Below are positions 1 through 64,000 of a stretch of 64,000 nt of DNA, piece after piece (the stretch's first letter is position 1; each line of letters opens with the position of its first letter). Under the pieces are notes generated by a model. The model had not been told where the DNA came from. It saw only the letters and a program-made list of their open reading frames with translations, and made no database searches. The stretch covers positions 5,609,375 to 5,673,374 of the forward strand of contig CAIIXF020000005.1 in assembly GCA_903813345.2 (NCBI GenBank). Reading direction: 5' to 3'. Source of the DNA: Owenia fusiformis. Its lineage: Eukaryota > Annelida > Polychaeta > Sabellida > Oweniidae. The translations under genes and the position numbers were made by a program.

Positions 1-1834
1 GTTTTCAACTGAGCAATATCCTTATTACAGGATGAAATTGCACCATAAACACAATTCCATCCGAACCTGAGGTCGTAATGAACTTTACGCATACAGCCAG
101 TCACTAAGTATTCCATCAAAGAATAAAATTATTCCGTTTCTGTCGCTGAAACACGATTGAAGCTATCTACTTCGAAACACCGAAGGACCCTACTTACATC
201 TTTGTGATAACATGCAAAACCATGTAAGGAATTACACGCATGACTAGTCCATGTCTTATTCCTGACGAAGGAATAATGTAAAGGCGAGGTTAATCACAGA
301 CAAAATGAACAAACACCTTGGTCATGTACGGCGTACGCCCATATCCCGTTTCAATCATATACAGTACACGTATCTTAGAGTGTAATTTTGTTCATGGACA
401 GACGACACCTAAAATCGTGAATCGTGCAACAATTTCCAATTTCCACATTTTGATGTATTATGTTTGAATGCTAAAATGAAAACCCTCTACCTCTAAAGCC
501 AGTCCTTAGTCCTTATTGCAGTTTGGACATCACACTACCTCATACCTTCACATAAATCGGTTCCAAGACTCCTCGTTCCTTTTGATTATGGATTTTTATG
601 ACATCACTCTAAAATCCCAATTCATAACTATAATGAAAGTTGTCCATTTCACCAAACACACTCATTTGTCTCTATCCTCGAAGTTAGCCTGTATTCTCAT
701 ATTACTTTACTGTTAACTCGCCCATGTTAGGAATGTTCCTTAGAACATTTAAACATCATCAATCTCCTTCAGTGACTAGGCAGGTCATGATGACACGGAA
801 TGCTGTATCCTTATTTTACCCGATGTCGGATCAGCTTAGAAATTAAAAAACAAAACGGATGTTTAGCATATGTTGAGCATGAATTTCAGAATTGTTATCC
901 ATTTTCACGTCGGAAAGGTTTAAGGATTTAGTTTAAACCCTGGACTCATCAGTGCATTGTGTGCTGAATCATTCCATTGAAGGTGTTGTTTCCGAATATT
1001 TGCATGGCCGCGCAGCGGAAATACAAAATTTAGGAAACGACGCCTTGGGGGTATAAAGCAGTCACAATCCATTGAGTCTTGGGCTTAAATTCTCCTCACA
1101 CGATAAAATGTTTTCGACAAAAAGATACAAAATCAATAAAAGAACATATTTTCAATGAAACTTTTTGCAAGGGTCATTTTGACAAAGTATCAATTTTAAT
1201 CTAGAGAGTCAAGTTATCACCTTGACAACTGTTTAACAAGTGACATTGAATGTGGTAATTGGGGAATTAGGAATTATGCGTATAGTTGTCAAAACCCACT
1301 ACAGGGTGACCCCCCCCCCCCCAATGAGATATACAACCCTCTTATTTTGGAATATCTTATCTAAAGGAGCAAAAAGTGGCGCACTAATAAAATAATGTTT
1401 ACGACTTTTGAAATATGCTTTTTCAATCTAGATGCTCCCGTATTAATTAAGTCTTCAAAAAACCTTCAAAAATTGAAACATGGCATTTCTGTCCGCCATT
1501 ATGGACACTATCGTGGAATAACATTTTTTATAAAATAGGCATCGGGACTATTCAAATGCTTGCTGTGGGCCAAAACAATGTAAAATTCAAGTCGCTTCCT
1601 TTAAATTGAATTGATGAGTCGTTGTATAATGTTGTCTTTGTAAAATAATGTTTGAAAAATACAATTCGATAGCTAGACTTACGGCCCCAGTGGGTTAACT
1701 TGAGATCCATTAATCTAAACGTGTTCTCATGGGCTTCATATTAACAAATGTTGTTTCCTCGAATGTTGTATTGTATCCTGTCCCAGAAGTCATTAGAATG
1801 CCTTATATTAAGGAATAAAGTAAATAGAGGTTAC
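1..1834. other. Intergenic, nothing recognised
   Basis: AT-rich DNA with stops in all frames. The only notable item is a run of about 13 C at 1310-1322. The 66-codon ORF at 516-716 has no domain or codon signature. Confidence 0.6.
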
Positions 1835-1978
1835 TTACCAGGAGGGATTGAATATGTGTTTTCTTCCTCGTGACAATGTGATATGTTAATATTAAAATTC
1901 TACCATATGACTAGTAAATATAATCTTTTTATTCCATAATACTACTGTTTTCCCAGGGAAATATGAAGGAATAAAAAT

Positions 1979-2095
1979 CGTATTGAATCGTATTACATGA
2001 AAAAATCGTATTGTCCCCGGGAAAAAAATCGTATTGGAGCGTATTACATGAAAAATCGTATTGTCCCCGGGAAAAAAATAATATTGGAGCATATT
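1979..2095. repeat. 51-52-bp tandem repeat with CCCCGGG core
   Basis: Two and a half copies of a unit reading CGTATTACATGAAAAA, then TCGTATTGTCCCCGGGAAAA. It lies between the decayed fold-back arm at 1835 and fold-back element 1, so probably part of the same repeat complex. Confidence 0.8.
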
Positions 2096-2169
2096 AAGCT
2101 ATTTTCGTTTTCCCTGTTATTTTTTCCCAGTTATCTGTATTTTCCAAATGTAGCATTTTAGAGGGGTGT

Positions 2170-2375
2170 ATTATGGAATAAATAGGTTATTTCTGGTCGG
2201 GATTGAATATGGGTTTTATTCCTCGAAAAATATGATATTGACCTTGGGCTATATGATATTGACACTCGGTCGCTGCGCTCCCTCGGTCAATATCATATTA
2301 CCCTTCGGTCAATATCATATTGTCCCTCGGAATAAAACCCATATTCAATCCCTCCCAGTAAATAACCTATATTTA
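2170..2375. repeat. Fold-back element 1, about 100-bp arms
   Basis: The left arm runs from AATAAATAGGTTATT to the ACTCGGTCG centre; the right arm is its near-complement. Both contain GGGATTGAATATGGGTTTTA and two copies of ATATGATATTGAC. The centre is CTCGGTCGCTGCGCTCCCTC. A decayed copy of the same arm lies at about 1835-1885, and fragments lie at 2567-2665. The ORFs read across it are by-products of the palindrome. Confidence 0.85.
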
Positions 2376-5264
2376 TCCCATGATATTCATGAAATTCAGA
2401 ATCAATATCTGATTTTGTACGTACAAAACCTGACTATTTCAAAAAATTAGTAGTATCATGGGATAAATAGTGATCATTGTCTTAGTAGTTGTTGTCCGGG
2501 TGACCTAATTAGGAGTATGTAAGTCATGCAGAGTTGGGGCCAGGTAAAGATCCGTTAGGGGGGGGACAATATGATATTTTGCTTCAATAAGTGAAATTAT
2601 GGTCCTCTCGGCTTTGTGGTCCCATTTCGGTTATCTACATGTGTATGGCCCCGATTGAATATAAGCTATGGAAAAGAGTTATGATGAGTTCTAGATTTTA
2701 TAAATCAATTAAACCCATAATTGAATTTGACCAAATAAATATCCATTGTCTTTTTATAAGCCTATTTGACTTTTTATAGCAAAATCCAAGACCCAAATAC
2801 TATCTTTGCTAAATATTACCCAGTATATCCATCTCGTTTTATCTTAGGCATGCCATACCTCTTCCGTGAGCGGAAATGTAATGAGGCCTCAATATGCCCA
2901 AAATAAAAGATAGATGTATGCTTTCCCTATTTGGCATTCCGAGCATTATTCAACCTTGCGGACTTGCTCTATTGGTGAACAATATCTTATCCATTCATTG
3001 TTTTTAGCTTTCCATGTTTGAGTTATAAAATATAATATTTTACTTTTTATATTATTTAATACTTATAATTCTACTGACTCTGACGTATGTTACTTTGAAA
3101 ATAACTTATCAATTATATTTACTGTTGTATCATCTACGTCCCTTGCGGCCATGCATGAGCATGTAGGTATCATGATGCCAAGCCGATATGTAATGGCTAC
3201 AGCTGTCAAAGGAACTCCCGACTTGACACGAACAATATAACAAAATATGCTAAATTACTATCAGGTTTAGTCGTATCTACATCTTAGTTTCCATAGCAAC
3301 ATATTTAATAATAGTAAAATGATCTCTATCGCTTTCCTAGCTTTATCATGGTTTAATGAATTCGTATCAATCATTGGTTGAACGTGATCGAAGCATTTAA
3401 GATCCATATTTTAATAAAATGATATCGTGTAGATTATCAACGATTACCAACTCTGTTGCTTTGTTAGGGACATTTTATTCTGAAGTCTTATTAGTCACAA
3501 ATGGATGAAATGTACGACTTCATATATATACAACCTTATATAACACTTTATCATACACAACCCTACACAATTTGACTTTCATTTCGAAAACACATTTTCC
3601 ACACACACACATCAAAACAAAAACAAATTGATAACCATTGAAAATCATTTGAACAACTATCAACCACATAACCATTATAAACACGATTGTGTTACATTGA
3701 CAATATCCAGCTATTACGAACAAGTAGGGACAACTGATATGTCGGCGAGGGGTGCAATGCCCTTTATAATGTCAAAGAGTCGGCATGTAATGTATTTGAT
3801 TAAATCTTTAGTAATGTCTTTAATAACAATAAAGCGATTCGCAACTCGCCTTCAATACTATAATATAATATTAATAATATTAAATACAAAAAAAGAAATT
3901 ACTAAATGTAAATGAGAAAATAAACCACAATTTTATACTTACTAATTCCATGTCTTTAGAAATATAGAAACAATGCTTTCTTCATACCAATAATTAATCC
4001 ATGCATTATCGTGTGTTCTGCTGTGATAGTAGTTGGTATTCTCCATGGTATATAGCCTTATGAACAGAAAATAGATTACACCGAGCTCACAAAATCAATA
4101 AAACGTAATTGACGATACTGTAGTCGAGCTGATTTCTCCCAAGCATAGCATTGAGCCAATGACGAATGGCTCCCGGCATTCCATTTCGATATTTTGCCGT
4201 ATATGGAGTCATGTCGTGATTACAAAATTCAAAATTAAACAGACGCCATTTTTCACTTCATGATTTGAATCGCGAGGAAGTGATCAAGATATAAGTTTAA
4301 ATCTTTTGGATTGCTATCATGAATTTACAGCCAGTTATATTAACAGACTCGATCAACACTGAACAAATTGCTTGTAGATGAAATATCGAGTTGGAACCCT
4401 GGGAGCCAACCCCCTTTGGCATTGAGCGCAGAAGCAATATTGAGAGGGTAATAATCAATGCGCATGCTCAATCAATAATTTATATAATGTAGTGTGCGAT
4501 ATTGGAACGCAAGTGCGTCATTTGTGAGCACAAATACATGATAAGTATCAAGAAAGAGAACGTGATAATGAATTACATGATCAGTGCCAGAATCATGTAT
4601 TAATTACATTCTAGAAGTTGTTTCAGCATATTGATTCCCAGAGAATATTTAGAGGTAGTTATAGCATATCAATGAAATAATTCATTTCCTAAAATTGGAA
4701 CTGTTTATTTGGATAAATACAATAATTTATTTATTAAATGTGTCAATGCAAAATGTCAACAAAATAAGTACGTACGTTATTAAAGCGTCTCTCAAAATTT
4801 AATATCTTATAGTTTTAATACTATTTCACAGTTGTCGTTGGTTTTCTTGGATAACCGAATGCATTTAGTTTTAATGCAATTCAATTAATACAGGTCGAGT
4901 TAATTTTATAACTGACAAGAAAATCAATGAAACAGCTTATATGGCATTAGAGCATGTTTTATGACATCAGACTCGAGTTATAGTAAAAAAACGTAAAATA
5001 ACACTCGTAAAAGTGTTACTATTCGTAAAGTAGGTGTTTATTTTCAAAATGGCCCCCCACATGTTTTAAATACTTATATTTTCAACTTAATCAATATCCG
5101 ATATAATATCTTATATTTGAAACATATCAAAATTACAGTTTTATATGTTTTTCCTAAAATACTGTAAAATTGACACTAAAATAGCGACCATTTTAAAACT
5201 GGCGGCCATTTTGAAAATCTTCTTTCGAGCAGAACTTGTAATCCCATTGGGCATCTACCCATAG

Positions 5265-5375
5265 AATATAAACGATAACGATATTGATCCGACGCTATTG
5301 AATTATCGGACGGACGGACATACGGGCGTACGTGCAGACGGGCGTTTCCTATTTCCCTTCGAAATTCGTTCGATG
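5265..5375. repeat. GC-rich GACGGACGGAC / GGGCGTACG simple-type patch
   Basis: A short GC-rich block (CGGACGGACGGACATACGGG then CGTACGTGCAGACGGGCG) in AT-rich surroundings, preceded by two stretches of TGGCGGCCATTTT type (about 5050 and 5195). Probably the end of an unidentified repeat; no coding sense. Confidence 0.5.
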
Positions 5376-6482
5376 AGATAAAAAGCGAGGCTTTTCATTT
5401 CTACAGTTTTAACGTTAATTAACAATGTCTTCGTATTTTATAGAAATTGTGAGCGCAGTTGCCTTGACTGCTTCGGGCCTGACAACGCCAGTGATATTAA
5501 AGTGTTATTAGTATAACAAATACCGAAACAAACGTCACAGCCAGTCATAAAGAAAAATAGCCCGAAGTATAATCTAAACACACATAAAATTCCAAGAAAT
5601 GTTTTCACCAGTTTTTTAATGTGAGAAATGATAAAGAACATCTTGGTTTATAGTAAAAATTGTTTTCCACATTTACACTCTTTATGACAGGTGGTAGTAT
5701 CTTTCAACAAATTGCCAGAATATGAAAACAGAATTAGGCAACATAGTCTGTCTAACATACAGTTGAAATTATTACAGCTTTAAAAACAACAGAGTGCAGA
5801 ACTGCAAAAACTCCCAAAACAAACTTGCTTACTTGATTAACTTTTTCTCAACTTTTAGAGATTTATTTGGAACTTGGGTTATCAATGTTGATCACCGACT
5901 GAGTATAAAGCTCTTTTAAACTGATCTCATCGTTTAGGGTAATGCAACCACCCCCCCCCCCTCTACCTCCTTGGGTGTGGAAATGAGTGAGTCTGGGGGA
6001 CAGAGACGTTAAACAGACAACTATAATCATTTCAGCAATATTATACAAAATGCCAAATTAGGACATTTAAATATTTAAACATTTCAAAACTCAATAAATC
6101 AACAAAACAATAATTTATGTATAAATTATGATTATAAAAATATATATTTCACTACATTTTATTTTTCAAATTAGATTTAAATAATTCGATCATTTTTACT
6201 TAGAAATTAATGGGAAGTTTATCACACATGGGTTTGCACTTGTGTACAAAGCACATTATACAAAATAAAAGGTATAACTTGATATAGATTCAACAATATA
6301 TTTGATACAAAACACTATGCATGTATATCATATACCTATTGAATACATAAATTCATCATACCAGTAGATGATTGAAAACCAGTCTAACTTTGAACTGATT
6401 TTTTATCAAATGCTGGTATTCGAAATAACTCATTTACATGAGTGGTTACATGAACGTGTTCATAATAACATACAAACTAGCA

Positions 6483-6547
6483 TACCAATTGTTACATATC
6501 ATAACAATGGAAATATACCAATTGTTACATATCATAACAATGGAAAC
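6483..6547. repeat. 33-bp tandem duplication
   Basis: TACCAATTGTTACATATCAT then AACAATGGAAA occurs twice in direct order. Intergenic. Confidence 0.85.
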
Positions 6548-7738
6548 ATGTACAAGAACCCCTATACCAGATACCTGTATATACTTTCTTGAACTCTGTG
6601 AACAGTCCTTTTACAAAGAGCTTTAATTACATGTATCTCATTTAATTCACTCAAATATACAGCAACACATGTGCTCAACAATTACATGTGCTAAACAATG
6701 AATTTAGGTGGCTTACAATAAATATAATAAATTTTCTAAGCTTTTTGGAAAATTGTACAATCATATTGATAAATTCAATGATTTTATATATAAGCTCTAA
6801 ACTCAATTCTGAATTAGTAATAATAGAGTAAACAGTAAACTGCCAATCATAAAAAGTAAATAATTTGGTTATTTTAGTAAAGTTAGAACTTACATGCATA
6901 ACATAACACATCGTAACATTCAATTTTAGGGTTAAACCATTGGATCAATTATTGGAAACTAACCTTTTTAGCATCAATGACGCTATTTCTGCTGAAACAA
7001 TTGGAATCAAAACAGTTTACCTCTTCTATGAAAGCTATAATAACAGAATAAGAAAATACAAAATACACATTCCAATAAATTTTACAAGACAAAAAGATAA
7101 TGAGTAAGACATAATTTTCCAGAAAAATTGCTCTTTATCAAACCAAAAAGGAGGAAAACAACAATTGATATTATTCTGTCCAAAATACATTTTCCTTCAA
7201 AAGGTCAGGTTCCTCATCAATCAAATGGTCAATCCCTGAACATACAGGATCATTTCAATAAACTAGTTTAAGAATATGTTTACTAGTAGGGTAATGACAT
7301 CAATTTGATACTTAGAGCAATTAGTGTGACACTTCTACATCAACATATGCAATAACAGGGTCATCCGAGAAGTATTAAAATTTGTGTTTTCATTCAGAGT
7401 TTCTCTTATAGAAACTTGTAATTGGTACATATGCAAAACATCATGATACTGTGTTTTATTCCATAGTTAGCATGATATTCATAGGATAACATGTGAAAAT
7501 AAAAACGGTATTTTTGTAATCAGTGGCAAAATATGATATTTTTGACAAATTTTCACTTAACCATAGCATACGGGTTTTTAGCCATGACATACGACGTCGT
7601 ATGCGATGGTTTATGGATTTTTGCTACTTCAAACTCAAAACGAGGCTAAGTGTCAACATCGCCGGATCGTTTGGAAAATTCGAATTAAATCACTTAATTT
7701 CCGACGATTCTGACGATGCCTTTAACTATGGAATAAAA

Positions 7739-7882
7739 AGAACATCCTATGATTTACTCGTGATATGATTTTAATCCACTCGTGGATATTGATATCTGCA
7801 CTCTCTCGCTACGCTCGCTCGTGCAGATATCATATCCATTCGTGGATAAAAATCATATCACTCATAAATCATAGGATATCCT
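7739..7882. repeat. Fold-back element 2, about 70-bp arms
   Basis: Left arm CATCCTATGATTTACTCGTG followed by ATATGATTTTAATCCACTCG, right arm its inverse with a few mismatches, and a centre of CTCTCTCGCTACGCTCGCTC. Same design as element 1 but unrelated arm sequence. Confidence 0.85.
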
Positions 7883-10131
7883 CTATATACTTTATGGATG
7901 ATATGGTAATATTGATTTTGGAAGAACCAACATTCAATGTGAAAATCTATAAAAGTTCATTCATCTTTTGGTGAGAGAGGTAAACCAAAACGTTAATTTG
8001 GAATGTCTTGGGATATTTTTGATATATGGATTTAGTAGACAAGTTTTCCAGCTTAGTAAATGTTCACATTACAATTCATGGCTGATCTTTACAGATCAAT
8101 AGATGATCAGACATTAAGAACCAACAAGATCTAAATCCTTAATCAATATCTTTAATCAAGAATACCCAAAATTCTCCTTTGCCTGTTTTGAATAATGAAA
8201 TCATTTGACACTATCAATCACTCTAACTTCCTACATCTTTTTAATTTGAACAATCCATAAAACGAGCGCATTGGCAAATGTGTTATTTGACATTTTTGTG
8301 TACTATGAAATTGGTTCAAATATGGGTTCAAAAAAGATGCCATTACCTTCCTTGCAATCATTATACTGAAAACATGATTAGTTTATCCCGTATTAAGCAA
8401 GCAAAATATTACATGTGGAATATGATCGGTTATAAAATCACAACTTTCCAGAATACATATAACTTTTTTTTTAATTTAATAAATGCTCCATATTAAATAA
8501 CTTATTGTAATCACATATTTACTTGAATAAATCAGATAAGAATTATTTAGAATTATCTTAGAGTATTAATAACAGCAAATAATTATTGTTTTGCTGTGCA
8601 CATGCATGCTAAAGTAACATACTTTTGAGAACATTATATTCAAGACAATTTCCTTTAGACATTTTAACACAACATGCTTTAGTTGAGTGTTCATGAGACA
8701 GATGTCTCTGAGAGACTCTGCATAGGAACCAACAGATGAAACATAATGCCATATAATCTTCTCACTCAATACTAAAACCATATATTTGTGAATTAGAATG
8801 CTTGTTTTCAATACTACTCGCATACTAGTTCTACTGCATGTTAGTAATTGCTTCACACCACACATTCTGTAATTTATTAAAAAATACTGTGAGTTGATTG
8901 AAATTAATATTGTAAAAGCATGTTAAAGCCTGGAAACTTGACACTCCCAAACAAACAAGAGGTTTGCAGTGTTTTCAACAAACCAAGGTGGGATGGTACT
9001 GCTAGTCTTTAAAGGAGTGTCACTGGCAGCAACACATGCTCATCTAGACATCACCCCTGATTTCAGAACACCCTGTATCTCTGGCTACCTGGCCTCAGAA
9101 CTCCCTGTAGCTCTGGCTACCTGGCCTCAGAACCAGAACACCCTGTATCTTTTGCTACCTGACACTAGAACACCCTGTAGCTCTGGTTACCATGGTTACT
9201 CGGTCACCCGGTTACCTGGTTTCCATGCCAGACATAGGTACTTACTGTAAGTCAGTGTGACCTGTGTCTTTTTCCACATAGTAAAGTACTATGTGGCCAC
9301 TTTACTACTGCAACAACCACGAAAATCAACCCCAATCATTAAGTCTCTTTGTATATTGAGGATAAGTGAATGAAAATATATAATATTAAAATATTATTGA
9401 TAACTGGCCTGGCCTAATCAAGGGCATTAATCCAGGATCTAAAAGTACTTAAATTAGGCAAGGCACTTGTAAATTGACGAGGCAAATCTAAGCTAGATGG
9501 AATATAATTACTACTGTTAATAGCCTATGGGGCTTGGGGTGAATAGAAATAATTGTTAACCTCAACATGAGAGAAGTAATAGTTCCAGAAGTACTTTAGT
9601 AGCTGACACAGGGGTGATATCTCAGACCTAAACACACACTCATAAAACATAATGTTGCTTCATATAGCTTCAACATGGACGTCAAATAGCTCAGCAAAAA
9701 AAGGTATCAAGTGGCAAATACACTCCAATCATTTAAGCTGCATTTAGAAACACTGTTCAAAAATGAAATGCCATGTTCATCTACTGTCTACCCTCTAAGG
9801 AGTTTTAAACTACATGTATCTTTCTGTTTTTCTACTGCCACACATAAGGGTAAATGGATTAATAAATGACTAGTGCAGTTGAAGAAATATTTTCAAATAT
9901 CAATCTGTTGGTTCCCTTTTAATTCACAGTATTTTGTCATATCTGGTATTGGTTTCACAGGTGGTCATTAGCACCATAATAAAGCATTCACTTGTTTGTA
10001 TAGAGACATACATATGTCTCTGCTTTATACAGCCTGTGTGCTTCTTTGGTAATGTTAAATCTGCTCATTGTTGTTACATCCAGGGTCGTCAACATGTGAC
10101 TTAATATCAACCTTAGTTCATCTAAGGTGAC
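7883..10131. other. Region downstream of the gene's stop
   Basis: Likely contains the 3' UTR (10131 to perhaps 9900; ATTAAA on the minus strand at 9918-9923). The rest has no supported gene apart from the 36-38-bp repeat. The 99-codon minus ORF at 8566-8865 lacks a recognisable family or splice pattern. Confidence 0.5.
9064..9190. repeat. 36-38-bp tandem repeat, about 4 copies
   Basis: The unit resembles CAGAACACCCTGTATCTCTG then GCTACCTGGCCT, with internal deletions between copies. Located downstream of the gene's stop. Confidence 0.85.
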
Positions 10132-10251
10132 TTATACCTGGGCAGTAATGTTAATTGATTTCTGGCTCTTGTTTTTAGTTTTTGGTTTGTGTTTGAGAGA
10201 GGTGTGAGGCCTGTGGGTACCATTGCTTGCCTGCTGTTGATTGACTCTAGC
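10132..10251 (-). CDS. Exon 46: basic C-terminal tail and probable stop (3959-3997)
   Basis: Acceptor CTTCCAG. ARVNQQQASNGTHRPHTSLK then a Lys-rich KHKPKTKNKSQKSINITAQV, stop TAA at 10132-10134. The final CAG is followed by GTATAA, which would also serve as a splice donor at 10138. If used, the protein continues in an exon not found here. An ATTAAA on the minus strand at 9918-9923, about 210 nt further on, could be the poly(A) signal, which favours ending here. Confidence 0.75.
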   Translation of the reverse strand, partial: ARVNQQQASNGTHRPHTSLKHKPKTKNKSQKSINITAQV

Positions 10252-13200
10252 CTGGAAGACATAATGGAAATAGTAAGCATAAATCCTGACATGTCATAAG
10301 TAATGGTGATTACGGTTGTCTAATCTACTATCTTAGATATTCCCAATATGGCAACTTATACAACCCCCAAAGTGATGTAAATTGCTTAGGTTAAGTAACT
10401 GAGTGTTTTTTGAATGACTGTTTATAGCATATACTGTACTTACTTGGTGTTTCCTAGAAGTGGCCACCTCTTCCATGAAACTTGCAGGTACAAGGCCTCT
10501 TACACCATTAGCCTGGAGAATATTGCAAATACATTATTGGGAATTGTAAATAAAAATCAAATACGGTAAAATCTGTGTATGTGGAACACCTTTGATACTT
10601 GTGAAAAGTGTTCCACGTGGGAGATGTTCCACTTACAGATGCAATGCTTTTATGTGAAGATTCGGACATTTCTGCAGCTTAAACATCTCTCAACAATATT
10701 TCTTATTTTTAAGATGTAAAGGCATTTGGTTGACAACAATTAAACCGTTGACACCCTGCTTTGACAGATTGTTTCATTAGCATCCCCAGACAATACCTTA
10801 CCTAGAATCAATAAATGGTAGGTTATTGACAAGGAACAATAGAGCATTAATGAGAACATGAGTGAAAGTTAACACAAAGAATACAATGCTGTACAGAAGG
10901 TCACTCAATTGTTAATAACTTCAAGTCTCGTAATTTTACAATAATAACATTGTAAAAAACAAATGAATCTCACATCACAACCATTCCGAGAAAGTTCTAC
11001 TTTAGAAGAAAACAATTCCTAGTAACAACAAGTCCCAGTATGGAATGAGAACAAGTCCTGTAACAGAAGAACAACAAGTTCCAGTCTAGAAGAACAACAA
11101 CAATTTGTTCATCATGAAGAGAAAAGGGAAATGAAAAGATACATTATTAAAGAGAGAATCAGATATAGCAAGCAGGCTAAACAAAAAATTGTTTCAATTT
11201 TAGAATATTTTTGGCTCATGTCATTCCTTGTCATGTCTATTTTCTAAAAATCACAAAAGTGCATACTTTATTCCAGGAAAACTAAAGATTTTTACAATAA
11301 TGTATTATTTTTCTATAAGAATGGTTACCATTCTTATCATTTGGGAGAATTTTTTTCACTCATTTTTGCACTTTGGATCATTAATAACTTCACCAATTTA
11401 TAACATATTGTGAATCTTTTGGGAGATATTGTATTTAATATTGTAAGGAATAGATTGGTAGGTCAATTAAAACACGTTGCTTGTAATTTTGTCACCCCTA
11501 TAGATCAGATTCTGCCTTTAAGCAATGATATATTAATAACTTAGTTTTAGTTTATCATTATTGGCTATATCCTCTAAGTGTCTCATTTGAGATGATCTAA
11601 ACAATACACTGTAGACCAGTAAATCATTTGCAACATCTTTATAACTTTTATGTTATGTTTAATGTCATAATATTCATAAGCTGATATTTACCATGAATAT
11701 TCCAGTGATTAATAGTGTATCATTGGTAGATTTGCAATTTAAAAAACACTGCAAGCTATTCAGATATTAGCATTAAAGAATATGCCATATCCTTATGAAA
11801 AAGTACAAGAACAATATTGCAACACTTAAAAATAGATCTTCGTGTAATTATCTTAATCTTTGGTTATATGTGAATGTGGTTCATTTATATAAAAAATTAA
11901 TTTTATTAAAAAGTATATCATATGTCATATGTCATTAGGCCATGTCAGGTTTTTTGAATCAAGACGTGTTTTTCCTGTATGATATACACATTTACCAAAT
12001 TAGATACTAAATATACACCATCGACCCATTTAAAAGCCTGATCTACAATGTACACATATATATTGCATTAAAAATCATGTACAGTACCTCTCCATGGTAA
12101 AATCCATCAGATCTGATTGGACCATTTGTTCTGATGATATCTCCTGTAGAAATCCTTAGTTCGGCATTTGGGTTTTGGTTGGGAGAATGTACAGAGGGCT
12201 CATAGTCATATACTGCTACAAACTGAAATGTACAGAGGGCTCATAGTCATATACTGCTACAAATTGAAATGTATAGAGGGCCCATAGTTATATACTGCTA
12301 CAAACTGAAATGTACAGTGGGTACATAGTCATATACTGCTACAAACTGAAATGTACAGAGGGCTCATAGTCATATACTGCTACAAATTGAAATGTACAGA
12401 GGGCCCATAGTTATATACTGCTGCAAACTGAAATGTACAGAGGGTTCATAGTCATATACTACTACAAATTGAAATGTACAGAGGGCCCTAGCCTTGCCTA
12501 AGTCGGTATTTTTTTACTTATCTGATCTTGAATTATTACCGCCTTGTACAATCAATACACCTGCGCTGATATTATGCAGAGTTATTCAACGGTTTCGAGA
12601 TTTCCATAATACCTACGCTATCAGTGGTGTCGCGAAACCTTATTGATTAATAGATATACGCGTGGACACGACGTGTGACTTCAGGCTGACTGACCAATCA
12701 AAACGTTATCAGGTTGGCCTGCATAAGCAAAGCAATCTTCCCGATTTGAAATTCAATGATCTGATCGATCGTTTCTTTAGAGTTACAATATATTATGTAA
12801 TTAAATGTACATAGGGAATGTAAGAGTCATTAATATAAATTAAATCATGCAGTAGATTTAAAACTGATTTCGCGATGAAAATGCAAGACCTAGTCCAATG
12901 TAGCGGGTCATGTAGTCGATCAGTGATTGAATCTCAGCCTACATGTTCATTTGAATTCAGCGATCGTTTCAACGTTTATTGTTGAAATCTTCTCACCTCC
13001 GGTTACCGATCGATGCTCCGGCATCCACTAAACTCTGATTGATATTTATCTGATAAAATATTTGTATTTTCATGATGAATTCATGCAAGATTTGTTCGTG
13101 AAAAGTCCCGGCGAAAAGTAAAAAGAGTACTTGTTTTTGACCGTGCATAATAATGAGCTAACGCTGCAGGGCCGTCGTTGATTGGTCAAATTTTACCGAC

Positions 13201-16200
13201 ATAAACATTGAGTCGGTAAAGCACGTGGCTTTCTCTTTGGTACAAGGCGGTCATAATAGAAATCAAGATAGTAAAAGAGACCGACTTGGGCAAGGCTAAG
13301 AGGGCCCATAGTCATATACTGCTACAAATTGAAATGTACAGAGGGCCCATTGTCATATACTGCTACAATTGAAATGTACAGAGGGCTCATAGTCATATAC
13401 GGCTACAAACTGAAATGTGCAGAGGATTCATAGTCATATACTGCTACAAACCGAAATGTACAGAGGGCTCATAAATTCATTGTCATAAACATGAAAATGT
13501 ACATAGGGTTCATATCTGTATACTTCTACAAACTGAAATTTACCCATGGCTGGTAATCAAATACTAGAGTACTGCTACAAACTGAAATGTACATAGGTCA
13601 TATACTGTTAAAACTGGAAACCATTTACGTCAAGACCATTACTGAACAGTTCGATTATAAATAGGGACTCAATTTTACATTTTTATAACTAGGCAACTTT
13701 TAAGCCTTTCAAAAACTCTTTATTCACGTTTATTTCATACATTATAGGTACATGCACATTATAAGTACATGCTAAAAACACAAGAATCTTACCACTCTAT
13801 TCTCCCTGGTTTCATTATGACTAGAAATGGAGGAAATGTCGGAGTCCTGTCTGTCCGAGTGTCGACTACTTGTAATAGATGGTTCTGGTAAGACATCTTC
13901 GAACAATGTGTAAACCATCTGCGAGACTCCAGCTTAAAAAGAATAGCAAGCTAGGTCAGAAAACTCCCCTAGGTCTTTGGACTGTAACAAGCATTACGTA
14001 AATCATAAATGAATTAAACTTAATTGCTCTATGATTTTTCCAATGATGCATACCTTCCGCAGTGGTTTGTATGGCAAGTGTATGTGGTCTTGTTAAGTCC
14101 TGCTTCTCCAGTAATGCTCTACTTAGGTGTGGGTTTGTCACCCTTTGCTTCAACTGGCCATCCATATAGATGTTGTATCCAGTCACAACAGTCCCATTAT
14201 TCTGGGTAAGACAGTCCAATAGAGGGCACTGCCAACTGAGAAGGAGACTGCGATCGGGGAGGATTCGTTGGATCTGAAACCTTGATGGGCTCATTGGTTG
14301 ACCTTGTACACCTGGAAGGACATTCAATGGTAGGATCATATTATTTCTTTTACCTTTAAAGCATATCTGGAGTACGCTGTAACATTTGTATTCCTTCTCC
14401 AATATTTATATGTTTAGTGTATATGGTAGTGTGTGATGAAGCAATGTACTAACATGTTCTTCAGCTTTTATAGTCTTTTGACTTACACAGCATATATATC
14501 ATTACATGTACTGTATAGTCTAATACCTTGCTACAGTCATTCCTTTAGAAATGTTAAGCATGTTAATTCCTCATAAGGGTGGATTTGATGAAGTTCTGAA
14601 GTAAGTTTACAACTGAACATATGAACACTTTCTGAGTCATGAAAATATTTTTAATCTTTGCATAGGGCCTTTAAACAAATCAACCTACCATTACTGAGTT
14701 GACCACTAGGAGCTGACTTATATTTGGCACGATTATTGTTGTTATTATTTTCAGGTAGACCATTTACTCTGCCATTGGCAAGCTGACTGGGAGTCATATG
14801 TGACTGAGGAGGACGCTGAGTGGCAGGCCTGCTTCTGCCTGCAGGGGGAGCACTGGTTGCTTGCTGGTGAGAGGTCTGGGGTATGCTACCCACATGCGGT
14901 GTACCTAGAAACCATTTACATGCAATAAGTACAAAGCTACAATAATATTCATTCAAGTAATCAGATGCCTTAGGTTATCAGGTATTACTTTATTGTTTGA
15001 CATTTAAAAGATTATTTCAATAATATCCAGGATTTCCTCTGATGATATAATTACATCCGGCAGGCATAAAGTTCACTAGTCACATTGGGGTGGAATGACA
15101 TTGTAAAAAGCTCTCAGCACAGTGTCAGATAATTGTTATTATTCTTTATGTAAAAGGTGGTTTTTATAGGATTTCCTCTGATATTGTAATTGACATTGTA
15201 ACATGCTCTCAGCCCAGTTGTCATATAATGGTTATTATTCTTTGATGTAAGAGATGGTTCTTATAGGATTTCCTCTGATATTACATTCATACATATAACA
15301 GATTAAATGTATAGTACCAGTTCCGTGAATTTTTACATCAGCTATTACAAATAATTACATTTGAAGGGATTCTCAGCTAAAGCATTTTGGGACATTTGGG
15401 GAAATGGAACTTCATGGTTGAAGCAAGCTTTCACTCTGGCTTTCAAGAGAGCAGTTGTGAACATTTTGAAAACTTTGTACAATGTAAAACGATGCATTAA
15501 CATGCAAAATGTCACCACCTGCCATTTGTTACAGATGTAGACAAAACACCAACCACCAAACATCATCCACAAGAAAGTTGGGGAGACGTATATCAATATG
15601 TCATCACTTCTGGTAGTGACATAATAAAACTGCATTTTTGTGCTAAGCATTTAACTAATTGACCTTCACCGAGCTATTTTCGACTTATCTCATGAAAAAC
15701 ATTTCCATTTCATAATGAGCTAAAAATATGGATACAGATTTATGTTTTTGGGAATTCTGTATCCTAATATATTGGGGCACATATTTAATGTAAGGTACTT
15801 GTCTAAGCCATGTTCTCTTTGTACAGTATTAACACACAGTCCCCAAGAAAACAGGGTCAATTGTAAATCAAACATAAAAATAAATGAAGAGTCCCACTCC
15901 AAGGAGTTTCCTTTGGGTTATGTGTTTTACTGAATACTGAACAAAGACATCGACCAATATGCTGATATTTAGGGATGGTTGCTTGGTGCAGTAGCATGTT
16001 TGCAGCAAAAAGAGGGGATACCCCAGGATTTATAGAGGAACCTCTCTCTATGTGTTTTGTGCTATGGGTATCCCTTCTCTCTTTGCAGCACATACAATAC
16101 CTGCATACTGCCAAATACTGAGGAAATCTTCATAAAATTCCATGGCATCTAAGAAATTCATAAATATGTTTGAGTACAACTATAACATGCACTGATAGAA

Positions 16201-19200
16201 TAAAATAGAAATAAAAAAAATGCTACAAAAGACAATGACCCAAAACCACATAAAAAAGTTGGGTAATTTATTTTAATGTGGCAACTGTCACATTATTAGC
16301 AATGGGTGGAACAAAACATGAATTGACTGATAAGTGGTCAAAAGCAAAAATGAAACTACATATAATTTCTTAAAGATTTTATAACAAAACGGATGTGAAT
16401 AAAGATTATTTTTTGTGACACATTCACAAATAATTAAAGTAATAAATAAATCAACAAAGGAAAGACTGTTAGTGAGAATATTATGCAATTAAAACTTCCC
16501 ATGGGTAGCTTCCTGTGGACATTAAATATTACCCTGGAATGATACAGTTATTAAATGGTCAATAGCTGTAATCATCATTCTAAGTTACCAATAATGTTTC
16601 ATCACAACCCATAATATTTCATTACAACCCATATCATTTCATAACAACCCATAATATTTCATCAAAACCCATAACATTTCATCAAAACCCATAATATTTC
16701 AGCAAAACCCATAACATTTCATAACAACCCATAATATTTCATCACAACCTATAATATTTCATCAAAACCCATAATATTTCATCACAACCCGTAATATTTC
16801 ATTACAACCCATAATATTTCAGCAAAACCCATAATATTTCATCAAAACCCATAACATTTCATTACAACCCATAATATTTCATCACAACCCATAATATTTC
16901 ATCAAAACCCATAATATTTCATCACAACCCATAATATTTCATCACAACCCGTAATATTTCATTACAACCCATAATATTCCATCACAACCCATAATATTTC
17001 ATCAAAACCCATAATATTCCATCACAATTAACCCATAATATTTCATCACAACCCATAATATTTCATCAAAACCCATAATGTTTCATTACAACCCATAAGC
17101 TGAACAAAAACAACAACACTCATTTCTGAAATATATCAAAGCTTTAAAACAATCCTCACCTCGAAAGTAATACAAGTTCCAAATAGAACTACTAGCACTC
17201 TTTTAAAAGGCAATTGATTCATTTTCCAAATGAACAATTTTTTCAAGCTTCAAAATTTACAGAAAATTACAGCTTTAGCATCTTTTTGTCTTAACAAATG
17301 AATCCATGTGTTTCCACCTGAATACAAAATATTCTCACTAACATTTTTTACTTAATTATTATTCCCTAATGACTGGCATACCTTGTAGCGAAACATTCAG
17401 TGGGTGGTTACTGGGACCACGTGTTAAACGATGTGAGAATGCAGGATGGGATAGCATGCCCATATTTGGAGAGGTCCTGCCCGGGGGACCATCGGCAAGA
17501 TGTGGAGAAGTAGGTGATAAGTAACCAACTAAAACAGTGAATGCAAACCAAATGGTTGAATAATGCAACAGGGGTTGTATTAGTGACAGGTAGCAGGTGA
17601 AGTTTTTTTTATACCAACTACTTATTTTGAGCAATTCTTAAACTGTTTCCATGTTAATATTATAATTTCCAATTATTTTGGGTGGTGTTTTCATTCTTTC
17701 AATCGTTATGCCTGTCATAAACTCTAATAAAACCCCTGTTTCTCACTCAAAATACAATTTGGTTAGTAATAATACAGATAAACACATTCTGCAAGTCAGT
17801 GAAACAAAGAAATTACATTCAAATTCAGAACAATTAAAACTCTGCACTCAAACTAAATGTACTTAATCCCAGGCTGAGTATATACTATTTAACTAATGCT
17901 CCTAAATATACTAAATAAATAAATAAAACCAAACAAGATAGCATATACCAGTAAGTAACACACAAAGACATCACTTCATGAAAACTGAATAGAAACATGA
18001 AACACATTATTTTGAAATGAAAGCATGATCACTGAATGTCCACTAACCTGGAGTATTACTAGTATGTGAAGGAACTGGCTGTCTAACTGATCCATTGAGG
18101 GGTGTGGCAAACTGCCTATCTTGAGTATTTGACGTAAACCGTCTCTCTGAAGTAGTAAATGGGGTTGTGAGCCGCTGCATTTGAGCTTGCATATTGAGCA
18201 CCTCTTCTGGGCAAAGAGAGCTAGTTCCAGGGGGTGGCACCAGGTGTCTCTCACGGTTGGCCCTAACTGGTACAGTAGGTGTGGAGTTGTCCGCAAGGAT
18301 GTAATTAGCAGGAACGAGACCGACACTCCCCTCTACCTCAGCCTCGTAGAAGCCTTGGCTGTCAACTGGGCCTAATACAGTCACTTTCTGACCCTCCTTA
18401 AGGGGTAGTTCTAACCTTGGATGGTGACTGTGTGCATACAGGTCAGGTTTGTAGTCAGCAATAGCAATGAATGCACCACCAGTGCTTGACACATTCACAT
18501 CAGCTTTACGTGGGTTATGTCTGTCTGTGTGTCTAGGACGTGTGCCATGATGACCAGGTTTGCGATTGTTCAGCAGAGATGAAGGTGCCGAACTGATTTG
18601 AGAGATGGTATCATGTCTGGCTCTCTGAGTATGTTCTTCTGTGTCTGTCTGGGTCTCACTGATGGATGACTCAGCAGATTCAGATCTAGCATTATGTCTA
18701 GCACTTGGCCTAGAATGTCTAGCACTTGGTTTGCTAGACCTCCTGCTATCAGGGCTGATACTAATACTGGAACTGTCAAATGACTCCTAAACAAACAAAA
18801 CATTTCTTTTTAACAACTTATTCTTTTTAACTGTAAACATACATACCAGAATCTAAATGACAAATATGAATTTTCTTCTTTAAAAACTGAGAGACAAATT
18901 GGCAATTGGCATTTCCGAATAATACTATGGTTCTTCTTTATTGCTTTAATCCCACAAAATACATCAATTTCTTAATTTGTTTTACTAGGAATACATGTTT
19001 TAAATATGTTGTTACATAAAATGAAATGGCTTATCCAAGGTATTTCGTAAACTGTTTTAAAATTATCCAAATTTTGCTAGCTCTGAGTTGAAGTTAGTGA
19101 CAATATGATATACCTGTTGTTGATGGGTTAATATGTCAAGTGGTTGTGAAGCTGGCTTCATCTGTCTTTCTCTTTCAGCTGCCTTCATCTTATCAAGCTC

Positions 19201-22200
19201 AGTTTGCTAAAAAGAAACAAGGCATTAACATAACAAAACATCACCACCAGTGATTGGAAGTTACAAGAATTTGTTACAGATGCTGAAGTCTGAATGCAGA
19301 CTGCCCAACACCATCCACAAAAAAGTTGGAGACTTTAACAATATGTCACTACTTCTGGTGGTGACACAAAAATGGATTTATATTTAGGGATATTGATATA
19401 TTCGTAATGATTCATAAGATGAGTATTAGTCATATAACTGTTTTTTGTGATTTGTTTTTCAAATACTGAACTATTTGAAATTATGATTTTTGTTTTCATA
19501 TTGATTTGCTTTAAACTGAATATTGAATAATCAGATGTAAAGACTTGGAATCTTAAAGATTTTCATAATCCTGAAAATAGTTGAAAATACTGAAAATAGT
19601 TCATTTACCATTTGATTGATTCTGTCAAGACCATTTACAGCAGGTTCACTCTACAACAATTGAACATGTTACATGCAAAATTCACACATAAAGAACATGT
19701 TACATGAAATTCACACAGAAAGACTAGTGAGAGACAAACAACATGATACCTGTAAGTATTTGGAGATGGTGTCCAAATGTCAACAGTTTTCAGATAAGGA
19801 TTTTGATTTCATTAGTGGAGGGGTAATTTCAACAACTTCATTGGTGAGAATTCATGCTTTTTGAAGAACAGTAAATCAGGATTCATTTATATGGATGGAG
19901 GGAAATAACCAATTTTATTTTTCTTCAACCATCATCATTAGGACACCATACCTTATAAAGGACATTACTATGATTTGAAAGCTAAAAAGACAGAATGAAG
20001 CCACTGTGTCAAGGAACAGGATTAGGCCAATTTCTATTAATTATTTTGATTAATTATTGCTTTTGACTCAGTGTTTACTGTTTCAGTTGCCTCACGTCAA
20101 GCTATGTTCATGTTTACGGGCCCACAATATAAACAATTTTTAGGCAGCTTCAACATGAAACTATCATTTTTGGTACGTGGTAACAGTTTTCTTATGACAT
20201 TAAAACATAATAACCCCTAACCATGGGGTTTACAAAAATATTTAGAGTATCATAAAGTTTGTTCTCTGTCCTAAGTTTAACAACAATCATACACTAATGC
20301 TTAAACACATGTTACAAAATCAATTCAATTAAATGCAATATTTGATGTAAGCAATCCAGGTAAAAATTTACCTTACACACATAGTCATAGTATGTGACTT
20401 TTCAAATCTACTTGGTAGCAATACAAATACATGCACATCAAACTATTATCTCAAGAAAACTCACGTGCCAAGCAAAATATCACATAACATGCATTTTTAA
20501 TATTGTTCACCACACAAGTGTCAATGTACCTTTTCCTTTAGTATTTTCTCTGCTCTTGTCAATCTTTCTTCAATATCTTTGCGTTCTGATTCAAGATTAT
20601 CCATGTCTTTGATATCTTTCCTGAGGTTGGAGACATCTCGACTAAGTTTCTCTTTCTCATCTCTCCAAGCAGAACATTTAGCATGTTCCCTTTCCAGGTC
20701 ATTATACTGGAAATAACAACATACATGCACTGGAGACATTTCTACAGAGTTTCTCTCACCTCAGATTACATACTGAAAACTAAGACCTATTCAATGAGAA
20801 AAAGCACACATTTTACAATATTTAGCACAATAGCCAAAATATGAATATAATCATGCTTGGGTTACTTACTCGCTGTTGTAGGGCATTGTGTGAGTCCTGG
20901 AGAGCTTGGTACTTGGTTTGGAGGTCATTGTACTGCTTCAGTACACTATCAGACTGTCTAGATTTTTCAAGAGATTCCCGGAGTTCTGTATTCAAATTCT
21001 TGCATTCATTTCCCTACAATATATATAACATTATGCATGAATTACAAAAAGTGGAATGGATAACTAACTGAAACCTGAAATACCTAAAACCATGTTGCAA
21101 AGTGTTGACCACAGATATGAATAACCAATAGAAGGTCTCACCTTGGCAATGAGCTCCCTTTCTTTCTTCTCAAGTAGGTTTTTGTAGAATCCTATGTGGT
21201 CATCTACAGCTTTTTTATCAGCTTTTTTCTCTTGTGCAAGATCATTAAACACCTGGCTAATGTCATTGCCATACGGTTTATCATTTGTGGTCCTCATAGA
21301 TGAATAAGATCCTATATCAGATTCAAGTCTCATTTTACTCAACTCCTCTTGCTTCTCAATGAGATCATTCTCGAGTTTTTTGCATTTTTTCTGGAGTTGC
21401 TGAACAGTGCTGGCTAATCGTTCGTTGTCATGTTGCAGTTCTTGGAGTTGTGCATTTAGTGTTGTATTATCCCCGCTTGCCTTAAGTTTACGCTCAAGAA
21501 CCATCTGAGTGGTACGCAGTTGTTCAACTTCCTTGTCTTTCACCTAGAAATTAGATTGGACTTTGTCAGAATTGTTCACAGAAAATATAGTTATTACAAG
21601 ATTTAGATGATGAAAACAGTGTTCCAATCAAGTAAATGTGAATGGCGCTTTTTCAGTACCCAAGTTGACTGAATTTACCTCAAGCCCATTACAAGTGTTT
21701 AAATAATTAATGGTAAAGTAAAAATGACAGTTTGATTACTAATAACTTTGTAACAAAATATGTGCAATTACTAAAACATTTCCTAAGCTAAATAGCCCCA
21801 AGGAACTACGGCCTATCCTTTGTCTATATCAGTGTCAATTTTAATTTGAACAGAGTCAAAATGAGGTCAGCAAAGTGTTGACAAGGTACACTTCAGTGTT
21901 TGGTAATGACACAAAACTGATGCGATTTCCCCCCCCCACTTCATGTTTCATTTTGTCAAGGATTTCTGCAATTTTAAACTCCCTGTTAGCATGTTTTTTC
22001 ATCAGTGGTATGATGTCATTTTAATTATTGATGCCAAACATACTTTAAACTAGAGCAAGAGTAAGATGTTGATTTGTATTGTATTGTATTGTATTAAATA
22101 CATGTAAGAAATTACTGTTGAATAAAAAAAATAAAAAATAAATAAATAAAAATATGCAATTACCTTCAGTTGCCTTTCTACTTGTGTTAACTTCTCCTTG

Positions 22201-25200
22201 ACACTGAGATTGTTGGTTATCTCATCATGTACACTGTCACCATCTGGTGTATGCCTACGTGACCAGGGCCTTCTGACGGGTGACCTATCCTTGCTTGTTC
22301 CAGTCACAATATGTTGTTTCACACTCTCTGAAATGTACACACGTAGTTAAAAGAAATTGCAATAACTTAAACGCTGTACAGTGAAACCTGCAAAGTGGAA
22401 CACCTCTATAAGTCGAACACCTCTGTTAGTGGAACACTTTTCAGAGTCCCAAGACCAACTGACTAAATCTTAAATGAACCTCATAAAGTGGAACACCTCC
22501 AAAGTGGAACACTTTTTAGAGGTACCAAAAGTGTTCCACTTAAACAGATTTAATGTATTTAAAAATTCAAAGTTCTATTATTCTAGTCAAGTTTTAGTTT
22601 AGCTTTCTATATACATTGGTTTGTCTAATATATGTAATTTTTATGACATCAGAAAGTCAATTAAGTACAAATGCATGTATAATTAATTTCTCAGCCAAAA
22701 CAACATTTCACTGTGACTATCTCACAACCAATACAGAGGTATTACTGTATCACATGGCATCTAATAAGCAGTTCCAATATGCTCACCCCTGTAGTCTCTT
22801 GGTGGACTATCCATCTCCAGATCTGAGGCTTCATCAGCACTCTGTGCACCTTGTTGCACACTGGGCAGGTAGTATGACGAGTCATCGGGTCTGGTGGATA
22901 GACCCATACCTCCACTAGGGGGAGGCATAGACATGGGGAGAGGGGGAGGAGGCACGGAGGATGCAATACTGGAAGCGTCATCATCGACCCTTTCTGGAAG
23001 GTCATCATCCTTTACCAGGTCTATAAACAAAAGGACATCATTTTTATCTCATCTTTCTGTTTATTCTTTCAAGATAATAATATTTACCAATATCCATAAA
23101 TCCATAATCATATATACATTAACACATTTTTGGTGACGTCTTTCAGCAATTAATAAGCACGAGGCAATTATCATTTTTTGAAATAACATAGACAACTTTA
23201 ATAACAACATGTTTATTTTGATCAAAGATATGTCTAAACTACAGTTTTAACATTCTGAGAATATCGGTAGGAAAAGTACACATGCCAGTTGTCAAATAAC
23301 ACTAAACAGAAGATATAAAACAAAAAATGAATAAATAAAAATACACAAAATTAAAGACTAATTTCAGCATGGGCATTCAATAGATTGAAAGCCCATGATT
23401 TCAGTGATTTACAAAAAATAAATAAAAATGAAAAGTAAAAGACAACACCTCCACCCTACCTGGCCTACTATGTAGCTTCTCAACCTTTTCCCACATTGAA
23501 TGACTCAACAAATTGCTGAGCTTATTGGGTAGCTTGGACTCAATAGATTTCCAAAACTTTTCTTCTTGTGGATGTGGCTTGTAAAGCTTCTTAGGGAGCT
23601 TACTCAAGTTCTCAGGTGTTGGGTGATGCTGTGAAATATAACAAAGCGATGTGAATACATGCCCACTTTTTTAACATAAAGAACTGAAATTAATTTCTCC
23701 AAATATCGTAAAGTTATTGATCGCCATATCTTTTGTTCTTTGCAAGATTTACAGATTGCGCTTGATGAGATCTGTAACTTTACAATGTTTAGAGAAATAG
23801 AGCCCTAGTTGGTGTATACATATACCATCCATAGAACAGGATAGCATTTCTACTCATTCAATGGGGATCTAAAAAGAACATCAATGAAGTCTCAGATTAG
23901 ACTGACAAGAAGGGCTTATCAAGAAAGGACATGGCGATATATGACCTTTGTTCCCAGTGAAATAACAAGAGCAGGGAGAAAATTGTCCCCATTCCTAGTG
24001 AAATAACTGAAAGAACTGTCCCTCATTCACAGTGATTACAGCCAAAGTGATTCCACATGCTCAACACCTTCATAAAATAAAAGTCATCTACATTACATAA
24101 TTCTCCAATGATACATGTTAATAAGGCCACTGAAAGTTAATATAATGTTCAATGGTATAAGGCCATACAAAGTTAATATTATGTTTAATGTCATTCTGAT
24201 GATATGTTGAGAAGAGTTAACCATATATTTGACTCTGAATGGCCTTAACTTGTCATACCAGGGTAACATATGCGATTTAAACATCGAGGCAACACAAAAT
24301 AATAGTTTGTTTTGCTCCACACAGTTTCAAAGACTTAATAGAGAGGCTTCAAATAACATGAGCTCCACATACCTTTATCAATAACAAATTGATGGAATAT
24401 GACACATTTTCTGGATCAATTTGTTACAGATATGCTCTGTGCCACTCTATATTACCCTTTCTATTCATTCTATAAATGGCAGACATGACGTTTCACAAGT
24501 AGAGTATATTACACCTTAGGGGTGACCCAGATAGAGTGCCGTAACTAATTATCTTACTAATACATTAACTTGCAGGAAACATCCATTATTCTTAATGAGA
24601 CACCATGTCTGGCAGTACAAGAATGTTTAATTAAGAGTTGGTAATGAATTATTGTGTGGCCTCTGACATTTAAAGATCTGGCAGGAAAGCAGCTGTTGGA
24701 CGTTCACATAAACTTACAATATTCATCCTCCAGTCTCAAACATAACTGAGCCTAGCAATGGCAGCATAATACAACATGTAATATATAAGATAACATCCCT
24801 TCCTTATTACAATGGGGGCTTCATATTGTACGTAACCCCACTTTTGGAATATTGGTGCTGAATCTTGTGGCAGTTTTGGTCAAAGGAGATTGTGATTAAA
24901 CTTGCAAAAAGTGGCAAAGTTTCTGTCTCCATTAAGCTTTGCCATGAAGTAATCCATAAGTTAATGAAAATCTGACTAAGATGCAATGTAATCAATAGTT
25001 TTTAATGAATAGGAATTTGTTAATAAAACACTGGCTCTTACCTGTTCAGTTCCATTTGTACTTCCATGTACTTTCTCCCAGACAAACTCTGCAGTCTGGG
25101 GTGGGTTGGTGGTAACTCCACTACTAGGAACACTGCAATGGAGAATTTCACAAGTTTATGAGAGTTATTTGATATTACATATTGTAAAACAGATTGTAAA

Positions 25201-28200
25201 TGAAGCTGATGGAAAGTTGTTGTTTGGGAGCGGTTTTACAATGGAATGGTAACATTTTGGGGTCTTTTTTAATGTCTAAGACTTTCTTATGTCAAATATA
25301 TAGACAGCCAATGTGGGTAGCTATGATTTTGTATACAATTTACTTTTTAACATAACTTGCAAAGATATGCATGCTTGTGCAAGTTTTTTGAATATGAGAA
25401 ACAATTCCAAACTTTTTAAACAACAAAATGATTGACACTCTGTAAAATATTCATTAAGTAAGATTAATTCATACCTTTTGACCAGATCTTTCATTAGCTG
25501 TGCTTTCAAACTCTTCTGCCTTGTGATAGGGTCTGTTGATTCCACTGTCTTTCCATCAGTCTTGCCGATTTGCACTTCATTCGTAGCCTCTGTTTGAGTA
25601 GATTTGGCCCGGCAACTTTTCACGGCAATATCTCCACCCTTATCATGAGAGATTTCAACATTAATGAAAATGTCCAGTAAGGTAAAGTGTTCTCCAATCA
25701 TTAACTTTATATGATATATAATAAGGTGAAATTGTATTGTTTTACCATCCTCTATATAGACCTTAAAATATCAGCAAATCCAACAAAATAAGCATGGAAA
25801 TTTCTTTTTACGGTCTTCACTTGCTTGGAAATATTAACTGTAGTTGTAAAATGTCTCAAATTCCGATGGTAGAGCTTACAAGCATTTGTGCATGTAAATC
25901 TGTGTACAGTCAACTAAATGGTACACTTCCACAATGTAATCCTATTGTATTTAGGAACTAATGTTTGCCAACATTAATTGTTAATCCTTTAAGAAATCAG
26001 ATCAACTCTTAAACATGCATTATTATAACCAGAAGGTTCCTGCATTCTATTGGTGCTATTTATATCAATATTGATGTGGATAAGCGACAAAATCCAATTC
26101 AATTTTTAAAATCTAGTATTCTTAATCCAATTAAATTTTTGAAATCTTGTATTTTTAATCCAATTAATTTTTTGAAATCTTGTATTTTTAATCCAATTAA
26201 ATTTTTGAGAACTTGTATTTTTAATCCAAACAATCCCCTACATCTCTTAGTATTTAAGATGACATAGATTATAACTTAATCCATAGTTAGTATAAATGGT
26301 GATATGTGTAGAAGTATGTTTAGTTAAAGTATTGATTTCATTGAAGCGAGTTTAAATTTTATCACCAATTGCAAACATCTGTTTTCATATTACTATTGTA
26401 GCATATTTCACACAGCATATCCGAATTGATTTTTGAATATTAATATATGCATTTCAATGGACTAAGTTAAACTGGCTTATATCAAATATCAGCGTATATT
26501 TATGGGCATGAGGTTAAACATCGTAGATAAAGATAACAATAACATTGTAAAAAATCAATTTCAAAAGGTTCAATTATGTGAATGCTAAAGGGCAAATAAA
26601 TGTTAGAAACATTGTTTGATTTGGTACTAATACTCAAAAATAACCTCATAAGCTATGAAGCCAGCTCGCTTTCCTAAAGTGTTACAGTACTTTTGAAGGT
26701 GTTAATCATTTGGATATGGGGAATAATTGTTTTTACATCCTTGTGGCTTGCTCTATTGATTGACATCCCCAAACTTGAACAGTTTTTGCTCAGTCCCAAA
26801 AGCACTAAAGAAGTTTTACTAAACAGTATTTGCATGGCATACTCAAATTAAAGATCTATTGTCTGAACTTACCTGCAAATTCTGTTTGAACTGATGTGTT
26901 TGTTCTCTCAGTTGCTGGTGACTTGCTTCTAACTGTTGGTACTCCTAAAAATATTCACAACTCTCTCTAAATACATCCTCAGTACATTGCAATAAATTAA
27001 ATCCATTTCAACAGAACCAAAATAAGAAATCAAAAATCGCTAAGAAAGACATAGCGCTATACATATGATGTAGTGGTACATGTATGAACGATAACGGAGA
27101 TTTTAAGTTAATTGCAAACTGACAGACTGAAAAGTGTGAACTATTCAATATTTAACCACCTCTAAAACTAAAATAAATATGAGAATATTAACAAGATTTT
27201 GTTCATACATTTATAGAATTGTCTTATGTAAATCTACAGGTACAGTAATTTTGCTATTTATAAGATTGGCTCTCATTAAACTCTCATTAATCAAAATGTT
27301 GCCAGAGCTGAGGAGAAACATTAGGGGATTATTTAAGAGTAAAATAACTTCCTATCTTGACATATACAGGGTGTCAAATATATACATTCTCTACTTACTA
27401 AAAGTATTTGCTATTATACAAACTTTTATCTAGAAAGGTTGAAAATTTTGAAAGGTTTCATTCGATTACTAATCAATAATTAGGCCATTCAGCAAAAATA
27501 ATAGTTTTAGTAAAATATTTCATGTAACTGTAGCATACAACCTATGCTTTAATTTATAATAAAGCTACTCGTGTGAACATCTCCTTGAGGTCAGCCCTTC
27601 AATAGTTACTGGATGAGTCAATATTTAAAAAGCTCTTGTTACACATTTTAGTTAACCGATTCAACATCCAGCATATGAGTTTTTTTATCTCTAAGAAATG
27701 GGAAAACTTTTATATTTGACACCCAGTAGATTTAAGGTGAGGTGAAAGTGATAATGAATATCAATAACAACAATCTTTTGTGAAATATTCTTCTATTCCC
27801 TGAAAGTGTTCTATAAATGAGTTAAAAGTGAAAATGAAAATATTATGTGAAAGATATGAAAGATGTTACATAATAACTTGAATAATTCCACATTACAGCA
27901 TATGTGATGTGAATGAAGTGAAGCGTCTCACTAAAAACATAAAATGCCTTATTTCCAAAGAGCAAGTATCACTTATATCTTAACACACTCAACAAGCAAA
28001 TATTCAAAGAAATGTAAAATTAAAGCAATGACTTTTGAGAAAAGATCCTATATCAACAGAAGCAGAAAATTATACGTTAAGAACACACATGGGACCGATG
28101 ATGTACTATTCTGATGGTAATTATAGCCTTGACATTTAAGCTTAAAACAAAAATTGGAAACATTATAAAGCTATTATTGTAATTACAAAATAACACAAAT

Positions 28201-31200
28201 TCTACTTAACATCAAGAAACATCTGAAACGATGCTCTAAATAAAGCAATTCTACGTTCTTTATGCATGAGGATCTGACATAATGGACCCATTAAATTGAA
28301 CTTTCAATTTTTCTTACTACGAGTATGAGTACTCATATTCCCATAAATTCTTTTGTAGTAAATTCTTAATTATAGCCTAGAAAACAGAAATGGTGATAGA
28401 AGGCTCGAAAAGACGGAAAAAGACAAAAAGAATATGTGTGTAAAGAATAACAATCCATACATGTTAATCAGTCTATTCTAAATGCATGTGTTAACTAATG
28501 TACCTTCTCCACCCCCTCTAAAGCTCTGTGCAGGTCATCATTTTCCTATATTATAGTATAGTAGTGCATGTAGTAGCAAACAACAAACTCTATATCAAAC
28601 TCTATGCTCCCAAATTCTGGGTTTATTGGATTGATATGTGATAATTACATGTAGTTTTAGTGTTTTTCTTTATTGCCCTTTGTATTTTTTGCTCATTAAT
28701 AATCTATTAGTTACAAAGACCAACCATATTTTTCAAGTAAGGAAATATTCAGGAGAATTAAAAATGTAATTTCTATACCACCACCCTCTATCGCGATTCA
28801 CTTCTATACTTTGTATTCCCGATATTCTAAGCATCAAAAAGGTAATAAATTTCTTACTTTTTGACAAATGGAACACAATTAAAAAATTAGAATACAGAAA
28901 AACAGTAGTTAGTGACTACATGTATATTAAAATAACATGATGTCTCCGAATTGTGTTGTACAGTATTTCCATTGTCCACATGTTAAATATTTGTGCGCTT
29001 ATTTCATTATTCAATTATTAACAAGCGTGCGTTTATGTTCAAATTCTGTAGAAGTTAATTAATAAAGAGCACACAGCACAGTGCATAAAATTGCATCTAA
29101 TATTAATTCATATCAAAATACTGACCTGAACCATATCTCTGTACTTGCTGTCCATTTGTTTCAGCTCTCTCAGCTGACTCTCATGCCCACAAACATCCTA
29201 TAAGCAATTATAAACATAGGATTTAACTCATAAATTGAAAATTCATCAAAAATATTGTTGCCATGGTACAGTTTTGTTGTGTGTTCTGACTGGGCTATAA
29301 AACGGCACATTCCGATTCAAATACCATTCTGTTTGTCTTATTTACAGAACATCAATACAGAATAAATCGATATTTACTCCAATTACCTATAGTGATTTTT
29401 AAAAATAAACATTCTTAAAGCAAGTCAAAATCTTGAAACAAGTGATGCTCCAACATCTTATGAAGCCCATTGATGAAGCTATTTATTATGGATTCCTAAA
29501 GATGGACACTTGAACAGTGTAACTATCACAGAAAAAAACAATGTTAAAATGTCAAGAGTCCTTATTGTTGATATATAAGAAAGGTATGCAAGACCAGTGC
29601 TTTTAAGCCAAATATTTAGGTATTTGAAATTACATGCCATCTTTTGAAAACTACACAAACAAAATATATAGACAAAGTATGAAACATTACTATTGAAAAA
29701 GGTATAACCATACATACCTTGCCCTGTCTCAGCTGTCTAACAGTATCTCTCAGTTCTGCTTCAGTCTTCTCAAGGTGACATACATTTTCTTCCACCTCTT
29801 CAAGCAGGGAAACCTGGGCTCTCATTTCTGATAACTGCTTCCTTGGGATCACTGCCAAACTCTGGTCCTTGTGGCCAGTCTCGTATTGCCACAGGGACTC
29901 CTTCACTGTTTCTAACTGCTTCTCAAGAGTGATGACTCTCTGTTGGGTCTCATCAACTTGTTTATGAAGAGCATCATCATCAGCGTTAGCTCTACTGCCT
30001 GATGCCTAGTGAACAAATCATATGTGATATACTTTGCAATTATCCATGATATCAATTAATAATATTTCTCATGATACAATGTTGGGTCTTATCATTTACT
30101 TTTTCTATGATATAATCTTTCAAAAGTGATATCAAATAGTCATAGCTCATGTTACTATCTTATCATTTACTTTTTATATGATATAATCTTTCAAAGGCGA
30201 TATCAAATAGTCATAACTCATGTTGCTGATTTCAGTAACTTTGACACATTACTTTTTGGTTTTGAACATTGCTACTTACTGATAACTGGGATGAGAAAAG
30301 AGAGGCCTCTAGTTCTTGGATACGTGTCTTCAGTTTCACTTCATTGTTCTCGAGGAGCTTGATTTTGTCCTGTAACATGGTCTGGGAGATCTCTAGTTCT
30401 GTCGCACGTTGCTCACGAGTCACATCTTTCAGATGGAGCTCTTTACCCTGGAAACAAGTATTCGGGATTGTGTGAGAAAGGAAACTTCATCCAAAACACA
30501 ACAAGGCATTAACATGCTTAATGTCACCACCTGCCATTTTTTTACAAATGCTGAATGCTGATGTTACAGACACTGAACCAACCAACTGCCTAACACTGAC
30601 CACAAAAGAGTTGGAGACTATATAACAAATTAATATACATATGTCACCACATCTGATGGTGACATAAAAATAACCAAGCTTTTGCTGGGAATAATGAATA
30701 TGAAAAATATTTGTTTCAGTTAGTTCATATTAAAAGGCAAGGAAGAGAGCAAGTGCTAACACAGTTAGTAACTGGTACTTGCTAGTACTAGCATGCACCA
30801 TGTGAGTTGAAGCATTTGTGTGATTATACCCCAACGACAAACCCTTCCATGTTGATCAAGTTCCAATTCATGCAATAAGTAAGATATGTGACAGTGCAAT
30901 AAACTTTGGTATGTAAGCTAGTCGGTATTATATCACTGTTCTGAAAGCATGAGTGTCAGTGCATGTATTTAAAGAACAACATTTAGTAGACAAAGCATTA
31001 ACATGCAAAATGTCACCAGCAGGCGTTCGTTACAGACACCAAACACTGACTGCTGAACACCAAATGCCAAACACCATCCCAAAAATTGGAGATTGTAACA
31101 ATTTGTCACCACTTGCGGCAGTGACATACAAATAAACCTAAATTCCATGAGTTTACCTTCTGTCTAAGTGTATCCTCATTACGCTTCATATCATCAATCT

Positions 31201-34200
31201 GAGTCTGAAGCAACCTTCTCGCATCTTCCAAGTTCTTAACTTTATCACTGAGCTCCTGGTTGCGCATGCTCAAGTCTGACACCTTTAGTAAAGCAAAACC
31301 AGCACCCAGTTTTAGGACATATTTCATATGCATATTACAGGCTGTTCAGGAAGTAAAAACATTGGCATTTTGCTATGGCAACAATAAATTCCACTTGGAG
31401 GTTATTGCCGTAATATGTCAGACATCAATTGTAAATTGAAAAATGCATTAAAGAATGACATTGATATGGGAGCAAAGTGGGTTAAATCTACTTCTTGAAC
31501 ATCCTGTAGTAGCACATTTAGTAACATTAAACCCTTGTATCCTTCTTAAAAATGTATATCCACATATTAGTACTTGTAGAATTAATATATCTCCTGAAAG
31601 GTTTCCCTGTGTATTAATTTTGGTTAGTATTTGAATAAATAAAAAATATATATGTAGTGCAAGAATATCGGAGCCAATTGCCATTTGAGACAGTAAAAAC
31701 TTCACCAAAAAGGGGCAGTGCATTTGTAAAGCATATATTTATGAATAGTAATAATAATTTATTTATTAATATCTAATCAACTTAAAACCACGCCAGTTAG
31801 TCTTCAACTATATACCTTTACATTGATAATTGATTCATAAGCCTGTTTCACTTACTTCAAACTTGTAGCTGGCCTTTTCTTCCTCAAGTTTGTGTGCCTT
31901 CTCGTGTAACTGATCATTAAGTGTTTCAAGCTGCTTGGCTCTCCTGGTTGAGTGATCACTGGTGTTTTCTAGCTCTGTGATCTGTTGCTTGTACTGGTTT
32001 TCTTTCTTCTCCTGGACCTTCATCTGGCCTCTCAAGCTGCTCTCATTGCTTGCTAGGTCATCAGAACTTCTCTCAAGATTATCAATCTTGATCTAAATTA
32101 AATGAAAAAATACGAATGTTTTTACGATCAAAATCAATGTTTGCTCATCTTATTCAAACTGCATTGACAAATTTGTGTATATGTTGTTGATGTTCCTACT
32201 ACTGGGCATTCATACATCACAACTCTCCAACCTACCTGGGTCGACCTCTTGTCCAGTTCCAGAGCATTGATCTGTTTCTTGTATGCAACTTCAGCTGTCT
32301 GCATCTCTCCCAATGTGTCTTCTAGTGAAGCCACCTGTCTGGCCAGGCTCTCCTCCTGTACCTTCCCCTGCTGCACCTGTTGCTTCAGCTTCCTCTGTGA
32401 GTCTGTCAGTTGGTTCAGCAGTTCCTCCAGGTCCCTTACTTTGTCCTCTAGGCTGTCTATCTGCCTCAACATACTGTCTTCTCTCACCTGAATAATGGTG
32501 CATATTTAATTAATTCATCTTTTTTGTGAGAATTCAACTATACAATGGACAATTATGTTAAGATTAAAACATCATCTTTGTATAGTTTACAACAATGATG
32601 TATAGTAGTCTACATTTGAGAATGAGCAAAGAATACAAAAATTCAGTATGAAAATGTTTTTCTTGTATTGTCTTGATTCCTTTGTTTGTTCATCATTTAG
32701 ATCAAATTCACTTATTTCCTTGTAATAATTTTACATTTAGATCCTCAAGGTGTTTATTTTTACCCAAATGTGTTTATTTTTACCCAGAGGTGTTTATTCT
32801 TACCTCAAAGTGTTTAATTTGCTCCTGGAGGTTCCTTTCAGACAATGTCAGTTCACGATTGGTCACATTTAGTTCATGTATGACGTTCTTGTCCTTACGT
32901 GCAATCTCATGTAGTTCTTCACGATCATGCTCCAGGTCAGACACCTGAAACATTGACAATTATATATACTAAATATTCTCTACTTCTTGAAATAATATTC
33001 ATGTTATAAGTCAAATAACTTGTTCTGATATTAAGAATATGAGAATGTACTTGTGACAAGCCTTTCTCCAGGACCAATAAGACAAATAAAAATTTAAAAA
33101 AAACATATGCTTGTGTGCTCTATACCTGAGTCTTAAGATGTTTTTCCATTGACTCTAGGTCTCTGATCCTCTGTCTGAGGATATCCTCTGGACTGTTCAA
33201 GACATCCACACTTGTGTCATCATCGTAGGATTCCAATAATTCCAGTTTGCGCTCTAGGGCTCTGAAAATGTAGAAGAGACCAAAATATGAGGCTATTTTG
33301 TATCATTTGCTCGGTATACCTAGTTTGACTGTTTTGAGTATTCCAATGCTATACCCTTGATTCTGCTTCCTCATAAGTCTTCAACAGAGGAACAATTACA
33401 TTTAACCAGCTCTTGTAATATTTAAGTAATAAAAAATGCAATATAAATTATGTTTATCAATATGGGAGACTAACTTCAGATGACTACAATAAAGTTCTGT
33501 AAATAAGAGAAATAATGTAACCTACACTTTTTCTAAAGCTTAGTCCACCAATGGACTACATCAATGAAGAATGAACAAAACAAATGGGCAATAACAATAG
33601 CTTACCTGTTAGATGTCTGCAAGTGTTCAACAGTAACAGCAAGCCCCTCAGCATCAAGCTTCCTTAACTTCTCCAACTCAGTGCTTAACTCAACTATGGT
33701 TGCCTCATGGTGTTTGATCTTCATCCTCAGTTCATCCTCGCCATCCCTATCATCATACATGAGGGATGAATCCAGGTAGGACCTCACTGGACGACGTGGC
33801 TCACTGTTGGCATTAAGGAGAGAATATTCTAGGTCGGATTCATGTTGATTAGCCACAGATAGCTGGCGCTTTAGTTGTTTTTCAGACAATTCTAGCTCGA
33901 AGACTCGTTCTTGAAGAGACTTTAGCTTAGATAATGTCTCGCAGTCTTCATTTTGTCCACTATACCGCAACTTGTTTAACACCCTTAAAACATAAACATA
34001 ACAGTCATTTTGGTTAATATCAACCATAACAGGCCTTTGGATCAATGATTTATGAACAATGGATTTGTAATTATGGCTTAATAAGGTCTATAAGGTCACA
34101 CTTTACCTCTTCTACCTTCTTACAAAAATAGGAATTCATTTTGTCAACCTGTAATGCTTCAAGGCATTTAATGTCGGAAAATGTACTTATGATCTAGAAA

Positions 34201-37200
34201 TGCGATTTTAGAATATGAGCACTGATCTGATAAGTGTGTTATGGCATCACATACCAGACCCTAGTGGACCACAGACAATAAACTAACTGATCTCAGATCC
34301 AAAGATCTCATTCACTCTACCTGGATTCATTCTGCTGTAGAGACTCAATCTGATGTTCCAAGTCTTGAATATAAGCCTTGTTTTGTGAACTTGTAGCTGC
34401 ACGAGACTCTTCTGGCTGAATCCTAGCTAGTTTGGTCTCTAGGACGAGAACTGTCTGCCTGAGGGATGCCTCTGATTGGATGAGCTCTTGCAATTTGTCA
34501 GCATAAGCACGGTCCTGTAGTGGAGAATAACCATATAACTTTTAAGTATGTACCATAAGGGTAGGAGACAAGCAAAAACATGTCTCAACATGAACACTCA
34601 GAGAACAACTTAAGCATAAGGAAAATTCCAACTACCCGAAACAATGATTTTATATCTTATATCTTTAGGATTGTCCATTATATGATGCTTTCTTATTCTT
34701 TTTTATAATGAATATCTAAGTGAATTATGTGTGCTTTCAAATATAGGGAAAAGTATATGTTGGCACAATACCTTTGTGGGACTTGGTTGTTTCTCTATGA
34801 AGATGTCCTCCATTTCCATTCCCAGTTCTACAGCTAAGTTCTCAACAGTACTTCTAAAGGCCACCAAATGCTGCTCTAAGCCATCTATCTTGCGTTTCTG
34901 CATGATGACAGACTTCTCCAGCCCCCGTACTTTCATACAGAGCTCCTCCTTTGTTAGCTGATGTAAATCGGCTTTACCATCAACGCTATCATCACTTGAA
35001 TCAACCCCATAGTTATACTGATTGATCAATGATTCAAGGTTGTTGATCTTTTGGATGTGTTCATTTTCCAATGCTTCAATTTGCTTTAGCTGTCCTTGTA
35101 GTTTAGCATTCTCTCTCTCCATTGATGTGTTTTCCTCAGAAGTGGACACTGAGTCAAATGACTGATCCTTTAGCTGTAACAGTTCTTGCTCCTTATGAAC
35201 AATATCATCCATTTGTTTGTGCATCTCTTTCTGTAGAGAATCACGCTCCTCTTGCAGTGTGGTTATCCTCTGCTGCAGAACATATTCATTCTGATGTAGC
35301 TTTGTGATATCATCAATTAGTTCATCTTTCGATTTACCATAAACTCCACCCTCAGCAATCACAAATACAGGCTCAATTTTTATACTGGGAACATTTGATT
35401 TTTTCATCTGATTTCTCAATCCCTGGATTTCTAATTCAAGTTCTGATATTTTCTTTTGATAGTCTTTTTCACATTTTCCGAGAGTTTGTATGGTATCAAT
35501 AAGTTCATCTGATGATTTCATATACAATATTTCTGAGTCTGTTTGTATGACAGGGTGTATTAAACCACCTCCAGGCTCACTGTTTAATGGACTAGACTGT
35601 TTAAGCTCACTGTTTTCAGTTTCTAAGGAATGTACACGTTTCAATAACTCTGTTGTTTCTGCTGAATTGGCACTTTCTTGTTGTTGAGCAGCTGACTGTA
35701 ACACAGAAACCTGTTCTCTTAATTCTGTCTCTGACTTTGTTAGATCTGCAACCTTCTCTTGGAGAGCAACTTCAAAGGAAGTATCAGCATGTTCTGCATC
35801 TTCATATTCTTTGATTTTGGCATTCAATGTTTTGATTTCATCCTCATGTGTTGTCTCTGAGAGTTCAAGTCGTGAGGTTAATTCAGTGTTCTTTTCATGA
35901 AGAGTATTTATTTGACTAGTTAAAGATTCATTTTCACTCTGAATTGTAACTTTGGCATTTTTGAGGGAATCCTGCAATGAAGCTATTTGAGAGTCTTTTT
36001 GTTTGAGTGATTCCTGTAGCTCACTAACAACACTTTGAAGTTCGTTTATCTTATTGCGTAACATGGTTTCAGTAGCATTCTGATCCTCAAGTCTAGAGTT
36101 AAGATCATCTTTTACTTTCTCAAGATGGTTTATTTTCTCTGTAAATGCTTTCTTTTCCTCTGTGAGGTTATTGAGGTTGGACCTGAGTTCTGAAATTTCA
36201 GCTTGTAAAGTCTCAGTTGCAATCACTTGGTCCTGTAGAGAATTCTCTTGGGATTTCACTTCTTGAAGACTAGCTTTCAAACTTTCTTTTGATTCCTCCA
36301 ATGTTTCAATTTTAGCATTTAGAATGTGTCTTTCACTTATCGCTACTTTATTAAGAGCCTCAAGTTCTGTGATTTTATCATTCAATTGTTTTTCATTTTC
36401 CTCAAGAGTAGATATTCTGTCTGTAGAATATAATTTTATTTCATTCCATTCCTTTTCTTTGTCACTATAAAGCTCCACTTGCTTACTGAGGTGTTCTTCA
36501 GAGGTTTTCAATGTCTCAACTTCAGTTGTCAGCTTATCAACTGTACCCTTTTCAGCCTCACTTCTCAGTTGGTCTCTCAAGAATTGTTCGGATATTTCTT
36601 TCTCCCTCAGTTTCTCCTGTAAATCTAACTGTTGCTTTGTAGCCTGGTTAAGTTTTTCATTTAGTGTTTCTTCCACTGTTTCATACTGACCAAGTCTTTC
36701 GAGAAGTTTTTCCTCTGATTGTATAAGTATGTCAATTTTTTCTAGTGACGCAGTGTCTGGAATTGCGTTTGGAGACTCAGTTGTGGATGAAGGTGAATCA
36801 CTCATTGGTTTCTGTTGGGCTTCAACTTTGTTCCCTAACTCTATTTCCACACCTTCTAAATATGTGATTCTATCAAACAATTTTGATTCAGAGTCAAGCA
36901 TAATATTCAACCTTTCTTCTAATTTTTCAGATTTTACTTTTTCACTTTGAAGTTGTTCCTGTAGATCACCATATGCATCTTTCAAATGTTTTAATTCATC
37001 ACTATTATTTGGCAAGGTATATGTTTCTGTAAGTCCTTTCTTACTAGCACTGTATGTATTTCCATCAATAGAATCATTGGCATTGTTATCTGGTGTAATG
37101 TCTGAGTTATTTACATTGGAATCAGCAGTATGTTCGGTGGCAGTAGGTTCGGTGATTGTATTATGTTCATCTCCTTCTTCAGTTTGGCTTAGGTGGGTTT

Positions 37201-40200
37201 CATACAATTTCCCAAGAAGTTCACCTTCTTTATTTTCTAAAGTTTCAATCTTTTCTTTCAGAGTCGTAATTTCCTGCTGTAGCTCTTCCACTGTAGAATT
37301 GTTATCTAGCACCATGTTAGTATCGTTAGGGTTTGATTTTGCACTTTCCAGAGTTTCAACTTTTTCTTTCCAAAACTGAATTTCATCTCTGTATTTTTGT
37401 TCCTTAAGTTTGAGGGCATCGTGGCTCTCCTCTAGCATGTCCAACTCCTGAACAAGACTCTGTTCAGTCACTTCTAGTTCATCTATGCGCACCTTGTGAC
37501 CTTTAGTTAGTGCATCTGGATCTCCCATGCTTTGTTCATACACTTTCAATCTGTTAAGTAAAGTTTGTTCATTTGCTTCCATCTCAGTTACAGTCTCAGA
37601 AAGTCTCATATAATTGATTTGAAGCTCATCAAATTTTTCTTGATCTTTTCCTAATGTCATAAACTTCTCCTCTTTGACATCTTCAACCTTATCTTCGAGT
37701 CTGTTGTTTTCTAGAATTAAATCATCAACTTTGGTTTTTAATGATTGTTCTGATGCCTCAAGCTGTTTCAGTTTATTTTTCAAGTCTTTTACACCACTAC
37801 CTGTTTCTAATTCAATGATGTCATTTGTCAAAACAGCAATTTTGGTCTTGAGCTCAACCTCTAGTTGTTCCTTCTCAGCTAGTTGGTCCTCCAGAGTTTT
37901 GTTCATATCTTCTAACAAGGCAGTCTTTCCCTGCAACATTTCAATCTTGCTACCATCGATATCTTCAACATTTTTCATTTTCTGTTTCAGCATATGTTCA
38001 CTGTCCTCAAACTGAACAAGCTTTTCTTTCATGCTATGGTTCTCAACCTGCAGACAGTCTATTGTATTTTTAAGCTCTTCAATATTATACAAGTCTCTCT
38101 TGAGGTCATTAAACTGAGCAAGTTGAGCAGTAAGTTTGATCTCAGTGGCTTCATTTTCAGATAACTTCTCATTTGCATACTTCTCAGATAGTTCAAGATT
38201 TTTGATTTTCTCCTCAAGTGCCTGTTCAATCAGTTCCTTCTCTTTCAACTGTTCTTTGGTTTCTTTCTCAACTCTAGTGGTTTCCTCATACTGTGCAGTT
38301 AAGGTCTCTAATTGTTCCATCTGCGAGCTGAGAGATTGTTTTAGTATGGACTCAGCCTGTTCCAAATCAGCTATACGTTCCTGCAGAGACATCTCAGTAA
38401 GACGCTGCTCCTCAAACTTTGTACGCCATATATTGCCGTCAAGTCCTGGAATAGAAAACACATTGAAAAAAGATTGGTATCACCCTCTATGGGTCCTGGT
38501 AAATTATAAGTTATCTCAAATACTTAAAATAACCAGTGTGTTCTTGAGTAACAATTTTGAGTCACATCATTGACATATTGCAACATGGTCTAGGCACAGG
38601 GATAGTTAAAGTTACAGACCATAACGTTAATGGTGATTGAACGCCATTGCCATTAGTCAAATGGAATTTCCAAAACAGACAAAACATCCAATATTTCTGC
38701 CTCTGACGTTTACATTAACCATACCTTCTTGATTTGAGTCCTCCAGCATGGATTTCTCTTCCTTAGTTGGTTTACTATGAGTTGTCTCCACCTGTTGTTT
38801 CCATATTGCTTTATTACTTTCCTCTAGTTCCTTAACCTGGTCTCTGAGACCAATGTTCATCTTCTCTAAATCAATCTCTCGCTCCTCATAGACTTGAACC
38901 TTCTCCTGTAGATTTGAGAGTTGCTCCTCCAGGTGGAACTTTTGGGCAACAAGGTCACTCTGGGCTTTCTCATGCTCCTCAACTGCAGCCTGTATGTAGG
39001 TATGTATAGTTTCATTAATATCATTTTTTCATTTTATTAATTCATCACATCAAACTTGCACTAAGGCTTAGTATTTTATCTCTGATGAGCATGATTTTTT
39101 AATTTTACCCTCAATATGATGACTATGTATAATTTCTCTTCCAACTTTAGCTTAGAATCATGAAATATATGTTAAGGCTAGTAAACACTCCACCTATCTG
39201 GGATATTAAATAAGGGTAATAAAAATTGGTAGCTTGCAATGGTACTCTTGTCATGTACTTTAGTTGCAATAAAATCTCAGATACTGATGATTTTTCAATA
39301 TAAAGGGATGAAGCGATTATGTACTGACCGTGAGTCTGACTAGACGTGTTTCAGCATCTGTATCTGTTTGTTGTGTCACATCCTGAAGCTGAGATTTCTC
39401 CCACTGTAGAGACAGTACTTTGTCCTGTAGTTCCCCAGCAAGCTGTTCAAGCTGTTGAATACGCTGTAATATGAAAGTATGTTTATTATCCCATGTATGC
39501 AACTAAGGACAGTGACAACTCATCTTTTACTTTTAAACATCATATTTAATCCCCCGAAATAAACTGGAAAATGGATGCAACACATCCTGAGAGTGAAAAT
39601 TTATTCATCAAATGCAAATGCATTTTTGTACAGTATACAACCTTATTTCTCGCTCATTTTTCCTTTTTCTTCACACTCCAGTTGTATTTTGATACAATAT
39701 GAAACAAAATTTGATATTTTTGTTCATCAAAAAATAAAGTTTTAATGAAATACTTACATTCTCTGATGATTTGATTTTGCTCATCTTCTCGTTGAATAAA
39801 TCTGCCTCCGTATCTCTACCTTCCAGGTAGCTTGAGCGCTGGCGTTTCAGCTTCTCTATCTCAGACAATAGGTGGTTCTCACTCTTCTGTGTCACATCTA
39901 GCTGGTACGTCAAAACAGCTTCACGCTGTTTACTATCAGACACATCCTTCTCGAGTTGTTCTACTTTCTGTGAAAATATAATAAAGAAATAAGAGAAGTT
40001 TACAAGGTTTGAGTGTTTTTTCAATTAATCCCCACAATGGGATGGACAGAGCTGATGGACATTGAGCTAAAAGAATAACAGAATGGACTTACCTGAAGTA
40101 CACTTTACATGTACAGTCAATATTTTCACACATACATATATTGATATGTATGTAAAGATAGTTTTGCCATTATTCAGTGGTAAAGTATATATAGTATCAA

Positions 40201-43200
40201 TGAGTGATTACATGTTAGTTAGCATAGCCACAGTAGTATCAAAATATGTTATGTAGCATTCATGTTGAAGTCCAAATGTAATAATATTGTCACCTGATTT
40301 AGGAAAATAATCTTTTTAGACTTAGTTAATATATTTAAAGTAAATAGTTGAAGCTGTGAAATAGTGTTTGACACAACTAAAGCTCTCAAAGTCATCCAGG
40401 TTCATCATCATAAAATCTAGACACTCTGTTATGTACAACATCAACTTCCAACCTTTTCTATTTGAGAGGACAATGTTGGAATTTAAAGGGCCTCATTTTC
40501 AAAACAAGATTCACCCCTGGATCATACATGAATTAATGACTCATGATGAATATTAAATGCATCACTTTTACCGTGTGAATTTCTTTCCTCCGTTGTTTTG
40601 TATAGTAAATATTCAACAATATCAGGCCAATGCAGAGCCACCAAATTTGAGCCAAAATATATGGCCAATAGGTTACATATAAAATTGTGCATAATTTCAT
40701 AAACTTATTATTGCTGATGTATGGACAGTATATTTTAGCAACTGAGGTTAGACAGTGGGTACATTTTGTTAGATGGCCTATAATGAGAAATTACAGGGTT
40801 CTGTTGAATTCCATTGTAATTCATTGCTTAATTGAGAATTCGAATCATGATTACTGTTGTATTTTATAACATACATAAGTGCACTTGGCTGAGTGGTGTT
40901 AACTCACATAAAGGGTTGTAACATTGTGCTTGAACATATGTATCAGTGCACAAAAACATTATCAAGAAGAGTTGTCTGGGTCTGTCTATCAATAATAATC
41001 CATCACCAACAAAACATACCAACAGGACACACAGTGATAGGTATGATATAGCACTTTGAAAAACAAAAGGGCTGCCATGTAATTTACCCAGCATGCCTAA
41101 AACTTTATCAGATCTTGGCACTAGTCTGCTTTTACATTTGTAAAAATTTAAACTTCAACAGATATCCCCATCAGTATAGATGACAGTATTATAAGCACTC
41201 TTTCAAAGCCCAACAAAAGTAAATCAGCAACCATGCTGGTAGTAAACAGAAAATACAATGCAGTTGACTCACCAGTTGTGTCTCTCTGAGAGCATTTGTA
41301 GCATGTTCATGCTCAAGGACAATATCAGCAGATACCCCAGTTGCAGCAGATAGTAGGTCAGCCTTCTCTCTCTCCAAGTCAGCAACTCTTGTCTTCAGAC
41401 TCTGCTCCGAAAGATGGAAGTCTCGTAGTTTCTGGAGAAGAACAATTTTAACGTCCATAAATTATGACCTCTAGATTTCCTTTTCATTGAATTATAGTCT
41501 AACTCTCATATTCTCATTGTTTGAGTTAATTATGTTTAGTCCCATTAGTCTATTATTGCTAACTTGGAGGACGAGGTCATGATATATTTATTAGTTAGAC
41601 TCATACCTCCTGCTCTATGAGGTTACGATAGATGAACTATAATATGACTGAACTATAATAAGCTACCAGGAAATCTGCTTTAATAACATTCATAGCAGCC
41701 CTTCACACCAGTACATCAAATTCCTCTAATATCAATCAGTTCAGCTTGAGGTCTTAATTTGATAACTCCTTGATAGAGATCTCCCTTGATCAATGGCTTA
41801 TCACCACCCAGGATAAACCAACAAGAGATCTATTGACAGAAAGCCATGTGTTCTTTCACTTACACCACTGAATTCTTTGATATAACTATGAAGTATGATG
41901 CCTGGAGGAAGTTAACCATGGTGTTATCTAAAGGAATGATAACCAACAGGTTGTATCAATAACCACATGTCTAATTTGATGCATGTTGATTGAGAAAATA
42001 ATATGAAGAAAACAGATAATGCTAATTATTCATGAAATCAATTTATAATTCAAAAAATTCATAGTACTTCTGAATTAACCTACTTGTATTTTATTCATAA
42101 ATTCAACATTATAGGTATGTACTAAACACAACACAAATATTTATCACTTATCTGACAAATAAAAAATTTGATTAAATCAATTAAAATTCACTCAATGCTA
42201 CTTAATTCAAAGTCAAACTGACCATTTTCGGCAGCTTTTACACAAACATTATACAAGTCTTACAAAAATACACTAATGAGAATACTGTACAATATATGAG
42301 AACACTGCAATGATTTCACTTACCAGGATCACCTTACATGAAATATAATCTATGCTAGATCGAGGTGAAGAGTATAATATTTGTGATATTTTCCTCTATA
42401 CTTGCCACCTGCTACCAGTACATACACAAAGTACAGTAAAACATGTATATCCGAACACCTCACTAATCGGAACACCACTCAATGTGAACACTTTTTTAAT
42501 CCTATCTTTCAATCCGCCAAAGACTTCAACGTTAAAATACCTTAAAATGTGAACACCTGCTAATCTGAACACTCTTGGCTTGTCCGAATGGTGTTCGGCT
42601 TAAACAGGTTTTACTGTATACATATATGCATGATATAACCTAATGTACCTGTCAGGAGCTAGTAATCATTCCTAATCTAGATATAATTGGGTTAACCTGT
42701 TAACATGGGGTCTGTGCCAAGAATGAGCCCTAAAACAATCTGATTTGATAACAACAAGGTGAGATAAATATTTGTGTATTTCTAATGGTTATGATGCCTT
42801 TGAGGATTGCCTTCTTTGATGCAGAATACTTGATTTAATTTAAAAGCATAACTGGATTATGAACTCCAGAACGTTAACATTGACACTTATTATCGTAGTT
42901 TCTTATGAAGAAAAATTTCAGTAATTTATCAAATGACACGTTGATTGCTGTAAAGTCTGGTAAGTAAATTATAAAGATAATTTTTACACCTCAATTCAGC
43001 CTAGCAGAGCTCATAAGTATAATATCATGTTTTACCTGTGCATCCGTAAAACCATCCCACTTGCTAATATGCAGTACTTTCAATCAATTTCCAAATATCA
43101 AAGTTTAAATTAAGGTGGGTTAAGTTGAATATTAATGTGGTCTAATGGATTTAAAAATCATGTGAATCAGGATATAAAGTCTCCCATCTAGGCTCACCTT

Positions 43201-46200
43201 AAATGTTTATTTGAATTACATGAACCCTTTTGAACATAATGTCTGACATCTACTAAAGTATACTTGTAGGCATACCTTAACCTTTCATGTTACTTTTATG
43301 TTTTTTGAATAATTAACATACCAGTTTTTTATGCCCATGTACTATATAATGACTGATTTTCTCAGGGGGTATAAGTACACATAAAACTCATAGAAGAGGT
43401 CAGTAAATCATCTGTTTATTGGCCCTATACTTAAATAAACTACCCTTTTCAATAACTGACATTACTTCTTAAAAGAGAGCTTCAACTGCGGTCATTTAAG
43501 AGAAGACAATTTATTGTTCTAGCTTTAACCAATCAGATTTGGTTGATCAGAATTAAGTTTAAAGCGCTTTTGAGAATCAAAATTATAATGAAATTAAGAG
43601 TCAGAGGATAGAAATTATTAAAGGCTTTAGGGTATAGATTGAATTTGAATTGAACATACCTGATACAATTCAATAATACACTCAAAACACTCAAAAATAT
43701 TGCATTGAACTTATAAGTGTTGACATTATTCTGTTTTTCAGCTATTGAGTCAAAACATATGTGAATAAATCATAGGATTGCCAATTTAAATGCAGAAATG
43801 AATACCCCCACCCTAATCACTTTAATCTTAAGTAAACATTAAAATATTTGACAAAAAAAACTGTCCTGACAAACATTAATCCTATCTAATAATGATGTTG
43901 TTTTTATGATTATCTCACCCCCCCCCTCCCAATGTTCTCGTGATTCAGTAATATTTTACACCCTTTCATGTTTATTTGAAATTGTTAGATAATATGAAGC
44001 ACTTACCTCATAAAAGCCAATACATAGTGTATTGTAATAGTATACTATAGTATTCTTTGTAAAGTAATCAATTATGCTACAACAAAATGCTCTCTTACGA
44101 TGATCTTCATTTAGCCGTTAGCGATCATTAACACTTTTTACAGCTTCAATCAATGCCTGCTATAGTCAATTCTTGAATTTACCTATTGGTAGAGCCTTCC
44201 AAATCAAGTCACCTGTCATTTTATCCAATTCTATCTATTCTAAATTGATATGATCTTGAACTTTTTTCAACATTTTATGTTTCTATACACTATACAAATG
44301 TAGTATCCATATAAGGCATGTCTAAACACTGGCAATAGCTCCTATAACTGATACTATGATATAGTCACTACTGCAAGGTACTACACTGTGCCCTGTACAG
44401 TCTATCAAAATTGATTAAGTACTTCAGTTAACATATTTCAAAAATTAATTTCAGTGCATTTTTTCTTACAGTACATAAAAATGAATACTTTATACAGACA
44501 TACTCATGCAGTGCATACACTGTGACATGTAAACTGGGATACTATATTTATATGTGCATGTTTTCTCTCTATATGGTATGTACTTTATAACCTTTTCCCC
44601 ATTGGGAATAAAAATTTAAAAATAACATGCGGTGGATGTAAAAAAAACTTCAGTTGCCAATGAATAAGTCTTCATTACCAATTCTTACAATTGATTATGA
44701 AAAAAAACAACAAAAAGTGATTTGATTCTTTTAAAAGCTTAAATATGAAAAAATAAATTCCAATTTTTGAAATCATGTATGTCTATATTTGTATTTTGTA
44801 ACACATATGATGTACAGTATACTGAGTGCTAAATTCAAGGGATTAAATAAACCAAGTATTTGTGTGCAAATTAAAAGTTTTGAAGTAACAGAAAATATTT
44901 TTTAAAGTATTTGATTGTATATTACCTGTGCTGCACTGTCCAACATCAGCTGAGCTTGCATCAAGACAGAACGCTCCTCACTTGTAGTTGAGCCATCCTG
45001 AAAATACATCCAGGAGAATAGGGTATATTTCATGATTATGGGATAACCAAATTGGTCAGGATATATGATTTTTACCATTGGATATCATTTGAAGAGCTCT
45101 TTGCCATAGAAATAGTTTATTTCAATCCTTTATTATTTCTTTCAGTATCTCAGTGGTGTATTTTTATATTTTTACAAAATTACACATTATACTGTGCAAT
45201 CTGCATTATTCATCATCGCTTATTTCCGCATGTAACAGCTAAATTTTTGCATATTTTTCCCTAGACTATTTTCTCATCAATTCTTTTTTAGAGTATATTT
45301 CAGGAAAACAGACATGAGAGATTTGCATGACATGCACACAAATGTGCTTAGGCGTTACTTATTTAATGCTCATTTAATTACTAAGTGAAATAATCACTAT
45401 CATTAGTGTTGCTTTAAATACAGCTAACCAATGTCCATAAGGTATCAAAATTAGCACTTAAATTACTATTCAAATCCATTTGCAAAGATTAAAATAATTT
45501 TTACTTTTCAAATAACCTACTTCACATACTACAATTGTGAGACAGTCTATGGTCCTTACAAAGTCAAAGCAAAGACACCAGTTCTTCAAAGAGTAAAAAG
45601 ACCGAAAAATATGGTTTAAAAATATTGAATATACAGGGTGATCCAGAAGTAACGTCAAAGACATTGTAATTTCAAAAGTATTCATCAGATCTTCATGAAA
45701 TTTGGTATACATGTACCCACAACATTTCTGAGTTACCATCTCAAAGATTGGAATTCAATCATTTCATTGGTTGAAATTATGGTTGCTATAGTAACCCGAT
45801 ATCGCGTAACCCGGGGCAAATTGAAGAGAAACCATAACGTTTTTGTGAATTTCTCTAATTTAAAAAGTCAGTAACATTTGAAAATGTTCATTGTTTGTTT
45901 TCTATGATTTTTATATTTGTTGCCATGGTAACAAATATGTAATAGTTGTGATGTCACAATAGGCATTCATAAAAAGCTTTCAATTTCTTTGAATTGCTTC
46001 CATCATCCATGACAAATACTAACATGACCAAGGACACTAACCCACCCAATTCAAGATGGCGCCAAGTCAGAGTAAAATAGAGCAAAGAACAAACATTAAG
46101 TTCTGTGTAAAGTTGGGGAAAGGTGTAAAAGAGACTATAAGACAGATAAAGAAGGCATATGGTAAAGCTGCCATTGCTGAGAGAAACATTTACAGGTGGT

Positions 46201-49200
46201 TTAACAAGTATTCCAGTGGATATGATGAAGTGGTAGACAAGCAGCGAGGAGGCAGGCCAGTGTCGTCATTCGATGATCAAACCATCAAAGCAATTGAAGC
46301 TGATGTTATGGACAATAGGCAAATTTCTATCAGAGAATTGGCTGAAAAACACGATCTGAGCTATGGGACTGTGCAACGGATACTGACAAAGAACTGTCTG
46401 TTAAAGAAGGTGTCTGCTAAATGGGTGCCGCATGACTTGACACAGGAGCAGAAAGACCGGCGTGTTAAGGCTTCAAGGGACTTTCTTGCAAAATATCGGA
46501 GAGATGGAGATGACTTTCTTAACAAGATCATTACGAGTGACGAATCATTGCTATCATTCTACATCCCAGAGACCACGCAACAAAGTTCATCGTGGAAACA
46601 TGACAACTCCCCAACACCAACCAAGCCTAAAATAGTACCAGGAATTCCACAAAAGAAACAAATGGTTGTGACATTCTTTGACATTAGAGGAATGGTGTTA
46701 ACCCATTTTGTTCCCATTGGCCAGAGAATTAATGCCGTTTACATTGCAAAGGTAAGATATCATTTGTTCTAATAATACATCATACTGTGAATTTTATTTT
46801 TAAATTAAAGTATTTAAATGTTGTTCACTGTCAATATAATTATAACTCCATGGCCATGATTCAAATCCAAATCCAATCAATGAAACAACTGGTTTAACAA
46901 CCATTAAACATTTGTTTTTCAGGTTCTGAAGCGTGATCTTCAACGTTCCCTGAGGAAAAAGCGTCCCGGACATCTGCAGCAGTTTATCTTGCATTGGGAC
47001 AATGCCCCTACGCACACTGCAATCCTGACCAGCAACACAGTCCAAACACTTGGATTTCAACAACTTGAACATGCCCCTTATTCACCTGATCTTGCCCCCA
47101 GTGACTTTTATTTGTATGGGGAACTAAAAAGAAACCTTAGTGGAAATAATTTTCAATCCTGTGAGGAATTGAAAAATGCCGTAGTACTAGCCCTACAAGG
47201 AATGAGTTCTAATGGATTTAATTCTGTGTTCAAGGAATGGGTATCCAGACATGAGAAATGTGTTGCAAATGGTGGCAATTATGTAGAATGAACTATTATT
47301 AGTAACTGTGCAATAGTATGATTTATATTGTTGTGAAATAAAATGTTGAGGATATAACAATTTCAGATCTTGTTGATATTTTGAGATTACGCATTACACG
47401 TTAAGTAATTTGCCCCGGGTTACGCGATATCGGGTTACTATAGCAACCATAATTTCAACCAATGAAATGATTGAATTCCAATCTTTGAGATGGTAACCCA
47501 GAAATGTTGTGGGTACATGTATACCAAATTTCATGAAGATCTGATGAATACTTTTGAAATTACAACATCTTTGACGTTACTTCTGGATCACCCTGTATAT
47601 TGCTCACGACCAAAGGTGGTAAACAAAATGCAATGCTAGAATAGCCTTGATATTCATATTCAAATGTAATATACCAGACTAATTATACTAAATAAATGGT
47701 TATAAATGGTTAAAATAAATGAGAGTAAATGACAAGAGTATTTGTAAATTACCATACCATGTTATATGAGGTAGTTAAAAGGCAACAAAGGTGCCAAGTT
47801 AATAGACTTGATCATCCAAATATTGTAACTGTCATGCAACTCCTCTCCATACAGATATCTGGATGTCTTGTTACTAACAGCACTTTATTCCAGTTCTTAT
47901 CCGACATAAACTGGTGATAAATGCATATTTCTGTTGTCCACTTTGCAGGATCTAAGAGTTGTTTTACTCTCACCCTCTATTTTTTTTATTTAAATTTTTC
48001 TCATTTGTTTTATTCCTGAATTGAAGTACTTTGGAATAATAATCCACTGGCAGATAAATAGCAATAAGATAATCAAAATGTATGTTTGGTTTCAACTGCA
48101 ATTTAGTACCACTCATGTTCCAATCAATGATTTTTATAGTTAAAGTTTGTTTTTGTACTTGTCCTAATCCTAACCCTCATGTGGGTGCATGTATATCCCT
48201 GCGGTGAGTAACTTATTGTAAAAATATATCCTTAAATCCTGAATGCTTTATAATCAGATCAGACAAAAGCAAAAAGTGAGAAATCATAGCCATTACCCTT
48301 CCAAAAATTCACCATCTGACATTTGTTACTATCTATTGAAAGATGAGACCAAAACCTTTTTACATGATACATGTACCTTTATACATAGATTTAGACACCA
48401 ACATTTTCCAGTGTTAACCAAGATATAATACTCATAAAAATGGGAACTTTAGAATAGGCATTTTGTGAATCATTTCACAATGATTCTGCATGAGTTCTTG
48501 CAATTGACTCCAATATTGAAAACTCATCAATAATGCATGCAGCCAGAGGTAGGTAGATGATGATTACAGTTGATCAGATTCTAAGCACCTTGATCCCTGG
48601 GGTGAAAAACACATGCGAAAAACATATCAAATATCATGTAGGGTATCTAGAGAACATTAATGTTTCATCACATGCATATTGTACCATGATAAAAAATGAA
48701 GTTATAAAAAATCAAAATCATTATTGCAAGAGAAAATGTGAGCAAATTTTCTGGCATATGTATGTAGATTCCAGGCCAGAATGCTTTAATTAATTTAGTA
48801 GCATAACCTTGGCGGATTGCCAGCTCACATTATTAATTAATTAGGTATACACCTACTTCATATTCTACCAAACATGTAGTCTATAAACATATACCGGCTC
48901 ATATAGTTTACTCAGGTTAATACTCCATCTATTAATTGTATTTCTGATTAAAATCATATCCAGGGTCGTTTATATCTTAATAATATTTCATGTGAAGTAA
49001 AGATGTCATTAATTTTATACCTGAATTGAAACGTCATGTGCATTGACACCAATTTTTAGAGCTATGTATAACAATGAATTCTTTGCTTCACGATAGCTTC
49101 AACTCACAATCAATTTCATTGTTAAAATCTTGGCTATTTAAAATTATCCAAATTCAAGTTAGGTTATAAGAACTCTTTAGATCAAGGAATTTCAAACGAA

Positions 49201-52200
49201 TTTTATTCATAACTTTCTAACAAATAAATACACATATGAATTCAAACACACGAAAAAGCCCTAGCAAATATGAGCACTGTTTTTCTGGTATGCATGATTT
49301 TGATACACATAATTAAAAGAGGGGGGGGGTGTATATTTCTCTAAGACCTTATTTTTAGAGTCCTGTTATGACATCATGATGTACATAAAGTTTTGGAAAG
49401 TCTATCTTATAATACCTACATCTCTCTCAAATATCTGAATTGAACAACCTTGGATAATAATCATGTGCTTCATGTTTTTGCCTGCTAAACCACATGTTGT
49501 GAGTTCATTTCTTTTTTAATATACCCTCTCCCACTAAAATAATCAAATAAATGTAAAGCAACATCGCTTACCTGTTTGCTATAGAGTTTCTGTAGTTTAT
49601 CTTTGACATTCAGGATCTTCAGAGACTAAAAATAAAATAAAAAAATACAAATACAGTGCAATACAAATCAGTCAGACTGTTCTTCATCAAGACGTTTCAC
49701 TATTCATTAAAGTTTGCGTAGGTTACTTCCTTTCTGTTTTCACTTATAAGTATTGGTCTGAATATACATAATAGCAGGGTGACATCTATTTTTACCATAA
49801 AGTCTTATTTACTAATATTTGTAAGGTCCTTTACCGTGATTGGCAAGGGGAGGGAAAGCCCCAGAGCTGTATTGATGACAGACATCATTGTGTCTCTTTT
49901 TTGCCATAAATGAACATAATTCGAAGCGCATATTGAAAATTTTGAGGCTGCCATTTTGTTTGTCGATTTTAACCAATCAGAGACGTATGTCATCTCAATA
50001 CAGGTTTACATTATAAACTTGGTCATCTTTGAAGTCTAGGGTTAATCCCCCCTGATGATTGGCCATGGTAAGCTATTTTATTCATCCATGCAATTGAGTG
50101 ATCTGAACATATATGAAAGTGAAAGTAAATATTTGTGTCAAGATGTTTCATACAATAATATGTGAATTTGAAAACATGAAGTGTTTAAAATTAAAATATT
50201 GATTTATTTAAACACTGATAAACAAGAAAATGCCTGAATAATTATTATCAGAATATTGCCATAGCAATGTGTTATAAAATATAAAGGAATTGTACATTGG
50301 TACCCATCTGACCACTGGAAAATATAGAAAAAATACAAATAAAATTTCAAAGTAACACACCACAGTTGGACAGGACAAGTCAAGCAAATCTGTTTTCCTT
50401 AATTCTTAATGAATATTTTGACATTAAATATTTTCAAATAAGGGAAAGAATATTCCATTGACAAATTTTGGCCTGAGCTTTCACAGATCAGCTGAAATGC
50501 AATTTATGTTAACCAGAGTATTCCCACTTATTCTGAATTCCGTCATGAATAACAAAATGTTAAGACCCTTTAATGACAAAATTTATAAGGCACCCTCCCA
50601 CACACACTCCAATAAGTACAAGATTACAACAATACAACGCTTTGAAAAAGTGCAATAAAAAATGAAAACAGATTCCATGACTTGCTCTGTCACAACTACT
50701 AAGCATTTTTCTAGACAGCAATTTTGACAACATTTTCAAGCCATTATATGCTACAGTTCAATACAGCATGGTAAAGATGATATAAATACAGTGTTGAACT
50801 ATGTCACTGTTAAGCAATGTGATTTTTACAAATGTAACACATTACCAATTCAAGTAAGCTCTTTCTGAGATTGCACCATCGAGTAAATATCTAAAGGCAA
50901 AAGTCTTAATCATAATACCAGGTAAAATTGAGTACAATCCTCGATATAAAATCAAGCTTAGATCTCATTTTAACATTTTCTAGGTTTTGCTGGAGTGTAA
51001 TTTCAAAGGCAGGAAGAGCCTCTACCGTCACACCCTACAAAATCACTGTCATTTACCTCTATGTATGTTCACAGTGTCAATTCTTGCCTTTTTTAGAATT
51101 GAAATGCTATGCACTAGATATTGTGTCATTTTGATAAGATAATGAATATGAATACATAGATAGATAAGAAATATAATTCCAACTTTACCTCCTGTGGTTG
51201 TTGATTGTCGAGTGCACCGTCACTCTGCAATGTAAGGGTCCCATCAGCACTCAGAGATGTTGGGTGGCTGTACACTTGGCATGAAGTAATCTCTTCAAGT
51301 AGCTGAAACAAATATTAAAATCATTCATTTAATATATCTTATGTGGCTTATATGGAGTTTTTGGATGCTCAGGTCCATATTCTTCTCTAACGAATTATTT
51401 ATTTTTCTGTTGCATAGATTTTTCCTCAAATCAACATTTTTCAATCTCTGGTTGCCTACCTTGCTGTTGTGTTCCTCCAGCTCCAGACAGCGGAATTCCA
51501 GCACTTCATTCTGCTCTTGTAGATCAGCCAATTGGTGGCCCTTGTTCTCCTGCTCTCCTTCAAGCTGTTCTACCTGGCGTACATACCCCCGCAGTTTTGC
51601 CCTCAGCCTTCCTTGCTCTTCCAGTAAAGTCCTTGCCTGTGGACAAATACACATACACATGTTAGCAGCTCACTTTTGAAACCCAACTCAAAGTTGCAGA
51701 CTGGAACTTGACACGACACCTTATGTTGATTGTCAAGATACTCTAATTTGTAGACTTTGTGATCGGTGGACAATTTTGATGTAGTCTCGATGTTGTCATG
51801 ATAGGTTCTGTACTAATGATCATGTGCCAAAATGAACATTTAAAGATGAGAAAGTCTTGCAAACTCTTAATAATAAATTACATGCATTCAACCGGTAAAA
51901 CATGCTGATTTGTCCGGAATAAGCAAAATAAGCAAAATGAGTAAACTAAGTATCAAATCAATGTTTTTAATGAATGTTTACCCTTACATCATGTTATTTC
52001 TATTCAATACAATACTGATATTGAACATCCTGTAACAACAGTGTATAAAACTGAAACAAGGTTAAATGTGGTAATAAATATAGCATTGGGAAAATTCCAA
52101 GCAAATTGGATCTTGAACAAAACCATACAATCTAAAATGGCCACCTTAATAATTACCCATGCACAGAACATAATCGGTTCTAGAATTGAAATTTGAAATC

Positions 52201-55200
52201 AAAATATTAAGCGGTTTGTCTGGGGAGGCATGCATGAGAAAAATGGATTGTCATCACCTTCCCAAACTTTTCAAACCAAATGTCGCCAACCCACTACACC
52301 CCCAAAATGCAATCTGATTTTTGACGCCGTTTCGGTGACTAGTCCGATGGCAAATTTTGGTGTCGAAAGGTTTCGGTGCCAGAACAGCGCCGAATGTTTT
52401 CGATGCCAAAACCGAATTATATTGGCTGTGTAGGTCAAGTACAATACTGCCACTTTTTAAGGTATAATAAAAAGTTTGCTCCTGTAAAGTTTAGATATAC
52501 CTATAACCTCCCTAAGATAAGATATATGTATTACCTCTGCCTTGTCAGGTATAAGCAACTCCAAGTCTGAGACTTTCTGTTGGTAATCATGCAACTCTGC
52601 CTCTAGCTTGACATGCACCTGTAATGAAACACACACCATGCAAACACATGCACAATAGCTCAACATGTACAAATCTGTTTAAATATGTTTGATTAAAAAT
52701 TGTTTGCCTAATTCTCTATTTGACATCATGCATGTTCAACTGAAAAAACTTAGCTTTAGCAACATTACCATTGCATTATAACTGTTGACAGATGTATTCT
52801 GGTTTTATACTACTGGGTTTCTATACTATATTGCTCTAATAAAAGTAAAGCACTAATCAAATCAAAACAGCCAACATAACTTATTCGTAATCATAACCAG
52901 GCACATTTCTTATTATGGAGGAAGGGATCCTGTCTTCAGACACATGTTTCAAACAGACTCAAAAAATACTACTGAGAAAAGGAGATTTTGACTAAAATGG
53001 TATTTGAAACTAAGTCTGAAGATAGTATCACTATCCTGCCTAAATATCTGTTGTTAAATAAGTCACCTTTTGTTGTCTCTCAGGGTCCATGCTGCAAGGC
53101 TGCTGGGCCATCAGGAGAGAGTAGTTCTTCTCTAATTCCAGATGCTCTTTCACAAGGCGCTGGTAGTTCGTTTGGAACTGCTCACGGGAAAACTGAAAGA
53201 GAATTCATCCATTTGTTAATTACACACACAGCCATATACATGTATGCATGTGTTGTAACTCAGGCACAACATTTTACAACTGAGTCTGATTTGTAAAGAG
53301 GCACAAATATTTCCAAAATGTAACATATTTGGATGAGAAACCATAATTTCAAAGCAAATGCTAATTATGTAAAAGATGAAAACACAATGGTTGAGAAATT
53401 CATTCAAGTGGCCTATATGAGGCTGATAATATATTTCCGAACAAATTACTTTCTTACCTTAATGGCTACCACACAAGCTAAATAATTGTTTTACTTTGAA
53501 TGACTCCTCTATTGATCGATTATACTAAATTGTATGTAAAATCACTTACTTCATCTAAGAAGACATCTTCATCTGTAGCAGGGGTATCATAAGACTGGTC
53601 TGTTACTGAGAGAACTGAGGAGAATGATGTCTCAGAGTCTGATCTGCCAGTGTCCTCCTCATACCTACAATATGTAAATGACAATTTTTAAATCATACTT
53701 TTATAAGTATAAACAATCCTTTAACTGAGTTTGCCATTTTATGGTAAACTAAAGCATGGGTTTCATACAAATTATTTATCTGCTTTGTTTAAAGGGGTGT
53801 GGCTTTTATTGGTTTTTCTAAGTTTCAGACTAGTTCCATATTTTCTTGATTTTTTCAAATTTGCAGGAATCATTTCCGAGACATCAGGGATTAACAAACT
53901 AAATATAAACATATTTCTTCTGCAAGAGGTCTTAGAGAGGCTTTCAAAGATAAAGCATTAACAGATGCTGTGCAATTTATCTACAATACAAGCACAAAAT
54001 ATCGCACTTACCCAAAGTATGTTTCCTTGACACCTGCTGCCCTCTTTTGAGCCATGCTCTTTTTACTCCTTTGCCTCCGATGTTTTAACAACTCTATCCT
54101 CCTATCTTTCTCAACATGTGCTTGTTTTAAAGCTACAATTGTCTTATTTAGTTCATCTTTTTGTCTCCTGAGATCATCTAGTTCCTCGAGACATATGTCC
54201 TGAGATTTCTCGTCCTGTGTTTGGTCCAGCTTTTTTACTGTTTGTTCATACTGAACCCTCTGAAGGAACAAAAATGGAAATTTGACAAATTGATAATTTG
54301 AGCCAATTCCTGGTTTTATTCTAGATCTTTAATCCTTAGATTATTTTACGTTTCTTAATATCCCTTCATACCTCAGAGGAAAAAATATTAATCTTATAAA
54401 TAATTCCAAATGATACTCCCAATGTTCCATTTTTTAAACCTCCTGTGATTATGTTTCATATACAGTAATCCCTTCTGGGGGAAAGCAATTCCATAAAAAT
54501 AAGATAGCCAAATTCCTTTTTCATAATACTCCAGACTGCCAATGCTTCGAGTCACCTTATGTTTACTACTCTATTACTTAAGAAATTAGTGAGTGATCAA
54601 TTTGCTAATACTGTCATTGATAATGTTGTCATGTCATAATACCATATGGCGCATGCACTGATGTAATTGATGTTGACTTGATTTTTAAAAATGAAGTGTT
54701 GAAAAAGTCACACTTGACCTTGAATTCATTACCCTTGCAAAATTCTTGACAATTGCATCTTCTTTTGGTGGATCTAAATCATTGAAAGATAACTGTTTAA
54801 GGTATAGAATAAAGAAATGGATATGTAATAGTATATTAAGTTATCTAAACCACCACACAATTGGTTTTGCTCTGAACATTAATTACTCAATGCTAGCACA
54901 TAAAAATATTCAAGGGATAACATATTTATATGTGACTTGAAAAGAGATATATGGCATTGATATCTCTTTCTTGTGAACTGATGCATATAAAGAACATGTT
55001 AATAAAAAGTCCCTTTAAATATCTGTTCTATGTACTTAATGTAATTTTATTTACCATTTGAGTATTTTCTTGTGATAAATTTTTTATTCTATCTTGTAAG
55101 GTTCTGTTTTTAGATGTAAGGTCAATATTCTTCTCCAGGAATCTTTTATTTTTCTCCTGCATTGACTTCAATTTTTCTTCAACATCCTTCAATCTCTTCA

Positions 55201-58200
55201 CCTAGAAATATAGAATTTGGAAAATTCAAGTTATTAAATATTAAACACATTCACGTCCAAGTAAATGCCTACCTAAATATACTGGAGATGCATCACATAT
55301 TCAAGTCTATTACATAATGAATACAGGGTGTTCCAAAAGAAACAGGACTGGTGCTGGCATTTTGTCAATTTTGCACCAAGTGTCTTCAAATTTTCACAAA
55401 TTGTATTTTGAGGTATAACAACTAAAATTGTAAAGTTTCAGAAAAGGTGATTAAATGTGGGTAGAGTTATGGTTACTATAGTAACATGACATCACAATAC
55501 CCGGGGCAACTCTTTCCTGAAAATGTGATATATAACACTTTTGTATTACTGAAGAAAGTATCTAATTCACCTATTACTTACAACACTTCTTGGTTTATTT
55601 TATTAGTTGCTTTGTTGTAAAGGTGTTGCTATACATCAAGTATAATTTCATAATAATAATAATATTTATTCAATTTCCTGGAATATCACTATGTATAACA
55701 GTCAGAACAATTCACGGTTGAGTTTTTGAAAAGACCCAATTTGAAGCCAGTCATCTACCTTGATAGCGCGCCTGCCCGCAGGCCAGACTTACTATAAAGA
55801 CCATGCAGCAATAGAGGAGCTAGGTCTTATGGTCTAAAACTATGCACCATACTCTTCTGATCATGCAATATCTAATTTTTACTTATATGGAGAATGGAAT
55901 AAGACCTTTAAAGATGAGAATGACCTTCTCCAAGTTGTTCAATCTACCCTGCGTGACTTGTCTTCAAATGGGTTCATTCATGTGTTTGAGTCATGGATAC
56001 AGAGTGCTACTCTTCTACTGACCAAAGAGGAGCCTTCCTTTCAAAGAAGAGAATACATAGGAATATCAAATGATGTAAAGGAAATGTAATTCCCACCAGT
56101 AGTTGCATTTCAACTTTGATATGGGATGTACAAAATGCTTAATGTCTCTGTAACTTTCAGCGTAAAATGTTGCCCCGGGTATTGTGATGTCATGTTACCA
56201 TAGCAACCATAACTCTACCAAAGTTTCATATTTTTTGTCGAAACCTTGCAGTCTTAGTAACGATACATGGAAGTACAATATCTACAATTTTGAAGACGAT
56301 TGGTGAATATTGAACAAAATGCCAGCACCAGTCCTGTTACTTTTGGAACACCCTGTACATGTATGGACATTGTCTTCAATGACAGGTTTTGGAAAACAAC
56401 ACATTCACATGAACTTAAAATTCAAGACATGAATCAGCTCTAAAGGGATGAAATGTATTAGTGTACAAATAGTGACTGCCATTGAGGGAAATAGTGCAAA
56501 ATATTTTCCTCAAGGGAATATCCTGTCCACTGACATGTTCCCGAGGCTGCAGGCCGAGGGAACAAGTCAGTGGACAGGATATTCCCGAGAGGAAAATTTT
56601 TACACTATTTCCCGAAAATGTGGCAGTCACTATTTGTTTTATTATATACCTGATAAGTACTCTGTAAACAAAAACAAAATGAGAAGTATTTTCATTTCAA
56701 TATCAAATGTTCACAGGTTCTTATTGGCATTTAAAGGCATTTTACCTTTCAACTCCTATAATCTCAGATTTGGGGGAAGATAAAATGTACTATTGACTGG
56801 TCACATGACCTAACTGGTGATTAGTACAATTCATCTTCCCTGAAAGCAGGGATTTAGGACTTTCCAGGGAATTAGTTCATCTATTCCATGTCATGTGACC
56901 ATGAATAAGCCAATGAGCATCTAGAATACATTTAAGGTATATAATAATATATAATAGAAACAGGTAACACATACAAATAAGAGCAACTAACAAGAAAAAA
57001 ATGAAAGATGATGTGATATTGCTCGATAGATGTCTAGGACCACACAGTTTCAAGATGTTTTCAAGTTTTATTTTTCTGATTCCTTAAATATCAGATAAAA
57101 AACATCTGCTAGATGTTTTTTACATCAGGCAACATTACATAACATCATAAAATCAACATTTGGAGCCAAAATGTCTGTGCAACAGATGTTACCATAGTAA
57201 CCAGCGATATGGCAACTGAACTTTCAGAGTGATGGTTCTCACATTTGCCAAAACTAATCCGAACTGGATTGTTCGTATTACTCAAGGGCCTGGCAGCCTA
57301 AAAGAGTCAGAATTAATCTATAGATGCACACGTGGAAATATTTATAACTGTCTATTTCTGACTCAAAGCAATAACCAAAGATGTTAATATGGTCCCAGCT
57401 AAGATATCTTGGGGTATCTTAGGCTCTAGTAGTTTTTTAAAGAAAACACTTTTGAACTGGCACTCATGAAAATTACTAAATCATCTTAAACAGTCCTATT
57501 CTGTGCTTGTATCTTTAATTTTATAAGCTGAATACATGTACATGTACATTGATAAGTTGATACGTGTAAGTGTGCACTGATAAGTCTTTGAGTATCATTA
57601 CATTCTTGAACACATTGTCAATTCTTTAGTTGTCACACACAGAACAAAAATTTACAAGTTAAAAATAACAATTTGCAATCAATTCTTGAATCAGGATTTC
57701 AACTCTCAAAAGAACTCGACAAAACACATATGAAAATGCATGTAAGACGTAGCAAGTTTAGGAGAGATATAATTGATCTGAATGAAAATAGTATCACCTC
57801 CTGCTATAAGAATGCCCCTAAAATACATTTTTACTTGCTGATCTGCAGACATTAATTCTACTCAATAATAATTACGATATTGCTCAATTTCTTAGTCTAG
57901 ATGCATTAGAAAATACTGAGAAAGATGCCCAAAGTGAAAAACATGATACAAGTTATTTGTTAGTTTAATTTTGCCCAAATAGCAGGTCACATACCTGAGT
58001 TTGTGATGCCTCCTTTGGTGGAGACAACATTGTTGTATTTTTCTTTATCTGGTCCTGTTCCTCTAATTCAAGCTGGAGCCTGGAGAAATGACCCCTTTGG
58101 TAGCCCATCTCCTTCTCCAGCTGTCCTAGCACCCGGTCCTTTGACTTCATTTCCTCCATCTACAATTGATGAGGTTTTCATTTGAGACTTTTAAACTTAC

Positions 58201-61200
58201 ATGTCATATTTCTGTCTATGTTACCGGGGCTATTTTTCGTACATTCATGCATAAAAAAATCCAATGACAACCCTTTCATTATGAATATACTCCTAGTAAT
58301 GTACTATATTCATGAATATCTTTTACAGTATACAGTGTTTTTACATTGCTACCCCCAGGTCCTGTCATAGGAAATCAACTTTATCAGTAAAGTGTTCATT
58401 TGGATACCTCCCCAAAGTATGCCTTGAAAAGTATACATACTGTAAATATGTAAGTCTACGTATGCAAATGTTCAACTAGTATGACCATGAAAAATGTAAC
58501 TTTTTAAACATTTTGGATTTAGAATTCACATTACCAATATCTTCACATTTCTAACTGTTTGGTGTTTCATTAAAACTCCCTATTTAATAAATTCTACATT
58601 TAATTAACTAATTTCTCATGTTTCAATCCAGTCTATAAATCAAAGTAAATGACCATTTCTAAAATATGCAGGAGTTCTAAAACATTCAGAAAAAAGATTC
58701 AGTTAAAGCTGACACCACTGAGTCATGTTTCAAGTGAAATGTGACATAAAACTGGTAGTGATAATGAACAAAGCATAGATTGGGGAGACAAACTTCCTTC
58801 CCCATCCGACCATAGACATTATTTGATCAGATATCAAAGTAGATTATTACAATTCCTCTGGTCTCAAATGCCTGAGAGTCCATTCTACAATCTACATATT
58901 TTCTATTTTCTATGATTTTCTATCATATTTTGTCATGGACCTTAAGAATATACCTCTAATCTTGTTCTTCAAGGAATTCAAGGGAAAACTGTGTTATCAG
59001 CCATTAAAACACTCTCTCTACTTTGAAACATTATCTTTAGAAGAAAACAAACCTAAAAGTTAACATGAACCAATATTGCCATTTCGAGAAATACAAAAGT
59101 TTGTGCGTAAATTCAACATTCTATTTCTAACTCTATCTTTTGGAAAGTCAAAGTTTTGTTATCAACAATCTCACGCCTCACAGTTGGATATTACAGCAAT
59201 ACTGAATTTTTTAATTGAAAAATGAATGAACTTTGACCTCCCAAGTTTTTTCAATTTTCAGTAATTTCAAATTTCCAAGGACTGTACCTTTATACCATAA
59301 TTATATACAAATTGTGCCACCTATAAGAAGTCTTGAAAAAAAATATTTACAGTATTTTAAAAATCTCTTTTTTCAAAATCTACTGCCTACCTGATGTTCT
59401 AAAAGCACCAAAATAAAAAAAAACATTAAAATTTTATGACCATCATAACAATATACCCCAACAGCAACTTACAGGTACACCCCTTAGTAAACTCCAAAGG
59501 TATGCAATTTTGACAAATACTAAATTGACTAAATAAAGAATTGAATAAATATAAGTAAGATCAGGACGGCCCCAAAGTGTTTAAAACAAGAATAAATCTA
59601 ATAAATAAAATTTAAAAAAATATTTTGACATTTCCTACTTAGGAAGGGTGAGTCAACATTCACATTTGACCTTTCCATTGAATCCATGTGAACCCGCTAT
59701 TTACATAAATTGAATCAAAGCACTTTATAAACACAAATATTGGATACAGGTTGAATTTAATTACAAGTCCAATGCAACTGCTCTCGGCTAGGCTGGGCTA
59801 CTGACTTTCTGTCTATAGCTTAATGGCATTCGGCTGGATTATATCTACATTCTTAGAATAATAGATAATTCATTGATCAACCTTATGCATTTTTCTATAC
59901 ATTCAAATAGTCAAACATATTCGAAAATCATGAAATTATATTATACATTAGGGCCAGGATAGAAAACTTTGATGCAATATCTTTAAGGTCAGGGTTCGAT
60001 CTTAGCGGTAGCAAGGAGCAAATTTGCTACCTGATTTCACATTTTGCTCCAAAAACTTCGTACACGGGAGCAAATGCTTGCTACCTCAAATTTAAGCAAT
60101 GAATCTCATGTATTTCAGAGGAAAATCTCCGGCTTTCAATTTTATCAAATGAAAGAATATAAATTGGCCTACCTTGTGAAGACAAAATCTAAGTATAATA
60201 GGCAGATAATCAGCAGTGTTTTAGAGAAACACTGAGATAATTATCTTACCGTAATCCGGCCACCATTTTGATTGACCTCTCAACCAAAACATATAATTGC
60301 TTTGAGATTAATGGGTCAGTAGCAAAAAACCTTTATCACTATATTTTGGGTCAGTAGCAAAAAACCTTTATCACTGTCCTGCCAACCTTCAATGGATACT
60401 ATTATTAACAATTACATATAAACTTGAAAACAAACTGTTTAATTAATACAATTGATTTTCTTGGCATTATCTTACATCATAGTGAGGAAGCACAAAAGGC
60501 AACATTTGAAAACAAATAAAATATTACAAGTCAAAAAGACACATCAAATTGAATGTTGATCTTTATATTTCATTGAGATTGATAATATGTCAGAAAGGAA
60601 TATTGAGTTTATTAATTTATATCAGAGTGAGGAACAATGGTTAAATGTTTTCAGAAAAAAGTTTAAAAATCTGCATAATTTATCTGAAAAAATAAAAATA
60701 AAGTTTTCTAAAAACGCAATTTTTTCTTATTTTTATTTTTATTATTTTTTATATAAATATTATTATGGGAAATTTTGTGCTGAGATATGCTCAGAATGCA
60801 CCAGAGAGGGTCTAAATTTCAAAAATTTCTGGGGGGGGCGCATATACGCTATAATTTGTTTCCGCCCCCCCCCCCAATTGATTATACTACCTTCATTATT
60901 AGGATTAGATGATTCATTCTCCTATTTTCAATGAAAACATGCGGATTTTGGTCTGAAAAACCACAAATTGTTCTCAGATGACTCTTGAACGTAAAAAATG
61001 GTCGTTTCATTCAGTGCAATTTGAGGAGCAATTTGCTACCTGATAATATTTTCTTGGAGCATTTTTGTTGCTACCTGAATATGGGAATTTGCTCCTTGTT
61101 TTAGTAGCAGGTAGCAAATCCTTGCTACTGGTAAAAAAAGTTAAGGTCAGACCCTGAAGGTTGTTTATTGTTCATTTTTCTAACATGGATGGAGATGGCA

Positions 61201-62244
61201 TACATTTTTTCCAGAATCAAAAATAAAAAGTCAGGTTCTAATCTATAACAAGTAAGTCACAAAGTTATCTCATTAATTGGGTTGAAATTACCCCACACTT
61301 TGATATTACCCCCATTCACTTCAATTCAACTAACTCCCAATGAGAGACTTTGCCTTAATGCCCCCCCCCCCCCCTCAATCTCGGGAAAAAGGCAATGTAA
61401 CCTCAAAGGGCGTGATGCAAGATAATGTGAAGAGTTTACCAAATTTACTCAACGAATGAGAAATTATAACCATTTCATTCACTGTAAGAAACGTACAGTA
61501 AATACTAAGGTAATATCACATCCAGATATTCCAAGATCAAAGGATTAGAATCAACCTATTATAAGCCAAACAGTGTGTAAACACAGCCGCCTAAAATAAA
61601 CTTACCAATCTTCTAGTTTCTAGTTGTGACTCTCGTTGGATTTTCGAAATTTCAGCTGCGTGCTCGTCATGTAGTCGTCTTAGGTCACTGGCTTTAGTTT
61701 TATCTGCACTAGCAATAGTTGCTAGCGTTTCTTCTAGTTGATGTTTCGAGGCACGCAGTTCTTGAAGTTCATTAAATAGTTTTTTCTCATGTTGGTCAAG
61801 GGTGAGATGCCCCTTTTTATCAGCAGCATTCGTCATCATAAGCTGGTCCCGAAGAATCTGAATATCATTAAGTAGTTTGTTGATTCTGAGATCTTTCTGT
61901 TTAACAGCTTTAGTAATATCACCTTCATGTTTTTTACTTAAATAATCCTTTTGCTGTTCCAGTTCTTTATGTTTTTCACTGTTGTGTTTTGACTTTAAAT
62001 CTTTTATGAGAATATTCTGTCGGATGTCTTGTTCTTTAACAAGCGTGGTGATTTGATTTTTCTTTTCTCGCTGGAGTATTTTGTTATTGCGTTTCTCAGT
62101 CTCCAGTTCTTCCTTCAGCTTTGTGATCTGTTGCTGTAGAGATATGTTTGTTGGGGTGGGAGACCCAAGGGAGTTCCTTGCATCCCTGGGGGACCCAGGG
62201 AGTGACCTTGCATCCCTGGGGGAGATTCTTCCTGGTGAAGACAT
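10132..62244 (-). CDS. Giant JAKMIP-head / coiled-coil / SH3-FN3-SH3 protein gene, 46 coding exons, about 3,997 aa
   Basis: Whole-gene entry; exons are listed separately. Seen: 46 minus-strand ORF segments, each bounded by AG acceptor and GT donor, joined with consistent phases from ATG 62244 to a TAA at 10132-10134. Known: JAKMIP1 (Marlin-1) binds JAK kinases, microtubules, kinesin-1 and GABA-B receptor mRNA/protein; RIM-binding proteins use SH3 and FN3 domains to tie RIM and calcium channels together at presynaptic active zones. Inferred: a large cytoplasmic scaffold with a microtubule- or kinase-binding head, a very long coiled-coil rod (about residues 650-3390) and an SH3-FN3-SH3 tail that binds proline-rich partners. 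No signal peptide or membrane segment is visible. The main uncertainties are whether all exons join in one transcript, whether exons were missed in long introns, and the exact C terminus. Confidence 0.8.
10444..10512 (-). CDS. Exon 45: end of second SH3 domain (3936-3958)
   Basis: 23 codons, phase 0 to 0: ANGVRGLVPASFMEEV completes the SH3 fold (RGLVPxxFxEE), then ATSRKHQ; acceptor TTCTCCAG, donor GTAAGTAC. Confidence 0.92.
10513..12087 (-). other. Intron 44 (between exons 44 and 45)
   Basis: 1,575 bp, AT-rich, holding the short pogo-like fragment at 10564-10643; nothing else recognised. Confidence 0.8.
10564..10643. mobile_element. Short degenerate pogo-like MITE
   Basis: CGGTAAAATCTGTGTATGTG followed by GAACACC at the left and GTTCCACTTACAGAT at the right, about 80 bp. 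Clearly related to the 22379 element but truncated. Confidence 0.55.
12088..12222 (-). CDS. Exon 44: first three quarters of second SH3 domain (3891-3935)
   Basis: 45 codons, phase 0 to 0; acceptor ACATTTCAG, donor GTACTGTA. FVAVYDYEPSVHSPNQNPNA is the first strand and RT loop, then ELRISTGDIIRTNGPIRSDG and FYHGE. SPNxNPxAEL followed by GDII..DGFYxGE is the RIM-binding protein SH3 signature. The first 33-36 nt of this exon plus its acceptor form the unit of the 41-bp array at 12223-13615. Choice of acceptor: using an upstream copy would shift frame and meet a TAG after about 15 codons, so the most downstream copy must be the real one. Confidence 0.92.
12223..13615 (-). repeat. 41-bp tandem array derived from the exon 44 boundary
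   Basis: About 14 units, interrupted at 12489-13298. On the minus strand each unit reads acceptor region CTCTGTACATTTCAG, then TTTGTAGCAGTATATGAC and TATGAGCCC, i.e. the exon 44 acceptor plus its first codons (F-V-A-V-Y-D-Y-E-P). Copies nearest the exon are most alike and show a three-unit (123-bp) higher-order pattern; distal copies near 13500-13615 are degenerate. About half of the junctions keep the CAG acceptor; the others read CAA. Confidence 0.93.
12489..13298. mobile_element. 810-bp non-autonomous TIR element inserted in the 41-bp array
   Basis: Ends TAGCCTTGCCTAAGTCGG and its inverse CCGACTTGGGCAAGGCTA; imperfect inverted repeats extend to about 62 bp (both reach CCGCCTTGTAC). It is flanked by AGAGGGCCC at 12480-12488 and 13299-13307. 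Because the array unit has this sequence once, this is a clean 8-9 bp target duplication, which fits hAT (8 bp) or Mutator-like (9 bp) elements. No transposase ORF is present. Confidence 0.88.
13793..13932 (-). CDS. Exon 43: linker before second SH3 (3844-3890)
   Basis: 140 nt, phase 1 to 0; acceptor TTTTTAAG, donor GTAAGATT. AGVSQMVYTLFEDVLPEPSI then RHSDRQDSDISSISSHNETR. Acidic/Ser-rich. Its donor must splice across the 41-bp array to exon 44. Confidence 0.87.
14054..14311 (-). CDS. Exon 42: fibronectin type III domain (3758-3844)
   Basis: 258 nt, phase 1 to 1; acceptor CTTCCAG, donor GTATGCAT. A complete FN3 fold of about 80 residues: RFQIQRILPDRSLLLSWQCP carries the B-strand Trp, VVTGYNIYMDG is the C strand with the Tyr-x-x-Y pattern, and RPHTLAIQTTAEG forms F/G. 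The xGYxxYxDGQL pattern resembles RIM-binding protein FN3 repeats. A single phase-1 symmetric exon is the usual unit for FN3 shuffling. Confidence 0.9.
14689..14904 (-). CDS. Exon 41: Pro/Gln/Asn-rich linker (3686-3758)
   Basis: 216 nt, phase 1 to 1; acceptor TTTCTAG, donor GTAGGTTG. Contains TSAPPAGRSRPATQRPPQSH and a run of six Asn (PENNNNNNRAKYK), the latter from an AAC/AAT repeat. Basic proline motifs could be SH3 ligands. Disordered by appearance. Confidence 0.85.
15029..15286. repeat. 95-bp tandem duplication plus partial third copy
   Basis: Two copies (15098-15190 and 15191-15286) share GACATTGTAAxATGCTCTCAG and TAGGATTTCCTCTGATATT. The leading fragment GGATTTCCTCTGATGATATA at 15029 is a partial copy. 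Intronic. Confidence 0.85.
15493..15625 (+). repeat. Hairpin-ended dispersed repeat, copy A
   Basis: Starts GCATTAACATGCAAAATGTC, then ACCACCTGCCATTTGTTACA; ends with the palindrome TATGTCATCAC-TTCT-GGTAGTGACATA. Found in the intron between exons 41 and 40. Confidence 0.8.
16590..17098. repeat. 20-bp minisatellite, about 25 copies
   Basis: The unit is CCCATAATATTTCATCACAA with variants (CAAAA, TTACAA, ATAAC). Only one small length change is seen (an extra TTAACC step near 17027). Inside the intron between exons 41 and 40. No coding sense. Confidence 0.95.
17382..17528 (-). CDS. Exon 40: Pro/Gly-rich linker (3637-3686)
   Basis: 147 nt, phase 1 to 1; acceptor GTTTTAG, donor GTATGCCA. VGYLSPTSPHLADGPPGRTS then AFSHRLTRGPSNHPLNVSLQ. 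No known domain; likely disordered. Confidence 0.85.
18048..18786 (-). CDS. Exon 39: Ser-rich region and first SH3 domain (3391-3637)
   Basis: 739 nt, phase 0 to 1; acceptor TTGTTTAG, donor GTTAGTGG. Residues 1-100 of the exon are Ser/Arg/His-rich with a SKPSARHSRPSARHNAR repeat. An SH3 domain follows at about protein residues 3495-3560: the ALYDY-type strand is AFIAIADYKPD, then a long RT loop (LYAHSHHPRLELPLKEGQKV), the GFYEAEVEG segment and the closing GLVPANYI. The insert before ELPL and the G-V-D-S-Q-GFY turn are typical of RIM-binding protein SH3 domains. The usual n-Src Trp is replaced by Phe (GFY), as in that family. The remainder is a Pro/Thr-rich linker. Confidence 0.93.
19114..19206 (-). 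CDS. Exon 38: end of rod (3360-3390)
   Basis: 31 codons, phase 0 to 0; acceptor CTTTTTAG, donor GTATATCA. QTELDKMKAAERERQMKPAS then QPLDILTHQQQ. A hairpin-ended repeat copy begins only about 16 nt upstream of the acceptor. Confidence 0.8.
19222..19370 (+). repeat. Hairpin-ended dispersed repeat, copy B
   Basis: Starts GCATTAACATAACAAAACAT; the middle CACCATCCACAAAAAAGTTG is shared with copy A; ends ATGTCACTAC-TTCT-GGTGGTGACAC. Begins about 16 nt upstream of the exon 38 acceptor. Confidence 0.8.
19609..19650 (-). CDS. Exon 37: 42-nt micro-exon (3346-3359)
   Basis: 14 codons, phase 0 to 0: SEPAVNGLDRINQM; acceptor GTTGTAG, donor GTAAATGA. Same length and symmetry as exon 27, so a candidate cassette exon. 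The lack of heptads makes it less certain. Confidence 0.65.
20530..20706 (-). CDS. Exon 36: coiled coil (3287-3345)
   Basis: 59 codons, phase 0 to 0; acceptor ATTTCCAG, donor GTACATTG. YNDLEREHAKCSAWRDEKEK, then KDMDNLESERKDIEERLTRA. The repeated YNDL(Q/E) start shared with exon 35 hints at an internal duplication. Confidence 0.88.
20870..21013 (-). CDS. Exon 35: coiled coil (3239-3286)
   Basis: 48 codons, phase 0 to 0; acceptor TTGTAG, donor GTAAGTAA. GNECKNLNTELRESLEKSRQ, then LKQYNDLQTKYQALQDSHNA. Confidence 0.87.
21142..21543 (-). CDS. Exon 34: second coiled-coil rod (3105-3238)
   Basis: 134 codons, phase 0 to 0; acceptor TTTCTAG, donor GTGAGACC. VKDKEVEQLRTTQMVLERKL, a central LENDLIEKQEELSKMRLE helix, then a Ser/Thr break (DIGSYSSMRTTNDKPYGND) and FYKNLLEKKERELIAK. 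Confidence 0.92.
22164..22327 (-). CDS. Exon 33: basic linker returning to coiled coil (3050-3104)
   Basis: 164 nt, phase 1 to 0; acceptor ATTTCAG, donor GTAATTGC. ESVKQHIVTGTSKDRSPVRR, PWSRRHTPDGDSVHDE, then NLSVKEKLTQVERQLK. The RSPVRRPWSRRHTP stretch is basic and Ser-Pro-rich, so likely phosphorylated (inference). Confidence 0.85.
22379..22555. mobile_element. Second pogo/Tigger-like MITE, about 177 bp
   Basis: TA-flanked, begins CAGTGAAACCTGCAAAGTGG and ends as the inverse of a CATTAAATCTGTTTAAGTGG end. The interior repeats GTGGAACACC. It is the same family type as 42434-42616 but belongs to a different subfamily (GTGGAACAC rather than CCGAACAC). Confidence 0.7.
22787..23020 (-). CDS. 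Exon 32: acidic/proline-rich segment with PPPPLP (2972-3050)
   Basis: 234 nt, phase 1 to 1; acceptor TTTATAG, donor GTGAGCAT. An acidic start (DLVKDDDLPERVDDDASS), then SSVPPPPLPMSMPPPSGGMG, then a Ser/Asp-rich end (DEASDLEMDSPPRDYRG). The poly-Pro stretch is a likely ligand for SH3, WW or EVH1 domains and could bind the protein's own SH3 domains (inference). Confidence 0.87.
23460..23628 (-). CDS. Exon 31: Lys/Leu/Pro-rich segment (2916-2972)
   Basis: 169 nt, phase 0 to 1; acceptor TTCACAG, donor GTAGGGTG. HHPTPENLSKLPKKLYKPH, then KFWKSIESKLPNKLSNLLSH and SMWEKVEKLHSRP. Not coiled coil; two Trp-containing amphipathic stretches suggest a small folded or binding segment. I do not recognise the family. 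Confidence 0.83.
23629..25041 (-). other. Intron 30
   Basis: 1.4 kb with no recognised element. Short repeated phrases such as CAGTGAAATAAC near 23960-24010 and AAAGTTAATAT near 24130-24180 are too small to class. Confidence 0.75.
25042..25132 (-). CDS. Exon 30: non-coiled linker with FVWEKV motif (2885-2915)
   Basis: 91 nt, phase 2 to 0; acceptor TTGCAG, donor GTAAGAGC. SVPSSGVTTNPPQTAEFVWE then KVHGSTNGTEQ. The WEKV tetrapeptide recurs in exon 31 (SMWEKVEKLH). Confidence 0.8.
25475..25638 (-). CDS. Exon 29: non-coiled linker (2831-2885)
   Basis: 164 nt, phase 0 to 2; acceptor TGATAAG, donor GTATGAAT. GGDIAVKSCRAKSTQTEATN then RQKSLKAQLMKDLVK. Thr/Lys-rich and polar; this starts a less helical section (exons 29-33). 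Confidence 0.82.
25639..26872 (-). other. Intron 28
   Basis: 1.2 kb, AT-rich, holding the 33-bp repeat; nothing else recognised. Confidence 0.75.
26091..26229. repeat. 33-bp tandem repeat, about 4 copies
   Basis: The unit is approximately TTTTTAATCCAATTAAATTT then TTGAAATCTTGTA. 33 bp is a multiple of three, so a plus-strand ORF reads NPIKFLKSCIF repeatedly. It has no other coding support and lies in intron 28. Confidence 0.9.
26873..26944 (-). CDS. Exon 28: coiled coil (2807-2830)
   Basis: 24 codons, phase 0 to 0: EYQQLEASHQQLREQTHQFK then QNLQ; acceptor TTTTTAG, donor GTAAGTTC. Gln-rich heptads that end the first long rod. Confidence 0.8.
26945..29125 (-). other. Introns 27 and 26, around micro-exon 27
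   Basis: Two AT-rich introns (26945-28503 and 28546-29125) with no recognised repeat or further exon. Confidence 0.7.
28504..28545 (-). CDS. Exon 27: 42-nt micro-exon (2793-2806)
   Basis: 14 codons, phase 0 to 0: ENDDLHRALEGVEK; acceptor ATATAG, donor GTACATTA. The heptad pattern and symmetric phase support it. It could be a skipped cassette exon, since leaving it out keeps the frame (inference). Confidence 0.7.
29126..29197 (-). CDS. Exon 26: coiled coil (2769-2792)
   Basis: 24 codons, phase 0 to 0: DVCGHESQLRELKQMDSKYR then DMVQ; acceptor CTTATAG, donor GTCAGTAT. Too short for simple ORF detection but flanked by good splice sites and in phase. Confidence 0.8.
29718..30005 (-). CDS. Exon 25: coiled coil (2673-2768)
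   Basis: 96 codons, phase 0 to 0; acceptor CACTAG, donor GTATGTAT. A Ser/Asp-rich start (ASGSRANADDDALHKQVDE) is followed by VITLEKQLETVKESLWQYE, a break at TGHKDQSLAVIPRKQLS, and VCHLEKTEAELRDTVRQLRQ. Confidence 0.9.
30088..30229. repeat. 71-bp tandem duplication
   Basis: Two copies of CTTATCATTTACTTTTTxTA then TGATATAATCTTTCAAA and ATCAAATAGTCATA, starting at 30088 and 30159. Intronic, about 50 bp from exon 24. Confidence 0.88.
30280..30447 (-). CDS. Exon 24: coiled coil (2617-2672)
   Basis: 56 codons, phase 0 to 0; acceptor TTTCCAG, donor GTAAGTAG. GKELHLKDVTREQRATELEI, then KIKLLENNEVKLKTRIQELE. Confidence 0.88.
30505..30670 (+). repeat. Hairpin-ended dispersed repeat, copy C
   Basis: Starts GGCATTAACATGCTTAATGT, then CACCACCTGCCATTTTTTTA; ends TATGTCACCAC-ATCT-GATGGTGACATA. 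In the same intron as copy D, 325 bp away. Confidence 0.8.
30995..31130 (+). repeat. Hairpin-ended dispersed repeat, copy D
   Basis: Starts GCATTAACATGCAAAATGTC; ends TTTGTCACCAC-TTGC-GGCAGTGACATA. Stops about 25 nt from the exon 23 donor. Confidence 0.8.
31157..31282 (-). CDS. Exon 23: coiled coil (2575-2616)
   Basis: 42 codons, phase 0 to 0; acceptor TACTAAAG, donor GTAAACTC. VSDLSMRNQELSDKVKNLED, then LLQTQIDDMKRNEDTLRQK. A copy of the hairpin-ended repeat sits about 25 nt beyond the donor. Confidence 0.88.
31856..32092 (-). CDS. Exon 22: coiled coil (2496-2574)
   Basis: 79 codons, phase 0 to 0; acceptor AATTTAG, donor GTAAGTGA. IKIDNLERSSDDLASNESSL, then QYKQQITELENTSDHSTRRA and KLEEEKASYKFE. 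Confidence 0.88.
32236..32487 (-). CDS. Exon 21: coiled coil (2412-2495)
   Basis: 84 codons, phase 0 to 0; acceptor TTATTCAG, donor GTAGGTTG. REDSMLRQIDSLEDKVRDLE followed by QQVQQGKVQEESLARQVASL. Locally GC-richer than the flanking introns. Confidence 0.9.
32750..32812. repeat. 20-bp repeat spanning the exon 20 donor
   Basis: Three copies of (G/T)GTGTTTATTTTTACCC-type sequence followed by TCAAAG(T)GTGTTTAA in the exon. The exon-proximal copy contains the real donor; the others contain donor-like GGGTAAAAA on the minus strand. Confidence 0.8.
32804..32944 (-). CDS. Exon 20: coiled coil (2365-2411), donor within a small tandem repeat
   Basis: 47 codons, phase 0 to 0; acceptor GTTTCAG, donor GTAAGAAT. 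VSDLEHDREELHEIARKDK leads to SERNLQEQIKHFE. The exon end and donor have been copied twice more into the intron as a 20-bp repeat (see finding), leaving two further donor-like GTAAAA sites 20 and 40 nt downstream. Only the first keeps frame with exon 21. Confidence 0.87.
33126..33261 (-). CDS. Exon 19: coiled coil (2319-2364)
   Basis: 136 nt, phase 2 to 0; acceptor TTTTCAG, donor GTATAGAG. RALERKLELLESYDDDTSVD, then ILRQRIRDLESMEKHLKTQ, with an acidic break in the middle. Confidence 0.85.
33606..33983 (-). CDS. Exon 18: coiled coil (2193-2319)
   Basis: 378 nt, phase 2 to 2; acceptor TTTTAAG, donor GTAAGCTA. Contains LELSEKQLKRQLSVANQHES, another copy of the rod motif, then a charged break (RRPVRSYLDSSLMYDDRDG) and a final helix, EATIVELSTELEKLRKL. 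Confidence 0.88.
34321..34514 (-). CDS. Exon 17: coiled coil (2129-2193)
   Basis: 194 nt, phase 0 to 2; acceptor CTACAG, donor GTAGAGTG. DRAYADKLQELIQSEASLRQ leads into VLVLETKLARI and IQDLEHQIESLQQNES. The phase-2 end matches the start of exon 18. Confidence 0.87.
34772..38445 (-). CDS. Exon 16: giant intronless coiled-coil exon (904-2128)
   Basis: 3,674 nt, phase 1 to 0; acceptor ATTCCAG, donor GTATTGTG. It encodes about 1,225 residues of Leu/Glu/Lys heptads with no stop, while other exons in the gene are 42-739 nt. A degenerate unit of about 35-45 residues recurs: AESILKQSL, LELSEKYANEKL, ASEQSLKTKVDDL, ANEQTLLNRLKVYE, TEQSLVQELDMLEE, SEEKLLERLGQYE, NEKQLNDKITELE. A hydrophilic break (about 37030-37180, Thr/Asn/Asp-rich) splits the rod. 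Near its C terminus are two copies of a KS(S/K)DELID(T/D)I module. Long intronless repeat exons are typical of rod-forming scaffolds. Plus-strand ORFs here are antisense shadows of the Glu/Lys coding bias. Confidence 0.96.
38725..38989 (-). CDS. Exon 15: coiled coil (816-904)
   Basis: 265 nt, phase 0 to 1; acceptor CATACAG, donor GTATGGTT. Starts AAVEEHEKAQSDLVAQKF; heptads run through RDQVKELEESNKAIWKQQ and end in a charged, less regular segment, THSKPTKEEKSMLEDSNQE. The split Gly codon joins to exon 16 as G-LDGNIWRTKFEEQ. Confidence 0.88.
39329..39463 (-). CDS. Exon 14: coiled coil (771-815)
   Basis: 45 codons, phase 0 to 0; acceptor ATTACAG, donor GTCAGTAC. Starts RIQQLEQLAGELQDKVLSLQ and ends AETRLVRLT. 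Regular heptads with Gln/Asp-rich faces. Confidence 0.88.
39758..39967 (-). CDS. Exon 13: coiled coil (701-770)
   Basis: 70 codons, phase 0 to 0; acceptor TTTCACAG, donor GTAAGTAT. Uninterrupted heptads, starting KVEQLEKDVSDSKQREAVL and ending SKIKSSEN. No helix breakers except at the LEGRDTE step. Confidence 0.88.
39968..41272 (-). other. Intron 12
   Basis: 1.3 kb of AT-rich sequence with no recognised element or missed exon. Confidence 0.7.
41273..41431 (-). CDS. Exon 12: coiled coil, first EQSL-type repeat (648-700)
   Basis: 53 codons, phase 0 to 0; acceptor TTCTCCAG, donor GTGAGTCA. FHLSEQSLKTRVADLEREKA introduces the degenerate motif xExxLxxxVxxLE that recurs throughout the rod, for example as LEASEQSLKTKVDDL in exon 16. 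The similarity of exon 12 to internal exon-16 repeats supports one continuous protein. Confidence 0.85.
41432..44925 (-). other. Intron 11, at the junction between JAKMIP head and rod
   Basis: 3.5 kb, containing the pogo-like MITE at 42434-42616 and a C run near 43917. This intron separates the last recognisable JAKMIP exon from the first rod-type exon, so it marks the fusion or expansion boundary. No other exon was seen. Confidence 0.7.
42434..42616. mobile_element. 183-bp pogo/Tigger-like MITE
   Basis: Between TA dinucleotides; ends CAGTAAAACATGTATATCCG and the inverted CAGTAAAACCTGTTTAAGCC, followed on both sides by GAACACC. The interior is made of AATCxGAACAC-type repeats. TA target sites and CAG-starting TIRs fit non-autonomous pogo/Tigger elements. 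Confidence 0.75.
44926..44997 (-). CDS. Exon 11: last clearly JAKMIP-like exon (624-647)
   Basis: 24 codons, phase 0 to 0; acceptor ATTTTCAG, donor GTAATATA. TSEERSVLMQAQLMLDSAAQ matches JAKMIP [20 protein letters not shown]. This is the last point where I can follow JAKMIP homology; vertebrate JAKMIPs go on to a C-terminal coiled coil that is not recognisable downstream here. Confidence 0.85.
45634..47595 (+). mobile_element. Complete mariner-family transposon with about 190-bp terminal inverted repeats
   Basis: 1,962 bp, flanked by TA on both sides (45632-33 and 47596-97). The ends begin CAGGGTGATCCAGAAGTAAC, and the inverted repeats stay nearly identical for about 189 bp each (45634-45822 and 47407-47595) with only a few mismatches, so insertion is recent. 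Mariner TIRs are usually about 30 bp, so these are unusually long. The element lies in intron 10 of the big gene, in the opposite orientation to it. Confidence 0.93.
46056..47291 (+). CDS. Mariner transposase, two exons, 354 aa, D,D34D
   Basis: Exon 1 is 46056-46751, exon 2 is 46923-47291; the 171-nt intron starts GTAAGATAT and ends TTTTTCAG, phase 0. Spliced, the protein is 354 residues, the normal length for the family. Residues about 10-115 hold two helix-turn-helix DNA-binding units (AERNIYRWFNKY; LAEKHDLSYGTVQRILTKN). The WVPHDL linker motif follows at 123-128. Catalytic residues are Asp162 (TSDES), Asp258 (HWDNAPTH) and Asp293 (YSPDLAPSDFYLY), with 34 residues between the last two, the mariner D,D34D signature. 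Without splicing, exon 1 would stop 7 codons into the intron before Asp258, so activity depends on splicing. The frame is intact, so the element may still be active. Confidence 0.92.
47596..49571 (-). other. Rest of intron 10 after the mariner
   Basis: AT-rich; a run of G at about 49320-49330; no exon or complete repeat recognised. A fragment near 48309-48330 (TTCACCATCTGACATTTGTT) slightly resembles the hairpin-ended repeat. Confidence 0.65.
49572..49625 (-). CDS. Exon 10: 54-nt exon (606-623)
   Basis: 18 codons, phase 0 to 0: SLKILNVKDKLQKLYSKQ; acceptor TTTTAG, donor GTAAGCGA. It is isolated between introns of about 1.6 and 4.6 kb but has good splice sites and keeps the frame. It aligns in order with the JAKMIP VAELMKKLDIL region. 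The exon is in phase, so it could be a cassette exon (inference). Confidence 0.8.
49626..51188 (-). other. Intron 9
   Basis: 1.6 kb. A GC-richer block at about 49800-50060 (CAAGGGGAGGGAAAGCCCCA and AACCAATCAG) may be an old repeat, unassigned. No exon candidate. Confidence 0.65.
51189..51302 (-). CDS. Exon 9: short linker (568-605)
   Basis: 38 codons, phase 0 to 0; acceptor GTTTCAG, donor GTAAAGTT. Begins LLEEITSCQVYSHPTSLSAD and continues as a Ser/Gly/Gln-rich non-helical linker. In JAKMIP the corresponding place is also a less regular segment (HHTPFVDGKSPLQVY) between coiled coils. Confidence 0.85.
51460..51636 (-). CDS. Exon 8: JAKMIP-like coiled coil with NE(V/L)LEFR motif (509-567)
   Basis: 59 codons, phase 0 to 0; acceptor TCCACAG, donor GTAGGCAA. 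The exon ends QNEVLEFRCLELEEHNSK, a near match to JAKMIP QNELLEFRILELEERERK, preceded by the RAKLRGYVRQVEQLE coiled coil. Plus-strand ORFs overlapping here are antisense shadows. Confidence 0.93.
51637..53066 (-). other. Introns 7 and 6
   Basis: Two introns flanking exon 7. A block at about 52325-52420 with repeated TTTCGGTG and GATGCC phrases is probably a repeat relic. Nothing else recognised. Confidence 0.65.
52535..52618 (-). CDS. Exon 7: JAKMIP-like coiled coil (481-508)
   Basis: 28 codons, phase 0 to 0; acceptor CATTACAG, donor GTAATACA. VKLEAELHDYQQKVSDLELL corresponds to JAKMIP [22 protein letters not shown], so register with the family is kept. Confidence 0.9.
53067..53192 (-). CDS. 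Exon 6: JAKMIP-like coiled coil (439-480)
   Basis: 42 codons, phase 0 to 0; acceptor CTTTCAG, donor GTGACT, a weaker donor than its neighbours. The FSREQFQTNYQRLVKEHLEL segment and the NYSLLMAQQPCSMDPERQQK end match JAKMIP [23 protein letters not shown]...DAEREVK. Confidence 0.9.
53550..53664 (-). CDS. Exon 5: JAKMIP FGY(D/E)E acidic/Ser-rich motif (400-438)
   Basis: 115 nt, phase 2 to 0; acceptor ATTGTAG, donor GTAAGTGA. With exon 4 it reads KETYFGYEEDTGRSDSE, then SVTDQSYDTPATDEDVF. This is the most diagnostic JAKMIP match in the window (JAKMIP: VETFFGYDEEASLESDG...TDRTDQTPCTPDDD). The many Ser/Thr residues in an acidic context look like kinase sites (inference). Confidence 0.93.
54012..54259 (-). 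CDS. Exon 4: JAKMIP-like coiled coil and basic segment (318-400)
   Basis: 248 nt, phase 0 to 2; acceptor CTTCAG, donor GTAAGTGC. A Glu/Lys coiled coil (RVQYEQTVKKLDQTQDEK) is followed by a strongly basic stretch, LLKHRRQRSKKSMAQKR, and then VKETYFG, which continues into exon 5. JAKMIPs have the same order: a basic RFRKQRKKMAKLPK stretch directly before VVETFFGYDEE. The basic patch is a plausible microtubule or RNA contact (inference). Confidence 0.92.
55055..55201 (-). CDS. Exon 3: JAKMIP-like coiled coil (269-317)
   Basis: 49 codons, phase 0 to 0; acceptor TTTCTAG, donor GTAAATAA. The peptide EKNKRFLEKNIDLTSKNRTL followed by KNLSQENTQM matches JAKMIP [20 protein letters not shown]...KFVTQENIEM. 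Between exons 2 and 3 the family normally has about 60 more residues (the AELSAIIRKLEDRNALL region), for which I found no exon in the intron. Confidence 0.9.
55324..56355 (+). mobile_element. Internally deleted mariner relative
   Basis: 1,032 bp between TA dinucleotides (55322-23, 56356-57). Ends are CAGGGTGTTCCAAAAG(A/T)AAC, with imperfect inverted repeats of about 200 bp. Both arms contain a subterminal block ending CCCGGGGCAA preceded by GGTTACTATAGTAAC, nearly the same block as in the 45634 element. Inside, 55840-56090 reads as the C-terminal part of a mariner transposase (YSSDHAISNFYLYGEW, then LSSNGFIHVFESW). The third catalytic Asp is Asn (SN instead of SD), and the rest of the gene is missing. 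Older than the intact copy. A short TAA/ATA repeat sits at 55646-55665. Confidence 0.85.
56467..56633. repeat. Fold-back element 3, about 80-bp arms
   Basis: Left arm AGTGACTGCCATTGAGGGAA, then AATATCCTGTCCACTGACAT; right arm its inverse. The centre is CCCGAGGCTGCAGGCCGAGG. It lies in intron 2, about 110 bp from the deleted mariner. Confidence 0.85.
56634..57994 (-). other. Rest of intron 2
   Basis: AT-rich. No exon was found for the roughly 60 residues that JAKMIPs have between the segments encoded by exons 2 and 3. Confidence 0.6.
57995..58159 (-). CDS. Exon 2: JAKMIP-like coiled coil (214-268)
   Basis: 55 codons, phase 0 to 0; acceptor AG before ATGGAGGAA, donor GTATGTG. It begins MEEMKSKDRVLGQLEKEMG and continues GHFSRLQLELEEQ. 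This is a close match to the JAKMIP segment MDEIKFKDRAVFVLERELG...GHAQRLQLQ, directly continuing the RRL end of exon 1 exactly as in JAKMIP. The last 15 residues (TTMLSPPKEASQTQ) are a non-coiled linker. Confidence 0.92.
58160..59989 (-). other. Intron 1, exon-2 side
   Basis: AT-rich, no recognised element. The remainder of intron 1 (to 61605) holds the TIR element at 59990-61156 and C/G runs near 60830-60876 and 61363. Confidence 0.65.
59990..61156. mobile_element. Probable 1.17-kb TIR element with GTAGCAAGGAGCAAATTTGC ends
   Basis: Left end CAGGGTTCGATCTTA matches the inverted right end CAGGGTCTGACCTTAA imperfectly (12 of 16). Both ends continue into blocks with TAGCAAGGA and TTTGCTACCTG. 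The interior is very AT-rich with a T-rich ORF that looks non-coding. A 35-bp unit is duplicated at 60313-60380. No convincing target duplication. The CAGGG start is hAT-like, but assignment is uncertain. Confidence 0.5.
61606..62244 (-). CDS. Exon 1: start codon and JAKMIP-like N-terminal coiled coil (residues 1-213)
   Basis: The ATG has A at -3, and an in-frame TAG lies 54 nt upstream (62299-62301), so this is the first possible Met. A TTTTTCAG acceptor just above 62302 suggests a 5' UTR intron. Residues 1-30 are a Ser/Pro/Arg stretch with the repeat SPRDAR(S/N)SLGSP. From about residue 34 the exon is charged coiled coil that matches JAKMIP N termini in order: an LKEELETEKRNNKILQREK heptad block, then KHKELEQQKDYLSKKHEGDI, then the QLEETLATIASADKTKASDL block (JAKMIP: ALTTAVQADKAKAAEI), ending QLETRRL. 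Donor GTAAGTTT, phase 0. Confidence 0.9.
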
Positions 62245-62302
62245 GTTAATCTTGGACGGATATTGGAGTATTATGTCAGCCTCCTCCCTACATACGCTCT
62301 AC

Positions 62303-62325
62303 CTGAAAAACATTCAAAGAAATAA
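62303..62325 (-). promoter_or_regulatory. Probable 5' UTR splice acceptor upstream of exon 1
   Basis: The minus-strand TGTTTTTCAG ends just before 62302, with an in-frame TAG 3-4 nt inside. This suggests that the transcript's first exon is non-coding and lies further upstream, so the promoter is probably beyond 62303 and possibly beyond the adjacent TIR element. No TATA or initiator motif was recognised. Confidence 0.5.
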
Positions 62326-63044
62326 TTGCTGGAATTACAGCACAAAATCCGCTAAAACGTTTTAGTGGAAGGCGCTTTACAAAATCGCCATTCTGATTAC
62401 ACCAACATTTCTAAAGCGTCTTAGGAATTATATTTTGGAATTACACCTGTTTTTTCTAAAACGCCTTTCATGCACTTTTAACGATGTAGTTATGGATAAT
62501 ATCCAGCATACATGTATGTGTACATCTCCTGTAAATGTATTCTTTTTGCATCTGAGACAAATCTTATCTTCCATAATTTGATTAAAAATGCATGACATTG
62601 CATAATTTTTATTTATCTTTTATTAATTATGAGATAACATGATAAAAAGGTAAAAGAAAAATATGTACATATTCTCTGAAGATAACACTTGATTTCGATG
62701 TGACCTGGCGACCATCATCCATTTCTCAATTTAGATATATAGCCACATAGCAGCGTGACCGGATGTCTCATCATGTATCAAATGTTTCAAATGTATCAAA
62801 TATTTCGTTTAGGGCAAATGTTAAAAAAAACTAGTAAAAACCCGGGTAAGGCGTCTTACAAAAACCGATCGGTATTACACTGCACACTTAAAGCGCCTAA
62901 CGACTTATGCCGTTTACTAGTGACAAGGGTTCTTGGAGTTTTAGAAAAGCGCTTTTGTAAAACCGCAATCGTGATTACACCTAATTCTTAAACCTGGTTA
63001 AAACCGTAGACGCTTTTGTAAAACGCCATCTGTAATTCCAGCAA
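62326..63044. mobile_element. 719-bp TIR element upstream of exon 1
   Basis: A perfect 15-bp inverted repeat, TTGCTGGAATTACAG, at 62326-62340 and its complement at 63030-63044. Inside, a motif of about 33 bp, roughly (G/A)GCGCTTTTGTAAAA-CGCCATC then TGATTACACC, appears four times in the same orientation (near 62371, 62848, 62946 and 63008). No ORF of note. No clear target duplication was seen, so the class is unknown. Confidence 0.65.
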
Positions 63045-64000
63045 ATATCATATACAAGCAAGGCCCGGAGAACAAGGGGTCGTGGATTCGATCCCTACTA
63101 AGTTTGAATTAATTTTTCACATCAGCCCAGCATTAGTGAAGGATTTCATTCTGTGTCTGAAGTTTTCAGGGTTTGTAAGATACATGTATAAGGTGCACAA
63201 TTGCACATTAAAAATAATATTTAAACAATATGTAAATACAATATAAAAAAAAATAAGGGTAACTTTAGTCTGTACAACAATGCAGCAATATCATTAGTAA
63301 ATAATAAACAATACTGGCTGATAATGTAAATACCAAATATTTTGACTATCTTAAACAATCTTTATATAAACAGAACATTGATGATAGCAAATACAGCTTG
63401 GATTGGCAGCATATTACACAGAAATAAGTGCTAGATATTTATTCAGAATCCTTTTGACCCTTAAATCTATCTATTATCAATCATAATAAAATTCATCACG
63501 CTAAAGACTTAAGTTTACATTTTTTCAATGTTTGAATTTATAACAACTCATGTTTTGTACATTCTCAAATGTGATACAAACAAAGTTGACTTGGCACAAG
63601 ATTGCAGTAGTGCATACACAGTGTTGTATTAAGCCAAAATAATATGTGTAATTACTCATATCTCTCGTCACTTCATGATAACAAGCTATGAAAAGAAACT
63701 GGCAAGTATACTGAACATTTTCAGTAGGTTAATACGAGAGATGAAAATATATCACATTTTAAAGATTTCTGATTGTGTTGAAAAAATCCAAACAGAAAAA
63801 CTCAATATTGATATCTATAATAACTCTACTATAATGTTATACTCTAGTTTTTAATCAATTTGCTTGAGCTCAGTCTTGAAATAAAATATTAATGACTCTT
63901 GGTAGCTTATTGCATGAAAACAGTATTTCCAAGTTTTTCGCAGGTTAAAAATGCATATCTAAAGCTTTAATATGACTCTCAACATCTAAGAAATCTCAAT
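63045..64000. other. Upstream flank, no gene recognised
   Basis: AT-rich. A short GC-richer piece at 63061-63100 contains GTGGATTCGATCCCTAC, resembling a tRNA T-arm/B box, but no tRNA fold could be drawn. The non-coding first exon and promoter of the big gene may lie here or beyond. Confidence 0.5.

Follow-up and report, generated by a model that had tools for sequence, protein, structure and literature searches.

Minisatellite-like arrays built on exon–intron boundaries have been described in amphioxus as "mirages", in Adh3, in the globin genes BflGb6 and BflGb9, in PGBD5 and in troponin C, and the available parts of these reports state that regular splicing is undisturbed (PMC3087553, PMC3902484). 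One of them, in its available text, suggests that the boundary minisatellites seen in lancelets may be general among cephalochordates (PMC3087553). In the human IFI6 (6-16) gene, a minisatellite carries multiple splice donors, and two downstream units reportedly serve as such (Turri et al. 1995, as cited in PMC4526556).

We analyzed a stretch of 64,000 nucleotides of the Owenia fusiformis genome (the window; GC content 34%, lower than that of amphioxus) containing a RIM-binding-protein (RIM-BP) gene, a nerve gene. As the preliminary description had proposed, the unit of a 41-bp minisatellite in this gene consists of the 5 nt TTCAG at the end of intron 43, followed by the opening 36 nt of exon 44 on the minus strand. 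Fourteen further copies lie upstream of exon 44 in intron 43; the tandem repeat thus crosses the exon–intron boundary, with its extra copies intronic (Table 1). Tandem Repeats Finder (TRF) reported the array in two blocks, at 12186-12486 (7.3 copies, 90% matches) and 13299-13543 (6.0 copies). The gene finder over-predicted (163 exons); only 32 acceptors of the RIM-BP gene picked on coding score were used, together with exons 43 and 44; when these 34 exon starts were compared with the window by BLAST, exon 44 was the only one with further copies (1/34). Judged as a repeat, the array is far above chance, and within one assembly its sequence matched only its own two blocks.

The interval 12223-13615 had initially been described as a minisatellite. 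The array was confirmed, and most of this interval proved to be an 810-bp DNA transposon absent from that description, flanked by a 9-bp target duplication. The transposon was scored at 40 places in the genome, the array insertion included, and, among the 22 full-length placements, 21 had an exact target duplication and 4 were the array locus itself.

Table 1. Features of the exon 44 array and its surroundings in the window (a slash marks the exon–intron junction).
Feature	Position	Strand	Details
Exon 46	10138-10251	-	Downstream of the predicted premature stops
Exon 45	10444-10512	-	Second half of SH3 domain
Exon 44	12088-12222	-	135 nt; both ends in phase 0; codes for first half of last SH3 domain
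TTCAG acceptor of exon 44	12223-12227	-	Presumed used site; matrix score 3.2
Exon-proximal array block	12228-12488	-	Units -1 to -6 and end of -7
Left target-duplication copy	12480-12488		Inside exon-proximal block
DNA transposon	12489-13298	.	810 bp, terminal inverted repeats (TAGCCTTGCC...); sits within repeat unit
Distal array block	13299-13613	-	Start of unit -7 and units -8 to -14, decay increasing
Right target-duplication copy	13299-13307		AGAGGGCCC; inside distal block
Far-end region	13614-13634	-	Putative old acceptor and branch-point-like motif
Probable original acceptor	13614-13622	-	GGTTTCCAG; matrix score 5.1
Branch-point-like CTTGAC	13629-13634	-	Its A 17 nt upstream of the putative old exon start (sequence reading)
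Exon 43	13793-13933	-	Phase 0 end at GTG/GTAAGA; 5' end read by eye
RIM-BP donor-side array	32746-32820	-	20-bp unit, 3.8 copies; spans donor of exon ending 32804 (TTTGAG/GTAAGA)

Exon 44 is the source and the array the product, as first suggested: the exon carries SH3 residues common to the RIM-binding proteins of the PDB, and the copies diverge away from it. When joined, exons 44 and 45 match RIM binding protein 2 (2csi, E = 7.1e-19) and Pfam SH3_2 (E = 1.3e-9). The reverse direction, in which the array would have given rise to exon 44, is ruled out by SH3 conservation. Copy divergence rises with distance from exon 44 (Spearman 0.69, p = 0.006), from 0-0.10 in units -1 to -10 to 0.19-0.31 in units -11 to -14, giving homogenised central copies and a diverged cluster edge. 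Across the exon-derived positions of units -10 to -1, 10 of 12 substitutions alter the amino acid, compared with 84 of 108 possible ones (a one-base-deletion artefact was left out of the substitution counts for these units); no coding constraint on the copies is therefore seen. Units -5 and -2 alone have one variant in common and also have GGG...CAA in common, the pattern expected from a 123-bp duplication.

We consider it likely that the exon 44 array is an acceptor-side mirage minisatellite, near-neutral, which grew by tandem duplication and was later hit by a transposon. A segment with 5 nt from the end of intron 43 and 36 nt from the start of exon 44 would have been duplicated in tandem, and the array would then have been enlarged by more duplications, one step probably involving three units. 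The upstream copies would have become intron while the last copy remained on exon 44, so that the protein was unchanged. The original acceptor and its branch region would have been left behind at the far end; the acceptor there (13613) is probably the original one and the present exon 44 acceptor a derived copy, which would have to take its branch site and pyrimidine tract from exon-derived sequence. The transposon insertion would have come afterwards. A different reading, in which tandem duplication is beginning to create an intron or an exon, as has been suggested for amphioxus globins and demonstrated in a potato gene, is highly improbable: once the transposon is removed, the three frames of the array contain 10, 15 and 11 stops, and the 41-bp unit lacks AGGT, which is needed to supply both GT and AG for intron gain by AGGT duplication. 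Use of the array as micro-introns is ruled out by the same two observations.

Besides the exon 44 array, we found four boundary arrays in the genome: the donor-side array of the RIM-BP gene, an acceptor-side array (61 bp x 4.5) and a donor-side array in a putative myosin gene, and an acceptor-side array in a putative kinesin gene (159 bp x 17.9). Boundary-spanning arrays were present at 4 of 143 surveyed exon edges, of which the myosin edges were taken from where Pfam matches end, with 40-60 nt of flank on each side, and are not mapped splice sites. Another match was found for eight myosin edges; reading revealed the two boundary arrays among them and, in a third (L046), intronic repeats only, and the remaining five, judged by coordinates alone, were inverted, distant or scattered. 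The L033 repeats were judged intronic from their coordinates. In a separate observation, one muscle myosin exon had its best matches in 2ec6, 2os8 and 1dfk (228-229 bits), which we take to be scallop myosin entries, and scored 204.6 with 3i5f, presumably a squid entry, versus 205.0 with human cardiac myosin, a weak indication of where the genome belongs. Neither Pfam GFP (PF01353) nor the mollusc haemocyanin domain (PF14830) gave a hit in the genome, and the control genomes were likewise negative for both; COX1 was also absent although 8 of 14 controls gave a hit, so the mitochondrial genome is probably not part of the sequence searched. Of the window's 24 tandem arrays, 2 touch any of the 69 exon edges, compared with 2.15 expected under random placement; the position of an array on an exon edge is thus not beyond chance.

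Many junctions of the exon 44 array were said to keep a CAG acceptor, and this was borne out: of the 14 upstream acceptors, seven are CAG (units -2, -3, -5, -9, -12, -13 and -14), five CAA (units -1, -4, -6, -7 and -8), one CGG (unit -10) and one lost (unit -11). Many copies, not all, have hence kept the splice dinucleotide. The statement that about half had become CAA fits the well-kept units (5/10) but not the array overall (5/14). Unit -3, which has CAG, is identical to the exon 44 acceptor over 73 nt (51 nt upstream and 22 nt downstream), which makes this decoy locally indistinguishable from the real site. A premature stop follows in the reading from all 14 upstream acceptors, as predicted; the expected distance of about 15 codons applies to 6 of the 14, the others stopping after 1 to 32 codons. 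Read in the right register, units -8 and -14 give TTG TAG and TTT TAA. The sequence supports the view that each upstream acceptor would be non-productive if used.

In regulated unproductive splicing, the alternative site leads to a stop that precedes a later junction by about 50 nt or more. In all 14 readings, the stop lies at least 128 nt before the exon 44 donor, where mRNA decay would be expected. These positions, the persistence of seven CAG acceptors, one of them identical to the real site over a long stretch, and the weakness of exon 44's own acceptor would suit regulated non-productive splicing, in which CAG decoys tuned by CAG/CAA changes yield stop-bearing messages, leaving less full RIM-BP or removing the last SH3. 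We regard this reading as very unlikely, since CAA behaves as a hitch-hiking variant and two sister arrays retain all their acceptors, as detailed below, the arrays of the window meet exon edges at a random rate, and the amphioxus arrays are, in the available parts of the reports, without splicing disturbance (PMC3087553, PMC3902484).

The proposal that the change from CAG to CAA silences decoys was not supported. The change is one of 13 distinct substitutions in units -10 to -1, against an expectation of 0.6 for two columns out of 41, and the AG columns of the array show no enrichment of changes. CAA is linked to an unrelated GAG to GGG change, being present in 4 of 4 GGG modules versus 1 of 6 others (Fisher 0.048, with copies that are not independent), and this co-occurrence makes it look like a variant spread by duplication. 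Furthermore, the sister arrays keep 17 of 17 (kinesin) and 4 of 4 (myosin) upstream acceptors, all before stops. The unit adjoining exon 44 (-1) does have CAA, as silencing would predict, which counts in favor of the proposal. This unit, along with at least three different lesions among the 14 acceptors (CAA, CGG and loss), would also be consistent with harmful decoys of which some were knocked out by selection, at -1 by CAA and further up by CGG and loss, with no regulation involved. Such purging is unlikely, given that CAG is intact in units -2 and -3, that CAA is a single distinct substitution, and that the sister-array acceptors are intact.

The matrix score of the exon 44 acceptor is below those of 30 of the 32 other acceptors of the RIM-BP gene and below that of the far-end acceptor (3.2 vs 5.1). 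A weak acceptor together with a better-scoring one at the far end would favor mis-splicing, which counts against the neutral reading. We nevertheless infer that the choice is most likely made by exon definition, the spliceosome pairing the donor of exon 44 with the acceptor closest to it; the upstream acceptors, which have no near donor and lead to stops, would seldom be used, their messages would be destroyed, and the array would be neutral. The boundary arrays of O. fusiformis look mostly harmless and not regulatory. It is unlikely that boundary minisatellites, at 4 of 143 surveyed edges a common feature here, act as natural decoy splice sites across the genome, some of which, including those of the RIM-BP and kinesin genes, leak to a measurable degree into stop-bearing transcripts, with protein output depending on repeat number and varying between individuals.

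These arrays are natural experiments on how the spliceosome chooses one among many near-identical acceptors: the kinesin array places 17 intact acceptor copies ahead of the real one, and the identity of the RIM-BP decoy to the real site means that local sequence cannot decide the choice of acceptor. They also show how the coding sequence of an exon can come to serve as the branch and pyrimidine region of an intron.

A literature search at the level of titles and abstract openings brought to notice no mirage-type array outside lancelets. The mirage kind probably reaches beyond them, and five boundary minisatellites in a lophotrochozoan genome suggest an origin wherever minisatellites are abundant. 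As far as the available text of the reports goes, the amphioxus mirages, like the exon 44 array, are minisatellite-like tandem copies of an intron–exon boundary, on the acceptor or donor side, with AG or GT kept in many but not all copies and with a homogenised centre and an excluded edge. The exon 44 array differs in lying in a RIM-BP gene of a non-lancelet genome, in its 41-bp unit with only 5 nt of intron, and in being split by a transposon. A described single tandem duplication likewise spans the 3' end of an intron and the 5' part of an exon; it created a new intron and exon, whereas the exon 44 array consists of many short copies with no open frame. The IFI6 minisatellite, as cited above, is built on a splice site, like the donor-side array of the RIM-BP gene; it is a donor-side case with reported use, whereas the exon 44 array is on the acceptor side and known here from its sequence.

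The window (G000:C5:5609375-5673374, in a source genome of 498 Mb) carries a RIM-binding-protein (RIM-BP) gene on its minus strand. Joined exons 44 and 45, numbered as in the preliminary description, matched SH3 chains of RIM-binding proteins, among them RIM binding protein 2 (2csi, E 7.1e-19), and the coding segment directly upstream matched Ig_RIMBP2 (Pfam). When the exon 44/45 SH3 was used as a protein query against the genome, four matches were obtained: three in the RIM-BP gene and one weak match on contig C12. Elsewhere in the window, an uninterrupted frame, coiled-coil-like by eye, is probably a single giant RIM-BP exon; a transposase frame lies within the gene's span, and the stretch around a 20-bp-unit minisatellite has strong GC skew.

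Features of the window (window positions) and of other loci in the same genome (locus or contig named)
Feature	Location	Description
Units with CAG acceptor	-2, -3, -5, -9, -12, -13, -14	
Units with CAA at acceptor position	-1, -4, -6, -7, -8	
Unit with CGG at acceptor position	-10	
Unit with acceptor lost	-11	
Transposable element	12489-13298	810 bp, interrupts unit -7
Far end of array	13614-13622	GGTTTCCAG
Ig_RIMBP2 match	within 13956-14405	
Minisatellite	16587-17098	20-bp unit, 25 copies
RIM-BP donor array	32746-32820	spans donor of another exon; 20-bp unit, 3.8 copies
Uninterrupted frame	34703-38479, minus strand	1258 aa
Mariner/Mos1-like transposase frame	46041-46772, plus strand	PF17906, PF01359
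Myosin acceptor array	L047, about 4836-5121	61 bp x 4.5
Myosin donor array, degenerate	L043, about 3838-4260	three additional GTAAGAGC copies
Kinesin acceptor array	L050, G000 C2:23265900-23269900	159 bp x 17.9
Myosin-head matches	G000 C9:37986009-37994334	12, unevenly spaced, to one stretch (positions about 18-84)

On the minus strand, the 41-bp unit joins TTCAG to the opening 36 nt of exon 44 (TTTGTAGCAGTATATGACTATGAGCCCTCTGTACAT, FVAVYDYEPSVH), and 14 additional copies lie upstream, counted from the exon as units -1 to -14. Exon 44's start was the only one of 34 tested exon starts with copies elsewhere in the window, and unit -3 is identical to its acceptor region for 51 nt on the upstream side and 22 nt on the downstream side. 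The array is a real, well-preserved acceptor-side mirage minisatellite, that is, tandem copies of an intron–exon boundary. Many junctions keep CAG (7 of 14), as the preliminary description stated; its estimate that about half have CAA corresponds to five units, and two others bear different lesions.

Divergence from the unit rises with distance from exon 44 (Spearman 0.69, p 0.006), from 0-0.10 in copies -1 to -10 to 0.19-0.31 in copies -11 to -14. The array's far end retains GGTTTCCAG and a branch-like CTTGAC. Using a matrix built on 32 acceptors of the same gene, we scored the far-end acceptor at 5.1 versus 3.2 for that of exon 44; in leave-one-out scoring, 23/32 and 30/32 acceptors, respectively, reached these values. 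A yTnAy branch motif in the -50 to -12 interval was absent from exon 44, units -1 to -9 and unit -11, and present in units -10, -12, -13, and -14. As 19/32 control acceptors have the motif, acceptors lacking it are not rare among working sites. Most likely, the original acceptor stayed behind at the far end, and the present exon 44 acceptor is a copy leaning on exon-derived sequence. One substitution is common to units -5 and -2 alone, both of which also have GGG...CAA, and the run -5, -4, -3 resembles the run -2, -1, 0 (0 being the exon's own unit), as a 123-bp duplication would leave.

The element in unit -7 has inverted ends, is flanked by a target duplication of 9 bp (AGAGGGCCC), and was inserted after the array had formed. 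The genome yielded 1415 candidates, of which 40 were scored; those listed, including the window's own copy and a few partial ones, were 93-100% identical. After one partial placement was dropped from 23, the exact 9-bp duplication was found in 21/22 and 8 bp in the other, four of the 22 being the window's own site met in different loci. Members of this family, with target duplications of 9 bp, lie in loci L004-L022; the duplications are common to L011 and L012 and to L014-L016, which are therefore probably duplicated loci.

The frame from every upstream acceptor (14/14) meets a stop, at least 128 nt ahead of exon 44's donor, and we infer that messages spliced there would undergo decay. A stop after about 15 codons had been predicted for any copy; this distance applies to six, the others reading 1 to 32 codons (one in units -8 and -14). 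Among the 10 well-kept modules we counted 13 distinct changes, having subtracted from 14 one artefact of the one-base deletion opening unit -8. The two AG columns take one change versus 0.6 expected, and the exon part has two synonymous (24 possible) and 10 amino-acid-changing (84 possible) changes. CAA accompanies GAG->GGG in 4/4 modules and occurs in 1/6 others (Fisher 0.048, with copies not independent). Repeated silencing of decoy acceptors, the earlier interpretation of CAG->CAA, would accord with CAA in unit -1 and with the three or more types of acceptor lesion found across the whole array, but the AG-column count and the tie to GGG argue against it. The data fit a single change spread by turnover of the array, unit -8 perhaps having changed in a second event.

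Boundary arrays were found at two of 69 exon edges in the window (34 acceptors, 35 donors), namely the exon 44 array and the RIM-BP donor array. In 26 myosin exons found by Pfam, another match lay near 8/52 edges, two of these being boundary arrays, in L043 and in L047, a myosin presumably of class I; none was found at 24 edges of 12 further myosin loci. Since one exon is common to both sets, drawn from 37 of 92 myosin matches, this amounts to four arrays per 143 distinct edges. On contig C9, a cluster of myosin-head matches may represent a large group of alternative exons in a muscle myosin. One muscle myosin exon was most similar to scallop myosins, though a squid entry scored no higher than human myosin. 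Evenly spaced kinesin matches revealed a fifth array, outside the edge survey. With copies listed by motifs that include AG, CATAG is kept in 17/17 upstream kinesin copies (scores 4.2-6.4) and CAG in 4/4 upstream myosin copies of L047 (8.5-14.9); the even spacing (158-159 bp and 61 bp, the first myosin unit shortened) leaves no room for an overlooked broken copy. All 17 kinesin copies meet an in-frame stop ahead of the real exon, and each myosin copy reaches a stop. Of the window's 24 tandem arrays (30 TRF rows hand-merged, the exon 44 array's two blocks counted separately), two touch one of the 69 edges versus 2.15 under random placement; edge arrays are therefore neither enriched nor depleted there, suggesting that they are tolerated.

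Because unit -3 matches the exon 44 acceptor and the kinesin copies share 97% identity, local sequence cannot single out the right acceptor; nearness to the donor can. We therefore propose exon definition, in which the acceptor closest to the exon's donor would be used. A regulatory decoy role for the upstream acceptors is a possible reading that little in our analysis favours. Splicing is reportedly undisturbed by arrays of the mirage type in amphioxus (PMC3087553; PMC3902484). The exon 44 array belongs to this already described kind, probably in a lineage different from that of its first description.
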